47,917 nt of DNA, from IMG/VR virus record IMGVR_UViG_3300031236_000016, positions 1 through 47,917 of that record. One strand, 5' to 3'. A model generated the notes under the pieces. That model worked only from the letters and a program-made list of their open reading frames with translations, did no database searches and was not told the DNA's origin. This DNA is from a virus. Both the position numbers and the translations under genes were made by a program. Within the stretch, counting starts at the first letter, position 1. The number at the start of each line of letters is the position of its first letter. Below are positions 1 to 47,917 of the stretch, piece by piece.

Positions 1-1040
1 GACATAAGCTGATCGAAGAGATCAATCAACCCAGCAACCCCTTCTTTAGCTGCCGTGATGCCCGGTTCCCATTTCGACCAGTCGATTAAGCTATCTCCAC
101 CATTCTGCCAGACCTGATAGTCGTCCCACAGAAGCGCGATAGCAGCCCCTAGTGCGAGTACAGCCACTGTCATGAGCGTTATGGGTGAAGTGACTATAGC
201 CAAACCAATTAGGCCGACCGTCATCACCTCTAGAAAATCCACAATGAACTCTTCATTGTTGCGACACCAGTTGCCGAACTTCTCCAATCCGGCAAACATT
301 GCTTCTAAAGCCGGCAGAGCTTGCTGAAGCAATTCAAGTCCAAAGAGTGAGAACTGCTGCTTCAAACCAACTATGCTGGCCTGTAACCGAGCGGCGGCAG
401 GCGTGAGTTTGGCGAGTTGATCGCCGTAAGCCTTCTGACGGGCAAGAGTGAGTTCCAGCTCCTTGCGTCCAGTGAGTAGGAGATTGATCGTACCCTCGTC
501 GATACCCATCATCGCGAACATGTTGTGCATTGTAGGGCGATCCTTGCCCTCTGCGAAGCTCGCCATATCCAGAAGCTCATCAGTAACCGTGCGGGCCTTT
601 CCACCTACCCCAGCCATCGAAATACCCATCATGGAGAAGTAAGGTATAAGGCTGGACTCCCCAGTGAGCCGCAATTGAGTCTGAGCCTTCGATAGCATCG
701 TCAGGGTACCCTGAAGACCTTGGCTGCTTCCGCCAACCTGCTCGACAGCATTACCCCATTGCGTAATGCTGGCGACTCCTACGTCCAAGTTCTTCGAGAG
801 CCGATCCAACTGAGCGTTGGTGTCGATGAAGTCCTGCACGAAGGCTTTGATGGCCACGGTTCCGCCGATGACCGAGAGCAAGGTCAGAAGTCCTTTGCCT
901 AATCCCTCAACAGCCTTCTCAGTTTTACCGGCAGCCTGCTCAATCGACTTTAGATCGCCCTTGGCTTTGGACGCGCCTTGTTGTAGACCTTTGCTATCAA
1001 GGCCAAGCATTACAACGAGACTGTCGATGACCGTCGCCAA
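1..1040 (-). CDS. tail tape measure protein, N-terminal part (runs off the window)
   Basis: N-terminal 346 codons of the tape measure protein, which sets tail length and is threaded through the tube. The chosen start is TTG at 1040, directly after the stop of the frameshifted chaperone, with an AGAGGA Shine-Dalgarno in that gene's last codons. It begins MATVIDSLVVMLGLDSKG and then has an alternating hydrophobic/charged helical region. A long hydrophobic stretch lies near residues 267-305 (GLIGLAIV, AVLALGAAIALLW), typical of tape measures that contact the membrane during ejection. The frame is open to base 1. The C-terminal part is very probably the reading frame at 47168-47917, but the two ends do not join in frame, so sequence is missing. 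Position after the chaperone pair is diagnostic of the family. Confidence 0.88.
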   Translation of the reverse strand, partial: MATVIDSLVVMLGLDSKGLQQGASKAKGDLKSIEQAAGKTEKAVEGLGKGLLTLLSVIGGTVAIKAFVQDFIDTNAQLDRLSKNLDVGVASITQWGNAVEQVGGSSQGLQGTLTMLSKAQTQLRLTGESSLIPYFSMMGISMAGVGGKARTVTDELLDMASFAEGKDRPTMHNMFAMMGIDEGTINLLLTGRKELELTLARQKAYGDQLAKLTPAAARLQASIVGLKQQFSLFGLELLQQALPALEAMFAGLEKFGNWCRNNEEFIVDFLEVMTVGLIGLAIVTSPITLMTVAVLALGAAIALLWDDYQVWQNGGDSLIDWSKWEPGITAAKEGVAGLIDLFDQLM

Positions 1041-1660
1041 TTACGTTTCCTCTGGTCGATTGTTGTAATCGTCCACTCTCAAAATCTCCAGCATGTTGTA
1101 AGCATCCTCCACGCCGTACACGGTTTCGAGTTCATGGAGCGTCGCCATGCGCCGCGAGATCAAAGTGGCCACTATTCCCGGGAGACTTTTGTATGGAAAT
1201 GCTGTTCGGCCGCGGCGAGATGAGGCTGAAGGAATCCGAGCGCGGCCTTCAAAAAACCCATGTTCAATTTCCAAATCTCGATGCGAAGTTCGACGCGGGT
1301 CGCAATTTCCTCAATGTCGTAATCCCCCATATCCCCTTGCAGTGGCCGCACCACTAGCAGTTGCTTTGGGTCCGGAATGATCTGTACGCCGTCGAACATC
1401 TCTCGCAGCAAGGGTTCGAGCATATCCCATTTGAGAGAGGTGAGTGCTCGCATTCCAAATTCCGCCAGCGCCGCCATTCCGAGATTATTAAGCAGACCGG
1501 AAGGTATGTCCACGTTTCCTTGCAGCAATCCCATGAATACGCGCAAAGCCCATGCCTCACCCTTGGACGAACTCATCTCCGTAATCTGGAAGAGCTTTCC
1601 GTGATCGCGCCCCTCCGACGTGACTGTGTGTGTGATTACCTTTCGCATCGTTTGAGCCAT
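1041..1660 (-). CDS. tail assembly chaperone, -1 frameshift fusion product (G-T type)
   Basis: Extended form of the tail chaperone, made by a -1 ribosomal shift near 1253-1259. About 136 residues from the upstream frame are joined to 70 residues read in the overlapping frame ending at 1041, giving about 206 residues. The T part carries a helical C-terminus (ATLHELETVYGVEDAYNML, then LRVDDYNNR) that I recognise as typical of this family. In lambda-like and contractile phages the G and G-T proteins coat the tape measure before tube polymerisation. The gene's position just before the tape measure, the frame overlap of about 100 bases and the slippery run together make the frameshift likely; the efficiency cannot be read from sequence. 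Confidence 0.82.
1172..1660 (-). CDS. tail assembly chaperone, unshifted form (G type)
   Basis: The 162-residue product made when the ribosome does not shift. It begins MAQTMRKVITHTV and has a mainly helical core (AEFGMRALTSL, MLEPLLREMFDGVQII). It is expected to bind the tape measure with the longer fusion form. The start at 1660 has GGAAGG directly adjacent, which is closer than ideal; ATG at 1648 is an alternative. The N-terminus overlaps the end of the GH108-type gene by 25 bases. The neighbours (tube and muramidase upstream, tape measure downstream) fit the usual contractile-tail order. Confidence 0.85.
   Translation of the reverse strand: MAQTMRKVITHTVTSEGRDHGKLFQITEMSSSKGEAWALRVFMGLLQGNVDIPSGLLNNLGMAALAEFGMRALTSLKWDMLEPLLREMFDGVQIIPDPKQLLVVRPLQGDMGDYDIEEIATRVELRIEIWKLNMGFLKAALGFLQPHLAAAEQHFHTKVSRE
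1253..1259 (-). promoter_or_regulatory. slippery heptamer for programmed -1 frameshift
   Basis: Read on the minus strand the sequence is AT-GGGTTTT-TTG, with codons ATG GGT TTT TTG. G-GGT-TTT fits the X-XXY-YYZ rule in the correct phase, and the overlapping T-TTT-TTG also fits. A slip of -1 continues as F-E-G-R-A-R in the overlapping frame, which stays open to 1041. No obvious downstream stem-loop was worked out. Confidence 0.8.
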
Positions 1661-2133
1661 CCTTCCAGATATTTTTGGTTCTCAAGGTTCTTCGCCGCAA
1701 TTGATTCGTAGAAGCATTTTCGAGCACGCTGAAATGCTGCGACAAGCTCGGCTGGAGGCGCTGCGTTGATTGCGGCTAGGGTTTCTACCCCTAGAATACC
1801 GTCGCGGTCTACAGTGGCCCCTAGCGCTTGCTGAATGAGCTTTATAGCGACATGCGAACCGGCGTTGACTGCCATATCGAATACGCGCTTGGCGATCTCA
1901 TCCGACTCGATGCTCCCATACTTCCAAAAATAGGTCTCATAGAAGCTCTTAACCAGAGGCGCTCGCATTGACTGAGTTTGAGCAGCGATACGATTGAAAG
2001 CTGTAGGGAAGGAGTAAGAGTTGATGCCGGAAATTGCATGAGCGCCCGGAGGCGCGTCCGGGACAGACAGATACTCACGCTTCGGATCTTCCGAATCCAA
2101 AAGCCAATCGAAAGCGATATCAAAGCTAGCCAT
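1636..2133 (-). CDS. GH108-type N-acetylmuramidase (tail-associated lysozyme or endolysin)
   Basis: A 165-residue protein from ATG 2133. The layout matches glycoside hydrolase family 108. An N-terminal helix has an acidic residue near 15 (LLDSEDP) at the place of the catalytic Glu. A loop (DAPPGAHAISGINSY) resembles the usual D-P-G-G-x-T-x-x-G-I stretch, followed by FDMAVNAG and a peptidoglycan-binding-like end (LIQQALG, DGILGVETL, FYESI, GWLKR). It would cleave the MurNAc-GlcNAc bond. Its place between the tube and the chaperone suggests a tail role, but it is also the only free-standing muralytic gene seen, so it may be the endolysin. No Shine-Dalgarno precedes ATG 2133; TATCAT lies 6 nt upstream. 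An upstream ATG at 2166 overlaps the tube gene and is less likely. Confidence 0.72.
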   Translation of the reverse strand: MASFDIAFDWLLDSEDPKREYLSVPDAPPGAHAISGINSYSFPTAFNRIAAQTQSMRAPLVKSFYETYFWKYGSIESDEIAKRVFDMAVNAGSHVAIKLIQQALGATVDRDGILGVETLAAINAAPPAELVAAFQRARKCFYESIAAKNLENQKYLEGWLKRCER

Positions 2134-2135
2134 AG

Positions 2136-2567
2136 TCAGATGATAGACGAGCGGAGAGATTCCCATGTGATCACGTAATCGACGGCCTGCAATACCTTGC
2201 CGGCATCGGCTATCGGCTTCACGTCAGTCAGCACTCCGCGCACGCCGCTGTATACCTTGCCGGGTCCAGGGAGGGTTATCGTCGCTTGGATATAGAATAC
2301 GGTATTGCTCACATCCTGCGCCGTGTCGATAGCGTCGAATAGGGCCACGCTGGGAGAGTCCGCTTGAAAATGAAAGGTCTGCTTGGTGGAGTTCTTGACT
2401 ACGCCACCCGTCTGCCGACCATCGACACCGCGCTGGACCTCAGCTCCCGTCCTGTTGTCCGTATTCCAGGCAGCGTCGGCTGAATATCCCTCAAGGATGA
2501 TGGGAGTCGGAAACAGACCCGGTACGGTGATGGCGACAACGCTATTTGCACTTGTGATATCCGACAT
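2136..2567 (-). CDS. tail tube protein
   Basis: A 143-residue inner tube protein that stacks as hexameric rings inside the sheath. It begins MSDITSANSVVAITVPGLF and includes GYSADAAWNTDN and, near the end, DYVITWESL, the pattern of the DUF3277-type tube family found with DUF3383 sheaths. A good Shine-Dalgarno (CAGGGAG, 8 nt from ATG) supports the start. It follows the sheath gene after 18 bases, the usual order in myoviruses. Length fits the family. Confidence 0.85.
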   Translation of the reverse strand: MSDITSANSVVAITVPGLFPTPIILEGYSADAAWNTDNRTGAEVQRGVDGRQTGGVVKNSTKQTFHFQADSPSVALFDAIDTAQDVSNTVFYIQATITLPGPGKVYSGVRGVLTDVKPIADAGKVLQAVDYVITWESLRSSII

Positions 2568-2585
2568 TGCTTACGCTCCCTGAGA

Positions 2586-4112
2586 TTAAAGTAGGTCGAT
2601 AGAACCCATCGAGATCTGCTGTATGCTCCCGCCGTCCGTGTAATACAAATTGACAACAGGAGTTCCGCGAAGCTGACGAACGGTCGCCCCAGGGTCTTGG
2701 ATCTGGAGATAGTAACCCTGCGTGGAAATCAACGTAGCGTAACCGGCCCCGAGTTTAGATGTGATGTCGGCAATCTGAGTGCTCGAAAGCGTCACTCCGG
2801 TACGAATCTGACCGAAGTTGATAGCCGCGGCGATTGGACCTCCGACGAGCGACGTGCGTAGCGCTCCGAATCCGTTGGCGTTGTAGGCCATCGAGCCGAT
2901 GGTAGTGAGAAGAGTCAGATTGCTGACCTGAAGCTGATCGCTTAACCAGGCGTCTCCGATGTAAGTGTCGATCCAAGAAAAGTCGCCCGGCATATTGGAG
3001 TTCGCGAAGAACGTGAATCCCTGATTGCGAGTGCTCACCGCGCCGTAGGTCGAATACCCGTTGGCCACAAGGTTTTGATAGGTCTGGAGATTGGCGCAAG
3101 CGGGAACTAGACCGGCTTGCGAAAGGAACGTGATATTGGTGCGCCCATTCGTCTCGCTGAAGTTGATTGAAGCTACTGCTCCCGAAACGAAGATGGCGGT
3201 ATTCATCACCAGCGCGGCGAGTGTGCTCCCTGCTGGGACCGCAGCCGGATCTCCGCCTATGCACGCCACGCCATCGTACTTGTTAGCGATGGCTACAACT
3301 CCGAACGGTTCCGTCGCGCCGCTCACGCTGGCTTGAGTATCGCTGTCCCATGCAAGCCAAAGGACGCTGTCATTCTGAGCCGTAAACCATGCCGCGAATA
3401 GTTCTTTGTTGGCCAGGGTTGGCTCAAACAAAGTGACCATCGTCTCCCAATTCTGGGAGAGAGCCCAAGCATTGGTCATGGCGCTGTTGGGGGTATCTGC
3501 CACTGCGCCCTGTGATAGCTGCGCACCTGTAGCCTGAGTGAAGAGCAGACCGGCGGCAAGCGCACCGGTGGGGAAGATAACAGTCTCAGCGGCCCCCGTG
3601 GCCGTGCTGATGATCTGAAATTGACCGGTTGTAGCGCTGAAGGTCACGGTGAATGCCGGGGAAGTGAATCCAGCCGCGATAAGCGATGCTGCGTTGCTGA
3701 AGCTGGTAGCGCCCGAGAGATTGATACTCGCCGAAGTTTCTGCTGTGCCCGCAATCGTCACCGTGAGCGTGCCGGGGGTGAGGGCGGTGAGGGTAGCTAG
3801 CGGAGTATTCAGCCAGCTCCCGGAGTTGATAAATCCCGCTCGATTGGCGGCATTGTAGGCCGCGAATAGCATCGCCGAAGGACTGCTGGTTGCTCCGGTA
3901 TAACCAGCGAAATAGATAGCCGCAGCAGCCGCTTCAGCCGATGCCAATCCGAAGAATGATGCGACTGATGCGGTACTGGCGAAGCTCAGGACGGTTCCTG
4001 TCGGCATTGCAAGATTCTCAGTGAGAAAAAGGCCATTGAGAACCAGGCCAGCGCCACCGGCATTGAGAACTGAGGGTTTTACCCCAACAAATTGAGATGC
4101 GGGAATCGTCAT
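2586..4112 (-). CDS. contractile tail sheath protein (DUF3383 type)
   Basis: A 508-residue tail sheath subunit whose contraction drives the tube through the cell envelope. It begins MTIPASQFVGVKPSVLNAGG and contains FFGLASAEAAAAAIYFAGY and GWSAPGxx-free Ala/Gly-rich beta regions. Near the C-terminus are RTGVTLSSTQIADI and DPGATVRQLRG, where DPGATVR is a familiar element of DUF3383 sheaths. It overlaps the tail terminator gene by 4 bases (ATGA-type junction) and has GAGG 7 nt before ATG. Presence of this protein makes the phage a myovirus. Confidence 0.92.
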   Translation of the reverse strand: MTIPASQFVGVKPSVLNAGGAGLVLNGLFLTENLAMPTGTVLSFASTASVASFFGLASAEAAAAAIYFAGYTGATSSPSAMLFAAYNAANRAGFINSGSWLNTPLATLTALTPGTLTVTIAGTAETSASINLSGATSFSNAASLIAAGFTSPAFTVTFSATTGQFQIISTATGAAETVIFPTGALAAGLLFTQATGAQLSQGAVADTPNSAMTNAWALSQNWETMVTLFEPTLANKELFAAWFTAQNDSVLWLAWDSDTQASVSGATEPFGVVAIANKYDGVACIGGDPAAVPAGSTLAALVMNTAIFVSGAVASINFSETNGRTNITFLSQAGLVPACANLQTYQNLVANGYSTYGAVSTRNQGFTFFANSNMPGDFSWIDTYIGDAWLSDQLQVSNLTLLTTIGSMAYNANGFGALRTSLVGGPIAAAINFGQIRTGVTLSSTQIADITSKLGAGYATLISTQGYYLQIQDPGATVRQLRGTPVVNLYYTDGGSIQQISMGSIDLL

Positions 4113-4648
4113 TGGTAAACCTCGGTATTCGCCGTGATGACAGTGGCGGATTGTTGTGGGACGGTCACAGTGGGATTATATTGCAGACTCGCTGTAATTA
4201 GCCAACGATCTTCGTACTGTGCCTCACCAGTTATCAGAGCGCCGCGAATGGCATCGCTGGAATAAAGAGGCGCAATTCCATCGGGGAACTGATCGGGAGC
4301 GTAGGGTGAGCGGAAAACGGCCTTGATAGCTTTGCAATAGTCCCCAGCCATGAGCCCGTAGAAGTCGATTTGAATATCCATCCGAGTCGGAGTGAGGATG
4401 CTAGCTTGCTGGACGGTGGGGTCGGAACTCTGAGTCATCTGAGGTGTCTCAAGGTCAACTTGATTGACCTCCGAGAGCTTCACGAAAGCGAGCGGATCGG
4501 AAGCGGCCGGCGTGAATGGGGGCGGCACTCGGTTCTGCCATCCCCTCACGATAGGGCATCCGGCAGGTACAAATGGAGTGAGGAAAGCCGTCAGGGCTTC
4601 GATGACTGCATCGACCGTTATAGATGGGAAGTATAGTACTGTAGCCAC
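4109..4648 (-). CDS. tail terminator / tail completion protein
   Basis: A 179-residue protein directly before the sheath, the normal position of the neck protein that caps the tail tube. The first helix (ITVDAVIEALTAFLTPFV) is followed by GWQNRVPPPFT and a beta-rich core (MDIQIDFYG, ALITGEAQYEDRWLITASLQYNP). This agrees with the LIC_12616-like neck terminator family, assigned by recall and not by search. The start is GTG at 4648, preceded by GGGGTGA. It abuts the zinc-binding gene upstream and overlaps the sheath by 4 bases, so it is translationally coupled. Confidence 0.72.
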   Translation of the reverse strand: MATVLYFPSITVDAVIEALTAFLTPFVPAGCPIVRGWQNRVPPPFTPAASDPLAFVKLSEVNQVDLETPQMTQSSDPTVQQASILTPTRMDIQIDFYGLMAGDYCKAIKAVFRSPYAPDQFPDGIAPLYSSDAIRGALITGEAQYEDRWLITASLQYNPTVTVPQQSATVITANTEVYQ

Positions 4649-4935
4649 TACTCACCCCACTCCGGAATCTCGACAGTTTGACCTTTCAGCTTATGCCAGG
4701 AATCGGAAAGAAATTGAATCATACCGTCCCTCACAAAACTGTGACATCGGTGAAGATCGTCGTTAGGATTGCAGTTGATTGAAGGACTGAATGTAGGTTT
4801 ATTCATCGATCCATTCCAACTCCATGTTGCTCCTGAAGAATTTCGATGACCATTCACTGTAACAGCATGACCGTACTTACAACCTGGGCAATGAAAAGCT
4901 ACGAATTCCGGCGCGATCTGATGCAGTTTGCTCAT
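4648..4935 (-). CDS. small zinc-binding phage protein (DUF6527-like)
   Basis: A 95-residue protein from ATG 4935, where ATGA overlaps the stop of the upstream gene. It has CPGCKYGHAV near the N-terminus and WSWNG, KPTFSPSI, CHSFVRDG and IQFLSDSWHKLKG. That order matches a widespread phage family often mislabelled ammonia monooxygenase (DUF6527). Cys and His residues suggest a metal site. The function is unknown. Its insertion between connector and terminator genes makes it an accessory gene riding in the late operon. A longer start at 4962 would overlap the upstream gene more and lacks a ribosome site. Confidence 0.68.
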   Translation of the reverse strand: MSKLHQIAPEFVAFHCPGCKYGHAVTVNGHRNSSGATWSWNGSMNKPTFSPSINCNPNDDLHRCHSFVRDGMIQFLSDSWHKLKGQTVEIPEWGE

Positions 4936-5549
4936 TGTTTTCTGATCACCACTTTGGTCCAATCAGACCACGATTCCAAAACCTTTTCAACCAGCCAGGT
5001 TCCTGCGAGCAACTGAGGTACTTTTCGATTCTGAGGTACACCGTTGGAAATCGCAGTGATGATGCCGCTTACACCAATATCGCTCGCTTGAATGTAGACG
5101 TTGACGGCATCGGCGGCCACTGGTTGCCATAAGGCTCCGGGTCCGGTCGCAAGTATCTTCACCTGATCTGGTGTCACTCCCAAGCCATGAGGAACTGAAA
5201 TTACCCCAGTCTGACTGACGGTGACGGGGACGGTAACAGTCTTGCTACGCCCGCTCTTGATGGTGACTATATCCCCACCCTTGCTATCAGTCCGCATCAC
5301 GCCAGCGAGATTGCCGTACATATAGAGCGCTCGCAGAGTGCCTTGGATATTGAGGTTCTCTATCTGCTTGAGGTCGCTTCCATCCAACGCCTGTACCTGC
5401 CCCAGTCCCGTGATGGCTGGATTGTAGACAGGTTGCTGCCGCTGCCCCGCGCCGATGGTATAACCGGCTGATATCTGCAACGTGACGATGATGTTGGGAT
5501 TGACCGTGTTGCTGATTGAGTTGACTATTTGCCGCAACCGTAGAGTCAT
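4932..5549 (-). CDS. head-tail connector / neck protein with inserted HGLG domain
   Basis: A 205-residue neck protein. The N-terminal part (QIVNSISNTVNPN, YTIGAGQRQQPVYNP, DLKQIENLNIQGTLRALYMYG) and the C-terminal part (GTWLVEKVLESWSDWTKV) together look like a normal head-completion or connector protein of about 135 residues. Between them, at residues 99-168, sits a foreign-looking beta module (VPHGLGVTPDQVKI, GALWQPVAADAVNVYI, SDIGVSGI). The same module occurs in the connector at 6239-6946 and three times in the baseplate plug at 45477-46508. The start is supported by GAGGTGA upstream, and it overlaps the next gene by 4 bases. The exact neck position is inferred from gene order. Confidence 0.75.
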   Translation of the reverse strand: MTLRLRQIVNSISNTVNPNIIVTLQISAGYTIGAGQRQQPVYNPAITGLGQVQALDGSDLKQIENLNIQGTLRALYMYGNLAGVMRTDSKGGDIVTIKSGRSKTVTVPVTVSQTGVISVPHGLGVTPDQVKILATGPGALWQPVAADAVNVYIQASDIGVSGIITAISNGVPQNRKVPQLLAGTWLVEKVLESWSDWTKVVIRKQ

Positions 5550-6085
5550 TTCGTCACCTCATACTCTACGGCTTTGAGCATGGTTTCACTCCATACAAGA
5601 GGCTTTGCGACAGTACCCGATGGCACTGCAACTCCGGCTGCCACGTCCCTTTGAGCTTGGAGAACATCTTCGATAGTGACGCCGAATTCACCTATACCGG
5701 GAAAGCGGGAATGCAGTAATGCGGTCGTAGGGGAAAGCGCTGGTGCGTTCATATCAAGAATACTTACGCGCAATTGTTCGGCTATTATCACTCCCATTTC
5801 GGCGAGGATCGCAGGTCCGTCGTAATCGTGAATTTTTGCAAAAACCTCCATGTCACCGGGCCATTGCTTAGAGTATTTTTCCACCATCGTTCGAAAGAAA
5901 GGTCGAGGTGGAGCGGGGAATGGACCACCGTGGCCGAACTCATTCCAGAAAGCTACCTGAGCCACTGGAGTTCCATCGGGATATTTCTTGTCTTCCAGGA
6001 ATCCAACGCGCACATGGCCGCCGCCGAACTTCTTAGCAATTTCGAGCAACTTGTTGTTGACGCTATCGCTGACGGGGATGTTCAT
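5546..6085 (-). CDS. HK97 gp10-like neck / minor tail protein
   Basis: A 179-residue protein with the signature stretch GFLEDKKYPDGTPVAQVAFW followed by NEFG and PPRPFFRTM, as in HK97 gp10-like and Mu virion-morphogenesis-type proteins. These join the head connector to the tail or help the last steps of tail attachment. Shine-Dalgarno TTGGAGG lies 4-5 nt before ATG. It overlaps the upstream small gene by 23 bases and the downstream connector by 4 bases, so the neck genes form a tightly coupled set. Confidence 0.78.
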   Translation of the reverse strand: MNIPVSDSVNNKLLEIAKKFGGGHVRVGFLEDKKYPDGTPVAQVAFWNEFGHGGPFPAPPRPFFRTMVEKYSKQWPGDMEVFAKIHDYDGPAILAEMGVIIAEQLRVSILDMNAPALSPTTALLHSRFPGIGEFGVTIEDVLQAQRDVAAGVAVPSGTVAKPLVWSETMLKAVEYEVTK

Positions 6086-6239
6086 TTTCCTCCAAGTAGA
6101 TCGGAATATTGAGGTTCATTTCAATAACCCGAACCGCCGAAACTGTAGGGAACGTAAGTTCGCCGCGGTAAATACGCTCTATATCCTCAAGCAACTCGGA
6201 AGAGTCCATCGTGAGCGTAAATGACTCAGCGCTTGGCAT
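6063..6239 (-). CDS. small neck-region protein, function unknown
   Basis: A 58-residue protein from ATG 6239, beginning MPSAESFTLTMDSSELLED. The ATG overlaps the upstream stop (TAATG), and GAGGGA lies 6-7 nt before it. It has no recognisable motif. The sequence is acidic at the start and ends NIPIYLEENEHPRQR. It sits between the DUF4054-like connector and the gp10-like protein and overlaps the latter, so it is probably co-translated with the neck set. Confidence 0.55.
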   Translation of the reverse strand: MPSAESFTLTMDSSELLEDIERIYRGELTFPTVSAVRVIEMNLNIPIYLEENEHPRQR

Positions 6240-6946
6240 TATCTGATCCCTCGCCCAAACCAATAACCTACCGGTCGAATGGGGTACCCAGGTGAGGGTC
6301 CGGCAGCATAGCGGAATCCCCGCAGGGAACTTGTCGCCTGCCAGAACATCGCGCCATACTGCGACTGAGCGAAGAATGCCGCGCTTGCTGAGCTTCCCAC
6401 GGGATAGTCGAATCCAGCGCTCACCGAACCCTCACTGGCGTTGCTGGTGCGCCCTACAGGCCGCGCCGCACCATTGCCGGCGAGTATCTGCGAATCCTGA
6501 TAGACGTAGACATCGGCGGTGACTCCTACATCCGATCCCTCAAGATATAAATTGAGCGCATCGGCCGCGCTCGCTTGCCAGATGGCCCCCGAACTAGTCA
6601 TCTGAATATCGACGGATGCGGGAACCGCACCGAGGCCATGAGATATGACGAAAGGGCCGGCAGTGGGCGCGGTCACATTGAGCGTGGCAGATGCTGGAGC
6701 TGGTGCGATGGCTACAGCATCCAGATCGCCTTTGAGATAGCTGATGTGAGCCACCAGCATGTTGAGGAAAGTGAGGCGGCGGGTGAGATCGCATACAGGA
6801 CTGTTCGGCGAATTGCTCAAATACAGAGTGGCAAGACTCGTAAAGTACGCCTGAAGTTTGTTTGGATCGACACCTGAGAATTCAGGAAACAGCAATAGGA
6901 ATTGCTGTGAGCTGAAGACTGCTACGCCGCCGCACGCTCCATTCAT
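6239..6946 (-). CDS. DUF4054-like head-tail adaptor with inserted HGLG domain
   Basis: A 235-residue adaptor. The N-terminal part (FLLLFPEFSGVDPNKLQAYF, DLTRRLTFLNMLVAHISYL) and the C-terminal part (GRTSNASEGSVSAGFDYP, SQYGAMFWQATSSLRGFRYA) match DUF4054 connectors, which bind the portal end of the head. Between them, at about residues 84-152, is an inserted beta module (ISHGLGAVPASVDIQM, GAIWQASAADALNLYL, SDVGVTADVYVY). It closely resembles the insert in the 4932-5549 protein and the repeats of the baseplate plug. The start is ATG 6946; GTG 6949 is possible. It overlaps the next upstream gene by one base. Confidence 0.78.
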   Translation of the reverse strand: MNGACGGVAVFSSQQFLLLFPEFSGVDPNKLQAYFTSLATLYLSNSPNSPVCDLTRRLTFLNMLVAHISYLKGDLDAVAIAPAPASATLNVTAPTAGPFVISHGLGAVPASVDIQMTSSGAIWQASAADALNLYLEGSDVGVTADVYVYQDSQILAGNGAARPVGRTSNASEGSVSAGFDYPVGSSASAAFFAQSQYGAMFWQATSSLRGFRYAAGPSPGYPIRPVGYWFGRGIR

Positions 6947-7305
6947 CACTCATCCACCCTTGTCTTGAGATTGTAGTCTTCAGCAACCAGACCTTCCAAT
7001 CCCGTCTTTTCCTTTTCGCGCTCACGATGAACTGCTTCGGCGCGATCCTGAGTTCCGGCCACGAATATGGACCCGGATTTGAGCGGGCCGAAGGGATGAC
7101 GAGCGTTGCTGGTATGTACGGCGTGCCACAATTCCCAGAAGTCCTTGTCAACTTCCGTGGTCATGTACGGCAATTGCACCAGGACTCCGTTGCGACCTCT
7201 AGGCGCACCATTGAGCCCTTTGATAGTGACAGTTTGGGTTGGGTCGATTGGATGTTTGAGGATGAAGCCGAATGGGAGCTTCGATCCGATGGTGATAGTT
7301 TGCAT
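6946..7305 (-). CDS. conserved head-region protein, function unknown
   Basis: A 119-residue protein beginning MQTITIGSKLPFGFIL, with VTIKGLNGAPRG and TEVDKDFWELWHAVH. The last motif is common in a small phage family that lies between major capsid and adaptor genes in contractile phages; its role is not known to me. Shine-Dalgarno GAGGGG is 6 nt before ATG, inside a leader nearly identical to that of the gene at 7374-7616. The C-terminus is highly charged (REREKEKTG). Confidence 0.65.
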   Translation of the reverse strand: MQTITIGSKLPFGFILKHPIDPTQTVTIKGLNGAPRGRNGVLVQLPYMTTEVDKDFWELWHAVHTSNARHPFGPLKSGSIFVAGTQDRAEAVHREREKEKTGLEGLVAEDYNLKTRVDE

Positions 7306-7327
7306 GAGATTCCCCTCTCGAAATGCT

Positions 7328-7403
7328 GATGATAGTTATTTACCTTCAGGTCGCTTGTCCAAACCGATGATAGTTATTTACCTTCAGGTCGCTTGTCCAA
7401 ACC
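7328..7403. repeat. perfect tandem duplication of a 38-bp unit
   Basis: Two adjacent identical copies (7328-7365 and 7366-7403) of a unit beginning GATGATAGTTATTTACC. The right copy contains the last codons and the stop of the gene at 7374-7616. The left copy lies in the space before the gene at 6946-7305. Perfect identity suggests a recent duplication. It does not change either coding region. Confidence 0.95.
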
Positions 7404-7616
7404 GACCGTAGCGAGCAATTCTGCCACATCTTCGATATGCAGACAATCGCACATACATGCGAATTCGTTCGGCGATTGGATGGTAGCGATATTGCCGTTG
7501 CAATAATCATTACCAGGAGTCGCACTGTGGAGAACGCCAAAAACTTCGATCTTTCCTCCACTCAATCTGACTACCTTATCGCCGTTCTTTGCTTCTCTTC
7601 CGTTTCTGTAGTGCAT
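7374..7616 (-). CDS. small conserved phage protein, function unknown
   Basis: An 80-residue protein beginning MHYRNGREAKNGDKVV, with GVLHSATPGNDYCNGNI and ACMCDCLHIED. I recall similar short phage proteins with HYRNGREAK and PGNDYCNG, but no function. The Cys cluster (CMCDC) could bind a metal. Shine-Dalgarno GAGGGG is 6 nt before ATG. It lies downstream of the major capsid terminator hairpin, whose U-run is just before this leader, so expression depends on read-through or on another promoter. The last nine codons are part of the 38-bp tandem duplication. Confidence 0.65.
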   Translation of the reverse strand: MHYRNGREAKNGDKVVRLSGGKIEVFGVLHSATPGNDYCNGNIATIQSPNEFACMCDCLHIEDVAELLATVGLDKRPEGK

Positions 7617-7631
7617 GAGATTCCCCTCTCG

Positions 7632-7663
7632 AAAAAATAGGCCCCTAGAACGCTCTAGGGGCC
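7632..7663 (-). terminator. rho-independent terminator after the major capsid gene
   Basis: On the minus strand there is a perfect 10-bp stem (GGCCCCTAGA with TCTAGGGGCC, bases 7640-7663) and a 4-nt loop. It is followed at once by TATTTTTT (down to 7632). It lies 26 bases after the major capsid stop. It would end or attenuate the head transcript, giving more capsid than connector mRNA. Confidence 0.85.
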
Positions 7664-7688
7664 AAGTTGCCTTAATGCGTCTACGGTA

Positions 7689-8717
7689 TCACACGCCAAG
7701 CATCGAAACGATAAATACTGGACGATAGATGATTGTGCCCCAGGTTCCCTGCGATTTCTTCTGCATGAAGGAACTGAGTTTGATAACTACCGGATGAGCA
7801 CGAAGCTTTTCCGTGAATGCGCAAGATGCAGTCCGGACTCCTTCGACCTCATCGGCGATGAGCTGCAAGCTGTTGCCCGATGCTGTCGTATACTCCGGGG
7901 CCGTCTTGATCTTCATATTCGGGAAGTTCTTCTTGATCCGATCAAAGACGTTGACATTGAAATCGCTGGTGTCAGTGAGCCACGTCTGCGTCTGCGAAGA
8001 CATGGCGAGCGTCATGTTGGTTTCGAGATCGACGAGATTGTTGGTCTGCGATACAAGTTGCTGGTAGAGCAACTGAATGTCGTGCAAAATCTCGTTGGCG
8101 GTGGCCACTGCCCATGCCGTACCGCCCGCCGCCTTGATTGACGGAGATATGGCCGGGAGCAGCGAAGGGTCGTTAAGCAACCCGTAGTTCTCCAGGCCAG
8201 CTATGCCGAAAAAATAGCTCGCATTTTGGAAGAGATTGAGGGTGCTGATGCTAGCTTTGTTCTTGCGGAAAGCCAGATCCACCAGTCCCGCGCCGGCTCG
8301 CGCTACCTCACGCTCACCCCAATTGGTGATCGTCTGATAGTGGTAGCTCTGACGCTGGGGATAATTGATATTGGCGTTGGAGACACCATTCTCCGAGTAA
8401 TCGCCGTAGCTGGATACCTGACCGACATCTTCACCTTCGATGAACATCGCCGTATCGGTGATCCAATCGCCCTTCTTGACTTCCTCACCGACAACCTCGA
8501 CGGCCCGCATGGGCTTGACGAGAATGTCGATAATGCGAGGATCTACGTAGGTGGTGAACATCGCAGGAACACCGGCGTTGCTCGACGTGACGAGCGCGGG
8601 CTGCGCGTCCATAGCCAGGACGTTGCCATTGGAATCAGCCTCAAGGATTGCAGCATTGGGCTGTCCCATGAGGATAATTCCGGCCATTCTTTCGAGAGCG
8701 AGCAGCTCTGGAGTCAT
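7689..8717 (-). CDS. major capsid protein (DUF2184-like, HK97 fold expected)
   Basis: A 342-residue major head protein. Features are MAGIILMGQPNAAIL at the N-terminus, FTTYVDPRIIDILVKPMRA, a central FFGIAGLENYGLLNDP, and the C-terminal SQGTWGTIIYRPVFI, all typical of DUF2184 capsid proteins. VLAMDA at residues 33-38 lies in the likely propeptide region and matches the VAMD motif found in three other head proteins, so residues 1-37 or so may be removed on maturation. Shine-Dalgarno GGGGAA is 7-8 nt before ATG. It sits between the cement protein and a strong terminator. Confidence 0.9.
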   Translation of the reverse strand: MTPELLALERMAGIILMGQPNAAILEADSNGNVLAMDAQPALVTSSNAGVPAMFTTYVDPRIIDILVKPMRAVEVVGEEVKKGDWITDTAMFIEGEDVGQVSSYGDYSENGVSNANINYPQRQSYHYQTITNWGEREVARAGAGLVDLAFRKNKASISTLNLFQNASYFFGIAGLENYGLLNDPSLLPAISPSIKAAGGTAWAVATANEILHDIQLLYQQLVSQTNNLVDLETNMTLAMSSQTQTWLTDTSDFNVNVFDRIKKNFPNMKIKTAPEYTTASGNSLQLIADEVEGVRTASCAFTEKLRAHPVVIKLSSFMQKKSQGTWGTIIYRPVFIVSMLGV

Positions 8718-8751
8718 TGTGATGTTCCCCGCATTCTATGAATTATGTTGC

Positions 8752-9891
8752 TTACTGAGGTTGCCGTGAAATCTTGACCAGACTGCCCACCGCGCCGTCA
8801 TCGACCGAAGTGGGATAAGCAGTCCAACCGGATGCGATGCCACCGGCGGTGGTAAATGCTTCGGTAGCCACGTACTGCGTACCGGGAGCGAATAGTTGAT
8901 ATACCCCAACTCCGCCACCGGAACCGCTGATCTGAGACTCAACGGAAGTGGCCGGGAGATTGGTTCCAGTGATGGGCATCCCGGTTTGCACCGTCCCTGC
9001 CGACACTGTGGCCACCTTGAGTACACTGCCAAAAGTGGTGACGCCGGCCGCCGAAGCGAAGTATGCCGTGCCGGGAGCGGATAGCGTGTAGGTTCCCACG
9101 CCACCCACCGTACCACTCACCTGGGAGGTGACGGTGGTTCCGGCAGGCACGCCGGTGATACCGGCGGTCGTATCGCCAACGCTGATGAGGCCGGTTGATG
9201 CACTCACCACAAGTACGTTGCCGAAAGTGGTAATGGTAGCGGCAGCAGCGGTGTTTGCTTCGTTCAACTCATAGACGCCCGCGCCGCCAGTCGTGCCACT
9301 AATCTGGGAGACAATCTGAGTCCCTACGGGGATGCCCGTACCAGCCACGCTGTCGCCAATGCTCAACACGCCGGTTACCGCGCTGATGGTGATCTGTTCC
9401 GGATTGCCGACAACTGCCGTCCCGGTGCTGGTGCTGCCGAGAGCTGCGGTATTGGTAGAGCCGAGCGAGGCCGTGCCGGTTGCCCCGGCCGGGGCCGAAC
9501 TGTAAGCGCGGCCATCGGCAAAGCCAGCAAACACGCTAGCACCCTTGGTCAGCGCGGCAGGTCCGGCATTCTTGACCCAGAAATCACCACCGTTGCTCAG
9601 ATCCACTTGGAACCCGGCCGGCACCTGAAGCGAGAACTCCTGAAGGTACACTTCGATTAACGCTTGCTGCGCCCGGTGAAGGAAACCATCGGGAGCAACC
9701 GAAGCATCGGCGAACGGATTGGCAGTCATGAAATCGGGAGCAATCCAGTGGAAGCGGCCAACAATGGCCCCTTGCGCACCCGCAACTAGGCCACCGGCCC
9801 CAGCGAGAGTGCTTGAGCGAGGATTGACGCTCGCGGGGTCACCCTCGACTCCTACAGGATTGAACGAATTTACTCGGGTCTGGAAAGGCAT
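8752..9891 (-). CDS. capsid cement/decoration protein with three C-terminal beta repeats
   Basis: A 379-residue protein. The first ~135 residues (VEGDPASVNPRSSTLAG, GGLVAGAQGAIVGRFHW, DGFLHRAQQAL) look like the Gp24-type structural cement family that stabilises capsids. Residues ~166-346 hold three tandem repeats of 55-60 residues sharing L-S-V-G-D, G-T-G-x-P-x-G-T, S-Q-I-S-G-T-x-G-G-x-G-x-Y. This repeat is common on phage surface proteins and may display adhesive or protective modules on the head. AGGGAG precedes ATG. It lies directly before the major capsid gene. Confidence 0.78.
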   Translation of the reverse strand: MPFQTRVNSFNPVGVEGDPASVNPRSSTLAGAGGLVAGAQGAIVGRFHWIAPDFMTANPFADASVAPDGFLHRAQQALIEVYLQEFSLQVPAGFQVDLSNGGDFWVKNAGPAALTKGASVFAGFADGRAYSSAPAGATGTASLGSTNTAALGSTSTGTAVVGNPEQITISAVTGVLSIGDSVAGTGIPVGTQIVSQISGTTGGAGVYELNEANTAAAATITTFGNVLVVSASTGLISVGDTTAGITGVPAGTTVTSQVSGTVGGVGTYTLSAPGTAYFASAAGVTTFGSVLKVATVSAGTVQTGMPITGTNLPATSVESQISGSGGGVGVYQLFAPGTQYVATEAFTTAGGIASGWTAYPTSVDDGAVGSLVKISRQPQ

Positions 9892-9918
9892 TTTATTACT
9901 CCCTAATCTTGACGTTGA

Positions 9919-11196
9919 CTACATGACTCGAATGCGGCCCAAATCCTTGAAGCGCTTCATTGCCGGTGCGGAATCCATCGCCACCGTGGTACGTGCTGGC
10001 GTTGCCGCATGTTTCGCAGCAACTTTGAAGATGGCTCGTTTGGAAGCCAAACCGGGAGCGTCCTTGTGTTCCACCCCCAGATGATCGAGAGCAAAACCGT
10101 AGACAGATTCGGCTGAATCCATCGCCACTACAATCTCGCCAACTACCGGCCGTACATCCCGGCGAGCTTCATCGAGAGCGAGGAAATCGGCACGGACTCC
10201 AGCAATTGCGGCGTCCATCGCGGCTTTCGTAGGCTTATCATCGGGCTTCTCATCCTTTGCTTTGCGGTCCTTTGCTGCCTTCTTGGGCTTTTCCTTGTCT
10301 TCCTCGTCGTCGTAATCCTCATCGGAATCGCGAGCACCCTTGCAATCGGCGCACATGCATCCCTTCGGATGCTCATCGGCGTCTTCAGCAGGCTCTTCCT
10401 TTTCGACATCAGTCATAGCGTCGAATACGGCGATGACTTGCTTTTCGTCGATCTTGGCATCCATCGCAACGATGAGTCCCGCGGCCTTCTTGCGCTCGGT
10501 CGGCGTGAACTTATTGCGGGTGGCTGGGGCCAGCAACTTCTCAAGCTCGCTGCCATCCATTGCGACCTTGACGGCGGGGAAGGCTGTGGTAGCAGCCACG
10601 ATTAGAGCGTTGCCGAGCTTGGAACGTTTCATGCGAGTAATCTCCGGTGATTGATCTGCGGCGAGAACATCGTTCCCAGCCCTGCCCGACTCAACCAAAG
10701 CAAGATGATTGCCTTGAATCTGAGTCATAATACCATCGTAATGCACACCTTGGTAATCACCTGATGTCATTATTGGTACATAACGGTAACTGCAAGAGAA
10801 CTCTCGTACTCGATCCGTCTCGATTCCAGCGATGGCGTTAACGTCCCAGATGGTCGTATCGGCATCCAGGTAGGGATCGAGAAATTCAACATTGCTGCCG
10901 GTCGATCCGACAATGTGCTGCTTTTTCTCCTGCTCGCTCATCCCGTCAAAATCGGTGACAAATACGTGCTTATTGAGGATCGGCAACATCCTGAAGGTAT
11001 CGGCCGCCCGCGCCAGCTCTTCGGGATCACGCAGCATCCAATAAGCACGATCCCGATCAAGCCCGAGCGCTTCCCACTGAGGGATTTCGCGGCCATAGTA
11101 TTTATTGACGCTGGCCTTGGTGATGTGCGAACGAGCGATATGCAGACGGCCATCTGCCGTATACGTCCGCATTGTCGAGTCTAGGGCGAGAATCAC
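9919..11196 (-). CDS. prohead maturation protease fused to scaffold (DUF2213-like)
   Basis: A 425-residue protein. The N-terminal third fits DUF2213: MRTYTADGRLHIARSHITKA, YYGREIP, LNKHVFVTDFDG, and IQGNHLALVESGRAG, where Ser170 with His77 or His164 are candidate catalytic residues. The C-terminal ~235 residues are rich in Glu, Asp and Lys (DEDYDDEEDKEK), as expected for an internal scaffold, and contain a CMCADC cluster at 280-285. VAMD occurs at 211, 243, 357 and 405, with AAMD at 325, suggesting self-cleavage sites. The start is GTG 11196 without Shine-Dalgarno; TATATT lies exactly 6 nt upstream. The gene is cut off from the Mu-F-like gene by the plus-strand cassette. Confidence 0.82.
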   Translation of the reverse strand: MILALDSTMRTYTADGRLHIARSHITKASVNKYYGREIPQWEALGLDRDRAYWMLRDPEELARAADTFRMLPILNKHVFVTDFDGMSEQEKKQHIVGSTGSNVEFLDPYLDADTTIWDVNAIAGIETDRVREFSCSYRYVPIMTSGDYQGVHYDGIMTQIQGNHLALVESGRAGNDVLAADQSPEITRMKRSKLGNALIVAATTAFPAVKVAMDGSELEKLLAPATRNKFTPTERKKAAGLIVAMDAKIDEKQVIAVFDAMTDVEKEEPAEDADEHPKGCMCADCKGARDSDEDYDDEEDKEKPKKAAKDRKAKDEKPDDKPTKAAMDAAIAGVRADFLALDEARRDVRPVVGEIVVAMDSAESVYGFALDHLGVEHKDAPGLASKRAIFKVAAKHAATPARTTVAMDSAPAMKRFKDLGRIRVM

Positions 11197-11202
11197 CGTT
11201 CA

Positions 11203-11223
11203 AATATAGCAAAATGCATTTTG
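11203..11223 (-). promoter_or_regulatory. putative leaderless late promoter and palindromic operator
   Basis: On the minus strand TATATT (11208-11203) stands 6 nt before GTG 11196, so transcription would start at the codon itself. Directly upstream is a perfect 14-bp palindrome, CAAAATGCATTTTG (11210-11223), in the -35/-10 spacer region. There is no TTGACA-like -35, which suggests activator dependence. Inferred from sequence only. Confidence 0.5.
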
Positions 11224-11236
11224 ATAAAAATATCAG

Positions 11237-11293
11237 TTGACACACTACGAGTAGTGTGAGAGGATAAAGGAGTAGCAAAGAACTCTCGGAGGA
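11237..11293 (+). promoter_or_regulatory. operator-bearing promoter of the plus-strand cassette (copy 1)
   Basis: TTGACA at 11237-11242 is followed by an 18-bp palindrome (CACACTAC-GA-GTAGTGTG, 11241-11258), then GAGGATAAAGG and CTCGGAGGA before ATG 11301. The palindrome lies where a repressor would block polymerase. The -10 is poorly defined (AGGATA or GGATAA). A near-copy (52 of 57 bases identical) lies at 19532-19588. Confidence 0.72.
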
Positions 11294-11300
11294 TACGTAA

Positions 11301-11564
11301 ATGAATCAGGATCGCACACTCCCTCTCAGCAATCAGCCAATCTACTACATCAACCAGTTTTCCCTTGGTATGACGCGCCATAGCCTCGGGGAGATCATTG
11401 CAGACCTAGCAGATTACACGGGTGACGAGTATCTGCATATCTTTGAGGATGGGCCATGCGGAACTCGCATCGTTTACCGTGGATTCGCCTCCAAGATCAT
11501 CTCTGAGTATCGGTTTGAGCAGGATTACATGGGCATCGCGACTTCCAACCTCGGCAACAAATAA
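11301..11564 (+). CDS. small accessory protein, function unknown
   Basis: An 87-residue protein, first gene of the plus-strand cassette, with CTCGGAGGA 7 nt before ATG. It has mixed helix and strand (HSLGEIIADLADY, YLHIFEDGPCGTRIVYRGF) and no recognised motif. It follows the operator-bearing promoter, so it is probably expressed from it, opposite to the surrounding head genes. Confidence 0.62.
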   Translation: MNQDRTLPLSNQPIYYINQFSLGMTRHSLGEIIADLADYTGDEYLHIFEDGPCGTRIVYRGFASKIISEYRFEQDYMGIATSNLGNK

Positions 11565-11579
11565 CTCTCGGAGGAGATT

Positions 11580-11804
11580 ATGACCAACACCGAGTTCCAC
11601 AACACCTTTTACGGACCCAGTAATCAATTAAACCGAGAAAGACTATGTCGGCATCTCGAAATTACAGGATTCGCGGGGCTCAACCTGAAGCGTATGGGAT
11701 GGACCGGATTTATCAACGCGCTCGGTGACCACTATAAACTTGATGTCCGCAACTTCACTTGCCAGGCTAAATTTATCGACGCGCTTGCGGACATGCTGAA
11801 ATGA
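11580..11804 (+). CDS. small accessory protein, function unknown
   Basis: A 74-residue protein that begins MTNTEFHNTFYGPSN and ends DALADMLK, with basic and aromatic residues and no recognised domain. CTCGGAGGAG is 5 nt before ATG. It lies 15 bases after the previous gene in the same orientation, so it is probably the second gene of the cassette transcript. Confidence 0.6.
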   Translation: MTNTEFHNTFYGPSNQLNRERLCRHLEITGFAGLNLKRMGWTGFINALGDHYKLDVRNFTCQAKFIDALADMLK

Positions 11805-11833
11805 AATCCAATTAACCCATCTCGGAGGAGATT

Positions 11834-12022
11834 ATGACCAATATCAATCTTTGGACTGCACTAGCAATCGCACTCGCAGCCCTCACCTTGTACTTCTTCC
11901 CCTTCCTGGTTGCATGGGTTCGCCATCACCGCCAAATCGCCGCCATCTTCTGGACCAAATTTTTCTTCGGTTGGACCGGAATCGGATGGTGCATCAGCTT
12001 TATCTGGGCGGTGATTCGGTGA
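11834..12022 (+). CDS. superinfection immunity-type membrane protein
   Basis: A 62-residue membrane protein with two hydrophobic segments: LAIALAALTLYFFPFLVAW, and WTKFFFGWTGIGWCISFIWA. A short basic loop (RHHRQ) lies between them. The second segment matches the F-x-G-W-T-x-I-G-W signature of the superinfection-immunity family (related to T4 Imm), which blocks DNA entry by later phages at the inner membrane. Shine-Dalgarno CTCGGAGGAG precedes ATG. Being in a separate cassette with its own promoter fits expression early or outside the late phase. Family assignment is by motif; the exclusion role in this phage is inferred. Confidence 0.78.
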   Translation: MTNINLWTALAIALAALTLYFFPFLVAWVRHHRQIAAIFWTKFFFGWTGIGWCISFIWAVIR

Positions 12023-12108
12023 ACAACCAGTTCGAAGAAAGGTTCGTATGGCCAGCCTTAATTGTGTGCATAATAGCAGCCTGCCTTCTGATCCTGATGT
12101 TCCCATAA
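12019..12108 (+). CDS. very small membrane peptide
   Basis: A 29-residue reading frame whose GTG start overlaps the stop of the superinfection gene (GTGA). After a charged head (NNQFEERF) it has one hydrophobic segment (WPALIVCIIAACLLILMF). Likely translationally coupled and possibly a partner of the immunity protein. No Shine-Dalgarno of its own. A longer overlapping frame (12048-12230) competes for this space. Confidence 0.42.
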   Translation: MNNQFEERFVWPALIVCIIAACLLILMFP

Positions 12109-12195
12109 GGTACCTGCTATCAGGCGTACCGATTCCGCCAATCCTTCTCTTCAGTAGGGAAGCTGAGGATTCCAACCGCAAATTGGAGGCTTTAG

Positions 12196-12384
12196 GTGAT
12201 AACGCAAGATGGATTCCTGTCGCTGATTAACCATGCCGCCGAACTGCTACAGATACCAGATCCCAAGGCGGCTTATCTATTTTTCAGACCGATGAGTCTA
12301 TACGATGAAGTTTCAGAGCAATGGTATAGATTAGGTTGGTCTATATCAACACCTTCAACCCCGGAATCCAACTCTATGAGGTGA
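12196..12384 (+). CDS. small accessory protein, function unknown
   Basis: A 62-residue protein starting at GTG 12196 with GGAGG 6 nt upstream. It contains GFLSLINHAAELLQIP and SLYDEVSEQWYRLGW and has no recognised domain. Its last codons lie in a 33-bp stretch that repeats the 3' end of the convergent Mu-F-like gene, so the C-terminus probably arose by recombination. Confidence 0.55.
   Translation: MITQDGFLSLINHAAELLQIPDPKAAYLFFRPMSLYDEVSEQWYRLGWSISTPSTPESNSMR
12341..12373. repeat. displaced copy of the 3' end of the Mu-F-like gene
   Basis: Read on the minus strand these 33 bases match 28 of 33 bases of 12577-12609, the last ten codons and stop of the Mu-F-like gene. They even keep an in-phase stop (S-W-I-P-G-L-K-V-L-I-stop against S-R-I-P-G-L-K-L-L-G-stop). 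The core 12347-12373 matches 25 of 27. The two copies flank the small gene at 12389-12580. Confidence 0.85.
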
Positions 12385-12388
12385 TCAC

Positions 12389-12580
12389 ATGATTGGTAAC
12401 GAAACGCCTTGCTCAAACAATGCGATTGGTCTCGTTCAATCCTTAGAAAATGGCAAAATTCGCCCACTATGTGAACAACACTACGTCGAAGAACAAGAAA
12501 ATTTGCAACAATACAAAAGTGAAAAATTTCATAATAAAAGTGGAATTCCTTGTTGGTGGGGAAACAGAGAACCTCGCTAA
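12389..12580 (+). CDS. small Cys-containing accessory protein, function unknown
   Basis: A 63-residue protein with GAGG 7-8 nt before ATG. It begins MIGNETPCSNNAIG and has IRPLCEQHYVEEQENL and a terminal IPCWWGNREPR. The spaced Cys and His residues (PC, LCEQH, PCWW) suggest a small metal-binding fold. Its stop overlaps the stop of the convergent Mu-F-like gene, and the gene is flanked by the duplicated Mu-F 3' end, so it looks like a recently gained gene. Confidence 0.55.
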   Translation: MIGNETPCSNNAIGLVQSLENGKIRPLCEQHYVEEQENLQQYKSEKFHNKSGIPCWWGNREPR

Positions 12581-13398
12581 CCCAACAACTTCAACCCCGG
12601 AATCCGACTGATAGAAATACAGCGGCAGAAGGGTTTCTCCCCAGGATTGATGAACTCAATCTGACCCTTCTCATTCTTGATCGGGCAGCCGTCGCGCACC
12701 TTATATACGCGGCCGGTTGCCCGCTGGTGCTCCACCCGTGGATGCTTGCCTGCCCCACTATGCCGCCACTCGGCCTCTTCAATTCCCAACTCCAGCCGAC
12801 GGGCGCGCTCAATGACGGCATTTGCCTTGTTGCTTTGATCCAGTGCGATAAATGCAGCTCGCCGGCGCGTCACCCCGCCGATACGCATGAGGTCGGCTAC
12901 CATCACGTCCAACCCTTTACCCTGCGAGTAGGCGCGGGAAAATGCGCCCTGCACCTGACCCAGATATTGCTCGGGGATACTCTTGATGAGTCCGATGTTC
13001 TCGGCTAATGATGCGTTGAATGCATCGGTCACTGGCGCAGTCATTTGAAATTTGACTGTGAATCCGATGTCCCGAAGAGCCATCATCATCGCCGTATCCG
13101 TAGCGGCCCGTTGGCGCTTGAGATAGGCTTTGGCGATCTTTGGACCGGCCTTATCAAAGCGCTTCAACCATCGCTTACGAAGTTCATCGAAGCGCTTGAT
13201 CATCTGCTGTGACGGCGTGGCATCCATCGCTACCGGGGGTGCTTCACGATACTGAGCCTGAAGCCAATAGATAATGCTCGCCGTCATATCGTCTATGACG
13301 GCGAGCATCTGTTTCTGATAACGCTGACGGAGGCCGGCGTTAGCTCGAATCGGTCTGAGCTTAGTGGCCAATGGCGAACCACGTCTGGTTGGTAACAC
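12577..13398 (-). CDS. Mu gpF-like head morphogenesis protein
   Basis: A 273-residue minor head protein. The C-terminal half carries the Mu-F signature: DLMRIGGVTRRRAAFIALDQSNKA, then ARRLELGIEEAEWRHSGAGKHPRVEHQ, RVYKVRDGC, and NPGEKPFCRC at the end. Such proteins act in early prohead assembly near the portal. VAMDA at residues 56-60 follows APP and matches motifs in portal, protease and capsid, so removal of the first ~58 residues is plausible. The start is uncertain: GTG 13398 gives a 38-base overlap with the upstream gene, TTG 13371 is the alternative, and neither has a clear Shine-Dalgarno. Confidence 0.82.
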   Translation of the reverse strand: MLPTRRGSPLATKLRPIRANAGLRQRYQKQMLAVIDDMTASIIYWLQAQYREAPPVAMDATPSQQMIKRFDELRKRWLKRFDKAGPKIAKAYLKRQRAATDTAMMMALRDIGFTVKFQMTAPVTDAFNASLAENIGLIKSIPEQYLGQVQGAFSRAYSQGKGLDVMVADLMRIGGVTRRRAAFIALDQSNKANAVIERARRLELGIEEAEWRHSGAGKHPRVEHQRATGRVYKVRDGCPIKNEKGQIEFINPGEKPFCRCISISRIPGLKLLG

Positions 13399-13945
13399 CG
13401 TTGTTACGCAACGTTAATTGAGTAGTTGTGCAAATTACCCCGCCCGTAGGAACGATGAGCGTTTCTTGAGCTTGCGTTCCTGAGTCCTGGTATTGGCCAG
13501 TTTGAGCCCATAGACAACCATTCGGAAAGGTCAAAGGGAACGTCACAGTTTGAGGTCCGGTATCGAAATCCCCAGTCGTTCCCCATTCCAAAATCAACCC
13601 GTCCCCGAGAGTCTGAAAGCCGCTCGTTCCGGTAAACGCTGGACCAGCCACCGTAGCGGTCACGCGGCCTTGAGCATCTGTAGTAATGGACGTAGGGAGT
13701 AGCGTCGTCCCCGGAGTCCCTACGTTGGGCAGGGAAGCATTCGGAAGAGTGGTAGCATCCACGTACTGCGAACCGTTGCCCACCAGCAGATGATTGGCCG
13801 GGGCTGCTCCTGCGAACTCATAGCCCGTGACCGAGTTGATGAATCCGCTGGCGGTGACGTTGGCGAATATCCCATTGACTGCCCCCATCATCGCAACGCA
13901 GATGAACGCCGCAATCATTCCGATAGCAAACTGTCGTTTACGCAT
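13361..13945 (-). CDS. fibre-type protein with N-terminal signal segment and gp53-like C-terminal domain
   Basis: A 194-residue protein from ATG 13945. Residues 1-30 look like a Sec signal or membrane anchor (basic RKRQ, then FAIGMIAAFICVAMMGAV). The middle is fibre-like (GTTLLPTSITTDAQGRVTAT). The C-terminal ~85 residues (GDGLILEWGTTGDF, VTFPLTFPNGC, WFAIGH) match the tail-fibre gp53-like C-terminal domain, usually a receptor-binding or trimerisation tip. Its position among portal and head genes and its leader are odd for a fibre. It may be a head fibre or an exported protein. It overlaps genes on both sides. GTG 13948 is an alternative start. Confidence 0.68.
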   Translation of the reverse strand: MRKRQFAIGMIAAFICVAMMGAVNGIFANVTASGFINSVTGYEFAGAAPANHLLVGNGSQYVDATTLPNASLPNVGTPGTTLLPTSITTDAQGRVTATVAGPAFTGTSGFQTLGDGLILEWGTTGDFDTGPQTVTFPLTFPNGCLWAQTGQYQDSGTQAQETLIVPTGGVICTTTQLTLRNNGVTNQTWFAIGH

Positions 13946-14099
13946 CACGCCCTACTTTCTCCAGGTACACCCGTTGGCCAACCTCGTCTATCATTTCCAT
14001 CAGCAAGTTCCCGTCCCCACATTCGGCTAAGGCGATCAGTCCGCACAAAAATAGCGGGTTTGCTCCGTTGCGCATGGCATCTTCAATCTCTTCAGGCAT
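13938..14099 (-). CDS. small head-region protein, function unknown
   Basis: A 53-residue protein from ATG 14099, which overlaps the last codons of the portal. GGAG lies 6 nt upstream. It begins MPEEIEDAMRNGANPLFL and contains LIALAECGDGN and MIDEVGQRVYLE. It looks helical and acidic, with no recognised motif. Longer starts at 14105, 14111 or 14153 lie in the portal C-terminus. It is probably co-translated with the portal. Confidence 0.55.
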   Translation of the reverse strand: MPEEIEDAMRNGANPLFLCGLIALAECGDGNLLMEMIDEVGQRVYLEKVGRDA

Positions 14100-15567
14100 C
14101 GTCATCTCCATCTCCCTCAGCATCATTATCACCTTCAGGGACTTCAGTGACATTCAATCCTTCGTAACCGCTGTCCGGGTTACGTGCGAGCTTTTCGCGC
14201 ACCTCTTCCGGCGAGAGTACTTGCCGATCAAGGTAGGCAGCATCTCGGTCGGCATCCGTCTTGCGCAGTTCCGCCTCTTCCTTCGGCGTCATCTGATAGA
14301 GCGGTTCCCAATTGACTGTGATGTTGGGATCAATCTTGCCGTAGCGGATGAGCTGGATGATTTCCAGCACTCGCACCACGATCCAATTCCAATCGCGATA
14401 TTGCAGCGAGCGCACCCAGTCGAAGAACGCCCTAATCTCACCTTCCGCCAGATTGCCGAAGCCGGTCGGAGAAATACCAAGCAAGATGACGGCGGGAATG
14501 TGACTGACGGAGCACATCTGCTCCTGGGATTGAGCCTGAAGAGCATCAAGGCCGCCCAGAGGCACATTCTGAATGACAAGCTCTTCGCGATCCTTATCCA
14601 TCGCCCCAATGCCCTTGTTATTGCGGGTGAGCGTGAAGTAATCCAGTCGATCCCTTAGGCTTGCTCCATCGTCAGTTCCGTTAAGAACTTGCGACATGTC
14701 GGTCATCAGCATCAAAACGGAAAAATTGTTGATCAGATCGGAAACGCTTCCCACGGTTCGCAACCATCGGTCAACGTATGGTTCTGCGAGTTGACTCATG
14801 CTCATCCCGCCGAAATTGAAAGCGGGCTTGAGCATGTCGGTAACTGGGCGCGTTACGACGGTCAAGAGACGATCAGCATGGATGCGGCGGCCAAGCATGA
14901 ACCATCCGACCGGCTTATAAAAATCATCTCGCGTAGGATCGTCGGCATTATAGACGCTCGGAGTCGTCCACATTGCCTCGACCGCCTTGACGCGGAAGTA
15001 TTTGGTGATCTTCTCATCCTCACCGATACTTTCTTTCTTGATTGTCTTCGGGGTGAGGAGGAGTGGGGTATCGCGAATTTGGTCGGAACTTTGGCTGCGA
15101 ATGTCGAGGAATATTTGAGCGCGCCCATAGAAGCTATCGTGATCGCACATCGTCGCGATGACTTCCTTTAGGCCGATGTCTTTCATATCCTGCTCAAGTT
15201 GACTGATGACCTCTTTGGTAGCGTCGTCGTCGGTATTTGTCGAACCCAACTTGAGCCATTCTCGGGTGAGATTGTTGCTCATCGCCTGCGCAAACATGCG
15301 ATATTCAGCTCGCGTCGAAAGCATCGATAGGTAGGGGTAACCGGGGAATCCGACAAATTCGGTCCCACCCCAACCCTGACTAACAGAGTAGTTGTAGCCG
15401 TAGGAATCCATTGCTACCGGAGCTTGAGTGTCGGCAGGCACTACGCCTGCGGCCAGTACGGGAGCTTGGACTGGGTAGGCGTAGCTCTTCTCTGGTTTGG
15501 CGTCCATGCGAGCCTTTAGGACGGCGCGGCGCATTCCATCCTTCGGTTCCGGGTTGCGAGTCGGCAT
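14092..15567 (-). CDS. portal protein (DUF1073 type)
   Basis: A 491-residue portal, the dodecameric DNA channel at one head vertex. Typical elements of the DUF1073 portal family are YPYLSMLSTRAEYRMFAQ, LTREWLKL, DHDSFYGRAQIFL, SYKP-like FYKPVGWFML, RPVTDMLKPAFNFGGMSMSQ and HIPAVILLGISPTGFG-N. The start is ATG 15567, with no Shine-Dalgarno but CATAAT exactly 6 nt before it. VAMDS at residues 51-55 follows an Ala/Pro-rich leader and matches the putative maturation motif in three other head proteins. The C-terminus is very acidic. It lies 69 bases after terL. Confidence 0.9.
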   Translation of the reverse strand: MPTRNPEPKDGMRRAVLKARMDAKPEKSYAYPVQAPVLAAGVVPADTQAPVAMDSYGYNYSVSQGWGGTEFVGFPGYPYLSMLSTRAEYRMFAQAMSNNLTREWLKLGSTNTDDDATKEVISQLEQDMKDIGLKEVIATMCDHDSFYGRAQIFLDIRSQSSDQIRDTPLLLTPKTIKKESIGEDEKITKYFRVKAVEAMWTTPSVYNADDPTRDDFYKPVGWFMLGRRIHADRLLTVVTRPVTDMLKPAFNFGGMSMSQLAEPYVDRWLRTVGSVSDLINNFSVLMLMTDMSQVLNGTDDGASLRDRLDYFTLTRNNKGIGAMDKDREELVIQNVPLGGLDALQAQSQEQMCSVSHIPAVILLGISPTGFGNLAEGEIRAFFDWVRSLQYRDWNWIVVRVLEIIQLIRYGKIDPNITVNWEPLYQMTPKEEAELRKTDADRDAAYLDRQVLSPEEVREKLARNPDSGYEGLNVTEVPEGDNDAEGDGDDDA

Positions 15568-15636
15568 GACGATATTATGCCATGCCCCTCGTTGCTCTGG
15601 CGGGTCGCCGCGATCCTCCTTGGGTTAGAATGCCCA

Positions 15637-17133
15637 TTATCTTACACTTCCGGCGGCGCGGGCCATTGCAGCTCCACTGATGGCTATTCGCCCGAAAAGC
15701 GGATACAACCGGCGCAGCGCCATAGTAAAACTATCCACCTGATCGTCATTTGCAACTGATCCTGGGCCGCTGAATCGCGTCACTTCGGCTAGCCATGTTC
15801 CCGGCAGATGTTGGCCGCCGGCAGATCCAATCCACTCTGCGACATCGGGATGCGGCAGCCACACGTTCATCGCTTCCCATACGCTGGTAACCGCATGAGC
15901 GCGGGCCGTCTTTGATCCATCGGGTTCGACGGGGATGAGACCGAACACCTTCATCTTCAGGAAGTCGATTACGGCCGGCCCGTTGGCTTTATCCTCGATC
16001 AGAACCTCGCGAGATATGAGTCCTCCCCATGTCCGGAGCACCTCAACCTGCCTGGCGGTCTCAGTGAATCCCATCTGCCCTCGGATCTGATGTAGAAGGT
16101 AGCAATAAGCACCCTTCTTACCCCACTTCTGGCCGACAACATAGTCCGATCCATCGGTATCCTTGAAAGTGCAATCCCATGAGTCGATGATGAGATCGAA
16201 GCTCTTCGGCAGCATTTTGGGCAGATAGAACTGAATGCCGGTAACTTTGAAGATGCTGCCACCAAGAGGATGGGGGCTCTGCTGATACACCGCAGAGAAC
16301 CAAAACTCGGAAGTGGTAGCTTTTCTTTCCCTCAAAAGTTCTTCGCTCTTGAGATCGGGAACCAAAGCGCCTTTGGGGAGCTTCGGGTTGTATCCGGTCT
16401 CATTCGGATAGTTGAGAGCAGGGAAGCGCAACACCGTCAGACGATGACGGTGCTCAGGTTTGCTATACATCGCTTCGATTCGAGCAGGCAAATCGTCTTC
16501 AGCCCATGAAGTGGCCATAACGATCTCACCGCTATATTCACTAAGACGAGCCATGAACTCTGCTTGATACCAATTCCAATGACTTTCTTTAGTTACCTCA
16601 CTTAGTGCCTCTTTCTGACCCTTTGTAGGATCGTCAATAATCCCGATATTGATAGTTTTACCGGCAATACCTGCTGTAATGCCAGTACTGAAATAGCTTC
16701 CGTTTCCATAAGGAGAATTAAAGAAATTGATGGTTGATCGATCAAATTTATCTTTAGGTTTAATATTCGGAAAGAGACGTTTATGTTTCGTGCTCGTTAA
16801 ATTGCGTCGAACCCATTGAGCCATTCCGTTAGCTAAGTCCGAATCATAAGATGCCGTGCCGATAAGCCATTCGGGACAGGTAGACATCAAGAACGCTGGC
16901 AACTTACGGCTCACCATCTCTGACTTACCGTGCTGCGGAGGAGCTTTGAGAATCAACACTGGGCGTATACCAGCATTCACATCGTTGATGAATTTAGTGA
17001 TCGCTCGGCACACCGCTTCACTGAAAGCACTTGTCTTGAAATGAGGGGACGTATAGGTGATGTAATCGTGCAGATGTAGCCGCGCTCGCCGGCGGTGCTG
17101 CAATTCTTTGAGCAACTCTGAGCGCGCGATCAT
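15637..17133 (-). CDS. terL: terminase large subunit
   Basis: A 498-residue packaging motor and DNA-cleaving enzyme. The ATPase part has Walker A APPQHGKS (64-71), Walker B IIDDP (165-169) and a coupling motif MATSW (206-210). The RNase H-like nuclease part has acidic residues in DSWDCTFKDTDGSD (317-330), EDKANG (380-385) and DDQVDS (463-468). It docks on the portal and cuts concatemeric DNA. Length is normal. There is no Shine-Dalgarno before ATG 17133, but TATAGT (17145-17140) lies exactly 6 nt upstream, suggesting a leaderless message. Portal follows, and terS lies upstream. Confidence 0.95.
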   Translation of the reverse strand: MIARSELLKELQHRRRARLHLHDYITYTSPHFKTSAFSEAVCRAITKFINDVNAGIRPVLILKAPPQHGKSEMVSRKLPAFLMSTCPEWLIGTASYDSDLANGMAQWVRRNLTSTKHKRLFPNIKPKDKFDRSTINFFNSPYGNGSYFSTGITAGIAGKTINIGIIDDPTKGQKEALSEVTKESHWNWYQAEFMARLSEYSGEIVMATSWAEDDLPARIEAMYSKPEHRHRLTVLRFPALNYPNETGYNPKLPKGALVPDLKSEELLRERKATTSEFWFSAVYQQSPHPLGGSIFKVTGIQFYLPKMLPKSFDLIIDSWDCTFKDTDGSDYVVGQKWGKKGAYCYLLHQIRGQMGFTETARQVEVLRTWGGLISREVLIEDKANGPAVIDFLKMKVFGLIPVEPDGSKTARAHAVTSVWEAMNVWLPHPDVAEWIGSAGGQHLPGTWLAEVTRFSGPGSVANDDQVDSFTMALRRLYPLFGRIAISGAAMARAAGSVR

Positions 17134-17139
17134 ATTGAC

Positions 17140-17221
17140 ACTATACGCAACTCAGCCCCGGCGCTGTCGGCAAGGACGATGCAAACCGGGGCTGGTGCTC
17201 AACGTCTCGGAGGAAACGTTG
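17140..17221 (-). promoter_or_regulatory. terL upstream region with inverted repeats and -10-like box
   Basis: The space before terL holds TATAGT (17145-17140, minus strand), 6 nt from the ATG. It also holds a 9-bp inverted repeat (CAGCCCCGG 17153-17161 with CCGGGGCTG 17186-17194) and a 6-bp inverted repeat (CAACGT/ACGTTG, 17200-17221). The first repeat lies where a -35 would be, so it may be an operator. No U-run follows, so it is not a typical terminator. A packaging-site role is also possible. Confidence 0.4.
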
Positions 17222-17232
17222 GACTCAGAATA

Positions 17233-17415
17233 CTACTTGGTCGCCTGCTTTGCAATGGCCCAGACATCTTCCGTCAATCGCTTCAAAGCGCCCGTATCCA
17301 ACGCATGGCGATGCAAGGTCTCTGCAAAAATCTTGGCCGCAGTATAAATGGCGGTGCGATCCGATTCAGCCTTTTCATTTAGATCGAACAATGCGTTGAT
17401 AAAATCCTGATCCAT
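17233..17415 (-). CDS. small protein between terminase subunits, function unknown
   Basis: A 60-residue protein from ATG 17415, one base after the terS stop, with GGAGGGG 6 nt upstream. It begins MDQDFINALFDLNEKAESD and is wholly helical in appearance (AAKIFAETLHRHAL, LTEDVWAIAKQATK), with no recognised domain. It is tightly coupled to terS and may modulate packaging. GTG/ATG at 17430 would overlap terS by 14 bases and is less likely. Confidence 0.6.
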   Translation of the reverse strand: MDQDFINALFDLNEKAESDRTAIYTAAKIFAETLHRHALDTGALKRLTEDVWAIAKQATK

Positions 17416-17416
17416 T

Positions 17417-18172
17417 TCAAACCCCTCCATTTTCCGATAGTAACATCGTCGCTATTTGGTCGTCACTCAGGTCTTCGGCCGTGAAGTTGACCGTGGATAT
17501 TGGGCCGCCGCCAGGACCGGCGATTTCGTTCTTGTTGACAATCATTCCGAGGAACTTGGCAATATTGTCGAGCGCCTTATCTTGATCGCGCATCTTGATC
17601 TCAATGCCATCCTTGGTCTTCTTCACTCCAGCACAGAGGCGGCGTGCAGCCCCGCGAACGCGCCTGGTGTCGGCTACCCTCACTTGCTCTACTCCATCGC
17701 CGTGGCAGGCGGGACAGCCTTCGTGCGGAGCTTCATGTGGATTGAACCCGAAGCCACCCGTGGCGAGCGGCGGGATGCGCTTACCGCACGGCTGCTCACA
17801 TTTACTGCCACAGGTGTGATCCAGACATTGGCGAACCACTTCATCATACTCAAATTGAGTCCATTGATATTGATGATTGATCCCATGACAATGCCGGCAG
17901 CACTCAGTCTCAACCCAGATCAGATCGCTCGGATCGGCGCTCGCAATCTCACGCCATTGATTGAGTACCCATTCGACTGTGAGCGCTCTGGCCTTCGCTC
18001 TGATCTCGATCTGTTCCTGAATCGCTTCTTGAACTTCTACCTCTTGCAAAAAACGATAGGCCATCATCGGAGCATTCTCAGGCTTCGATCCGGTCCTAAT
18101 GGCAGCCTGAGTCCCATTAAAATCAACGAGATACTCGACCACAAACGTATTGCGTTCGCTATTCACAGCCAC
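17417..18172 (-). CDS. terS: terminase small subunit, with Cys-rich insert
   Basis: A 251-residue packaging initiator that recognises phage DNA and hands it to the large subunit. The N-terminus (RNTFVVEYLVDFNGTQAAIR) is the usual Terminase_2 helix-turn-helix region, followed by VEWVLNQWREIASADPSDLI. The middle has a metal-binding type insert (CCRHCHGINHQYQW, CEQPCGKR, CPACHGDG) seen in some phage TerS proteins. The acidic tail has FTAEDLSDDQIATMLL. The start is GTG 18172 or, if the message is leaderless, GTG 18166. No Shine-Dalgarno is present. It heads the late minus-strand run. Confidence 0.88.
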   Translation of the reverse strand: MAVNSERNTFVVEYLVDFNGTQAAIRTGSKPENAPMMAYRFLQEVEVQEAIQEQIEIRAKARALTVEWVLNQWREIASADPSDLIWVETECCRHCHGINHQYQWTQFEYDEVVRQCLDHTCGSKCEQPCGKRIPPLATGGFGFNPHEAPHEGCPACHGDGVEQVRVADTRRVRGAARRLCAGVKKTKDGIEIKMRDQDKALDNIAKFLGMIVNKNEIAGPGGGPISTVNFTAEDLSDDQIATMLLSENGGV

Positions 18173-18201
18173 AGAATACGCTCATCGGTGATCAGAGTCA
18201 A
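18173..18201 (-). promoter_or_regulatory. promoter of terS / late region
   Basis: On the minus strand TTGACT (18201-18196), a 17-nt spacer and TATTCT (18178-18173). The predicted transcription start, 7 nt after the -10, is 18166, the first base of the third in-frame codon (GTG). This would give a leaderless terS mRNA. It is the only one of the five late SD-less starts with a recognisable -35. Confidence 0.6.
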
Positions 18202-18510
18202 TTCCATACCCCGTTGGGTGCATTCGGGGTTGCTACGGGCAAACCAACGGGCATTCTTTAGAATCAATGCTTTAAGTACAAAATACCCCGATACCCCGTA
18301 GTATATAGTCAATAGGTCCAGACCAATTACAGTATTCAAATATTAGTACTAAATATAGATATAGGTTTAGACACAATCTATATCTAAAGTCGATTATTGA
18401 AAAACGAGTTCAGCTTCCACACGCTGGAGTTTGGGGCTACGGGCCTCATTTCAGGTAAGCATATTTCGCCTTTTGCTGGCATTTTTCAATTTCCAACGGG
18501 GTATGAAATT
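18200..18510. repeat. repeat-rich AT-rich divergent intergenic region
   Basis: No gene is seen in 18202-18609. An 18-bp inverted repeat with one mismatch (AATTCCATACCCCGTTGG at 18200-18217 and its complement at 18493-18510) bounds an AT-rich core. Inside are a tandem pair of ATACCCCG (18282-18297) and two GCTACGGGC direct repeats (18232-18240, 18436-18444). There is also a 9-bp inverted repeat TAGATATAG/CTATATCTA (18356-18364, 18378-18386). It could be a control region, origin or packaging site. Confidence 0.6.
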
Positions 18511-18547
18511 CTGAGTTTTAAGCTCGAATGTGACTGATTGAATTTTA

Positions 18548-18577
18548 TTGACCGAAATTGTCTAATAGTGATATTAT
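18548..18577 (+). promoter_or_regulatory. promoter of the 18.6-19.5 kb plus-strand genes
   Basis: TTGACC (18548-18553), an 18-nt spacer and TATTAT (18572-18577) on the plus strand, about 33 nt before ATG 18610. It is a good match to a sigma-70 type promoter and diverges from the terS promoter. Confidence 0.68.
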
Positions 18578-18609
18578 GACAGGTATCACAACTGATGGAG
18601 GTCATCTCT

Positions 18610-18864
18610 ATGAAAATGAGAGATGCTTTAGAAATCATCAAAAGAAAAACTCGTACAAAAATGAAAGTGACTTGCACTCCAATACGTGCAGCCGAAAATG
18701 AGTTTTTCGATGCACTTGAAATTTCAAAAACCCATGAACGTTTGAAGCAGGGTGCGATTGATGGGAATCTGGAGTTTTTCTATTCATCTATTCGATGCCC
18801 CAAATGCAAACGCTTTCGCCGAATCCACGTTGTCAACGGAAGGTGTGAGGAATGCCAGAAATAA
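18610..18864 (+). CDS. small zinc-ribbon protein
   Basis: An 84-residue protein from ATG 18610 with GGAGG 8 nt upstream. The basic N-terminal helix (RDALEIIKRKTRTKMKV) is followed by a C-terminal zinc ribbon (CPKCKRFRRIHVVNGRCEEC). It overlaps the next gene by 13 bases. Likely an early DNA- or RNA-binding or adaptor protein; the exact role is unknown. ATG 18595 is an alternative start but would contain the Shine-Dalgarno. Confidence 0.62.
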   Translation: MKMRDALEIIKRKTRTKMKVTCTPIRAAENEFFDALEISKTHERLKQGAIDGNLEFFYSSIRCPKCKRFRRIHVVNGRCEECQK

Positions 18865-19535
18865 TCGATCGTAAAACCGCCATCGCCCGAGGTCTCACTA
18901 AATACTTCACGGGTAAACCTTGCAGTCACGGTCACTTGTCCGAGCGCTACTGCAAGAACGGAGCTTGCCAAAGGTGCTTGAGTCCAAACAGTACCGGCCT
19001 CGTTCGGCTACAGCCGGCGGCCATCGAAGGTCAAATAGTCAGCGGCCCCGATGATCGGCTGGAGTTGATGAAGGAGAAGCTGGCAATCGATCGCATCAAT
19101 GCTGAAGCGAACGCCAGACTCATCGAACTTCGAGCGCAATCTCTCGCACTCAGGTCCAATCTAAGTAATGAGCGAACCGAGCGCCGTGCCGACCGCGAGA
19201 AGCGCAAGTTCCTCAAAGAACACCTGGTTCCAGTCAACATCCTGGGCTTCGACGAGGATTACCACGTGGCCGTCAATATGGTATGGATGGCCGCCATGAT
19301 GCGGAACCCCGAGATCACCAAAGCGGACGTGCTCACCGGGCGCAAGAATGAGTTCGGCTATTACATCATGAGATGCTTCCCAGAAGACAAGGTGATGCTC
19401 TGCGAGCAGACCAATCGGCTCTATAGCCAAAAGAGAACTGACGATGTCATCCGGCTGCGAGAGCAAGCCATCGCCAGCGCCCAGGTAGCGGAAGCGGCTG
19501 AGATTGAATCGGAATGGCCTGAATTTAGACCTTGA
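18852..19535 (+). CDS. zinc-finger protein with long helical middle, function unknown
   Basis: A 227-residue protein. The N-terminus (KPCSHGHLSERYCKNGACQRC) is a finger often seen at the start of phage HNH-type and related proteins. The middle (DRLELMKEKLAIDRINAEAN, NLSNERTERRADREKRKFLK) is a charged coiled-coil-like region. The C-terminal part has YHVAVNMVWMAAMMRNPEIT. I see no HNH catalytic core. The stop lies inside the downstream operator-bearing promoter. It is probably co-transcribed with the zinc-ribbon gene. Confidence 0.62.
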   Translation: MPEIIDRKTAIARGLTKYFTGKPCSHGHLSERYCKNGACQRCLSPNSTGLVRLQPAAIEGQIVSGPDDRLELMKEKLAIDRINAEANARLIELRAQSLALRSNLSNERTERRADREKRKFLKEHLVPVNILGFDEDYHVAVNMVWMAAMMRNPEITKADVLTGRKNEFGYYIMRCFPEDKVMLCEQTNRLYSQKRTDDVIRLREQAIASAQVAEAAEIESEWPEFRP

Positions 19536-19588
19536 CACGCTACCCGTAGTGTGAGAAGATAAAGGAGTAGCAAAAAACTCTCGGAGGA
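19532..19588 (+). promoter_or_regulatory. operator-bearing promoter (copy 2)
   Basis: TTGACA (19532-19537), an imperfect palindrome CACGCTAC-CC-GTAGTGTG (19536-19553) and GAAGATAAAGG, then CTCGGAGGA before ATG 19596. It differs from the copy at 11237-11293 at only 5 of 57 positions. Two distant blocks probably answer to the same repressor. Confidence 0.72.
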
Positions 19589-19595
19589 AATCACA

Positions 19596-19766
19596 ATGTC
19601 TACCCTTAATCAACTTTGCAAGGAACTCAGCTCCATATACGGATCACGCGGATATCGCATTACGAACGATGGTGAAGTTCACGTTCGTCGCCAATCTAAC
19701 GAGAGGTGCGGCGATACCTACTATTGGGCCTTTTACGGCTACGTGGAAACGCTTTTGGCCGCCTAA
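19596..19766 (+). CDS. small protein, function unknown
   Basis: A 56-residue protein beginning MSTLNQLCKELSSIYGSRG, with YRITNDGEVHVRRQ and YYWAFYGYVETLLAA. It is a compact mix of helix and strand without a recognised family. CTCGGAGGA is 7 nt before ATG. It is the first gene after operator copy 2. The next ~100 bases hold no clear gene. Confidence 0.6.
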   Translation: MSTLNQLCKELSSIYGSRGYRITNDGEVHVRRQSNERCGDTYYWAFYGYVETLLAA

Positions 19767-19865
19767 CCGTCACCCCATCTCGGAGAAGATCGAGGCCGTT
19801 CAAACCTACGTGATGCGCTAACCAACCGGGGCGTTATTCCGGCAACATATCGGAGGAAATCAAAC

Positions 19866-20621
19866 ATGCTCGCATTTCACAATAATCCTGCTATCAAAGA
19901 AAAATACCTCGCTCGCGTCCGCGCTCACCGCGTCGCCGATGAAATCGTAAAGGGCCGATATTGGGAAAACGGTAAAGGCTGCGCTGTCGGATGTACCCTT
20001 CATTCCGGCAAGCACATGAGTTACGAAAGCGAACTTGGAATTCCAGTCGCTCTCGCTCATCTTGAAGATACGATCTTCGAGAATCTGCCAAACGAGTTAG
20101 CTCTCGAATGGCCGGCTCGATTTCTTGAAGCGGCGCATCCCGGTGCCGATCTAAGCAACGTCGTAAATCAATTCATGAGTTGGATGCTTATTGATCCCAC
20201 TCATGGAGTCATTCGATTCGTCAATACTGACATGGATCGTTCGGCCATCATAGGTGTTGCTGCAATTCTTCGGACCGACGCTACCGCCGAAGAAATTGAA
20301 AAGGCACTATCGGCGGACTCGGCGGCGGACTCGGCGGCGGCACTCTCGGCGGCACTCTCGGCGCGCTCGGCGGCACTCTCGGCGTACTCGGCGGCGGACT
20401 CGGCGGCGGCACTCTCGGCGGCGTGCTCGGTGGCGGACTCGGTGGACTCGGCGGCGGACTCGGCGCGCTCGGCGGCGGCGGCACGCTCGGCGGCACGCTC
20501 GGCGGTGGACTCGGCGCGCTCGGCGGCACTCTCGGCGGACTCGGCGGCGTACTCGGCGGCGGACTCGGCTTACATTTCTTTCTCCGATAAGCTAATTGAG
20601 TTGATGAGTATCGCCAGATGA
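19866..20621 (+). CDS. conserved phage protein with Ala/Ser repeat tail
   Basis: A 251-residue protein. The N-terminal ~145 residues (FHNNPAIKEKYLARVRAHRV, KGRYWENGKGCAVGCTLHSG, ELGIPVALAHLEDTIFE) look like a conserved phage protein of unknown role that I have seen in other phages. From about residue 149 to 235 the sequence consists of A-x-S-A units (DSAADSA, ALSARSA, AYSAADSA), probably a long alanine-rich helix. It ends ISFSDKLIELMSIAR. CGGAGGA precedes ATG. It overlaps the next gene by 4 bases. Confidence 0.7.
   Translation: MLAFHNNPAIKEKYLARVRAHRVADEIVKGRYWENGKGCAVGCTLHSGKHMSYESELGIPVALAHLEDTIFENLPNELALEWPARFLEAAHPGADLSNVVNQFMSWMLIDPTHGVIRFVNTDMDRSAIIGVAAILRTDATAEEIEKALSADSAADSAAALSAALSARSAALSAYSAADSAAALSAACSVADSVDSAADSARSAAAARSAARSAVDSARSAALSADSAAYSAADSAYISFSDKLIELMSIAR
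20310..20569 (+). repeat. imperfect 9/12-bp coding repeat (GGCGGxxTC type)
   Basis: About 260 bases of near-repeating CTCGGCGGACTCGGCGG-like units, encoding A-x-S-A peptides in frame. Unit length changes by whole codons, so the frame is kept. Only a few positions vary (Asp, Leu, Arg, Tyr, Cys, Val), a pattern that slippage or recombination can easily expand and contract. Confidence 0.9.
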
Positions 20622-20824
20622 CAATCTATAACCCAAGGTGGGATCTAAGTACAATACCCTCAGATAAGTTTCAATCTGAGGCAGGCCGTCGCCGGCGCGC
20701 CAAAGGTCCGCAAGTAACCAGGCAGAAGCTCAGTCCCTGTATACACTGTGGGACTGAGCTTAACGCTCGTCAACGTCGCCTTAAATGCTTGAACTGTGGA
20801 AGGAGTCAAAATGTTCCTGCATAA
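20618..20824 (+). CDS. small basic zinc-ribbon protein
   Basis: A 68-residue protein whose ATG overlaps the previous stop (ATGA). A basic part (AGRRRRAKGPQVTRQKL) is followed by a zinc ribbon (CIHCGTELNARQRRLKCLNCG). Possibly nucleic-acid binding. Its C-terminus overlaps the next gene by 14 bases, so the three genes 19866-20993 look translationally coupled. Confidence 0.62.
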   Translation: MTIYNPRWDLSTIPSDKFQSEAGRRRRAKGPQVTRQKLSPCIHCGTELNARQRRLKCLNCGRSQNVPA

Positions 20825-20993
20825 CGCTCACATCTGTATTAACTGCGAGTGGATAGGGGATTCGGCCACCACTTGCATCAAGTGCGGAGGATCGCAGACC
20901 ATGCCTCTAGCACAGTGGTTTCGGTCAATAACAGAACAATATCTGACATGGGATAGGGTACGGAAGAATTCAAACTATCGGTCGTCTGACTGA
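20811..20993 (+). CDS. small zinc-ribbon protein
   Basis: A 60-residue protein from ATG 20811 with AAGGAG 6 nt upstream. The zinc ribbon is CINCEWIGDSATTCIKCGG, followed by LAQWFRSITEQYL. The function is unknown. It is the last gene of this plus-strand block. The convergent primase gene ends 20 bases further on, with no clear terminator between them. Confidence 0.58.
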   Translation: MFLHNAHICINCEWIGDSATTCIKCGGSQTMPLAQWFRSITEQYLTWDRVRKNSNYRSSD

Positions 20994-21013
20994 TGCTGAA
21001 ATTACCCAAAGAC

Positions 21014-23392
21014 TCAAGCCCTGAAAGCTGACTGATACGGAGCGCTGGCAGTATTGCAGCGCTCATATTCTTTGGCGACCGCCGCCGGGTCCGTTATTTG
21101 CTTGGCTAGATTGCTGTCATGCACATATAGCCTTGGCTTGGTATGATCCGGCAGCACTAAATTGTTGACGCGCCCGTCCTTAAGCGCCGGGTGCCACCTA
21201 TACCCAATCGACTCCAGCATTTCTTTACGCCTCAAGTGAGTAACGCCGCGCACACGTCCCAACCGCTCCAGTAGCTTCTCTAATTGATGGGATGATACCC
21301 AACCCCCACAGAAGCCCGGTAAGCCCTGGGAAATAGCCTCCTCGATCTCCTGCTCAATACCTCCCACCGATGCGCTTATAGCCTCACCGGTAGTCGAGCT
21401 GAAGGGGGCTCTCTGGCAGTCGCCGGCAGGATTCAGTTCTGCTGGAATCTGATAAGTGTGTAGGAACTCGGCAACCACCGCATATCCGCCACTCTTGAGC
21501 CAGTTGTACAGTGGCACAAAGTATTCAACGGTCATACCATCGCGGCGCAAGTCGTCGAACGCTTGCTGAGCTGTAAACATGACGCAGAAGCGGCGGTCGT
21601 TCTTGGTTTTTTGAATAGCGTCTCGATGATTGGAATTGAACATGAAGTTACCGCAGATATCGGAGCTTATCTGGTCTACTCCCTTGGCTTCAATCTCAAG
21701 CTGATCGCCGGTAATCATCGGCTTCAGCTCTTCGATAATCTCCCGGCGCTCGCCGGGTACATAAATATCCTCGACCGCATAGAGAATTTTGCCCACCATC
21801 CATGCGTTGAATTCCTTTGCCAGCTTGCTCGCCTTTGGCCAGTGGACGTATCTCCGGCCAATAGCTTCAGCCACGCAATGAGTGAGCAGAGTCTTTCCGT
21901 TACCTTCGACGCCTTGCAATAGAGGTGCCCAGCGGAATTTCCTACCTTTGTATTGAACGCAGGCGGCCATATAGCTGAGGATGATTTTCTGATCCAACTC
22001 TTCCGGAAGCAATCGGGCAATGTGGTCGAGGAATGGACCGGCATCACCAGCAACCCGAGGGACATCGATGGGTATGTAGGTGTTCACAAAGCTCATCCCA
22101 TTGCGATGCACCACTTCGGCCGCCGGCAGGTCCGGGCGGAAGCATGAGCCGTTAACCTTGGGATGCGACAGAATCTGCGATTGGGTGAAGGCTTCCCACG
22201 GATCACGGCTGGTGCGATCATTGCCTGCGGACATCGTGAAGTTGCGGCCGCCGTAGTGGACTCGGAATTGATCCGGTTTGAGGATCATTCCACCAGGCAC
22301 GAGCACCTTATGCTGATCGGTGATGTAGAAGCATCCTGAGAATAGAGATTCTTGAGCTTCTTGAGTGAGATATTGGCTACTGTCCAGTTGCTTTACAGCC
22401 TCACCAGTCGCTTCAGGGGGCGCGGGCAGCCCTGAGGTCTTCAGGACATCTACCTGACGCGCCACGACCCCTAGAATCGTCCGCGGCAAGTAGTCCTGCC
22501 GGCCCCACTTATCGCGCACCAGCTTGGATTGCCACATCAGGCGCTCAATGCGTCCACAATCCTTGCCAGTCCAGAATGCTAGATGTTGTGCAAGGGCGCT
22601 ATCTGCTTGACTGGCATTCCAGGGATCGCCAGACCGATCCGCAGGGAACACGGAAGCGAGTTTGGATGGATCTGCCAACCAGAGGTCGGCAAAGCTCGCT
22701 TTGACTCCAAAAACGCTATTGGCGCTCTTGGACTTGAGAGCCCGCTGGATCAGTTCATCGTCGTTCGGAGGCCCACTCCAGGTTAGGTCCGGACCAGCAT
22801 CACACCTCACACTCCATTCGGTACTCCAGTGACCCATACTGCCGGCGCTAGAATCGGGCGGGAAGTAGGTTTGAGTGAGCGTATAGAGTACGGCAGACAA
22901 GTCAGCGGCAGCGCTGCCCTGAGCAGATATCCCAGTTAGGGCGATGAATCTCCCCGTGTGATAAAACTCCATATTGAGTTGCTCATTCTTGCAGCCATGA
23001 ACGGGAGGTTTTCCCGACCCAATGAGATGCATTCCGATGCCGGATCTGCTGACCTCCATAGCGCACCCTGAGAGCAACTGAGCAACCTGTTGCGCATGAG
23101 GTGCCCACCCGGTTGGCGTGAGACAACCGTCAATATCGACAACCCAAAAAGGATCGTTCTCGGTGAAGACAAAGCCGATCCCATAAGGTTCTCCAAGTTC
23201 CGACGCTCGCTGCATGGCGGTGCGAGCATCCAACCAGATCGAATGGTCATGGGCACTCTTGACGCGCATGTCGCGGGAGTCAATGGGGAGTTTGTCAGTC
23301 TTCCCCGGTCGGCTCTCCGAAGGGACGGCTTTGTAGAGAATGAATTGTCGATAAGCGCCTAGAGGCGCTAATGCGGCAGGGAGTTCGCGCAC
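21014..23392 (-). CDS. primase-polymerase / SF3 helicase fusion
   Basis: A 792-residue replication protein. The N-terminal archaeo-eukaryotic primase-like domain has DID at 86-88 (WVVDIDG), SRSGIGMH at 115-122 and EFYHTGRFIALTG at 142-154. A linker resembles primase C-terminal domains (LAFWTGKDCGRIERLMWQS, RDKW). The C-terminal superfamily 3 helicase has Walker A GVEGNGKT (494-501) and Walker B YAVEDI (538-543), in the DUF5906 style. It would unwind DNA and lay primers, as in NrS-1-like phages. The start is GTG 23392, 6 bases after the HTH gene stop, with GTAGG upstream. Its co-existence with a family-B polymerase is notable. Confidence 0.85.
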   Translation of the reverse strand: MRELPAALAPLGAYRQFILYKAVPSESRPGKTDKLPIDSRDMRVKSAHDHSIWLDARTAMQRASELGEPYGIGFVFTENDPFWVVDIDGCLTPTGWAPHAQQVAQLLSGCAMEVSRSGIGMHLIGSGKPPVHGCKNEQLNMEFYHTGRFIALTGISAQGSAAADLSAVLYTLTQTYFPPDSSAGSMGHWSTEWSVRCDAGPDLTWSGPPNDDELIQRALKSKSANSVFGVKASFADLWLADPSKLASVFPADRSGDPWNASQADSALAQHLAFWTGKDCGRIERLMWQSKLVRDKWGRQDYLPRTILGVVARQVDVLKTSGLPAPPEATGEAVKQLDSSQYLTQEAQESLFSGCFYITDQHKVLVPGGMILKPDQFRVHYGGRNFTMSAGNDRTSRDPWEAFTQSQILSHPKVNGSCFRPDLPAAEVVHRNGMSFVNTYIPIDVPRVAGDAGPFLDHIARLLPEELDQKIILSYMAACVQYKGRKFRWAPLLQGVEGNGKTLLTHCVAEAIGRRYVHWPKASKLAKEFNAWMVGKILYAVEDIYVPGERREIIEELKPMITGDQLEIEAKGVDQISSDICGNFMFNSNHRDAIQKTKNDRRFCVMFTAQQAFDDLRRDGMTVEYFVPLYNWLKSGGYAVVAEFLHTYQIPAELNPAGDCQRAPFSSTTGEAISASVGGIEQEIEEAISQGLPGFCGGWVSSHQLEKLLERLGRVRGVTHLRRKEMLESIGYRWHPALKDGRVNNLVLPDHTKPRLYVHDSNLAKQITDPAAVAKEYERCNTASAPYQSAFRA

Positions 23393-23398
23393 GTCAGC

Positions 23399-23707
23399 CT
23401 ACTCTCCAGAGATGTGCGCGATGACCTTAGCCCGCACGCCAGCAGGCATTTTGTGACCGGCGACCATCGCCTGAGCCAGAACGGCATAATTGCCGCGCTT
23501 GATAGCTGTGCGCACAAGCGTCTGACGGATGTCTTGGATTGAGCCGAAGTAATAGGCAACCAGACCATAGGAACAATCGGACTCGATAGCGATCTTCTCC
23601 GTTGTTATCTTCATCCATCCGCCTGGCGTCTCGGTCAACTTGAGCGCTGCCGTGATGATGGATTCCTTGCGCTTCTTCACTTGCTGCTGGTTCAACCTAG
23701 TTGGCAT
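23399..23707 (-). CDS. TetR-like HTH protein without ligand domain
   Basis: A 102-residue protein. RKESIITAALKLTE, the HTH (TTEKIAIESDCSYGLVAYYF) and GSIQDIRQTLVRTAI match the DNA-binding N-terminus of TetR regulators, including the conserved G-L-V-x-Y-Y-F turn. The usual ~120-residue ligand-binding domain is missing. It may be a phage regulator of the palindromic operators at 11.2 and 19.5 kb, which is only an inference. GGGAGA precedes ATG by 8 nt. It lies just upstream of the primase gene. Confidence 0.65.
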   Translation of the reverse strand: MPTRLNQQQVKKRKESIITAALKLTETPGGWMKITTEKIAIESDCSYGLVAYYFGSIQDIRQTLVRTAIKRGNYAVLAQAMVAGHKMPAGVRAKVIAHISGE

Positions 23708-23740
23708 CAGTTATCTCCCACTTGCTGCAAATCTCTAAAG

Positions 23741-24220
23741 TTACCCTTCGGATGTTGCAAAACACGCATCGCCGCCATCCGCAACTATCAGTTGCACCCA
23801 CTTCAATTGAGCTTCTTCGTGCTCCGTCCCGGAGTATATCCACCCTGGCCGCTTGCACTCCCGGCTCACGAACTGAGCTATTGTACTGCCGACCATATCT
23901 CGCGTCACCACAACTGGCCGCCATCCTATCAGGTCTCCGCTCTTCAAAATCGCATTCAACTTGGGGGAATCATTGGCAAGCCCATATCGTACAGGAATGC
24001 CGCGCTCATCGGTGAGAACTCCTACGTTGTTCCGCCACAGTTTGATTCCTTTGCGAGCAGCTTCGAGTCGCACCAAGCTCTGCACGTAGCTCTCAGTCTG
24101 AGGGATTTGGCCGGCAAGTCTCGGAGCATTTTGATCCAACCCAAATATGCAGTTGAGTTCCTGAAGCGCTATGTAAGGGATGCTCCACTTAATTGCCCAT
24201 TGATGAACAGTTGACTTCAT
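23741..24220 (-). CDS. VRR-NUC-type nuclease
   Basis: A 159-residue protein. SYVQSLVRLEAARKGIKLWR-NNVG, VRYGLANDSPKLN, KSGDLIGWRPVVV and AQFVSRECKRP give the E...GD...E-x-K pattern of VRR-NUC (PD-(D/E)XK fold) nucleases, with the late Q-x-x-W-V-x-x-I-x-x-x-G-G. Phage copies lie next to SNF2 helicases and are thought to process branched or recombining DNA. The ATG overlaps the upstream zinc-protein stop by 4 bases (ATGA), so it is coupled. Confidence 0.78.
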   Translation of the reverse strand: MKSTVHQWAIKWSIPYIALQELNCIFGLDQNAPRLAGQIPQTESYVQSLVRLEAARKGIKLWRNNVGVLTDERGIPVRYGLANDSPKLNAILKSGDLIGWRPVVVTRDMVGSTIAQFVSRECKRPGWIYSGTEHEEAQLKWVQLIVADGGDACFATSEG

Positions 24221-24432
24221 AAATTAGGTATCCTGTGAATAGACTTCCAAACTTCCAAATTTGCCAGATATTCAGGGACTCCGGCTATCAAGCCTTCGCA
24301 ATCGTCAAACCAAGGACAGTAGTCGATATTGAAAGTTTCGCAACATTGAGCACAAAAGCCATCGATATCGAGTTGCTCTGCCATATCGGTCAAAAGTGGT
24401 TCACTGCATCGAGGGCAGATCGCAATTGTCAT
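24217..24432 (-). CDS. small Cys-rich (zinc-binding) protein
   Basis: A 71-residue acidic protein with two Cys pairs: CPRCSEPL near residue 6 and GFCAQCCETF near 26, then YCPWFDDCEGL. It probably binds zinc; no role is known. The ATG sits directly after the TAA of one methyltransferase-remnant frame and overlaps the stop of the other. It overlaps the nuclease gene by 4 bases. Confidence 0.6.
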   Translation of the reverse strand: MTIAICPRCSEPLLTDMAEQLDIDGFCAQCCETFNIDYCPWFDDCEGLIAGVPEYLANLEVWKSIHRIPNL

Positions 24433-24708
24433 TTAACACCCCTCCGTCGCTTTGATGAACTCTGCCGCAAGTGCACTGACAATCGCATTGCCATATCCGC
24501 GCAATCGTCCCATTCGGGCGGGAACCCCATGAGCCGACGGGAGTAAGCCGGGTTCAATGGGCCGGTATTTGTCGTCGCGTCCGTACCACCAGTCGGCATC
24601 GCCCCAGAAACCGCGAGTTGCGCCTGCCTCGGCAACTGATCGCACCTGTGTCTCTGAGAGCCATCCGGGTTCACCCCAGTTTCGCTCATGCCCTCCGAGT
24701 CTTTCCAA
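24429..24708 (-). pseudogene. C-terminal remnant of a DNA cytosine methyltransferase, open in two frames
   Basis: Frame B (24433-24708, TTG start) reads FWGDADWWYGRDDKYRPIEP, HGVPARMGRLRGYGNAI and SALAAEFI, the usual end of phage Dcm-type enzymes, with catalytic motifs absent. Frame A (24429-24689, ATG start) reads LNPAYSRRLMGFPPEWDDC and then ADMAMRL, which also resembles methyltransferase C-termini. Only ~90 residues remain, so enzyme activity is not expected. GGAGGG stands very close to the frame A ATG, and GAGGGA touches the frame B TTG. I cannot decide which frame, if either, is translated. Both lead directly into the next gene. Confidence 0.6.
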
Positions 24709-24736
24709 TCCCTCGCAGCCGGAGTTGCAACGCTCG

Positions 24737-24829
24737 TTATTTCAGCGAAGGTTTAGCACAAACACGAAAATAAAACGCTGATTTTTCAATTCCGCATTTT
24801 TTGCAACGTTTTGTTTTTTGATCAGTCAT
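24737..24829 (-). CDS. 30-residue zinc-finger-like peptide
   Basis: A reading frame of 30 codons starting 2 bases after the helicase stop. It begins MTDQKTKRCKKCGIEKSAF and then YFRVCAK. The C-x-x-C and following basic/aromatic residues resemble the start of HNH-type or zinc-ribbon phage proteins, cut short by TAA. It could be a real small protein or the remnant of a longer one. No strong Shine-Dalgarno; coupling to the helicase is possible. Confidence 0.42.
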   Translation of the reverse strand: MTDQKTKRCKKCGIEKSAFYFRVCAKPSLK

Positions 24830-24831
24830 GG

Positions 24832-26577
24832 TCACTTTGATAAGTATGCTTCAGCATTGATACTTCCGTCAATACCGAACTTGCTCACCTCAGCAAGCAC
24901 TTTCACCGCAAGCTCTTCGGCCTCGGCCGCTCCCAGCAATTGAGCATTGGCAACATCGGTTCCGAACTTAAAATAGAAGCGCCGGAAGCTCTCCGACTGC
25001 GAGTATCCTTGTGCGTGCTCTAAGCCCGCCCACCAGGCGACGGCGTTGCGCAATGAGCGCTGGTTGGCTTGTCTCTCCATCCACTTCGCACGAGCCGCAA
25101 TCTGCGCCGGTAAGGGTAGCCCTTGAGGTGCATAGAAGTCACCATCCTTGCGCTTCAGTTCGCCTCTGAGCTTGCGCAAAGTATCGTGATCCAACTCCAT
25201 CAAGTCGCCATCCAGGTAAGCGAGGTCCGCACGCTGCTCGGGGGTGAGAGCGACCTCAAACCCGCAGTATGGGCAGCATCGGAAGCTGCGTTCATACGGA
25301 CTGAAGCACTCAAGGCAGACGGTCAGAGGGATTTCGTCGCTCTTGATCTTCCGCTTGACGCGCCGGTCAAGCGTCCAAACTTGATGCTTATCTGGCGGAC
25401 CATTGTGGCGTACTACGTTCCCCACATGGTCTATGACGATACCCTTGGGCTTCATGCTTCGGGCGACCAATCCGAGTCGCTCCGAGACGCTGAAGCTGTC
25501 CCACATGCGCAGGTATTCCGGCCCAAGTAGCAACCTCAGCACACGACCGAATTGCTGCGAGTAGAGAGCGAAGCTGTACGTTGGTCGAGCGAAGCTGACC
25601 ACCTGAATCGCCGGCAGATCGAAACCCTCACCGAACAAATCCACGTTGACAAGCTGTAGAATTTCTCCGCGCTTGAATCGCCTGATTATGTCATGACGCA
25701 AACTGTCTGGGGTATTGGCGCTGACCACTTCCGCCTTGATTCCGGCAGCGCGGAAAGCGGCTGCTGTCTTCTTGGCCGACTCCACATCGACTTCAAATGT
25801 CACTCCCATCATGCCATCGGCAAAGCGCTTGTAGTGCTTTACGACATCGCCGGTGAGGGTAGCGCTCGCTCGCCGCGCCTTGCGTAGAGCGGGTGGAGTG
25901 AAGTCGCCCGTTGCATCGCTTACCCCAACGTTGGTTAGATCAAAGTCCTGAGGAATAGGAGGGCAAATAATGCGATAATCCGTGAGATAACCCAGATTGA
26001 TGATTTCACGCATAGTAGGAGCGCACACCATAGCGTCAGCAAGACCATCATGATGACGACCAAGACCGCGTCCGTCAGCGCGGCGAGGAGTTGCGGTAGG
26101 GAATAATCCGCGAGCGTTGGGGAACTTGGCTTGAGCTTTACCCCATTTGTTATCTTTGAGAACATGATGGCCCTCATCCTGAATCGCTAGTCGAATTTGC
26201 CGGAACCAAGGGTCATCCGGCATCTTGACGATTGTATCAACCCCACCAACTCCAGTCTTGGCAGTTGGATCGAGGTAGCTGTAACCAACCTCCATCACTT
26301 GTAGAGCAGTGATCACTCGCATGAGGCTGGTATTGTTGCCCACCAGACGATGCCTTACTCCATTACGAGCGAGCGCAATGCTGATTTGAGAGACGAGTTC
26401 TTGACGATGAGCGACGGCTATACTCGCCCCCGGCTCATCGTATAGCAACTTCGATAGCACCACTGTCTTACCAAAACCAGTGGCCGCCACCCCCATCACA
26501 TTCTGAGCACCAGCGTCCCAGGCGGCGTAGATATCGCGCTCGAATGGGATCTGAATGGACCTTAGAGGGACTGGCAT
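24832..26577 (-). CDS. DEAD/DEAH-box helicase (SF2) with zinc ribbon
   Basis: A 581-residue ATP-dependent helicase. Motif I is ATGFGKT (32-38), motif II DEGHH (134-138), motif III TATPRR (161-166), and motif VI QQFGRVLR (341-348). A zinc ribbon (CLECF, CCPYCGF) follows at ~421-439, as in restriction-subunit-like phage helicases. The protein probably acts in replication or recombination. Its start overlaps the stop of the methyltransferase upstream (TAATG spacing), so the two are coupled. Hydrophobic or nuclease domains are not seen. Confidence 0.85.
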   Translation of the reverse strand: MPVPLRSIQIPFERDIYAAWDAGAQNVMGVAATGFGKTVVLSKLLYDEPGASIAVAHRQELVSQISIALARNGVRHRLVGNNTSLMRVITALQVMEVGYSYLDPTAKTGVGGVDTIVKMPDDPWFRQIRLAIQDEGHHVLKDNKWGKAQAKFPNARGLFPTATPRRADGRGLGRHHDGLADAMVCAPTMREIINLGYLTDYRIICPPIPQDFDLTNVGVSDATGDFTPPALRKARRASATLTGDVVKHYKRFADGMMGVTFEVDVESAKKTAAAFRAAGIKAEVVSANTPDSLRHDIIRRFKRGEILQLVNVDLFGEGFDLPAIQVVSFARPTYSFALYSQQFGRVLRLLLGPEYLRMWDSFSVSERLGLVARSMKPKGIVIDHVGNVVRHNGPPDKHQVWTLDRRVKRKIKSDEIPLTVCLECFSPYERSFRCCPYCGFEVALTPEQRADLAYLDGDLMELDHDTLRKLRGELKRKDGDFYAPQGLPLPAQIAARAKWMERQANQRSLRNAVAWWAGLEHAQGYSQSESFRRFYFKFGTDVANAQLLGAAEAEELAVKVLAEVSKFGIDGSINAEAYLSK

Positions 26578-26579
26578 TA

Positions 26580-27542
26580 TCAGAACACCAACTCAGTACA
26601 ATTTTCTTGCTCACCAAAAGCCTGAAATACTTGCATTGTCTCATTGTCTATGAAAGTTTTCAGATTACTGAGATTGTTGACGGCCATATCAAAATAGGAT
26701 GGTTTAAGTTCGCACATGAGTCCCTTGCGGCGCATGTTGATGGCTGAATAAACTGTCGATCCGATACCTCCGAAAGGATCGAATACCACATCCCCTGGGT
26801 TACTCCAGAGTTCGATGCCCCGATCAATGATGTCGCGGCTCATTGGGCATATGTGGCGTTCATCCTCATCCTCACGACCACCGCGGTAATTGAGGGTGCG
26901 AGTCGGCCGGCAGTCCATCCACACGGGCGACGCATATCGCCTCCATCGATTATGCGCGAGGTTGCCTTCAGTTGGCTCATCTTCGCCGATGAAATGTGTT
27001 AATCCATGCTCATGCGGAATCGGTTGCGCATTGACTCCCGGCTTGCGAAAAGTTACGAGGTATTGAGGTCCGCCAGCCCGCACCATTGCGCTGTCTTTGC
27101 ATAGTTGCTTGTGCATCAACCCGAGCGCTTTCGTCCGTACGGCTTCGATAAGTGGATCTTTCCAAACAACGTGCTCAGAGTGGTAGATGAATCCGGCTGC
27201 TTCAAACATCCGGATGATCGCGCCTCGAAAATCCTTCAGACCAATGTGACCGTCGCGCCCTTTGGTTGTGCTCATGTTCATGCAATCGACCGAGACATTA
27301 CGACCCGGCATCATTACGCGCATCAGACCATCGACGCAAAACCGAAAGTGCTCGAAGAAGTGATCATCGTCGCGGCAATTTCCCATGTCTCGATCCGAGT
27401 TGCTGTAGACGTAAAGAGTGCTGTATGGTGGGCTGAAAATCGAGTATCCGACTGAGTTCGCGGGAATCATGGTATTCATGAATTCGACGCAATCGACGTT
27501 GTAAAGGGCAATATTTTCAGCGACGTGCTGATTGAGGATCAT
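26580..27542 (-). CDS. DNA methyltransferase (amino-MTase, beta-like order)
   Basis: A 320-residue S-adenosylmethionine-dependent DNA methylase. SPPY at 37-40 is the catalytic motif IV of N4-cytosine or N6-adenine methylases. DPFGGIGST near 255 is the cofactor-binding motif I, giving the beta-class order IV...I. It probably protects phage DNA from host restriction or marks it. The start is ATG 27542 with GGAG 5 nt upstream, and it overlaps the SNF2 helicase stop (ATGA). No partner endonuclease is seen nearby. Target sequence is unknown. Confidence 0.85.
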   Translation of the reverse strand: MILNQHVAENIALYNVDCVEFMNTMIPANSVGYSIFSPPYSTLYVYSNSDRDMGNCRDDDHFFEHFRFCVDGLMRVMMPGRNVSVDCMNMSTTKGRDGHIGLKDFRGAIIRMFEAAGFIYHSEHVVWKDPLIEAVRTKALGLMHKQLCKDSAMVRAGGPQYLVTFRKPGVNAQPIPHEHGLTHFIGEDEPTEGNLAHNRWRRYASPVWMDCRPTRTLNYRGGREDEDERHICPMSRDIIDRGIELWSNPGDVVFDPFGGIGSTVYSAINMRRKGLMCELKPSYFDMAVNNLSNLKTFIDNETMQVFQAFGEQENCTELVF

Positions 27543-28870
27543 ATCCACTCCGGTAAGGTAATTGAGGTTGATGGTACGTAATCTGTGCGCTCGGCTGACG
27601 TGCCGAGAACCTCGCGTTGAGTAAATTCGCGCATGTGACCTATCATCCGGTCAGTCATCTCGTCGGCCTGCGCCTGTTTGCGTTCCAGGTTGACTTTGAT
27701 AGTACCTTCCGGAGTCGTATATACCATCCAGACGAGCACTTCCTGAGTTTGCCCGAAGCGATAACAGCGGCGAACGGCCTGATAGTATTTCTCGAAACTA
27801 TCGTCTGGAAAGTAACCAACATTGCGGCAATGTTGCCAGTTCAGGCCGAATCCGCATATCTTCGCTTTGCTGATAATCACACGGGATTGACCCAGAGTGA
27901 ACGAGTGAATCCGACGCTCTTTTTCGGACATCGAAAGCGACCCATGCACTTCGACAGCGTCGGGAATTAAGCTGGCTAGAAGACTGGATTCGTCATTCAA
28001 ATTGCACCAGATGACCCAAGGCTCTCGGATGCTGTTCGCGAGGGACGCCATATACTCGCAACGCTCTTTAATCGAGTCCCGGCGAGCTTGCAATCGCTCT
28101 CGCATGGTGTTCGCCATAGGCTTGTCCCACGACATTTCGCATTCCATCAATCGCAGAGGCGGCAACGTATATCCGTCATCATCGAAGCCAAGGTCGGAAG
28201 GCTTGCGGATGACCGCCGCCCAGGTCGAGAGCCACTCCCAGAACTTGGTTTTACCATGACCCTTCAAGCGCCATTTGCTTGTATCTTTGCCGTCGTGAGT
28301 AAAGAACATCGAAAGCATCTCGGAGTATTTCATCACCCCGAGGAACTCCGACTGGCTACCAAGCTCCATGAAGTCGTTTGGCGAAGGAGTGGCAGTGCAA
28401 CTCAGGCGGTATGGGGTATTGCGGAACTTCTCGATAATCATAGATCGGGTTTTACCATCTTCAGCTTTGAGGATGCTTGATTCGTCCAATACCACACCTG
28501 TAAACAGACGGGCATCGAAGTGCTCCAGCATCTCGTAATTGCAGATGACAATTTGAGTGTCATCGATCTCATGCTGGTGACGGCAATATTTGACGGCGAT
28601 ACCGAACTTCGCACCCTCATCCACTGTTTGCTGCGCGATACATAATGGTGCGACGATCAGTACGAATCCTGGTACCGCATCGGCCCAAGCTAGTTGCATG
28701 AGGGTTTTGCCAAGGCCGGTATCTGCGAAGATGGCGGACCGTCCCTTTTTAAGAGCCCATTTGACGATGGGTAATTGAAAATCAAACAGATTGGGGTTTA
28801 AGTTATCAGCATCGAATCCCGAGCAAACGTCCGATACCTGCTTCTGGTGGAGGAATTCTGAATAATTCAC
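27539..28870 (-). CDS. SNF2-type helicase
   Basis: A 443-residue SF2 helicase of the SNF2 type. Motif I is ADTGLGKT (49-56), motif II LDESS (128-132), and motif III TATPSPND (159-166). Motif VI is contained in RRCYRFGQ. Such phage helicases accompany VRR-NUC nucleases and primases and are thought to remodel replication forks. The chosen start is GTG 28870, with GGAGG 8 nt upstream and overlapping the stop of the small peptide gene (GTGA). The N-terminus MNYSEFLHQKQ fits the family better than a longer TTG start at 28903. Confidence 0.85.
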   Translation of the reverse strand: MNYSEFLHQKQVSDVCSGFDADNLNPNLFDFQLPIVKWALKKGRSAIFADTGLGKTLMQLAWADAVPGFVLIVAPLCIAQQTVDEGAKFGIAVKYCRHQHEIDDTQIVICNYEMLEHFDARLFTGVVLDESSILKAEDGKTRSMIIEKFRNTPYRLSCTATPSPNDFMELGSQSEFLGVMKYSEMLSMFFTHDGKDTSKWRLKGHGKTKFWEWLSTWAAVIRKPSDLGFDDDGYTLPPLRLMECEMSWDKPMANTMRERLQARRDSIKERCEYMASLANSIREPWVIWCNLNDESSLLASLIPDAVEVHGSLSMSEKERRIHSFTLGQSRVIISKAKICGFGLNWQHCRNVGYFPDDSFEKYYQAVRRCYRFGQTQEVLVWMVYTTPEGTIKVNLERKQAQADEMTDRMIGHMREFTQREVLGTSAERTDYVPSTSITLPEWI

Positions 28871-28950
28871 CGGAAAAGCCTCCAAATCTCGCAAACGACC
28901 CAAAAAGCAGCGATCTCAATCCCTATCGCATATATGCATCCCTTTTTCAT
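28867..28950 (-). CDS. 27-residue membrane peptide
   Basis: A short frame with GGAG 6 nt before ATG 28950. After MKKG comes one hydrophobic segment (CIYAIGIEIAAFWVVCEIW) and a basic end (RLFR). Its stop overlaps the GTG of the SNF2 gene (GTGA), so it probably serves at least to couple translation. Whether the peptide has a function of its own is unknown. Confidence 0.5.
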   Translation of the reverse strand: MKKGCIYAIGIEIAAFWVVCEIWRLFR

Positions 28951-28962
28951 GAAAATCTCCTA

Positions 28963-28991
28963 TTGACACTTCCATCAATACACGATACGGT
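28963..28991 (+). promoter_or_regulatory. rightward early promoter
   Basis: TTGACA (28963-28968), a 17-nt spacer and TACGGT (28986-28991) on the plus strand, about 33 nt before ATG 29025. The -35 is perfect and the -10 weak. It lies in the short gap between the divergent replication gene sets. Confidence 0.58.
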
Positions 28992-29024
28992 GGGTATGCG
29001 TCAATCAAAATTTATGAGGTGAGC

Positions 29025-29852
29025 ATGAGCAACACAATCACAATCGATCTGGATTCGCTCTCAGAAGATCAAGCGCAAAAACTGGCAGGATTCATCTTGA
29101 CCTACGCCGGTTCGGATGAGCCGCAGAGTCTTCACAACTTGGAATTTGAGGATGCCGTGGAACGTGCTGCGGAAGCCGCCCATTCCGTCGCCGAACCTTC
29201 GCCATCACAAGTCTTCGGTAAACCTCACCCCGATCATCCGGCGATCAATACCCAAGCTCCGTCTGTATATCAGCAAATTGCAGCGCTTGATGCGGCCCCA
29301 TCCACGATCAGCACCGCCGGTCCCACATTGGTGATTCCAAACCCTCCGAGTGGGGCTGCTGCCCAGGTTGCGACCCCGCCGACGACATCTTTCACCCCCA
29401 CTGCGGTCTCGGGTATGGTAGTTGACAAGACTGGCCTACCCTGGGATTCTCGCATCCATTCCGCTGCCAAGAGCTTTAATGCCGACGGAACCTGGCGCGC
29501 CCGCCGCGGGCTGGTGGATGGATACTCCAATCAAATCGAGTGCGAACTCAGGCAGGTGATGGCAATCCCGTCCCCTTCGACCCCTGCGATGGCTGCGACT
29601 GCTCCAGTTGCCCAAGCTGCGGTCGCTACGTCCGCTAACATTCCCGCACCGCCTCCCGCGATCCAACCCTACCTCGACCTTATGAACAAGGTGAGCAGCG
29701 CACTTGCCGGTGCTCGCATCACTCAAGTGCAATTGCAGAAGGTCTGTGATGCCGTTGGGCTGCCGAACTTCGTCTCCCTCGGCACGCGGCTGGATCTTGT
29801 TCCGACAGTCGCTCCGATGATCGACGGTATTCTGGCCGGCGCTGCCGTCTAG
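29025..29852 (+). CDS. conserved early phage protein, function unknown
   Basis: A 275-residue protein from ATG 29025 with GAGG upstream. The centre has VDKTGLPWDSRIHSAAKSFN and TWRARRGL, a motif frequent in phage early regions next to DUF2800/DUF2815 genes. The regions before and after are low-complexity Ala/Pro/Thr-rich linkers. A helical C-terminus follows (YLDLMNKVSSALAGARIT, VQLQKVCDAVGL). Probably a replication or recombination accessory protein, by association only. First gene of the rightward early set. Confidence 0.62.
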   Translation: MSNTITIDLDSLSEDQAQKLAGFILTYAGSDEPQSLHNLEFEDAVERAAEAAHSVAEPSPSQVFGKPHPDHPAINTQAPSVYQQIAALDAAPSTISTAGPTLVIPNPPSGAAAQVATPPTTSFTPTAVSGMVVDKTGLPWDSRIHSAAKSFNADGTWRARRGLVDGYSNQIECELRQVMAIPSPSTPAMAATAPVAQAAVATSANIPAPPPAIQPYLDLMNKVSSALAGARITQVQLQKVCDAVGLPNFVSLGTRLDLVPTVAPMIDGILAGAAV

Positions 29853-29856
29853 CGCC

Positions 29857-30009
29857 ATGACCGAAGATCAGATGGAAGCCATCGTCATTGAGGAAATCCG
29901 GAAGGCTACAAGCGTTCGCAGCTTCCGGTTCCTCAGTGTCAACCAGCAACGTAACATTATCCGTAAGGCTATTGAGAGGGGGTTGGCGTCATGTCCCACA
30001 CATTCCTAG
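29857..30009 (+). CDS. small helical protein, function unknown
   Basis: A 50-residue frame beginning MTEDQMEAIVIEEIRKA, then SFRFLSVNQQRNIIRKAIER. It is rich in charged helix and has no recognised domain. It starts 4 bases after the previous stop and overlaps the start of the DUF2800 gene by 19 bases, which fits a coupled early gene. No clear Shine-Dalgarno. Confidence 0.48.
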   Translation: MTEDQMEAIVIEEIRKATSVRSFRFLSVNQQRNIIRKAIERGLASCPTHS

Positions 30010-31118
30010 CACCATCCTCGGCGGCAACATGGAGCGTATGCTCACTCTCACCTACAATGAGGGCTCGCTTTCCGCAAGAGCATGGATCGTCTGAAGCGGA
30101 CGAGGGTACGGCGGCGCATTGGGTGGCCTGGGAACTTGTCATGGACCGCGAGGTAGCTTTACACGCTCAAGCTCCCAACGGCCTGCTGGTGACCGAAGAA
30201 ATGCTTGAGGGGGCTGATCTAATCGTCGATTACCTGAGGATGAACGGTATATCCCCAGACTCGTGTGCCATTGAGCAGATCATCCCCATTGCTTCAATTC
30301 GCGCCGATATGCGCGGTACGCCGGACCTCTGGAGTTTCGATCCCGTCACATGTCATCTGGTGATAGTCGATTACAAATTCGGCCACAGGTTTGTCGATGA
30401 ATTCTGGAATAAGCAAGGTCTCTGCTATCTTTCAGGGATCGTCGATAAACTTCAGTCGCGCTATCACATCAGTTGGCTTGAAGCTCACATGACAGTGGCA
30501 TTCACCGTCATCCAACCTCGGTGTTTCTATCGCGGATCGTCAGTCCGCACCCATGAATTCAAACTCTCGGATTGCCGCGGCCAATTCAACAATCTGGCCA
30601 ATATGGCAGAAGCCGCGACCATCCACACTCCCACCGCGACGGTCAATGAGCATTGCGGGGATTGCCCTGGCCGTCATGCCTGCGATGCTCTTCAGCTCTC
30701 CGCATACACCGCCGCCGAATACAGCTCCCGCCGTGGGGTTGTGGAACTCACGCCGTCAGCGGCCGCGCTCGAACTCAAGATACTGAGCGCGGCTCTTGAT
30801 CGTCTTACGGCTCGTGTCGAGGGGCTGAAGGAAATCACCATCGCCAATCTCACCGCCGGCAAGCATGTGCCGTACTATCGCGCCGAACCGGGGATGGGTC
30901 GCTCAACATGGAATATCCCAGCGCCCCAGGTCATCGCCATCGGTTCGCTAAGTGGCGTCAACTTACAGAAGCCTCCTGAGGTCGTTACCCCAACGCAAGC
31001 GAAGAAACTCGGAGTGAATGAGCAGGTCGTCGCTCAATTTAGCTTCACTCCGAAAACCGCAACCAGGCTCATCCCTGAAACCCAGACTGACGCCGCTCGC
31101 GTCTTTGGAAGGAACTAA
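29991..31118 (+). CDS. DUF2800-like nuclease (Cas4/RecB-type fold)
   Basis: A 375-residue protein. APSSAATWSVCSLSP, SEADEGTAAHWVAW, IRADMRGTPDLWSF and HLVIVDYKFGHRFVD give the E...GxxD...DxK pattern of PD-(D/E)XK enzymes. A late Cys cluster (CGDCPGRHAC) resembles the iron-sulphur or zinc closure of Cas4-like nucleases. It probably trims or recombines DNA with the DUF2815 protein that follows. GAGAGGGGG lies upstream of ATG. Confidence 0.8.
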   Translation: MSHTFLAPSSAATWSVCSLSPTMRARFPQEHGSSEADEGTAAHWVAWELVMDREVALHAQAPNGLLVTEEMLEGADLIVDYLRMNGISPDSCAIEQIIPIASIRADMRGTPDLWSFDPVTCHLVIVDYKFGHRFVDEFWNKQGLCYLSGIVDKLQSRYHISWLEAHMTVAFTVIQPRCFYRGSSVRTHEFKLSDCRGQFNNLANMAEAATIHTPTATVNEHCGDCPGRHACDALQLSAYTAAEYSSRRGVVELTPSAAALELKILSAALDRLTARVEGLKEITIANLTAGKHVPYYRAEPGMGRSTWNIPAPQVIAIGSLSGVNLQKPPEVVTPTQAKKLGVNEQVVAQFSFTPKTATRLIPETQTDAARVFGRN

Positions 31119-31123
31119 TAGCA

Positions 31124-32125
31124 ATGGCAGATCGCGTAAGCATCACATCACCCGTAGGCCGTATGGTTGCGGGAAGTCTATACAAAGAAGTCACTACAGA
31201 CTTCGACGGCAACCCCTTGAAATACAAAACCGGCCCCAAGGTTGGGCAGTCGCGAGTTGAGTTCTATTTTGGCCTCGCTATTCCCAAAACGAGAGCAAAC
31301 TGGTGGGAAGAATCATGGGGCCAGCAGATCCTCAATGTCGGATCGGTGGCATTCCCCGGAAGCTATCAGCGCAAAGACTTCGCGTGGAAAATCACGGACG
31401 GCGACAGCACTGAGGTCAACAAGCGCAACAAGCGTCCTTGCGACAACGAAGGATACAAATCCCATTGGGTGCTCTCGCTGCGAGGTGGATATGCACCGAA
31501 GATTTACCGATTCGAGAACGGAACCGCGATACAGGAGTTGACGCCGGATTACGTCAAGCCCGGTTATTACATCGAAGTCCTGTTCAATGTCGAGGGAAAC
31601 GGCAATCAGAACAATCCTGGCGTATACCTCAATCACTCGATGGTCTGCTTCCGCGCCTACGGTCCTGAGATCAGCTTCGGCCCCGATGTGAATACCGCCG
31701 GCTTCGGTCAGGGCGCATTACCGCCCGGTGCCAGCCTCGCGCCGCCGCCCAGTTCGATCCCTATGCCTGCCGGCGGCCCTGTGCCGTCTGCTGGTGCGAT
31801 TCCTGCGAGCATCCCTGCCCCTTCTGCCCCTGCCGTCGCCGCTAGCCCCATACCGGCATCCTCCGCTGGAGTCAGCCCCATACCGGTGCTGCCAAACCCT
31901 CAGTTCCTCCAGGTGCCCGCGCCAAGCACAACTGGAGGGATGCCGTCCAACCCCCAGAGTGGTGTACCTTCGCCGGTCGCTGGTGCAATCCCGCTACCTC
32001 CTGCGAGTGCATCCCCTTCTAGCCCGCGTTACCGCATGACAGCGCAAGGCACGCGCGAGGAATGGCACGCAAAGGGCTGGACAGACGCTCAGATGATCCA
32101 GGGTGGATACATGGTGCAGGAGTAA
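31124..32125 (+). CDS. DUF2815-like single-stranded DNA-binding protein
   Basis: A 333-residue protein. The first ~190 residues (VEFYFGLAIPKTRANWWEES, FAWKITDGDS, KSHWVLSLRGGYAPKIY, GYYIEVLFNVEGN, GVYLNHSMVCF) match the DUF2815 OB-fold type seen in many phages. A long Pro/Ala/Ser linker follows (~200-300). The tail TREEWHAKGWTDAQMIQGG could be a protein-binding tip, much as in SSB proteins. It follows the DUF2800 nuclease by 5 bases, with AAGGA upstream. Confidence 0.78.
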   Translation: MADRVSITSPVGRMVAGSLYKEVTTDFDGNPLKYKTGPKVGQSRVEFYFGLAIPKTRANWWEESWGQQILNVGSVAFPGSYQRKDFAWKITDGDSTEVNKRNKRPCDNEGYKSHWVLSLRGGYAPKIYRFENGTAIQELTPDYVKPGYYIEVLFNVEGNGNQNNPGVYLNHSMVCFRAYGPEISFGPDVNTAGFGQGALPPGASLAPPPSSIPMPAGGPVPSAGAIPASIPAPSAPAVAASPIPASSAGVSPIPVLPNPQFLQVPAPSTTGGMPSNPQSGVPSPVAGAIPLPPASASPSSPRYRMTAQGTREEWHAKGWTDAQMIQGGYMVQE

Positions 32126-32136
32126 TTTTAACAAGG

Positions 32137-32165
32137 TTGACGCTATGTACTACGCAGATTAATGC
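32137..32165 (+). promoter_or_regulatory. possible internal promoter
   Basis: TTGACG (32137-32142) with a 17-nt spacer to TAATGC (32160-32165), in the 121-base gap before the gene at 32247. The -10 match is poor. The gap otherwise holds no gene that I can support. Confidence 0.3.
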
Positions 32166-32246
32166 GCGAAAGTGCGGTGTCAGGTCGTCAATAAAGTGGC
32201 GGGGGATCTACCAGACGATCCCATAACATCTCTCGGAGGGAATGTA

Positions 32247-32441
32247 ATGATACAAGTCGGAGATTTAGTCATCAGAGATCATGTTGCTTTCGAAGTCACC
32301 GGGATATATTTAGGAGCATTCGCATCAGAATCATCCTACGGTATAAAACGGCTTGATGGATTTCCCAAAGAAGCATCAATGGAGTATAAAATCCCATTGG
32401 AATTTATAGAGGTAATGAAACTGTACCGCGAGGTGAAGTAA
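32247..32441 (+). CDS. small protein, function unknown
   Basis: A 64-residue protein from ATG 32247 with CTCGGAGGG 6 nt upstream, the same style of site as the accessory cassettes. It begins MIQVGDLVIRDHVAFEVTG and is probably a small beta barrel (IYLGAF, YKIPLEFIEVM). Its stop overlaps the ATG of the ParB-like gene (TAATG). A longer frame from 32172 lacks a ribosome site. Confidence 0.6.
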   Translation: MIQVGDLVIRDHVAFEVTGIYLGAFASESSYGIKRLDGFPKEASMEYKIPLEFIEVMKLYREVK

Positions 32442-33259
32442 TGGCAGTCGATTTCAACGTCAAACCGACTCGGGGAACGATCTATGAATTTTTCCCCGAG
32501 GAGATCGAAGTTCGTGAAGAATTGAACGGGCGGCAAGAGAAGCCGGATATCGAGTGGCTGATAACCGATATTCTTTATCAAGGTCAGATACAACCCAGTG
32601 GTATCTGGAGTGACGCCGGATCGCCCGTGCTCTCCTACGGATTCTCACGCTGGCGTGCCATATCGGAGATCAACAAACGCAAGTTGACTCCGGAACCGAT
32701 GAAACTCAAGTGCTCCTACTACAAGACTAACGAGCAGGGCGCGTTTATCCGCAATATCTCCGAGAACCGGATGCGTAACGATACCACACCAGTGGACGAC
32801 GCTCACAACATCCAGCGTCTACTCGCATGGGGTATGTTGGAATCGGCGGTAGCCCGCATCTACTGGCCAGTGGCAGCCACCGAGGGCGAGATCGCAAAGG
32901 CAGTCAAGTGGGTTAATGATCGCCTCAATCTCATCAAGCTAACTCCAGAATCCGAGCAGGCCCTAAAATCCGGACGGATGAATGAGAGCGCGGCGCAAGC
33001 AATTAGCAAGCTGAAGAGCACGCAGCAGAAGGCTATCCTCAAGAGCAAGCCCGATGGACCAATCACCGCCAAAGATGTGAAGTCGTTCGGAGCAACGCCG
33101 AAGCCAATCAAGTATAAGAATGACCCCGAAATCATGCGGCGTCTCACTCTGCTTTTCGAGTCTGCCGATTTCGAGAACTATGATGAGGGCATTCACTCTA
33201 TGATCGAAGTGGATGCGGTGACTTTGGTTGGTCTCAAGAACTATGTGCTGGGAGAGTAG
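32441..33259 (+). CDS. ParB-like nuclease-domain protein
   Basis: A 272-residue protein. The N-terminal part (DIEWLITDILYQGQIQPSGI, PVLSYGFSRWRAISEIN) is the ParB/sulfiredoxin-like fold with the G-x-x-R-W/x-A-I step, and NISENRMRND follows as in ParB boxes. The C-terminal part is helical and basic. In phages these proteins regulate or process DNA, but no partition system is evident here. It is coupled to the upstream gene and lies 6 bases before the polymerase. Confidence 0.72.
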   Translation: MAVDFNVKPTRGTIYEFFPEEIEVREELNGRQEKPDIEWLITDILYQGQIQPSGIWSDAGSPVLSYGFSRWRAISEINKRKLTPEPMKLKCSYYKTNEQGAFIRNISENRMRNDTTPVDDAHNIQRLLAWGMLESAVARIYWPVAATEGEIAKAVKWVNDRLNLIKLTPESEQALKSGRMNESAAQAISKLKSTQQKAILKSKPDGPITAKDVKSFGATPKPIKYKNDPEIMRRLTLLFESADFENYDEGIHSMIEVDAVTLVGLKNYVLGE

Positions 33260-33265
33260 CATCAA

Positions 33266-35272
33266 GTGATCCCCACTCCACCTCAATCCAAGCCGGTAGC
33301 GTTCTACGATACGGAATGTTACCGCAACTATTGGGTGCTGAAGATTCGAGTCCAGAACGGACCCATCTTCAGCTTCCGGCTTGGACCTGGGCAATCTTTC
33401 AGTGACGGCGACCGCATACGCATATCCGATCTATTTGCGATGTTCATGGTTGTCAGCTTCAACGGTATTTACTACGACGTGCCGATGATTTGTGCCGCGC
33501 TCGCCGGATTCTCCTGCGAGCAACTAAAGTGGCTGTCGGATGAGATCATTCAGCAGAAACGGAAGCCCTGGGAGTTGAATCTCCCTATCGACTGGCAACC
33601 TGCGGACCATATCGACATTATGCAGGTGCTACCGGGTGAGGGAAGCCAGAAGAGCTATGCCGGTCGCATCCACTGCAAGCGAATGCAGGATTTGCCCTTT
33701 GAACCCGACCGATGGCTTTCGGATGTAGAGATAGTCGAACTCGATTCCTATTGCGAGAATGACCTTGATGTTCTGGAGGAGCTTTACAAAGCCCTCGAAC
33801 CTCAGCGCGTCATGCGCACTCATCTCAGCAAGCGTTATGGTGTCGATCTACGCTCGAAGTCTGATGCCCAGATGGCAGAGGCCGTCATCAAGCTCAGATG
33901 CGAGCAGGCTATCGGGCAGCGCATTTACAAGCCGGATATTGATTGGAATCTGAAGTTCCGGTATAACCCTCCCGCATGGGTTGCTTTCCAAACCCCTCAA
34001 TTACACAAGACTCTTGAAATCATCAAAGAGTGCATCTTTGGGCTAGGTGCTAACGGGATGGTTGAGATGCCGCCGGCACTCAAGGGGCTTGAGATTCCAT
34101 TAGGTCAAGCCATCTACCGCATGGGGATCGGCGGACTGCACAGTAGCGAGAAATGCGTAAGCCATGTGGCTGATGATACCTGGTGCCTTCGGGACAACGA
34201 TGTCGCCAGCTACTATCCGAATCTGATCTTGCTATCGGGCGAATTTCCCAAGGCCCTCGGTCCAGTGTTCCTTGACGTTCTTTGCAACATGAAGGATGAG
34301 CGCCTAGATGCAAAGAGTCTGGAGCGCAGCCTCAAGAAGAATGGCGATACCGCCAGCTATGAATTTCAGATCGCTCACGTCGAAAATGAGGGCATGAAGG
34401 TCATGATCAACGGAACCTTCGGTAAAACGGGAAGCCCATTCAGCATTCTGTTCGCGCCGAAGATGATGATTCAGACCACCATCACCGGTCAACTAGGAAT
34501 GCTCATGCTAGTTGAGTGGCATGAGCATTACGGCATTCAGGTTGTAAGCGCTAACACGGACGGTTTCATCATCCGCTGCCGGCGCAATCAAGTCCACTTC
34601 AGCGAGCACCTCATTGCCCAGTGGCAGGAGATGACCGGTCTCGAAATGGAAACGACCGAATACAAGGCCGTTTACTCCAGAGATGTGAATAATTATTTCG
34701 CGATAAAGTCAAACGAAGTCAAGCGCAAAGGTGAGTATAGTAAATCTGGTTTGATCGAGAAGAAGAATCCGGATTGCGAGATATGCTCCGATGCCGTCGC
34801 AGATATGCTGTTGCACGGAACTCCAATCCTCTACACACTCGCCAGTTGCCGAGACATTCGCAAGTTCGTCACTGTGCAGAAGGTTACCGGCGGAGGCGTC
34901 AAGATGTGGGGTGATGGCCCGCAGTTCAAGCTGGTGCGCGACATGATCCCGACGATTGAAGCGAACGGATGGGCTCGCAAAGGCAGAATGTGGACGCGAG
35001 GATTGCAGACGCTATCGGCCAGTGAAGCCTATGCTGCTTGCTTCGAGCCCCAGCGACCTGAGTACCTAGGCAAGGTGATCCGATGGTACTATGGCGTCAA
35101 CTCACCTGGCCCCATAGTTTACCAAGGTTCGGGGAACATGGTTGGTCTGAGCTACGGGGCCAAGCCATGCATGACTCTACCCGATGAGTTCCCCAGCGAC
35201 ATTGATTACGCATGGTATATGAGTAAGTGCGAAACCATACTGAAGGAGATTGGATATGATACACGCCCATGA
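33266..35272 (+). CDS. family-B-like DNA polymerase with 3'-5' exonuclease
   Basis: A 668-residue replicative polymerase. Exonuclease motifs: DTE (15-17), FNGIYYD (65-71), and YCEND (162-166). Polymerase motif A is DVASYYP (312-318), motif B KVMINGTFG (378-386), and motif C SANTDG (428-433). The first Asp of the usual D-T-D is Asn, while the second, catalytic Asp is kept. It is short for family B, so palm and thumb are compact. The start is GTG 33266, with GGGAGAG a little far upstream. No terminal-protein priming gene is seen. Confidence 0.85.
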   Translation: MIPTPPQSKPVAFYDTECYRNYWVLKIRVQNGPIFSFRLGPGQSFSDGDRIRISDLFAMFMVVSFNGIYYDVPMICAALAGFSCEQLKWLSDEIIQQKRKPWELNLPIDWQPADHIDIMQVLPGEGSQKSYAGRIHCKRMQDLPFEPDRWLSDVEIVELDSYCENDLDVLEELYKALEPQRVMRTHLSKRYGVDLRSKSDAQMAEAVIKLRCEQAIGQRIYKPDIDWNLKFRYNPPAWVAFQTPQLHKTLEIIKECIFGLGANGMVEMPPALKGLEIPLGQAIYRMGIGGLHSSEKCVSHVADDTWCLRDNDVASYYPNLILLSGEFPKALGPVFLDVLCNMKDERLDAKSLERSLKKNGDTASYEFQIAHVENEGMKVMINGTFGKTGSPFSILFAPKMMIQTTITGQLGMLMLVEWHEHYGIQVVSANTDGFIIRCRRNQVHFSEHLIAQWQEMTGLEMETTEYKAVYSRDVNNYFAIKSNEVKRKGEYSKSGLIEKKNPDCEICSDAVADMLLHGTPILYTLASCRDIRKFVTVQKVTGGGVKMWGDGPQFKLVRDMIPTIEANGWARKGRMWTRGLQTLSASEAYAACFEPQRPEYLGKVIRWYYGVNSPGPIVYQGSGNMVGLSYGAKPCMTLPDEFPSDIDYAWYMSKCETILKEIGYDTRP

Positions 35273-35450
35273 GTTGCTCAAGGAAATTGAGATTGCAGTT
35301 AACAATGACGACCGTCAAGCCGCTATTCGAGAAATGAAGGACGAAATTGATCGGCTCGAATTCAAATTACGTGAGCAATCTGATTATTTGGCGGATCGAG
35401 GAATCGTCATCAATACCCCTGGTTCCAAACTCAATTGGATTGAGTCATGA
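35256..35450 (+). CDS. small coiled-coil protein, function unknown
   Basis: A 64-residue protein from ATG 35256, GAAGGAG 7 nt upstream, overlapping the polymerase end by 17 bases. The heptad-like sequence ELLKEIEIAVNNDDRQAAIR and then MKDEIDRLEFKLREQS points to a coiled coil. It ends IVINTPGSKLNWIES. Perhaps a polymerase accessory or structural spacer; no evidence beyond position. Confidence 0.55.
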   Translation: MIHAHELLKEIEIAVNNDDRQAAIREMKDEIDRLEFKLREQSDYLADRGIVINTPGSKLNWIES

Positions 35451-35659
35451 GGCTATACATGTGCCTGAATTGCAAAACAAGAGTGGTGAGTATGAGCACT
35501 CAGATACCTCGTTCATGCCGGAAGTGTTTGAGCGGCCCTGCGTGGCTCAAGTTGCTTGCGGTGATCAATGAGGCGTCCGAAGCCGCTCCGACAGCGTTAA
35601 ACCGGTTTAACTCTTCAAAATCGCCGCATCTACAGCAATATCCCCGCCAGTCGTCTTAA
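35447..35659 (+). CDS. small zinc-ribbon protein at the convergent junction
   Basis: A 70-residue frame, ATGA-coupled to the coiled-coil gene. MCLNCKTRVVSM and SCRKCLSGPAW form a zinc ribbon. The last ~18 residues cross a 16-bp palindrome and overlap the 3' end of the convergent minus-strand gene by 53 bases, which is unusual. The end of the protein may be poorly conserved. Confidence 0.5.
   Translation: MRLYMCLNCKTRVVSMSTQIPRSCRKCLSGPAWLKLLAVINEASEAAPTALNRFNSSKSPHLQQYPRQSS
35596..35611. other. perfect 16-bp palindrome at the convergent junction
   Basis: GTTAAACCGGTTTAAC, fully self-complementary, lies where the early plus-strand genes and the late minus-strand genes meet. Without a U-run it is more like a protein-binding site or a two-way termination aid than a standard terminator. 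Confidence 0.6.
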
Positions 35660-35966
35660 TGAGGGTGGCTGCGTCGTCGAACAGCTTGATGAGAGCAGTT
35701 CCGTCAGTGACTAGAGCGCCCAGGACGCCGGCGTCTGCTGCGATATTGACCCCACCCCCAGCCACCACCAGAGCGATGGCGGCCGCGAGTGCTTTACACT
35801 CAAGAACGTCACTGGCAACGGTGGCAGTATCCTCGGCGAGCGTGGGCATTTGAACCTTGAGTTCTTCAACCACTTCGATGCCGCGGTGGATGGTGCTGAT
35901 TGAATCGACGATTACGTCTTTGACTCCGATGTGAAGCCAATGAGCGATGTGCTGAAATACGTTCAC
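35607..35966 (-). CDS. hydrophobic protein, candidate holin or membrane protein
   Basis: A 119-residue protein from GTG 35966, GGGAGGA 2-3 nt upstream of a short spacer. An amphipathic N-terminus (FQHIAHWLHIGVKDVIVDS) is followed by a charged middle and a hydrophobic stretch (ALAAAIALVVAGGGVNIA, GVLGALVTDG). It could insert in the membrane. The end-of-late-operon position makes a lysis role possible, but no holin family is recognised. A longer ORF start at 36137 overlaps the upstream gene and is rejected. Confidence 0.5.
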   Translation of the reverse strand: MNVFQHIAHWLHIGVKDVIVDSISTIHRGIEVVEELKVQMPTLAEDTATVASDVLECKALAAAIALVVAGGGVNIAADAGVLGALVTDGTALIKLFDDAATLIKTTGGDIAVDAAILKS

Positions 35967-35989
35967 GGTTCCTCCCGCCACTAAAGCTA

Positions 35990-36011
35990 GGGGCGACTCG
36001 AAAGTCGCCCC
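35990..36011 (-). other. GC-rich hairpin between two small late genes
   Basis: A perfect 9-bp stem (GGGGCGACT/AGTCGCCCC) with a 4-base loop, 17 bases after the stop of the upstream gene. The sequence after it on the minus strand (TAGCTTTAG) is a poor U-run, so it may attenuate or protect mRNA rather than terminate fully. Confidence 0.55.
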
Positions 36012-36027
36012 GTCGATCATCCGCTGG

Positions 36028-36228
36028 CTACAGATCCGTGATGACCTTCTCGGTATCCTTGACGACAGTTTCGGCGTCAGGAACGAGAGCTTCGATGTCG
36101 CTGATAGCGACGGTGGAAAGGCCGGCGGACTTCGCATCCGCGACCAGCTTTTCGATGCCCGTAACGAAACCTTGAACTGCCACGAGTTCCGCTGGCACGT
36201 CGGTAATTAGTGCTGCAAGATTTGCCAT
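36028..36228 (-). CDS. small helical protein, function unknown
   Basis: A 66-residue acidic protein, MANLAALITDVPAELVAVQG at the start, with IEKLVADAKSAGL and LVPDAETVVKDTEKVI. It looks helical, with no membrane span. AAGGAGA precedes ATG. It is the first gene after a strong promoter (36259-36286), so it may be transcribed separately and strongly. Confidence 0.55.
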   Translation of the reverse strand: MANLAALITDVPAELVAVQGFVTGIEKLVADAKSAGLSTVAISDIEALVPDAETVVKDTEKVITDL

Positions 36229-36258
36229 TGTGTTTTCTCCTTGCCTCTCGGCATAACC

Positions 36259-36286
36259 ATCATATCGCTACTGACGGAAATGTCAA
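36259..36286 (-). promoter_or_regulatory. strong sigma-70-like promoter for the last two minus-strand genes
   Basis: On the minus strand TTGACA (36286-36281), 16-nt spacer, TATGAT (36264-36259). The expected transcript start is ~24 nt before ATG 36228. It is one of the best promoter matches in the window and splits two small genes from the late run. Confidence 0.68.
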
Positions 36287-36287
36287 T

Positions 36288-36557
36288 CTACCGGTGCCAG
36301 AAGATAATCAGCCATGCCGCCATTGCCGCAATGAGGGCGATTATCACATTCAATCGCCATCTATTTGCCTGGTGCTGCTTATCCCGTTCCTTTTCGAGAG
36401 TGCGAAATTCAACTAGAAAATGATCCACTCGATTTTCCAATCCAGGATGTGGCGGCCCCTCCAGTTTTTCCGATACTCGATTAAGCTCCCGCCAAATCTC
36501 ATCCTTACAAGATTCAAATTCTCGCCTCAATATAGGCTCATCGTTGATTGCCATCAT
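36288..36557 (-). CDS. coiled-coil protein with C-terminal membrane anchor
   Basis: An 89-residue protein: charged helix (ILRREFESCKDEIWRELNRV, RVDHFLVEFRTLEKERDK) and then one membrane span (LNVIIALIAAMAAWLIIFW). The topology is like XhlA-type lysis accessory proteins or other C-tail-anchored phage proteins; the family is not proven. ATG overlaps the fibre gene stop by 4 bases, so it belongs to the late operon. Confidence 0.6.
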   Translation of the reverse strand: MMAINDEPILRREFESCKDEIWRELNRVSEKLEGPPHPGLENRVDHFLVEFRTLEKERDKQHQANRWRLNVIIALIAAMAAWLIIFWHR

Positions 36558-37384
36558 GCCCCCAGGAACTCAAGCTGGCCGTACACATACGCCTCATTAC
36601 TTCCGGATTGTCCGGCCAAAACTGGAGTGCCTGTCACATTCATCACCGCCGCCAGTTGATCGCCTATAGCGCAAAGTATGATTGCGTCGAAAGGATAAGC
36701 CATCGCCCCGTCACTAACCTGCGGATATTGAGCGCACTGGCGGATGATTGAACTGTTTTTGAATATCTGAGTACCGATCAACTGACCGGCCGGCGCGGGA
36801 AGATAAGTTACGCCGGATAACCGATATTTTCCGGCCCATAAAGCGACGAATCTGTTGGACGAAGAATGTCTCAATCCAAAAGGATCGAATTCGACCGTAT
36901 CCCAGAGCACTTCGGAATTACCGGATGCTAGGGTCTGTTGAGCGCTGGCATATACGCTCGCCACCGCTCTATCTGGAATCCATCCCGCGCCGCCCGTATC
37001 TGGATCGGTCACGTTGTTGTCAACAATCGATGTCCAAAATCCCGTCCCGGCAGCGGTGAGCAGTCGTGCCCCCTTTGGGTATCCACCGACAGCAGCGGAG
37101 AATACCGAGTCGTACTGGAAATTTCCCCCGGCATTTGCCCATACGACTGGTGCCGATATTTGCCCCAGCGCCCCGTTCATATCCAAGCCGCTCATTACCA
37201 CCCCGCCCTCGGGGATAGGTGTCATAGTGGCAGGAGGGAAGCCATCATTGAAGCTCGCAGCCCCAGGTGTGACGCCGATCTGCGATGGGACAGGAACAGT
37301 CCGCTTGCCGCCGAAGCCTCCGGAAGCGGCGGCGTTGACTGCGAAGGGTTCGACGAGTTTAACTGGTGCTCCGCTTAATAGCAT
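36554..37384 (-). CDS. tail fibre protein
   Basis: A 276-residue fibre from ATG 37384, AAGGGG 6 nt upstream. The N-terminal half (VNAAASGGFGGKRTVPVPSQ, AASFNDGFPPATMTP, GGVVMSGLDMNGALGQIS, WANAGGNFQYDSVF, GGYPKGARLL) is typical of baseplate-attached phage fibres. The C-terminal half (NRFVALWAGKYRLSGVTYLP, VYGQLEFLG) resembles a C1q/TNF-like jelly roll that could bind the receptor. It directly follows the DUF2612-like baseplate gene. Confidence 0.8.
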   Translation of the reverse strand: MLLSGAPVKLVEPFAVNAAASGGFGGKRTVPVPSQIGVTPGAASFNDGFPPATMTPIPEGGVVMSGLDMNGALGQISAPVVWANAGGNFQYDSVFSAAVGGYPKGARLLTAAGTGFWTSIVDNNVTDPDTGGAGWIPDRAVASVYASAQQTLASGNSEVLWDTVEFDPFGLRHSSSNRFVALWAGKYRLSGVTYLPAPAGQLIGTQIFKNSSIIRQCAQYPQVSDGAMAYPFDAIILCAIGDQLAAVMNVTGTPVLAGQSGSNEAYVYGQLEFLGA

Positions 37385-37385
37385 T

Positions 37386-37946
37386 TCAAACCCCTTCTGA
37401 GAATATCCCATTGCCCATAGTTGTCACCCACGGTTGACCCATTTCAGCGAAGCCGATGAGGGGGTATTCCTGTGCCTGAATTCCCATCATTACGCCAGAT
37501 GGCCGCAGAAATATCCCCGACTGCTGGATTATGAGCAGTTGCGTTGGGGTGAGGGCGAATTCGAAGTTGTATACCATCGTCATTCTGCCCGTATCGAGAA
37601 CATAGGCGCGCGTCCCAGCCCCAAGCCAATTTTGAAGTAATTGATTGATGGCCTGAGAACTTGGGTACAGAATGTTGCTCAGAGCCTTGAGCAACACCAA
37701 TGAACGAAACGCATCCTCGTCATCCAGGAACGTACCGAGAGCCGTAATGAGCGACTGCGGGATGCCGACAATGCGAGACCAGACGGCAAGTCCGAAAATA
37801 TTGGCCGTATCCACATTGAAGATGGCGTTGTAGAAACCGTCAATATCGGCATGAGGGTCGATATTCGCATTCATCCCATTTACTAGAGAGAGAATGCGCG
37901 GGCTGTTGCCATATTGACTAATGATCGTCTGTTCGAGATTCTTCAT
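37386..37946 (-). CDS. baseplate protein (DUF2612-like, gpI position)
   Basis: A 186-residue protein following the J-like gene with a 4-base overlap. LSLVNGMNANIDPHADIDGF, IFGLAVWSRIVGIPQSL and AFRSLVLLKALSNILYPSS are typical of DUF2612 baseplate proteins that link the wedge to the fibres. Length fits the family. The fibre gene starts just after its stop. Confidence 0.82.
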   Translation of the reverse strand: MKNLEQTIISQYGNSPRILSLVNGMNANIDPHADIDGFYNAIFNVDTANIFGLAVWSRIVGIPQSLITALGTFLDDEDAFRSLVLLKALSNILYPSSQAINQLLQNWLGAGTRAYVLDTGRMTMVYNFEFALTPTQLLIIQQSGIFLRPSGVMMGIQAQEYPLIGFAEMGQPWVTTMGNGIFSEGV

Positions 37947-39214
37947 ACAAAGGTCACCGTGATATTTCCAGCAGCAATGCTGGGAGTCTGATCAATGCCC
38001 ACCTGAGCTTGATATCCAGATGGTGACGGGGATGTCCCGACCAGAACCCCCAGCAGCGTGACGAAACTTCCAATATTTGAGACCACGGCATAATACTGAG
38101 CTGCAATTACACTTCCGCCGATACGCGCCCTTGCGTTTCCGTTCTGACCTTGAAATTGAGCGATTATGGCGGCCTGTACAAGCGCGGTTAGGTTGCTCGG
38201 AAGATTGGCGGAGTTGACGATTTGAACCGAAAAATAGATCGGCAATCCTACGGGGCGAATGAAGCTCACCTGATACTGTGGCTGTGGGACGCTGTAAGTC
38301 GTATCTGCCACCGTGACGGTCGATACGGTACCCATCCCAGGGACTGGCGACTGTCCGACGGGGAATGCAGCATAGTCGCAGCCATCGTCCTTCTTCCCCC
38401 AGATGGCCGCCGCAACCTGAGCGTCGATGCCGCCCACCACTGCGACATAAATGGAGTGAGGCGCGAGCGGATAGTTGCTCGCATTGGCAGTCCCGCCAGG
38501 CAGCGGATTACCTGATTGCTCAAGGCCGCTCGGGTTGTCTAGTACGTAGCAATCGAGAACGTTGTCAATCTCAAAGACGTTGGCATAGATGGCCTGATTA
38601 GTCCCGCGCCCATTGATGGCGACCGAGTTCTGCCGGCGGAACTCAAAGTCTGCCCGACTCTCGACCACGTTCCCAAGGATACCGTCCGATGGGTTGGTGA
38701 TTGTATCCCAACCGTTGATTTGCTGAAATACGCGAGTGAGAGTGCCGGCAGGACAGGCGACGGCCCCAGCTACCTGATTTTGCCACTGGCTGACCACCGT
38801 ACCGCCCGCGCCGATGGTCACGCCGGTCAACAGGATGTAGCTATTGCCGCTTGTGTCCTGCGCCAGCGTGCCTGCTGGGATTGGGGTACTTGCGATACCT
38901 CCGAGCGTGCAAGTGACCGCCGTGGCCTGCGCAGGCTTGCGTGTGAGGAAGTATATGCGAGCGAGCCCATCCTGAAAGCGGCCGCTGGCGTATTGAGGGT
39001 CGAACTGATTGGCAAGAAAGAGAATCTGCGAGTCTTTGTCCGCAATGACAGCAGCCTCGCTGCTAGCCACCTGCCCCTGTGGAGTTGTCAGCCCCGGACC
39101 AAGCACGCCGCCAAAGGCGGAGTTGATATCAGCCTGCGTCCCGGCTAGAACGTCAGCTTCTTGAGGGACGATGACACCTTGATCGGTGAATTGTATTTGC
39201 GGCACGCTGGACAT
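37943..39214 (-). CDS. baseplate J-like protein
   Basis: A 423-residue wedge protein. TDQGVIVPQEADVLAGTQAD at the N-terminus, then LARIYFLTRKPAQATAV, TLGGIASTPIPAGTLAQDTSG, and RADFEFRRQNSVAINGRGTN. HSIYVAVVGG is next. This is the standard order of Baseplate_J proteins. It forms the ring of the baseplate that holds fibres and triggers sheath contraction. It overlaps genes on both sides by 1-4 bases. Confidence 0.9.
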   Translation of the reverse strand: MSSVPQIQFTDQGVIVPQEADVLAGTQADINSAFGGVLGPGLTTPQGQVASSEAAVIADKDSQILFLANQFDPQYASGRFQDGLARIYFLTRKPAQATAVTCTLGGIASTPIPAGTLAQDTSGNSYILLTGVTIGAGGTVVSQWQNQVAGAVACPAGTLTRVFQQINGWDTITNPSDGILGNVVESRADFEFRRQNSVAINGRGTNQAIYANVFEIDNVLDCYVLDNPSGLEQSGNPLPGGTANASNYPLAPHSIYVAVVGGIDAQVAAAIWGKKDDGCDYAAFPVGQSPVPGMGTVSTVTVADTTYSVPQPQYQVSFIRPVGLPIYFSVQIVNSANLPSNLTALVQAAIIAQFQGQNGNARARIGGSVIAAQYYAVVSNIGSFVTLLGVLVGTSPSPSGYQAQVGIDQTPSIAAGNITVTFV

Positions 39215-39579
39215 TAGAAGCTCACCACCGAAGAGACGTTGTTGGTATCGACCACGTATACGTTACCTGTCACTTGCCGATCTGTGTATCCGCTGATGAC
39301 CGTTTGAGCCGTACTCACTCCCGGTACAGTCAAGGCCTCCGCATTCATCATTTCGACAATCAGTGAAGCTGGCGGCAACTTACCGAGAATTTGAGTCCAG
39401 TATGGTATCCCTTGAGTCGTATCGTAATACACTTCGCTAGCGAACGTGCGAATGGCGCTGGCCACATCCTGAGCGACAGCGAGCGGCGGCGCAGCCACTG
39501 CGATATTGCCGTTGTTGTCCACGGTCAGATCCCAGGTGTTGACATCCAAAAGAAGCGTGCTGTATGGCTGTATGCTCAC
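39214..39579 (-). CDS. baseplate wedge protein (gp25/W-like position)
   Basis: A 121-residue protein between spike and J-like genes. LLLDVNTWDLTVDNNGNIAV, AVAQDVASAIRTFASEVYYD and TTQGIPYWTQILG are typical for the small wedge proteins of simple contractile phages. It overlaps both neighbours by 1-4 bases. Confidence 0.82.
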   Translation of the reverse strand: MSIQPYSTLLLDVNTWDLTVDNNGNIAVAAPPLAVAQDVASAIRTFASEVYYDTTQGIPYWTQILGKLPPASLIVEMMNAEALTVPGVSTAQTVISGYTDRQVTGNVYVVDTNNVSSVVSF

Positions 39580-40235
39580 GGTATCGGCGGCGTTGTCGGT
39601 TCGGGCGGTGTTCCAAAATCATGAATGTGGGTAGCCAAGCTGATTGAATCTGGCCCGGCCAGAACGTCAGTCTCCGCTACGATTGTACCGTTAGTTCGGA
39701 CCACTACGCCCATCAAGTTGATTAAGGGCGCTTGGATGGTAATCGCGATGGGCGATACGATGTTGATCCCCTCGGGGCTGAATTGGATGTACTGACTCGG
39801 AGCTGATTGACTTAAACCTAGACCGATGTACATGGCGTCCGAAAAGCTGTAGTACCGGTCAGAACCCGGATTGGCCTGAGCTTGTGTGCTAATTACCTTG
39901 GAAATATCCCGGCTAGCGAATAGGCAGAACCCTATGTCACCCGGCGCTGGATCGAGAATGATACCGTTGCCGGCGGCGCTCTGTATGCGCAAATAAGGGA
40001 CGTTGGAAATTATGGTGTGTGGAGTGCTATTTCCGGCCCCATCCACCTGATTAACCTGTGGCTGCACATTCACGGTTCCGATGGGCGACAGACCTCCGCT
40101 GTTGGTGCATGAGATCACCCTCACCAGAGTCGCGGTCTGAATTTTGAGTATCAACTGCTCAATCAGAAAATGCAATTGATTGTAGCGCCCATAGGTGGTG
40201 AATGGGCTGAATAGACCTGGTGGTATGTTACTCAT
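39576..40235 (-). CDS. baseplate spike protein (gpV/Gp138-like)
   Basis: A 219-residue spike from ATG 40235, overlapping the hub gene stop by 4 bases. An N-terminal OB-like part (VRVISCTNSGGLSPIGTVNV, DPAPGDIGFCLFASRDIS) is followed by a beta-helix region (YIQFSPEGINIVSPIAITIQ, INLMGVVVRTNGTIVAETDV). The C-terminus ATHIHDFGTPP contains the H-x-H metal site of spike tips that pierce the outer membrane, which supports a Gram-negative host. Confidence 0.85.
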   Translation of the reverse strand: MSNIPPGLFSPFTTYGRYNQLHFLIEQLILKIQTATLVRVISCTNSGGLSPIGTVNVQPQVNQVDGAGNSTPHTIISNVPYLRIQSAAGNGIILDPAPGDIGFCLFASRDISKVISTQAQANPGSDRYYSFSDAMYIGLGLSQSAPSQYIQFSPEGINIVSPIAITIQAPLINLMGVVVRTNGTIVAETDVLAGPDSISLATHIHDFGTPPEPTTPPIP

Positions 40236-41143
40236 GATGACAACGCCAATCCGGTTTTGGAACCGCGAATATCCATCAACCACGATCCGTTAGGTTTCGC
40301 GCTCTCTAGCTTGAGGCTGAGACTGGTGACGATCCAAGGCCCTTCCGCACGCGGCGTCTCGGGGCTAAGGATCTGCACGCTTCCGCCGAAGGTCACGGAA
40401 GGACTGAATAGCATTTGAAACTTCACCCCCACCCCGTCGAAGGTAGGGTAGCCTTTGAGTCCGGATGTTTGGGATATGATCGGGACGAACTTAATGCGAG
40501 GTTGATTAACTGGGGTGATGGCGATGATGGTGTTATCGACATAAAGCCAGATGTTGTTATCACGGGCGATATCCTTCAATTGCTCAAGGCCAGTGTTGGC
40601 ATAATACGGGTTTTTGATGGGAGTAAACGGGACTCCGTTATTTTCAAAAGTGTAGACAGGTTGACCTGAATTGATACTGGCGTTGATTTTACCAATGACA
40701 ATCTGCATCAGAGAGACGGCATCCGTGGGGCCGGAGAAGGCCGTAGGGGTAATGGGCTGCAAGGCGCTGAAGTAGGCCGCCTGAGCTCGGATACTGAGAT
40801 ATACATCCGGCATGTTGTCGTAGTTGGCCCAGGCGTTGACGATGTTGCCGACGAAGACGAGAGTGGTCTGATCGCCGTCTACGGCGAATATTTGAACCGT
40901 ATTGGGAATGAATGCGAGCGGCTGCCACTGTATTGTGGTTAAGGAATTCATTTCACTTTGCTTGACTCCGAATATGGAAGCTCGCAAAGTACCCATCATC
41001 GCCCCGCCGGCCTTGTCGATATCGACGACTGCGCGAAATCCCTGAAGCGTGACTGTATTGCCCGAAGACGACGAACCGAAGTTCCCCGTCCCGAGAGTGA
41101 ACACAAACTTCAAATCTTTCGAATTGTCGAAGGATAGGGTCAT
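40232..41143 (-). CDS. baseplate hub protein
   Basis: A 303-residue hub beneath the tube. GFRAVVDIDKAGGAMMGTLR, ASIFGVKQSEMNSLTT, VQIFAVDGDQTTLVFVGNI and TGLEQLKDIARDNNIWLYVD match the gp27/XkdQ-like hub found with simple baseplates. The protein ends close to the spike gene with 4 bases of overlap and also overlaps the upstream gene by 4 bases. Confidence 0.82.
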   Translation of the reverse strand: MTLSFDNSKDLKFVFTLGTGNFGSSSSGNTVTLQGFRAVVDIDKAGGAMMGTLRASIFGVKQSEMNSLTTIQWQPLAFIPNTVQIFAVDGDQTTLVFVGNIVNAWANYDNMPDVYLSIRAQAAYFSALQPITPTAFSGPTDAVSLMQIVIGKINASINSGQPVYTFENNGVPFTPIKNPYYANTGLEQLKDIARDNNIWLYVDNTIIAITPVNQPRIKFVPIISQTSGLKGYPTFDGVGVKFQMLFSPSVTFGGSVQILSPETPRAEGPWIVTSLSLKLESAKPNGSWLMDIRGSKTGLALSS

Positions 41144-41499
41144 TTGCAGTAAAGAACCCCCTGTGGAAATACCTGCCTTAAAGTCGCCCGTTCACTGGGG
41201 CCGTGCATCGGAGCTTCTTCCATCAGATCTCCGTTGGGAAAGTACCGCCGGGGCGCGAAGCTCAAATGAGGGAACTCCGCAGGGCATGAGAAATTGACCT
41301 GACGACCGTCCGCCGAAGTGACGACTATCCCCTTGGAGGTGGTCACGATTTTGATCGGATAGCAGGCTTCCTTGTGATTGTTGGAAACTCCACATTGAAT
41401 AGCGGGAGCGGTGGCGACTGGCGCGGCGATGGGCTTTGAGCATCCTTCGATAACAAAGGCCATCGCGATAATAGTTTCGATACATGAGATTTTTTTCAT
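41140..41499 (-). CDS. putative lipoprotein or secreted protein in the tail operon
   Basis: A 119-residue protein with an N-terminal hydrophobic leader (ETIIAMAFVIEGC) and a possible lipobox (VIEGC, with Glu at -2, which is atypical). Six Cys residues are present. The body (YPIKIVTTSKGIVVTSADGR, VNFSCPAEFPHLSFAPRRYF) looks like a small beta domain. Starts just after the long fibre gene. It may be exported for exclusion or lysis, or be a tail part. No family is recognised. Confidence 0.55.
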   Translation of the reverse strand: MKKISCIETIIAMAFVIEGCSKPIAAPVATAPAIQCGVSNNHKEACYPIKIVTTSKGIVVTSADGRQVNFSCPAEFPHLSFAPRRYFPNGDLMEEAPMHGPSERATLRQVFPQGVLYCK

Positions 41500-41500
41500 A

Positions 41501-44500
41501 TCAATTGAATTGCTTGCAGGTCATCGTGCCCGATGTTAGAAGTGCGCTGTACCACTGGCAAAGTTCCAAATGGCCGATTGCATTTGGATGCAAACCGTCC
41601 AAGCTGCTTATTGACGTGAACGATTGGGCTGTGAAGCTTAGGGTAACTCCGGTTTCGGGTCCGCTAGCCGTTGTCGGTACGGTTGTTCCGGTGGCATAAT
41701 TGCGGCCAGGCTGGCCGCCGATTACAGTAGCGACTGCCGCTCCCGAGCAAGTGTTGACCAGGAAGTATCCACCATAGGAACCCGCCTGTGTTGGGATGAT
41801 CTTGTCACCTACATTACAGCCCCCGGTTCCGCCGCTTACCACCGTAGCAGTTGCAGGGAGAACTAGGCTTAAGTCTGGCGGATAGTAAGTGTAGGCACCG
41901 ACCGTCACCCCCGGTGCGCCCGGTCCATCTTCGAGATACGTGCATGTGCCGAGCGTCAAGCAAAGATCCTGTACCATGATGCGCCACTGAGTACGAGAAG
42001 AGGCTCCTGATATTACCGTTCCGGCGGCAACCGCCGTAGATGTCCATACGCCTCCGACAAGGGTCATAGCCGTCAACGCCGTAGTGGTTGTATAGCTATC
42101 TCCGGTACATGCGTCCGTGCCGGTCTCAGTATATCCCCCGTTGTTAAGGATGGCTGGTATATAGATAGTCATGCTGCTATTCACGGCCTTGAGCGCAGCT
42201 ATCGCATTTTTGAGCGCATAGGCTTCGATGCCGACGCAGTTCGCTGTTGATCCATAAATCGAAGATAGATGGACGAAATCGTTGATACCCCGAGCAATGA
42301 TTGCAGTGGTCAACGATGAAGGCCCAGAGGTCTCCAGCGGGGTAACGTAGCTGTTGGCCCATGTCGTCGCGTATGAGGCCGGGAATCCGCTTCCTCCACC
42401 CGCCGTAGTGATTGCGCTGGGCGAAGTTGGCGTGTTGAAATCCATAACAGTTGTTGCGCCACCAAATCCTATAGCCGCAATGTTGGGAGTGGGTTGATTG
42501 CTACCGTATCTCCACATTGGACAAAATGAATCTGAGCTGCTGTAGGGCGGTGCGTTAAATCCTGAGCAAAGAATCGAGTCAGTGACTACCATCGTCACGT
42601 TGCCTGTTTCGGTTACCGGAACGGCGGTATATTGTTGATTGTTTGGAATCGAGAAGCTGTTCAGGAACATACCGTCCAACTGCCCATAGAGGTCTGCGGC
42701 TGTAAAGCCGACCGCACTGTTTCCGAGCACCGCCCCAATGTTCACGTCAACGTAATAAAAGGTCGATCCTCCAGTGCCGGGAAGCGATACGTCCATATAA
42801 CTATTTTGGCTGGCGTTTTGGATAGACGAGCTTTCCGCCGGAACCATGTTAGCAAGAGATGTCCCCACCCTTACCGTAGCGTCCTGACCATCGGCATCGG
42901 AGAACGGGAGGCCTGGAGAAAATGCGAAGCGTATGGAGGGAGCGTTGGTGAAAATCACCGCATGAGATTGGGACCACTGGCCGTAGTAACTCAGGTTTCC
43001 AGCGGGATTGATCGAACCAACAGTGAAAAAAGCGTCAGCGGATGATCCCGTTTGTGTCGGAAATACTCGACAGCCCACCGAGAAGCTCGCGCCGGGGTTG
43101 GCAATCGTCGCACCTGTAATCACGCCACCGGAAGCGGTAATGTTGAGTAAAACGCCCTGCCCGTTACCCGAGCATCCGCTGGCGGTCGTTGTCGGAACGT
43201 TGTTTTGTGTCGAGTAACCTGACGTTCCAGCATTGGTAAGCGTTAGCGAAGTGACTGTGTTGAAGTTGCCGCCGTTCGTGTACGGAAATGAGAAAGTGAT
43301 GAACGGGGAATCGTGAAGGAATGGGTCGCCGTTGAAAAACGTGTGGGTATTCCACAGGGGGGCTGGTTGGGATGCGAGGGAAGTGAAAGCGTTGTTAGTA
43401 AAGCCATTCTCCGCCGATAACCAACCCGAGCAACTCCCGGCTGAAAGGAATCCGCAATACATACCAGCGACCTGCGGTTGGGTTAGTTGCACGCCGGGGA
43501 TATACCCAAACTCTTCAATCGCATAGTTAATTGACCCTGAAGTTTCCCAGGCAGACGCAGACGTGGCTGAAAGCGTTGAAGTCATCAAAGGAGAGATGAG
43601 AGTTGCACTGCCGTCGTTCATCATCGCACGCCATGTACCGTTGCCAAAATCTACCAGCGTGGTAAGAGTCCCATTGAGTCCACCAGCTCCGTTAATCCCA
43701 GAATTAGATGTATAAGTTGGAAAGGACCAAGTGACGAAAGAGGATGTTGCCGTGTTAAACTCGGCGGCGAATCCGACTCCCAACTCAATCTCAAGTGATT
43801 TGGCTATGATAAAGGTATTGCCCGGAAAAACTGGATTTGTGCATGATCCCGATGTAGTGCAACTCAGCAATGGGGCTGCCCTTACCCATGTTGTGAACCC
43901 ACCTACGTTAAACCCCGTACCCCAACTAGTGCTGCTTGCCTTATATCTTGGCAATGTAGCGGTCGATAACGTAGCAGCGGAACCCGTAATCTGCGAGGTT
44001 GAAGTTACTACAGTCCCACCAAATGCATAGGTCAATCCAGGGAGACCGATGGGGGTTGGCATGATGGACGGGCCGTTGCCCACAGAACCTTGCTCGCACC
44101 AACCTGAGTTTGGGATGCCAAATCCAAATCCACCGGGGTTGAAATTCGGAAATCCCGAAGCCCCACCCACTGTTTGCACAAAGGTCGTAGACGTGCCTGT
44201 GGGGAGAATGTTGCTCACTGTCGCAGGACAAGTGCTTGCTCCGGTTGGATTGAAACGGAACACTCCCGCCGTAGCCGCGCCCGCGACGCTAGTCTGAAGC
44301 GCGGTCGGTACGATGATTCCATTGCTATTCAATGCTGCCTGTTGGCTGAGCAATGAGTTGTTCATTGGAGTCAAAGCGGCGGCGCAACTCGCTACCGTTC
44401 CGGCTGCACACGCGGCTATGTTCGTAGCTTGATTTGCATACGGCGTCGCCGGCATCGCATAAAGATCCGGAGTGGCTGTGCCAGCTAAGGCCGGGCCGGT

Positions 44501-45466
44501 TGTATAGGCATTCGTTCCGGGAGTGATGCCGGTAACTGTCAGGTTTGTATTTTGAAACGGAACGGCGGTCACATTCGGCAAAGTTCCCGACGGCGTCTGA
44601 CAGGTCGTAGTACTCCCGTTGTAAAAGATGAATCCCGTCCCGGAAGGACATAGGACTACTGCAATTTGAGGTCCAGTAGCGACACCAGTGGTATTCAACG
44701 CAGTTCGCACTACAAGCCCATTTGCTCCGGGATCTCCAAGGCCGCCCGCACTTGAAGTTTGAGGATTGACTAAAGTCCATCCACTTCCGTTCCATTGAGC
44801 ATGTGCTACCACGGTTGATAGCATATCGTTGGCAGCAAGGGCCGCTCCCGCTTGCTTGGTGATTACCGTCGCACTCCCAGGCGCGACAGCGAGGGTTGGC
44901 GTTGTGATTGCATTCCCTGCATGGGGTAGGAAATTCACGGTCAACCCGGTCACAATCGAGGCAGGGGTAGGACTAAGGGCTACAGTATAGACGTTGGCGA
45001 CACTACTGCTATCAGTCCCCATTACAGCAGCAGATAGAGTTGCTGCACTCGGAGGCATGAATGGAGTTCGGTTATCGTCAAGGCTGGTGATTGAGGATGA
45101 TCCTGCGACAATGGTAGCCAGCAATGTCCCTGCTGCGGTCGAAAGAGACGTGCTCAAAGCAGGCGTACAAATTGCGGCAGTATTGAGGTACAGATAATTA
45201 GTCGCGCTCGCCGTCAGTGTCAAAATTCCGCCGGCATACTCAACATTCTTTCCGCCACAATTCACTGTGCCCGGACCTACCTGCAAATTCAAACCCGTGA
45301 CCGCTGTGCAATTGGTTGCCGCATTCCCGCAAGGTGCATAACCAGGCGCAATCCCGTTCGAATATTTTGCATTGGCAGGAAAGATGGGGGCCTGTTGAGA
45401 CTGAGGGTTCTGGGCAAAAACAACAGTAGCGGCGAACATCAGCCACGGCGCAATGAGTTTCTTCAT
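41501..45466 (-). CDS. long tail fibre with SGNH/GDSL-type hydrolase domain and signal peptide
   Basis: A 1321-residue protein from ATG 45466 (AAGGGGA 6 nt upstream). It begins with a Sec-like signal (MKKLIAPWLMFAATVVFA). A fibre-like head region follows (LDDNRTPFMPPSAATLSAAV, QAGAALAANDMLS), then a lectin/LamG-like part around 505-690. The C-terminal ~360 residues form an SGNH hydrolase: Ser in VVTDSILCSG near 964, ARGINDF near 1060, and LDGLHPNAIGH near 1288. A Gly-rich beta module is inserted between the Asn and Asp/His blocks. It would deacetylate or cleave esters on a surface polysaccharide. A signal on a tail fibre is odd. Confidence 0.78.
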   Translation of the reverse strand: MKKLIAPWLMFAATVVFAQNPQSQQAPIFPANAKYSNGIAPGYAPCGNAATNCTAVTGLNLQVGPGTVNCGGKNVEYAGGILTLTASATNYLYLNTAAICTPALSTSLSTAAGTLLATIVAGSSSITSLDDNRTPFMPPSAATLSAAVMGTDSSSVANVYTVALSPTPASIVTGLTVNFLPHAGNAITTPTLAVAPGSATVITKQAGAALAANDMLSTVVAHAQWNGSGWTLVNPQTSSAGGLGDPGANGLVVRTALNTTGVATGPQIAVVLCPSGTGFIFYNGSTTTCQTPSGTLPNVTAVPFQNTNLTVTGITPGTNAYTTGPALAGTATPDLYAMPATPYANQATNIAACAAGTVASCAAALTPMNNSLLSQQAALNSNGIIVPTALQTSVAGAATAGVFRFNPTGASTCPATVSNILPTGTSTTFVQTVGGASGFPNFNPGGFGFGIPNSGWCEQGSVGNGPSIMPTPIGLPGLTYAFGGTVVTSTSQITGSAATLSTATLPRYKASSTSWGTGFNVGGFTTWVRAAPLLSCTTSGSCTNPVFPGNTFIIAKSLEIELGVGFAAEFNTATSSFVTWSFPTYTSNSGINGAGGLNGTLTTLVDFGNGTWRAMMNDGSATLISPLMTSTLSATSASAWETSGSINYAIEEFGYIPGVQLTQPQVAGMYCGFLSAGSCSGWLSAENGFTNNAFTSLASQPAPLWNTHTFFNGDPFLHDSPFITFSFPYTNGGNFNTVTSLTLTNAGTSGYSTQNNVPTTTASGCSGNGQGVLLNITASGGVITGATIANPGASFSVGCRVFPTQTGSSADAFFTVGSINPAGNLSYYGQWSQSHAVIFTNAPSIRFAFSPGLPFSDADGQDATVRVGTSLANMVPAESSSIQNASQNSYMDVSLPGTGGSTFYYVDVNIGAVLGNSAVGFTAADLYGQLDGMFLNSFSIPNNQQYTAVPVTETGNVTMVVTDSILCSGFNAPPYSSSDSFCPMWRYGSNQPTPNIAAIGFGGATTVMDFNTPTSPSAITTAGGGSGFPASYATTWANSYVTPLETSGPSSLTTAIIARGINDFVHLSSIYGSTANCVGIEAYALKNAIAALKAVNSSMTIYIPAILNNGGYTETGTDACTGDSYTTTTALTAMTLVGGVWTSTAVAAGTVISGASSRTQWRIMVQDLCLTLGTCTYLEDGPGAPGVTVGAYTYYPPDLSLVLPATATVVSGGTGGCNVGDKIIPTQAGSYGGYFLVNTCSGAAVATVIGGQPGRNYATGTTVPTTASGPETGVTLSFTAQSFTSISSLDGLHPNAIGHLELCQWYSALLTSGTMTCKQFN

Positions 45467-45476
45467 CGTATTCCCC

Positions 45477-46508
45477 TTATGCATAGACAGAAATGAGTGC
45501 GGTCAGGCCCGTATCTGAAGCGTCCAGATAGACGTTTGTTGCGTCGAAAGCTGGCGTCTGAGCGATAATCTGACCGCCCGAAAGCATGAAAATGTTTATG
45601 CGACTCGGGGAGGCCAACAGTCCGTGAGGAACCGTAAGCAATCCGGGGTCACTTGAAGTCACTGTCAATACTGTAGCTGAATCCGTGATGTTTATGGCGG
45701 TGTTGACCATTTGGAACACGGTTATTTTGGCAGTCACTCCGGCCCCGGTAGCCGTAAAGTACACATTGGAATCGTCAGCAGATGAGGATTGCCATATGCA
45801 ACCGAAGGATGTTGGCAGAATCTCAATCAGGCTGGGGACGAATCCGAGCCCATGCGGGACCGCGAACTGCACGCCGGCACTCGGGGCATTGACTGCAAGA
45901 CTGGCCGCTGGAGGTTGGACTGGCGGCGCGATGCGAGTGACTTCAGATTGAGCTGGAGGCCGGTAGACAAAGATCATTGCGGTAACGCCCACGTCCGAGC
46001 CCACCAGATAAATGTTGGTGTTGTCGGCAAAGAAGGTCTGCCCCCAGATAGCCCCCGGCGATGTGGGCACAATCTCCAGCACGGTAGGTATGCCTACGAT
46101 GCCGTGAGGGACGCTGAAGTCCCCACCGTTGGGTGATGTGACCAGAAGTACCGCTTCGAGCTGTAGGACATTGGGGATTCCGACTGCGGCGAAGGCGGTC
46201 TCAAGCACCTCGGCGGCCGTCAGATAGACAAGCATCCATCTGGAATTCAGGCCAGTGTATACGGGATCATCGAAGCCTTGAGTATCTAAGAAATATAGAT
46301 TTCCTTGGAAGCCATCGTAGGAATTGGCGGCATCTAGCGGGACTGCATTTAGAGCAATGCATCCGATGCACATATCGACGCCATTGGAATTGATATCCAC
46401 GTAGAGGTTTTGATTGCGCAGGTAAATATTGATCTGACAATTCTGCCCTCCGAGCACGCAGAGAACTATCTGATTTGGGACCGCCTGAATTGGGATAGTC
46501 TGCGCCAT
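45477..46508 (-). CDS. baseplate plug protein (Pam3 gp18-like) with three HGLG domains
   Basis: A 343-residue protein. The first ~100 residues (PIQAVPNQIVLCVLGGQNCQ, INIYLRNQNLYVDINSNGVD, GFQGNLYFLDTQGFDDPVY, LNSRWMLVYL) look like the plug domain of cyanophage Pam3-type baseplates, normally the whole protein. Then come three tandem copies of a ~65-residue domain at 118-182, 203-265 and 277-342 with P-H-G-L-x-x-x-P, I-W, and S-D-x-G-V-T-A-x-I-x-V-Y. The same domain is inserted in two neck proteins. AAGGTGA precedes ATG. Confidence 0.8.
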   Translation of the reverse strand: MAQTIPIQAVPNQIVLCVLGGQNCQINIYLRNQNLYVDINSNGVDMCIGCIALNAVPLDAANSYDGFQGNLYFLDTQGFDDPVYTGLNSRWMLVYLTAAEVLETAFAAVGIPNVLQLEAVLLVTSPNGGDFSVPHGIVGIPTVLEIVPTSPGAIWGQTFFADNTNIYLVGSDVGVTAMIFVYRPPAQSEVTRIAPPVQPPAASLAVNAPSAGVQFAVPHGLGFVPSLIEILPTSFGCIWQSSSADDSNVYFTATGAGVTAKITVFQMVNTAINITDSATVLTVTSSDPGLLTVPHGLLASPSRINIFMLSGGQIIAQTPAFDATNVYLDASDTGLTALISVYA

Positions 46509-46514
46509 ATCACC

Positions 46515-47168
46515 TTAGTGGGATAGTTGATTCTTGATGTTGATGAAGGTCGAACTGTTTGGGGGTCCGGGCTGTACGATACCACCATTGGACGGCAGGT
46601 TGGATGCCGGGTTTTGAGGCACGTTGATAGGACTTTGCGTGGTGCTGAATGATACCGAAACTTGTCTTATCTCGCGAAGATGCAACTCAACGATCAGCAT
46701 ATTCGCGCCGCTGTCCGCACGTCTAATGATGCTGTAATCGGTGATGTTGTAGTTGAAGTAAGTGACCTCTGGAGTCTTCACGCTGTAAAGTTGCGTGGAC
46801 TGGCAGGCGTTGTCCAGTGCAGCGAGGAAAGTTCCGCGGTCATTTACCCCACCACTGAAGCAATAGCGTACAGTCGGTTCGCCGGGAAGCACGACTTTGT
46901 TGTAGCTGGCGAATCCCCCATCTTCCACGGGGAAGTCGGATACTCGCGTCTCACGCTTGAACTCGAAAGAGTTGGTGGACAGGATTGGGCCGGACCCTAG
47001 CAGCGCGGATTCCAGTACCGTCACCAGCAGGCTGTTACCGCCGCTAGACGTCAACCCCAGTTGATTTCCGGATTTATCGAATATGCCCCATTGCGTCTGC
47101 GATTGCAGTGCATTGAGTAGGATCGTGCCGAGACTTCCGATGGTGGCGAGCGCGATAGTGGCGGCCAT
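46515..47168 (-). CDS. baseplate protein next to tape measure
   Basis: A 217-residue protein whose ATG overlaps the tape measure stop (TAATG). It has QTQWGIFDKSGNQLGLTSSG, SFEFKRETRVSDFPVEDGGF, ASYNKVVLPGEPTVRYCFSG and NYNITDYSIIRR. This is the protein commonly found after the tape measure in Pam3-like and related phages, a tube-end or baseplate component. A Pro/Ser/Asn-rich tail ends it. Confidence 0.75.
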   Translation of the reverse strand: MAATIALATIGSLGTILLNALQSQTQWGIFDKSGNQLGLTSSGGNSLLVTVLESALLGSGPILSTNSFEFKRETRVSDFPVEDGGFASYNKVVLPGEPTVRYCFSGGVNDRGTFLAALDNACQSTQLYSVKTPEVTYFNYNITDYSIIRRADSGANMLIVELHLREIRQVSVSFSTTQSPINVPQNPASNLPSNGGIVQPGPPNSSTFINIKNQLSH

Positions 47169-47917
47169 TATGGCACCATCCCATAGTTGGCTTGAGAAGC
47201 AAACAAATAATCCAGTTCTCTCGCCAAATCCTGAGTAATACCGACCGCATCGGTAGCTTGCGTGTTGATGGTGATGCTCTCGATATTCACGCTGCGACTG
47301 TTGCTCACGCTCTGAGGCGTAGAGCCAGCGCCAGGAGCAGGGGCGGCAGAGGATGCACCTGGGATGCCATTGAGCGTTTGCGCGAACGTGCCGCGCTTGT
47401 TGGCTTCGCCCACGGCATCCTGAGGTCGCTCATACGCTCGCGATACAGTGGAGCCTGATCCGTAAGCGGTAGTTTGTTTCTTAAGCAAGTCGCCTGCGTT
47501 TTTATAGCTCCCTTGAGTCAGTTCATATTGCACAAATGCCAACTGCTCACCCACTGATGATTCGCGAATGTCTTTACCTGACCATTTTTTGAAAGCAGCT
47601 TGTCGATCGGGATGCCACTGGGCGAGACCGAACGCTTGCCCGTTATCTCCAACCGCGTTCGGTTTACCTCCGCTCTCGGCAACGAGATTGGCCACGATGC
47701 CGGCAGCTTGCTCTTTGCTCCAACCTCGTTTTTGAAAGTAATCCATCGCACGTTCTTTGAACTGACCGCCGGCATTCGCAGATATGGGTTTCCGAGGATC
47801 TAGAACCCCAAGAGGGTCGCGAGGAGCGAACTGTTCGGCTTCATCGCGCTTAATGACATCCCAAATCTTGCCGAGCTTTTCAATGGGAGCTATATTTGGG
47901 TCATTCAATACGCCGCC
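47168..47917 (-). CDS. tape measure protein, C-terminal part with tail lysozyme domain (runs off the window)
   Basis: The frame is open to base 47917 (250 codons). A phage tail lysozyme-type domain is present: AMDYFQKRGWSKEQAAGIVA, then NLVAESGG with the likely catalytic Glu, AFGLAQWHPDRQAAFKKWSG, and EQLAFVQYELTQGSYKNAG. The final ~50 residues are an Ala/Ser/Pro linker and SVNIESITINTQATDAVGIT, as in tape-measure C-termini. It would open peptidoglycan during DNA entry. The N-terminal part is at 1-1040. Confidence 0.85.
   Translation of the reverse strand, partial: GGVLNDPNIAPIEKLGKIWDVIKRDEAEQFAPRDPLGVLDPRKPISANAGGQFKERAMDYFQKRGWSKEQAAGIVANLVAESGGKPNAVGDNGQAFGLAQWHPDRQAAFKKWSGKDIRESSVGEQLAFVQYELTQGSYKNAGDLLKKQTTAYGSGSTVSRAYERPQDAVGEANKRGTFAQTLNGIPGASSAAPAPGAGSTPQSVSNSRSVNIESITINTQATDAVGITQDLARELDYLFASQANYGMVP

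Follow-up and report, generated by a model that had tools for sequence, protein, structure and literature searches.

Four head proteins of a virus share a VAMD-type tag that most likely marks where the virus's own maturation protease cuts. They are encoded in a DNA stretch of 47,917 nucleotides (IMG/VR record IMGVR_UViG_3300031236_000016), here called the window. The DUF2213 protein of this virus very probably joins a protease to a scaffold in one fusion protein and cuts after Asp in the capsid protein, the portal, the Mu gpF-like protein (gpF) and itself. A common maturation-cleavage motif had been proposed in a preliminary description of the DNA, and this reading is supported by conservation of the motif at four places and by the Edman-determined start of the capsid protein of Pbunavirus KPP12. 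In that homologue the capsid protein is cut at AMD↓S, where the arrow marks the scissile bond. We infer that DUF2213 is the enzyme and that the portal, gpF and scaffold of the window virus are cut as well.

Distribution of the Motif in the Window

The head genes lie on the minus strand in the order portal, gpF, protease, decoration, capsid (Table 1), an order shared by named phages. The pattern [VILA]AMD occurs eight times in the portal, Mu-F-like, DUF2213 and capsid proteins (1531 aa), each time at the residues first reported, and has no match in the window's 37 other genes (11,922 aa). When the four head proteins were shuffled 2000 times, matches averaged 0.15 and never exceeded 3. The full motif had not been noticed in tail or replication proteins. 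Beyond the eight, a six-frame scan of the window found only two xAMDx sequences, GAMDK at portal residue 321 and RAMDY at 47738-47752, both already named. The decoration protein carries no AMD site; it is predicted to be uncleaved and serves as an internal control.

Table 1. Head proteins and candidate cleavage sites in the window
Feature	Position	Strand	Evidence
Major capsid protein, 342 aa	7689..8717	-	phrog_264 major head protein, E 3.5e-74; Pa193 and E217 capsid proteins, with known structures, are homologues
LAMD, capsid residues 34-37, P1' Ala38	8607..8618	-	aligned with Edman-verified AMD↓S of KPP12
Decoration/minor head protein, no AMD site	8752..9891	-	PF23982, E 7.3e-19; phrog_2122 minor head protein
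DUF2213 protein, 425 aa	9919..11196	-	PF09979, E 4.9e-43 (residues 10-181); phrog_2229 head maturation protease, E 2.3e-107 (3-415)
VAMD↓S, residues 405-408, close to DUF2213 C-terminus	9973..9984	-	D408 invariant; KPP12 equivalent KAQD↓S
VAMD↓S, residues 357-360, DUF2213 scaffold	10117..10128	-	D360 invariant; KPP12 equivalent RAMD↓S
LALD↓E, residues 339-342, weak candidate within predicted helix	10171..10182	-	motif scan, AF2 model
AAMD↓A, residues 325-328, DUF2213 scaffold	10213..10224	-	motif scan and alignment
VAMD↓A, residues 243-246, DUF2213 scaffold	10459..10470	-	homologue column mostly AMD
VAMD↓G, residues 211-214, DUF2213 scaffold	10555..10566	-	motif scan
LAAD↓Q candidate, residues 178-181, peptidase-scaffold junction	10654..10665	-	D181 invariant, n = 30; pLDDT <50 at 182-189
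LALD↓S candidate, residues 3-6, just ahead of peptidase domain	11179..11190	-	D6 kept in ≥90% of aligned rows
Mu gpF-like head morphogenesis protein, 273 aa	12577..13398	-	Pfam PF04233, E 2.5e-8; phrog_324, E 5.1e-69
VAMD, gpF residues 56-59, P1' Ala60	13222..13233	-	motif scan
Portal protein (Phage_portal_3), 491 aa	14092..15567	-	Pfam PF06381, E 1.4e-60
VAMD, portal residues 51-54, P1' Ser55	15406..15417	-	motif scan

Conservation of the Motif in Homologous Loci

Homologous loci keep [VILM]-A-x-D↓[A/S/G] at matching places, even with differing flanks and spacing. The cleavage reading had hinged on the motif being kept in homologous phages, and A-x-D was found in 30/30 portal leaders, 34/34 capsid leaders and, with variable spacing, 30/33 gpF regions. 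P1 is Asp at the aligned capsid, portal and gpF sites; in the capsid alignment Ala-35 is invariant and Asp-37 is at least 90% conserved.

Sites matching [VILMFA]A.D[SAGT] numbered 21 in the portal leader (1.8 in shuffled sequences), 26 in the gpF region (1.2), 35 in the capsid leader (1.5) and 121 in the scaffold (14.2), and were depleted in the mature parts (12 observed versus 18.7 expected). A.D ranked first among 1600 gapped dipeptides for occurring in all four regions (12/15 independent loci; shuffled mean 0.6), in a test that was not blind because the four regions had been chosen around the reported sites. At 43 leader sites, where P3 Ala and P1 Asp were imposed by the search pattern, P4 was Leu, Ile, Val or Met in 35 and P1' was Ala in 21, Ser in 9 and Gly in 6.

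The code is wider than VAMD, with Met, Gln, Phe, Leu, Asn, Glu and others at P2 and mostly Ala, Ser or Gly at P1'. The shared motif that had been put forward is real, but A-x-D↓[A/S] fits better than the strict tetrapeptide VAMD. P3 Ala is not absolute, since three of the 33 gpF regions have no A-x-D and the capsid protein reads V-G-D↓A in two distant phages, WFH and FoX6. In the distant DUF2213 phages XT34, MR15 and S-CBS4 the N-terminus of the capsid protein lacks a matching motif, showing that the code is not universal among DUF2213 phages.

N-termini of Pbunavirus Head Proteins

The KPP12 capsid protein is a distant homologue of the window capsid protein (25% identity). Profiles of the window family, built without Pbunavirus rows, matched the KPP12 protease (E 3.6e-23) and capsid protein (E 4.8e-37) with the motifs aligned, and KPP12 ORF21 is a DUF2213 protein (E 1.4e-33). 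Edman sequencing of the capsid protein from KPP12 virions gave an N-terminus beginning SNFTAPVTT (PMC3474789). This 20-residue N-terminus is placed at residue 65 of the capsid gene product, ORF23, which reads GSAMD directly before it. A virion N-terminus at the AMD site, as anticipated in the preliminary description, is thus found in KPP12, and the KPP12 decoration protein retains its Met by Edman sequencing (PMC3474789). The shell protein is cut exactly at the tag, and therefore one simple rule may predict cut sites in many phages.

The cryo-EM capsid models of E217 and Pa193 begin at residue 66, one residue later than the KPP12 Edman start. The two structure papers leave open whether the N-termini are cleaved or disordered, a question now answered at least for the capsid protein. 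The E217 portal has AMD↓S at 72, and residues 1-93 of the Pa193 portal are missing from both the map and LC-MS. We also asked whether A-x-D sites directly flank fragment 286-326 of Pa193 gp24, and rejected this: the nearest E217 sites are Asp-214 and Asp-357, and the fragment lies within one inter-site segment with its ends not at the code.

Direct N-terminal data are limited to the capsid protein, which might be the only one cut at the code, the portal and gpF motifs being inherited and unprocessed. This is unlikely, as the latter motifs persist despite changing flanks, spacing and P2, and LC-MS did not recover the Pa193 portal N-terminus. If the three proteins of the window virus are processed alike, the predicted cuts fall after Asp-37 of the capsid protein (LAMD↓A; 37.3 to 33.5 kDa), after Asp-54 of the portal (VAMD↓S; loss of a 54-aa leader, 55.3 to 49.5 kDa) and after Asp-59 of gpF. 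AF2 modeled the capsid protein poorly (mean pLDDT 53.7), and so no conclusion was drawn from that model. Only the window and viral-contig loci were used as rows in the AF2 alignments.

The DUF2213 Protein

The DUF2213 protein consists of a peptidase domain (about residues 10-176) followed by a scaffold region that is acidic and for the most part helical (about 182-425). His-77, Ser-134 and His-164 are invariant in an alignment of 30 sequences with identity down to 21%, suggesting a candidate His-77-Ser-134-His-164 catalytic triad. Asp-181, Asp-360 and Asp-408 are the invariant motif Asp residues in the same alignment. Candidate sites additional to those first listed are LALD6↓S, LAAD181↓Q, LALD342↓E and several A-[KRE]-D sequences in the acidic stretch.

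The peptidase domain was modeled by AF2 with pLDDT mostly about 90. A Foldseek search of the PDB with the DUF2213 model, floppy scaffold included, returned as its best eight matches the KSHV, HCMV and PRV proteases and T4 gp21, with weak scores (best E 0.003, TM at most 0.42). Alignment A1 includes the E217 homologue, and so its hmmsearch against the PDB was not counted as independent evidence.

A host protease or an unrecognised phage protease might instead cut at the code, leaving the DUF2213 protein as scaffold only. Indeed, the Pa193 paper names the DUF2213 homologue a putative scaffolding protein, the word protease being absent from its text, and the proteolytic activity of DUF2213 is putative. 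We nevertheless regard a separate protease as quite unlikely, given the phrog_2229 annotation as head maturation protease, the three invariant residues, the herpesvirus and T4 capsid proteases matched in the fold search, and the code sites within the DUF2213 protein itself.

Proposed Mechanism

In the mechanism that we propose, the acidic scaffold region would carry the DUF2213 protein into the prohead during assembly, where the protease would cut after Asp at [VILM]-A-x-D↓[A/S/G] (P4-P3-P2-P1↓P1'). The portal, gpF and capsid protein would lose N-terminal leaders of roughly 54, 59 and 37 residues, respectively. The DUF2213 protein may also cut its scaffold region at no fewer than five sites into peptides that can exit before DNA packaging.

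The location of AMD in leaders and its repetition within the scaffold would also suit a docking motif, a short sequence by which head proteins bind the scaffold or protease and which is not the scissile site. Such a role is very unlikely, because the bond cut in KPP12 is the one directly after AMD and mature parts contain the motif less often than expected. That the motif belongs by descent to folded N-arms and has no part in processing, as the conserved QPxLVT downstream of it in the capsid protein might suggest, can be dismissed: four protein families that are unrelated carry one code, which also recurs in a scaffold whose linkers are of low confidence, A.D occupies all four regions far beyond the shuffled expectation, and for the capsid protein the KPP12 Edman N-terminus contradicts it.

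No A-x-D prohead code turned up in the open-access literature searched, an absence that is weak evidence. For DUF2213-mediated cleavage, a wider role can be suggested tentatively. The A-x-D↓A/S code, read by DUF2213 fusions, may possibly be common to many phages (the window group, Obolenskvirus, Bcep781-like phages, Xanthomonas phages and Pbunaviruses) and may also determine which scaffold fragments arise, some of them kept in the mature head (e.g. the pin that Pa193 gp24 286-326 forms at the five-fold vertices). DUF2213, listed by Pfam as uncharacterised, would gain a job and a readable substrate rule. The mature N-termini of capsid protein, portal and gpF would become predictable in many phages, among them therapeutic phages of Pseudomonas and Acinetobacter.

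Comparison with Known Systems

The heads of the Pbunaviruses KPP12, E217 and Pa193 resemble that of the window virus in the order of the DUF2213, decoration and capsid genes. They differ in having a T=9 head, 65-kb genomes, a capsid protein of only 25% identity and a portal with a long C-terminal extension.

T4 gp21 and herpesvirus assemblin (KSHV, HCMV), the best though weak solved-structure matches of the predicted DUF2213 peptidase domain (E 0.003 at best), are capsid maturation proteases acting within the prohead. Herpesvirus-type proteases have a His-Ser-His triad, which the invariant His-77, Ser-134 and His-164 of the DUF2213 protein resemble. Their cleavage codes differ from that of the window virus, with Glu at P1 in T4 and Ala↓Ser in herpesviruses.

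The head of Vibrio phage XM1 has the decoration family PF23982 in common with the window, although XM1 was absent among the matches listed for that family. In the XM1 capsid 30 N-terminal residues are missing from the map and cleavage is suspected; the protease was guessed at and the scaffold was unidentified (PMC10457771). Agrobacterium phage 7-7-1, in which residues 1-164 of the major capsid protein are unresolved, was considered as a second structural case and rejected, as its protease is of the HK97-type Peptidase_U35, a different family.

A similar known code is that of the prohead protease gp245 of the Salmonella phage SPN3US, a phiKZ-type giant phage. An A-X-E↓ code is cut there in several head proteins, including the portal, the capsid protein and the protease itself (PMC10052503); a scaffold fusion of the DUF2213 kind is not seen for gp245 in the portions of that report drawn on here. 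As described there, P3 is Ala, P2 is free, and Val at P4 and Ser at P1' are favoured (PMC10052503); the window-family sites likewise have a hydrophobic residue or Val at P4 and a small P1' around Ala-x-acid. The SPN3US cut sites come from mass spectrometry, whereas those of the window virus are mostly predicted. P1 is Glu in SPN3US but Asp both at the window-family sites and where cleavage is established in KPP12. A phage protease with Asp at P1 and a code otherwise as in SPN3US would pair cleanly with gp245 for studies of site choice by prohead proteases.

Four head genes of the window share a short motif

The head genes of the window lie together on one strand (table).

Head genes of the window (virus record, 47,917 bases), listed in their minus-strand order
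Gene	Position	Strand	Assignment
Large-terminase-like gene (putative)	15637-17133	minus	named from gene order and sequence
Portal	14092-15567	minus	Phage_portal_3, E 1.4e-60
Mu gpF-like protein (gpF)	12577-13398	minus	
DUF2213 protein	9919-11196	minus	
Decoration protein	8752-9891	minus	XM1 gp53 family
Major capsid protein	7689-8717	minus	phrog_264

A 195-residue open frame with a hydrophobic N-terminus (13361-13948), foreign to the usual head module, lies in the interval from portal to gpF, overlapping the start of the latter. The decoration protein has 379 residues where homologues have around 160; the roughly 220 extra residues form an extension with repeats of type GVPAGTTVTSQVSGTVGGVGTYTLSAPGT.

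The preliminary description had noted VAMD, LAMD or AAMD in the portal, gpF, DUF2213 and major capsid proteins and proposed a maturation-cleavage code; every position was exact on recheck. The pattern [VILA]AMD occurs 8 times in these four proteins (1531 residues; mean 0.15 and maximum 3 in 2000 shuffles) and was absent from the 37 other window genes (11,922 residues).

Other repeats were observed elsewhere in the window. A unit of about 50 residues, VPHGLG..P..V.I...S.GA.WQ..AADA.N.Y....D.GV.A.I, is present in the minus-strand genes 4932-5549, 6239-6949 and 45477-46508, with several copies in the last, and forms a shared repeat domain of what are likely virion proteins. In the 251-residue protein encoded by the plus-strand gene 19866-20621, the C-terminal half (20254-20621) consists of a long low-complexity repeat of Ala, Ser and Asp (SAADSAALSA...); read in another frame, this segment is open and Arg-rich.

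The motif is conserved in homologous loci

The comparison set comprised 32 loci from viral contigs and the head regions of 14 named phages, to which E217, KPP12 and seven distant DUF2213 phages were later added. The motif is kept in homologues, the equivalent places having [VILM]-A-x-D followed by Ala, Ser or Gly. A-x-D was present in 30/30 portal leaders, 30/33 gpF regions (for example VAMDA, LAQDA, IAEDA, LAHDA, VAMDG and FAMDA, in linkers of varying length) and all 34 capsid leaders, as against about 12 per region type after shuffling. With the stricter pattern [VILMFA]A.D[SAGT], observed and shuffled counts were 21 and 1.8 for portal leaders, 26 and 1.2 for gpF, 35 and 1.5 for capsid leaders, and 121 and 14.2 for the scaffold; mature parts of these proteins had 12 sites versus 18.7 expected. 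In 15 independent loci (capsid identity <65%), A.D ranked first of 1600 gapped dipeptides for occurrence in all four regions (12 loci; mean 0.6 and maximum 4 in 1000 shuffles), a ranking that was not blind because the regions were drawn around reported sites. Among 43 leader sites, P2 was Met in 29, with Gln next, and P1', the residue after the cut, was Ala in 21, Ser in 9 and Gly in 6.

A homologous capsid protein is cut after AMD

Fukuda et al. (2012) give N-terminal sequences of virion proteins from Pbunavirus KPP12 in a figure legend (PMC3474789), where they serve for gene identification. The gene for the major capsid protein, ORF23, reads FRSGSAMD↓SNFTAP in the KPP12 record (arrow, cut site, here and below shown or predicted), so the published N-terminus places the first virion residue at 65, directly after AMD, as the proposed code had it. 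The decoration protein on the same gel retained its initiator Met (MFQKQVYRQYTPGFPGDLIE), according to that legend. KPP12 is truly homologous: its ORF21 encodes a DUF2213 protein (E 1.4e-33), and its protease (E 3.6e-23) and capsid protein (E 4.8e-37; database size 100,000) are both hit by profiles whose sole sources were the window family and viral contigs. The alignment sets AMDAQ over KPP12 AMDSN, and two C-terminal scaffold motifs also line up. A cut after AMD is thus real in a homologue of the window capsid protein.

The capsid models of the related phages E217 and Pa193 start at residue 66, and the E217 authors regarded the first 65 residues as possibly cleaved or disordered. Pa193 portal residues 1-93 are missing from the map and from LC-MS; the E217 portal has the predicted site SVAMD72↓S. 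The window DUF2213 protein alone matches Pa193 gp24 with E 5.7e-9.

The DUF2213 protein is the likely enzyme

Along its whole length, the DUF2213 protein matches phrog_2229 (head maturation protease; E 2.3e-107). His-77, Ser-134 and His-164 are invariant in 30 DUF2213 sequences, as are the motif residues Asp-181, Asp-360 and Asp-408. An AF2 model has a confident peptidase domain followed by helices with low-confidence linkers. Its best eight solved-structure matches were the KSHV, HCMV and pseudorabies virus proteases and T4 gp21, with a best E of only 0.003 and low TM-scores for a model that includes the flexible scaffold. These findings support, without proving, a putative herpesvirus-type His-Ser-His protease, and the DUF2213 protein is likely the enzyme making the head cuts.

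We propose that the scaffold region would carry the protease into the prohead, where, once active, it would cut after Asp in A-x-D↓A/S, a cut shown for the KPP12 capsid protein. In the window virus, the leaders lost would be 37 residues long for capsid, 54 for portal and 59 for gpF, and its scaffold would be chopped at Asp-181, Asp-214, Asp-246, Asp-328, Asp-360 and Asp-408, possibly at more places. The decoration protein, having no AMD site, would bind uncut; the legend cited for KPP12 shows such an intact N-terminus.

In Burkholderia (BCAM1066), DUF2213 is reported to be a putative essential bacterial domain (PMC8770471). If BCAM1066 belongs to a prophage, as membership of a head-protease family would suggest, its effect on growth may be prophage-related. 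The record of Aeromonas phage vB_AsaM-56 (L034) annotates a 2.7-kb minus-strand coding sequence (7965-10700) over DUF2213, decoration and capsid genes that read on the plus strand; this is a probable misannotation.

Comparison with other systems

Not all DUF2213 phages have the A-x-D code. Relaxed forms occur in KLEP17-4 (GMD↓S, TQD↓A) and in the WFH and FoX6 capsids (VGD↓A), and the capsid N-termini of the distant phages XT34, MR15 and S-CBS4 have no such motif. Phage 7-7-1, in which another protease is in use, was set aside. The literature covered was open-access papers, and priority for the code cannot be claimed with certainty. The SPN3US protease gp245, in the account of its specificity in PMC10052503, cuts after A-X-E and favors Val at P4 and Ser at P1'. 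The window code is identical to the one described there apart from P1, which is Asp rather than Glu; it therefore works like the SPN3US system yet fails its P1 feature.
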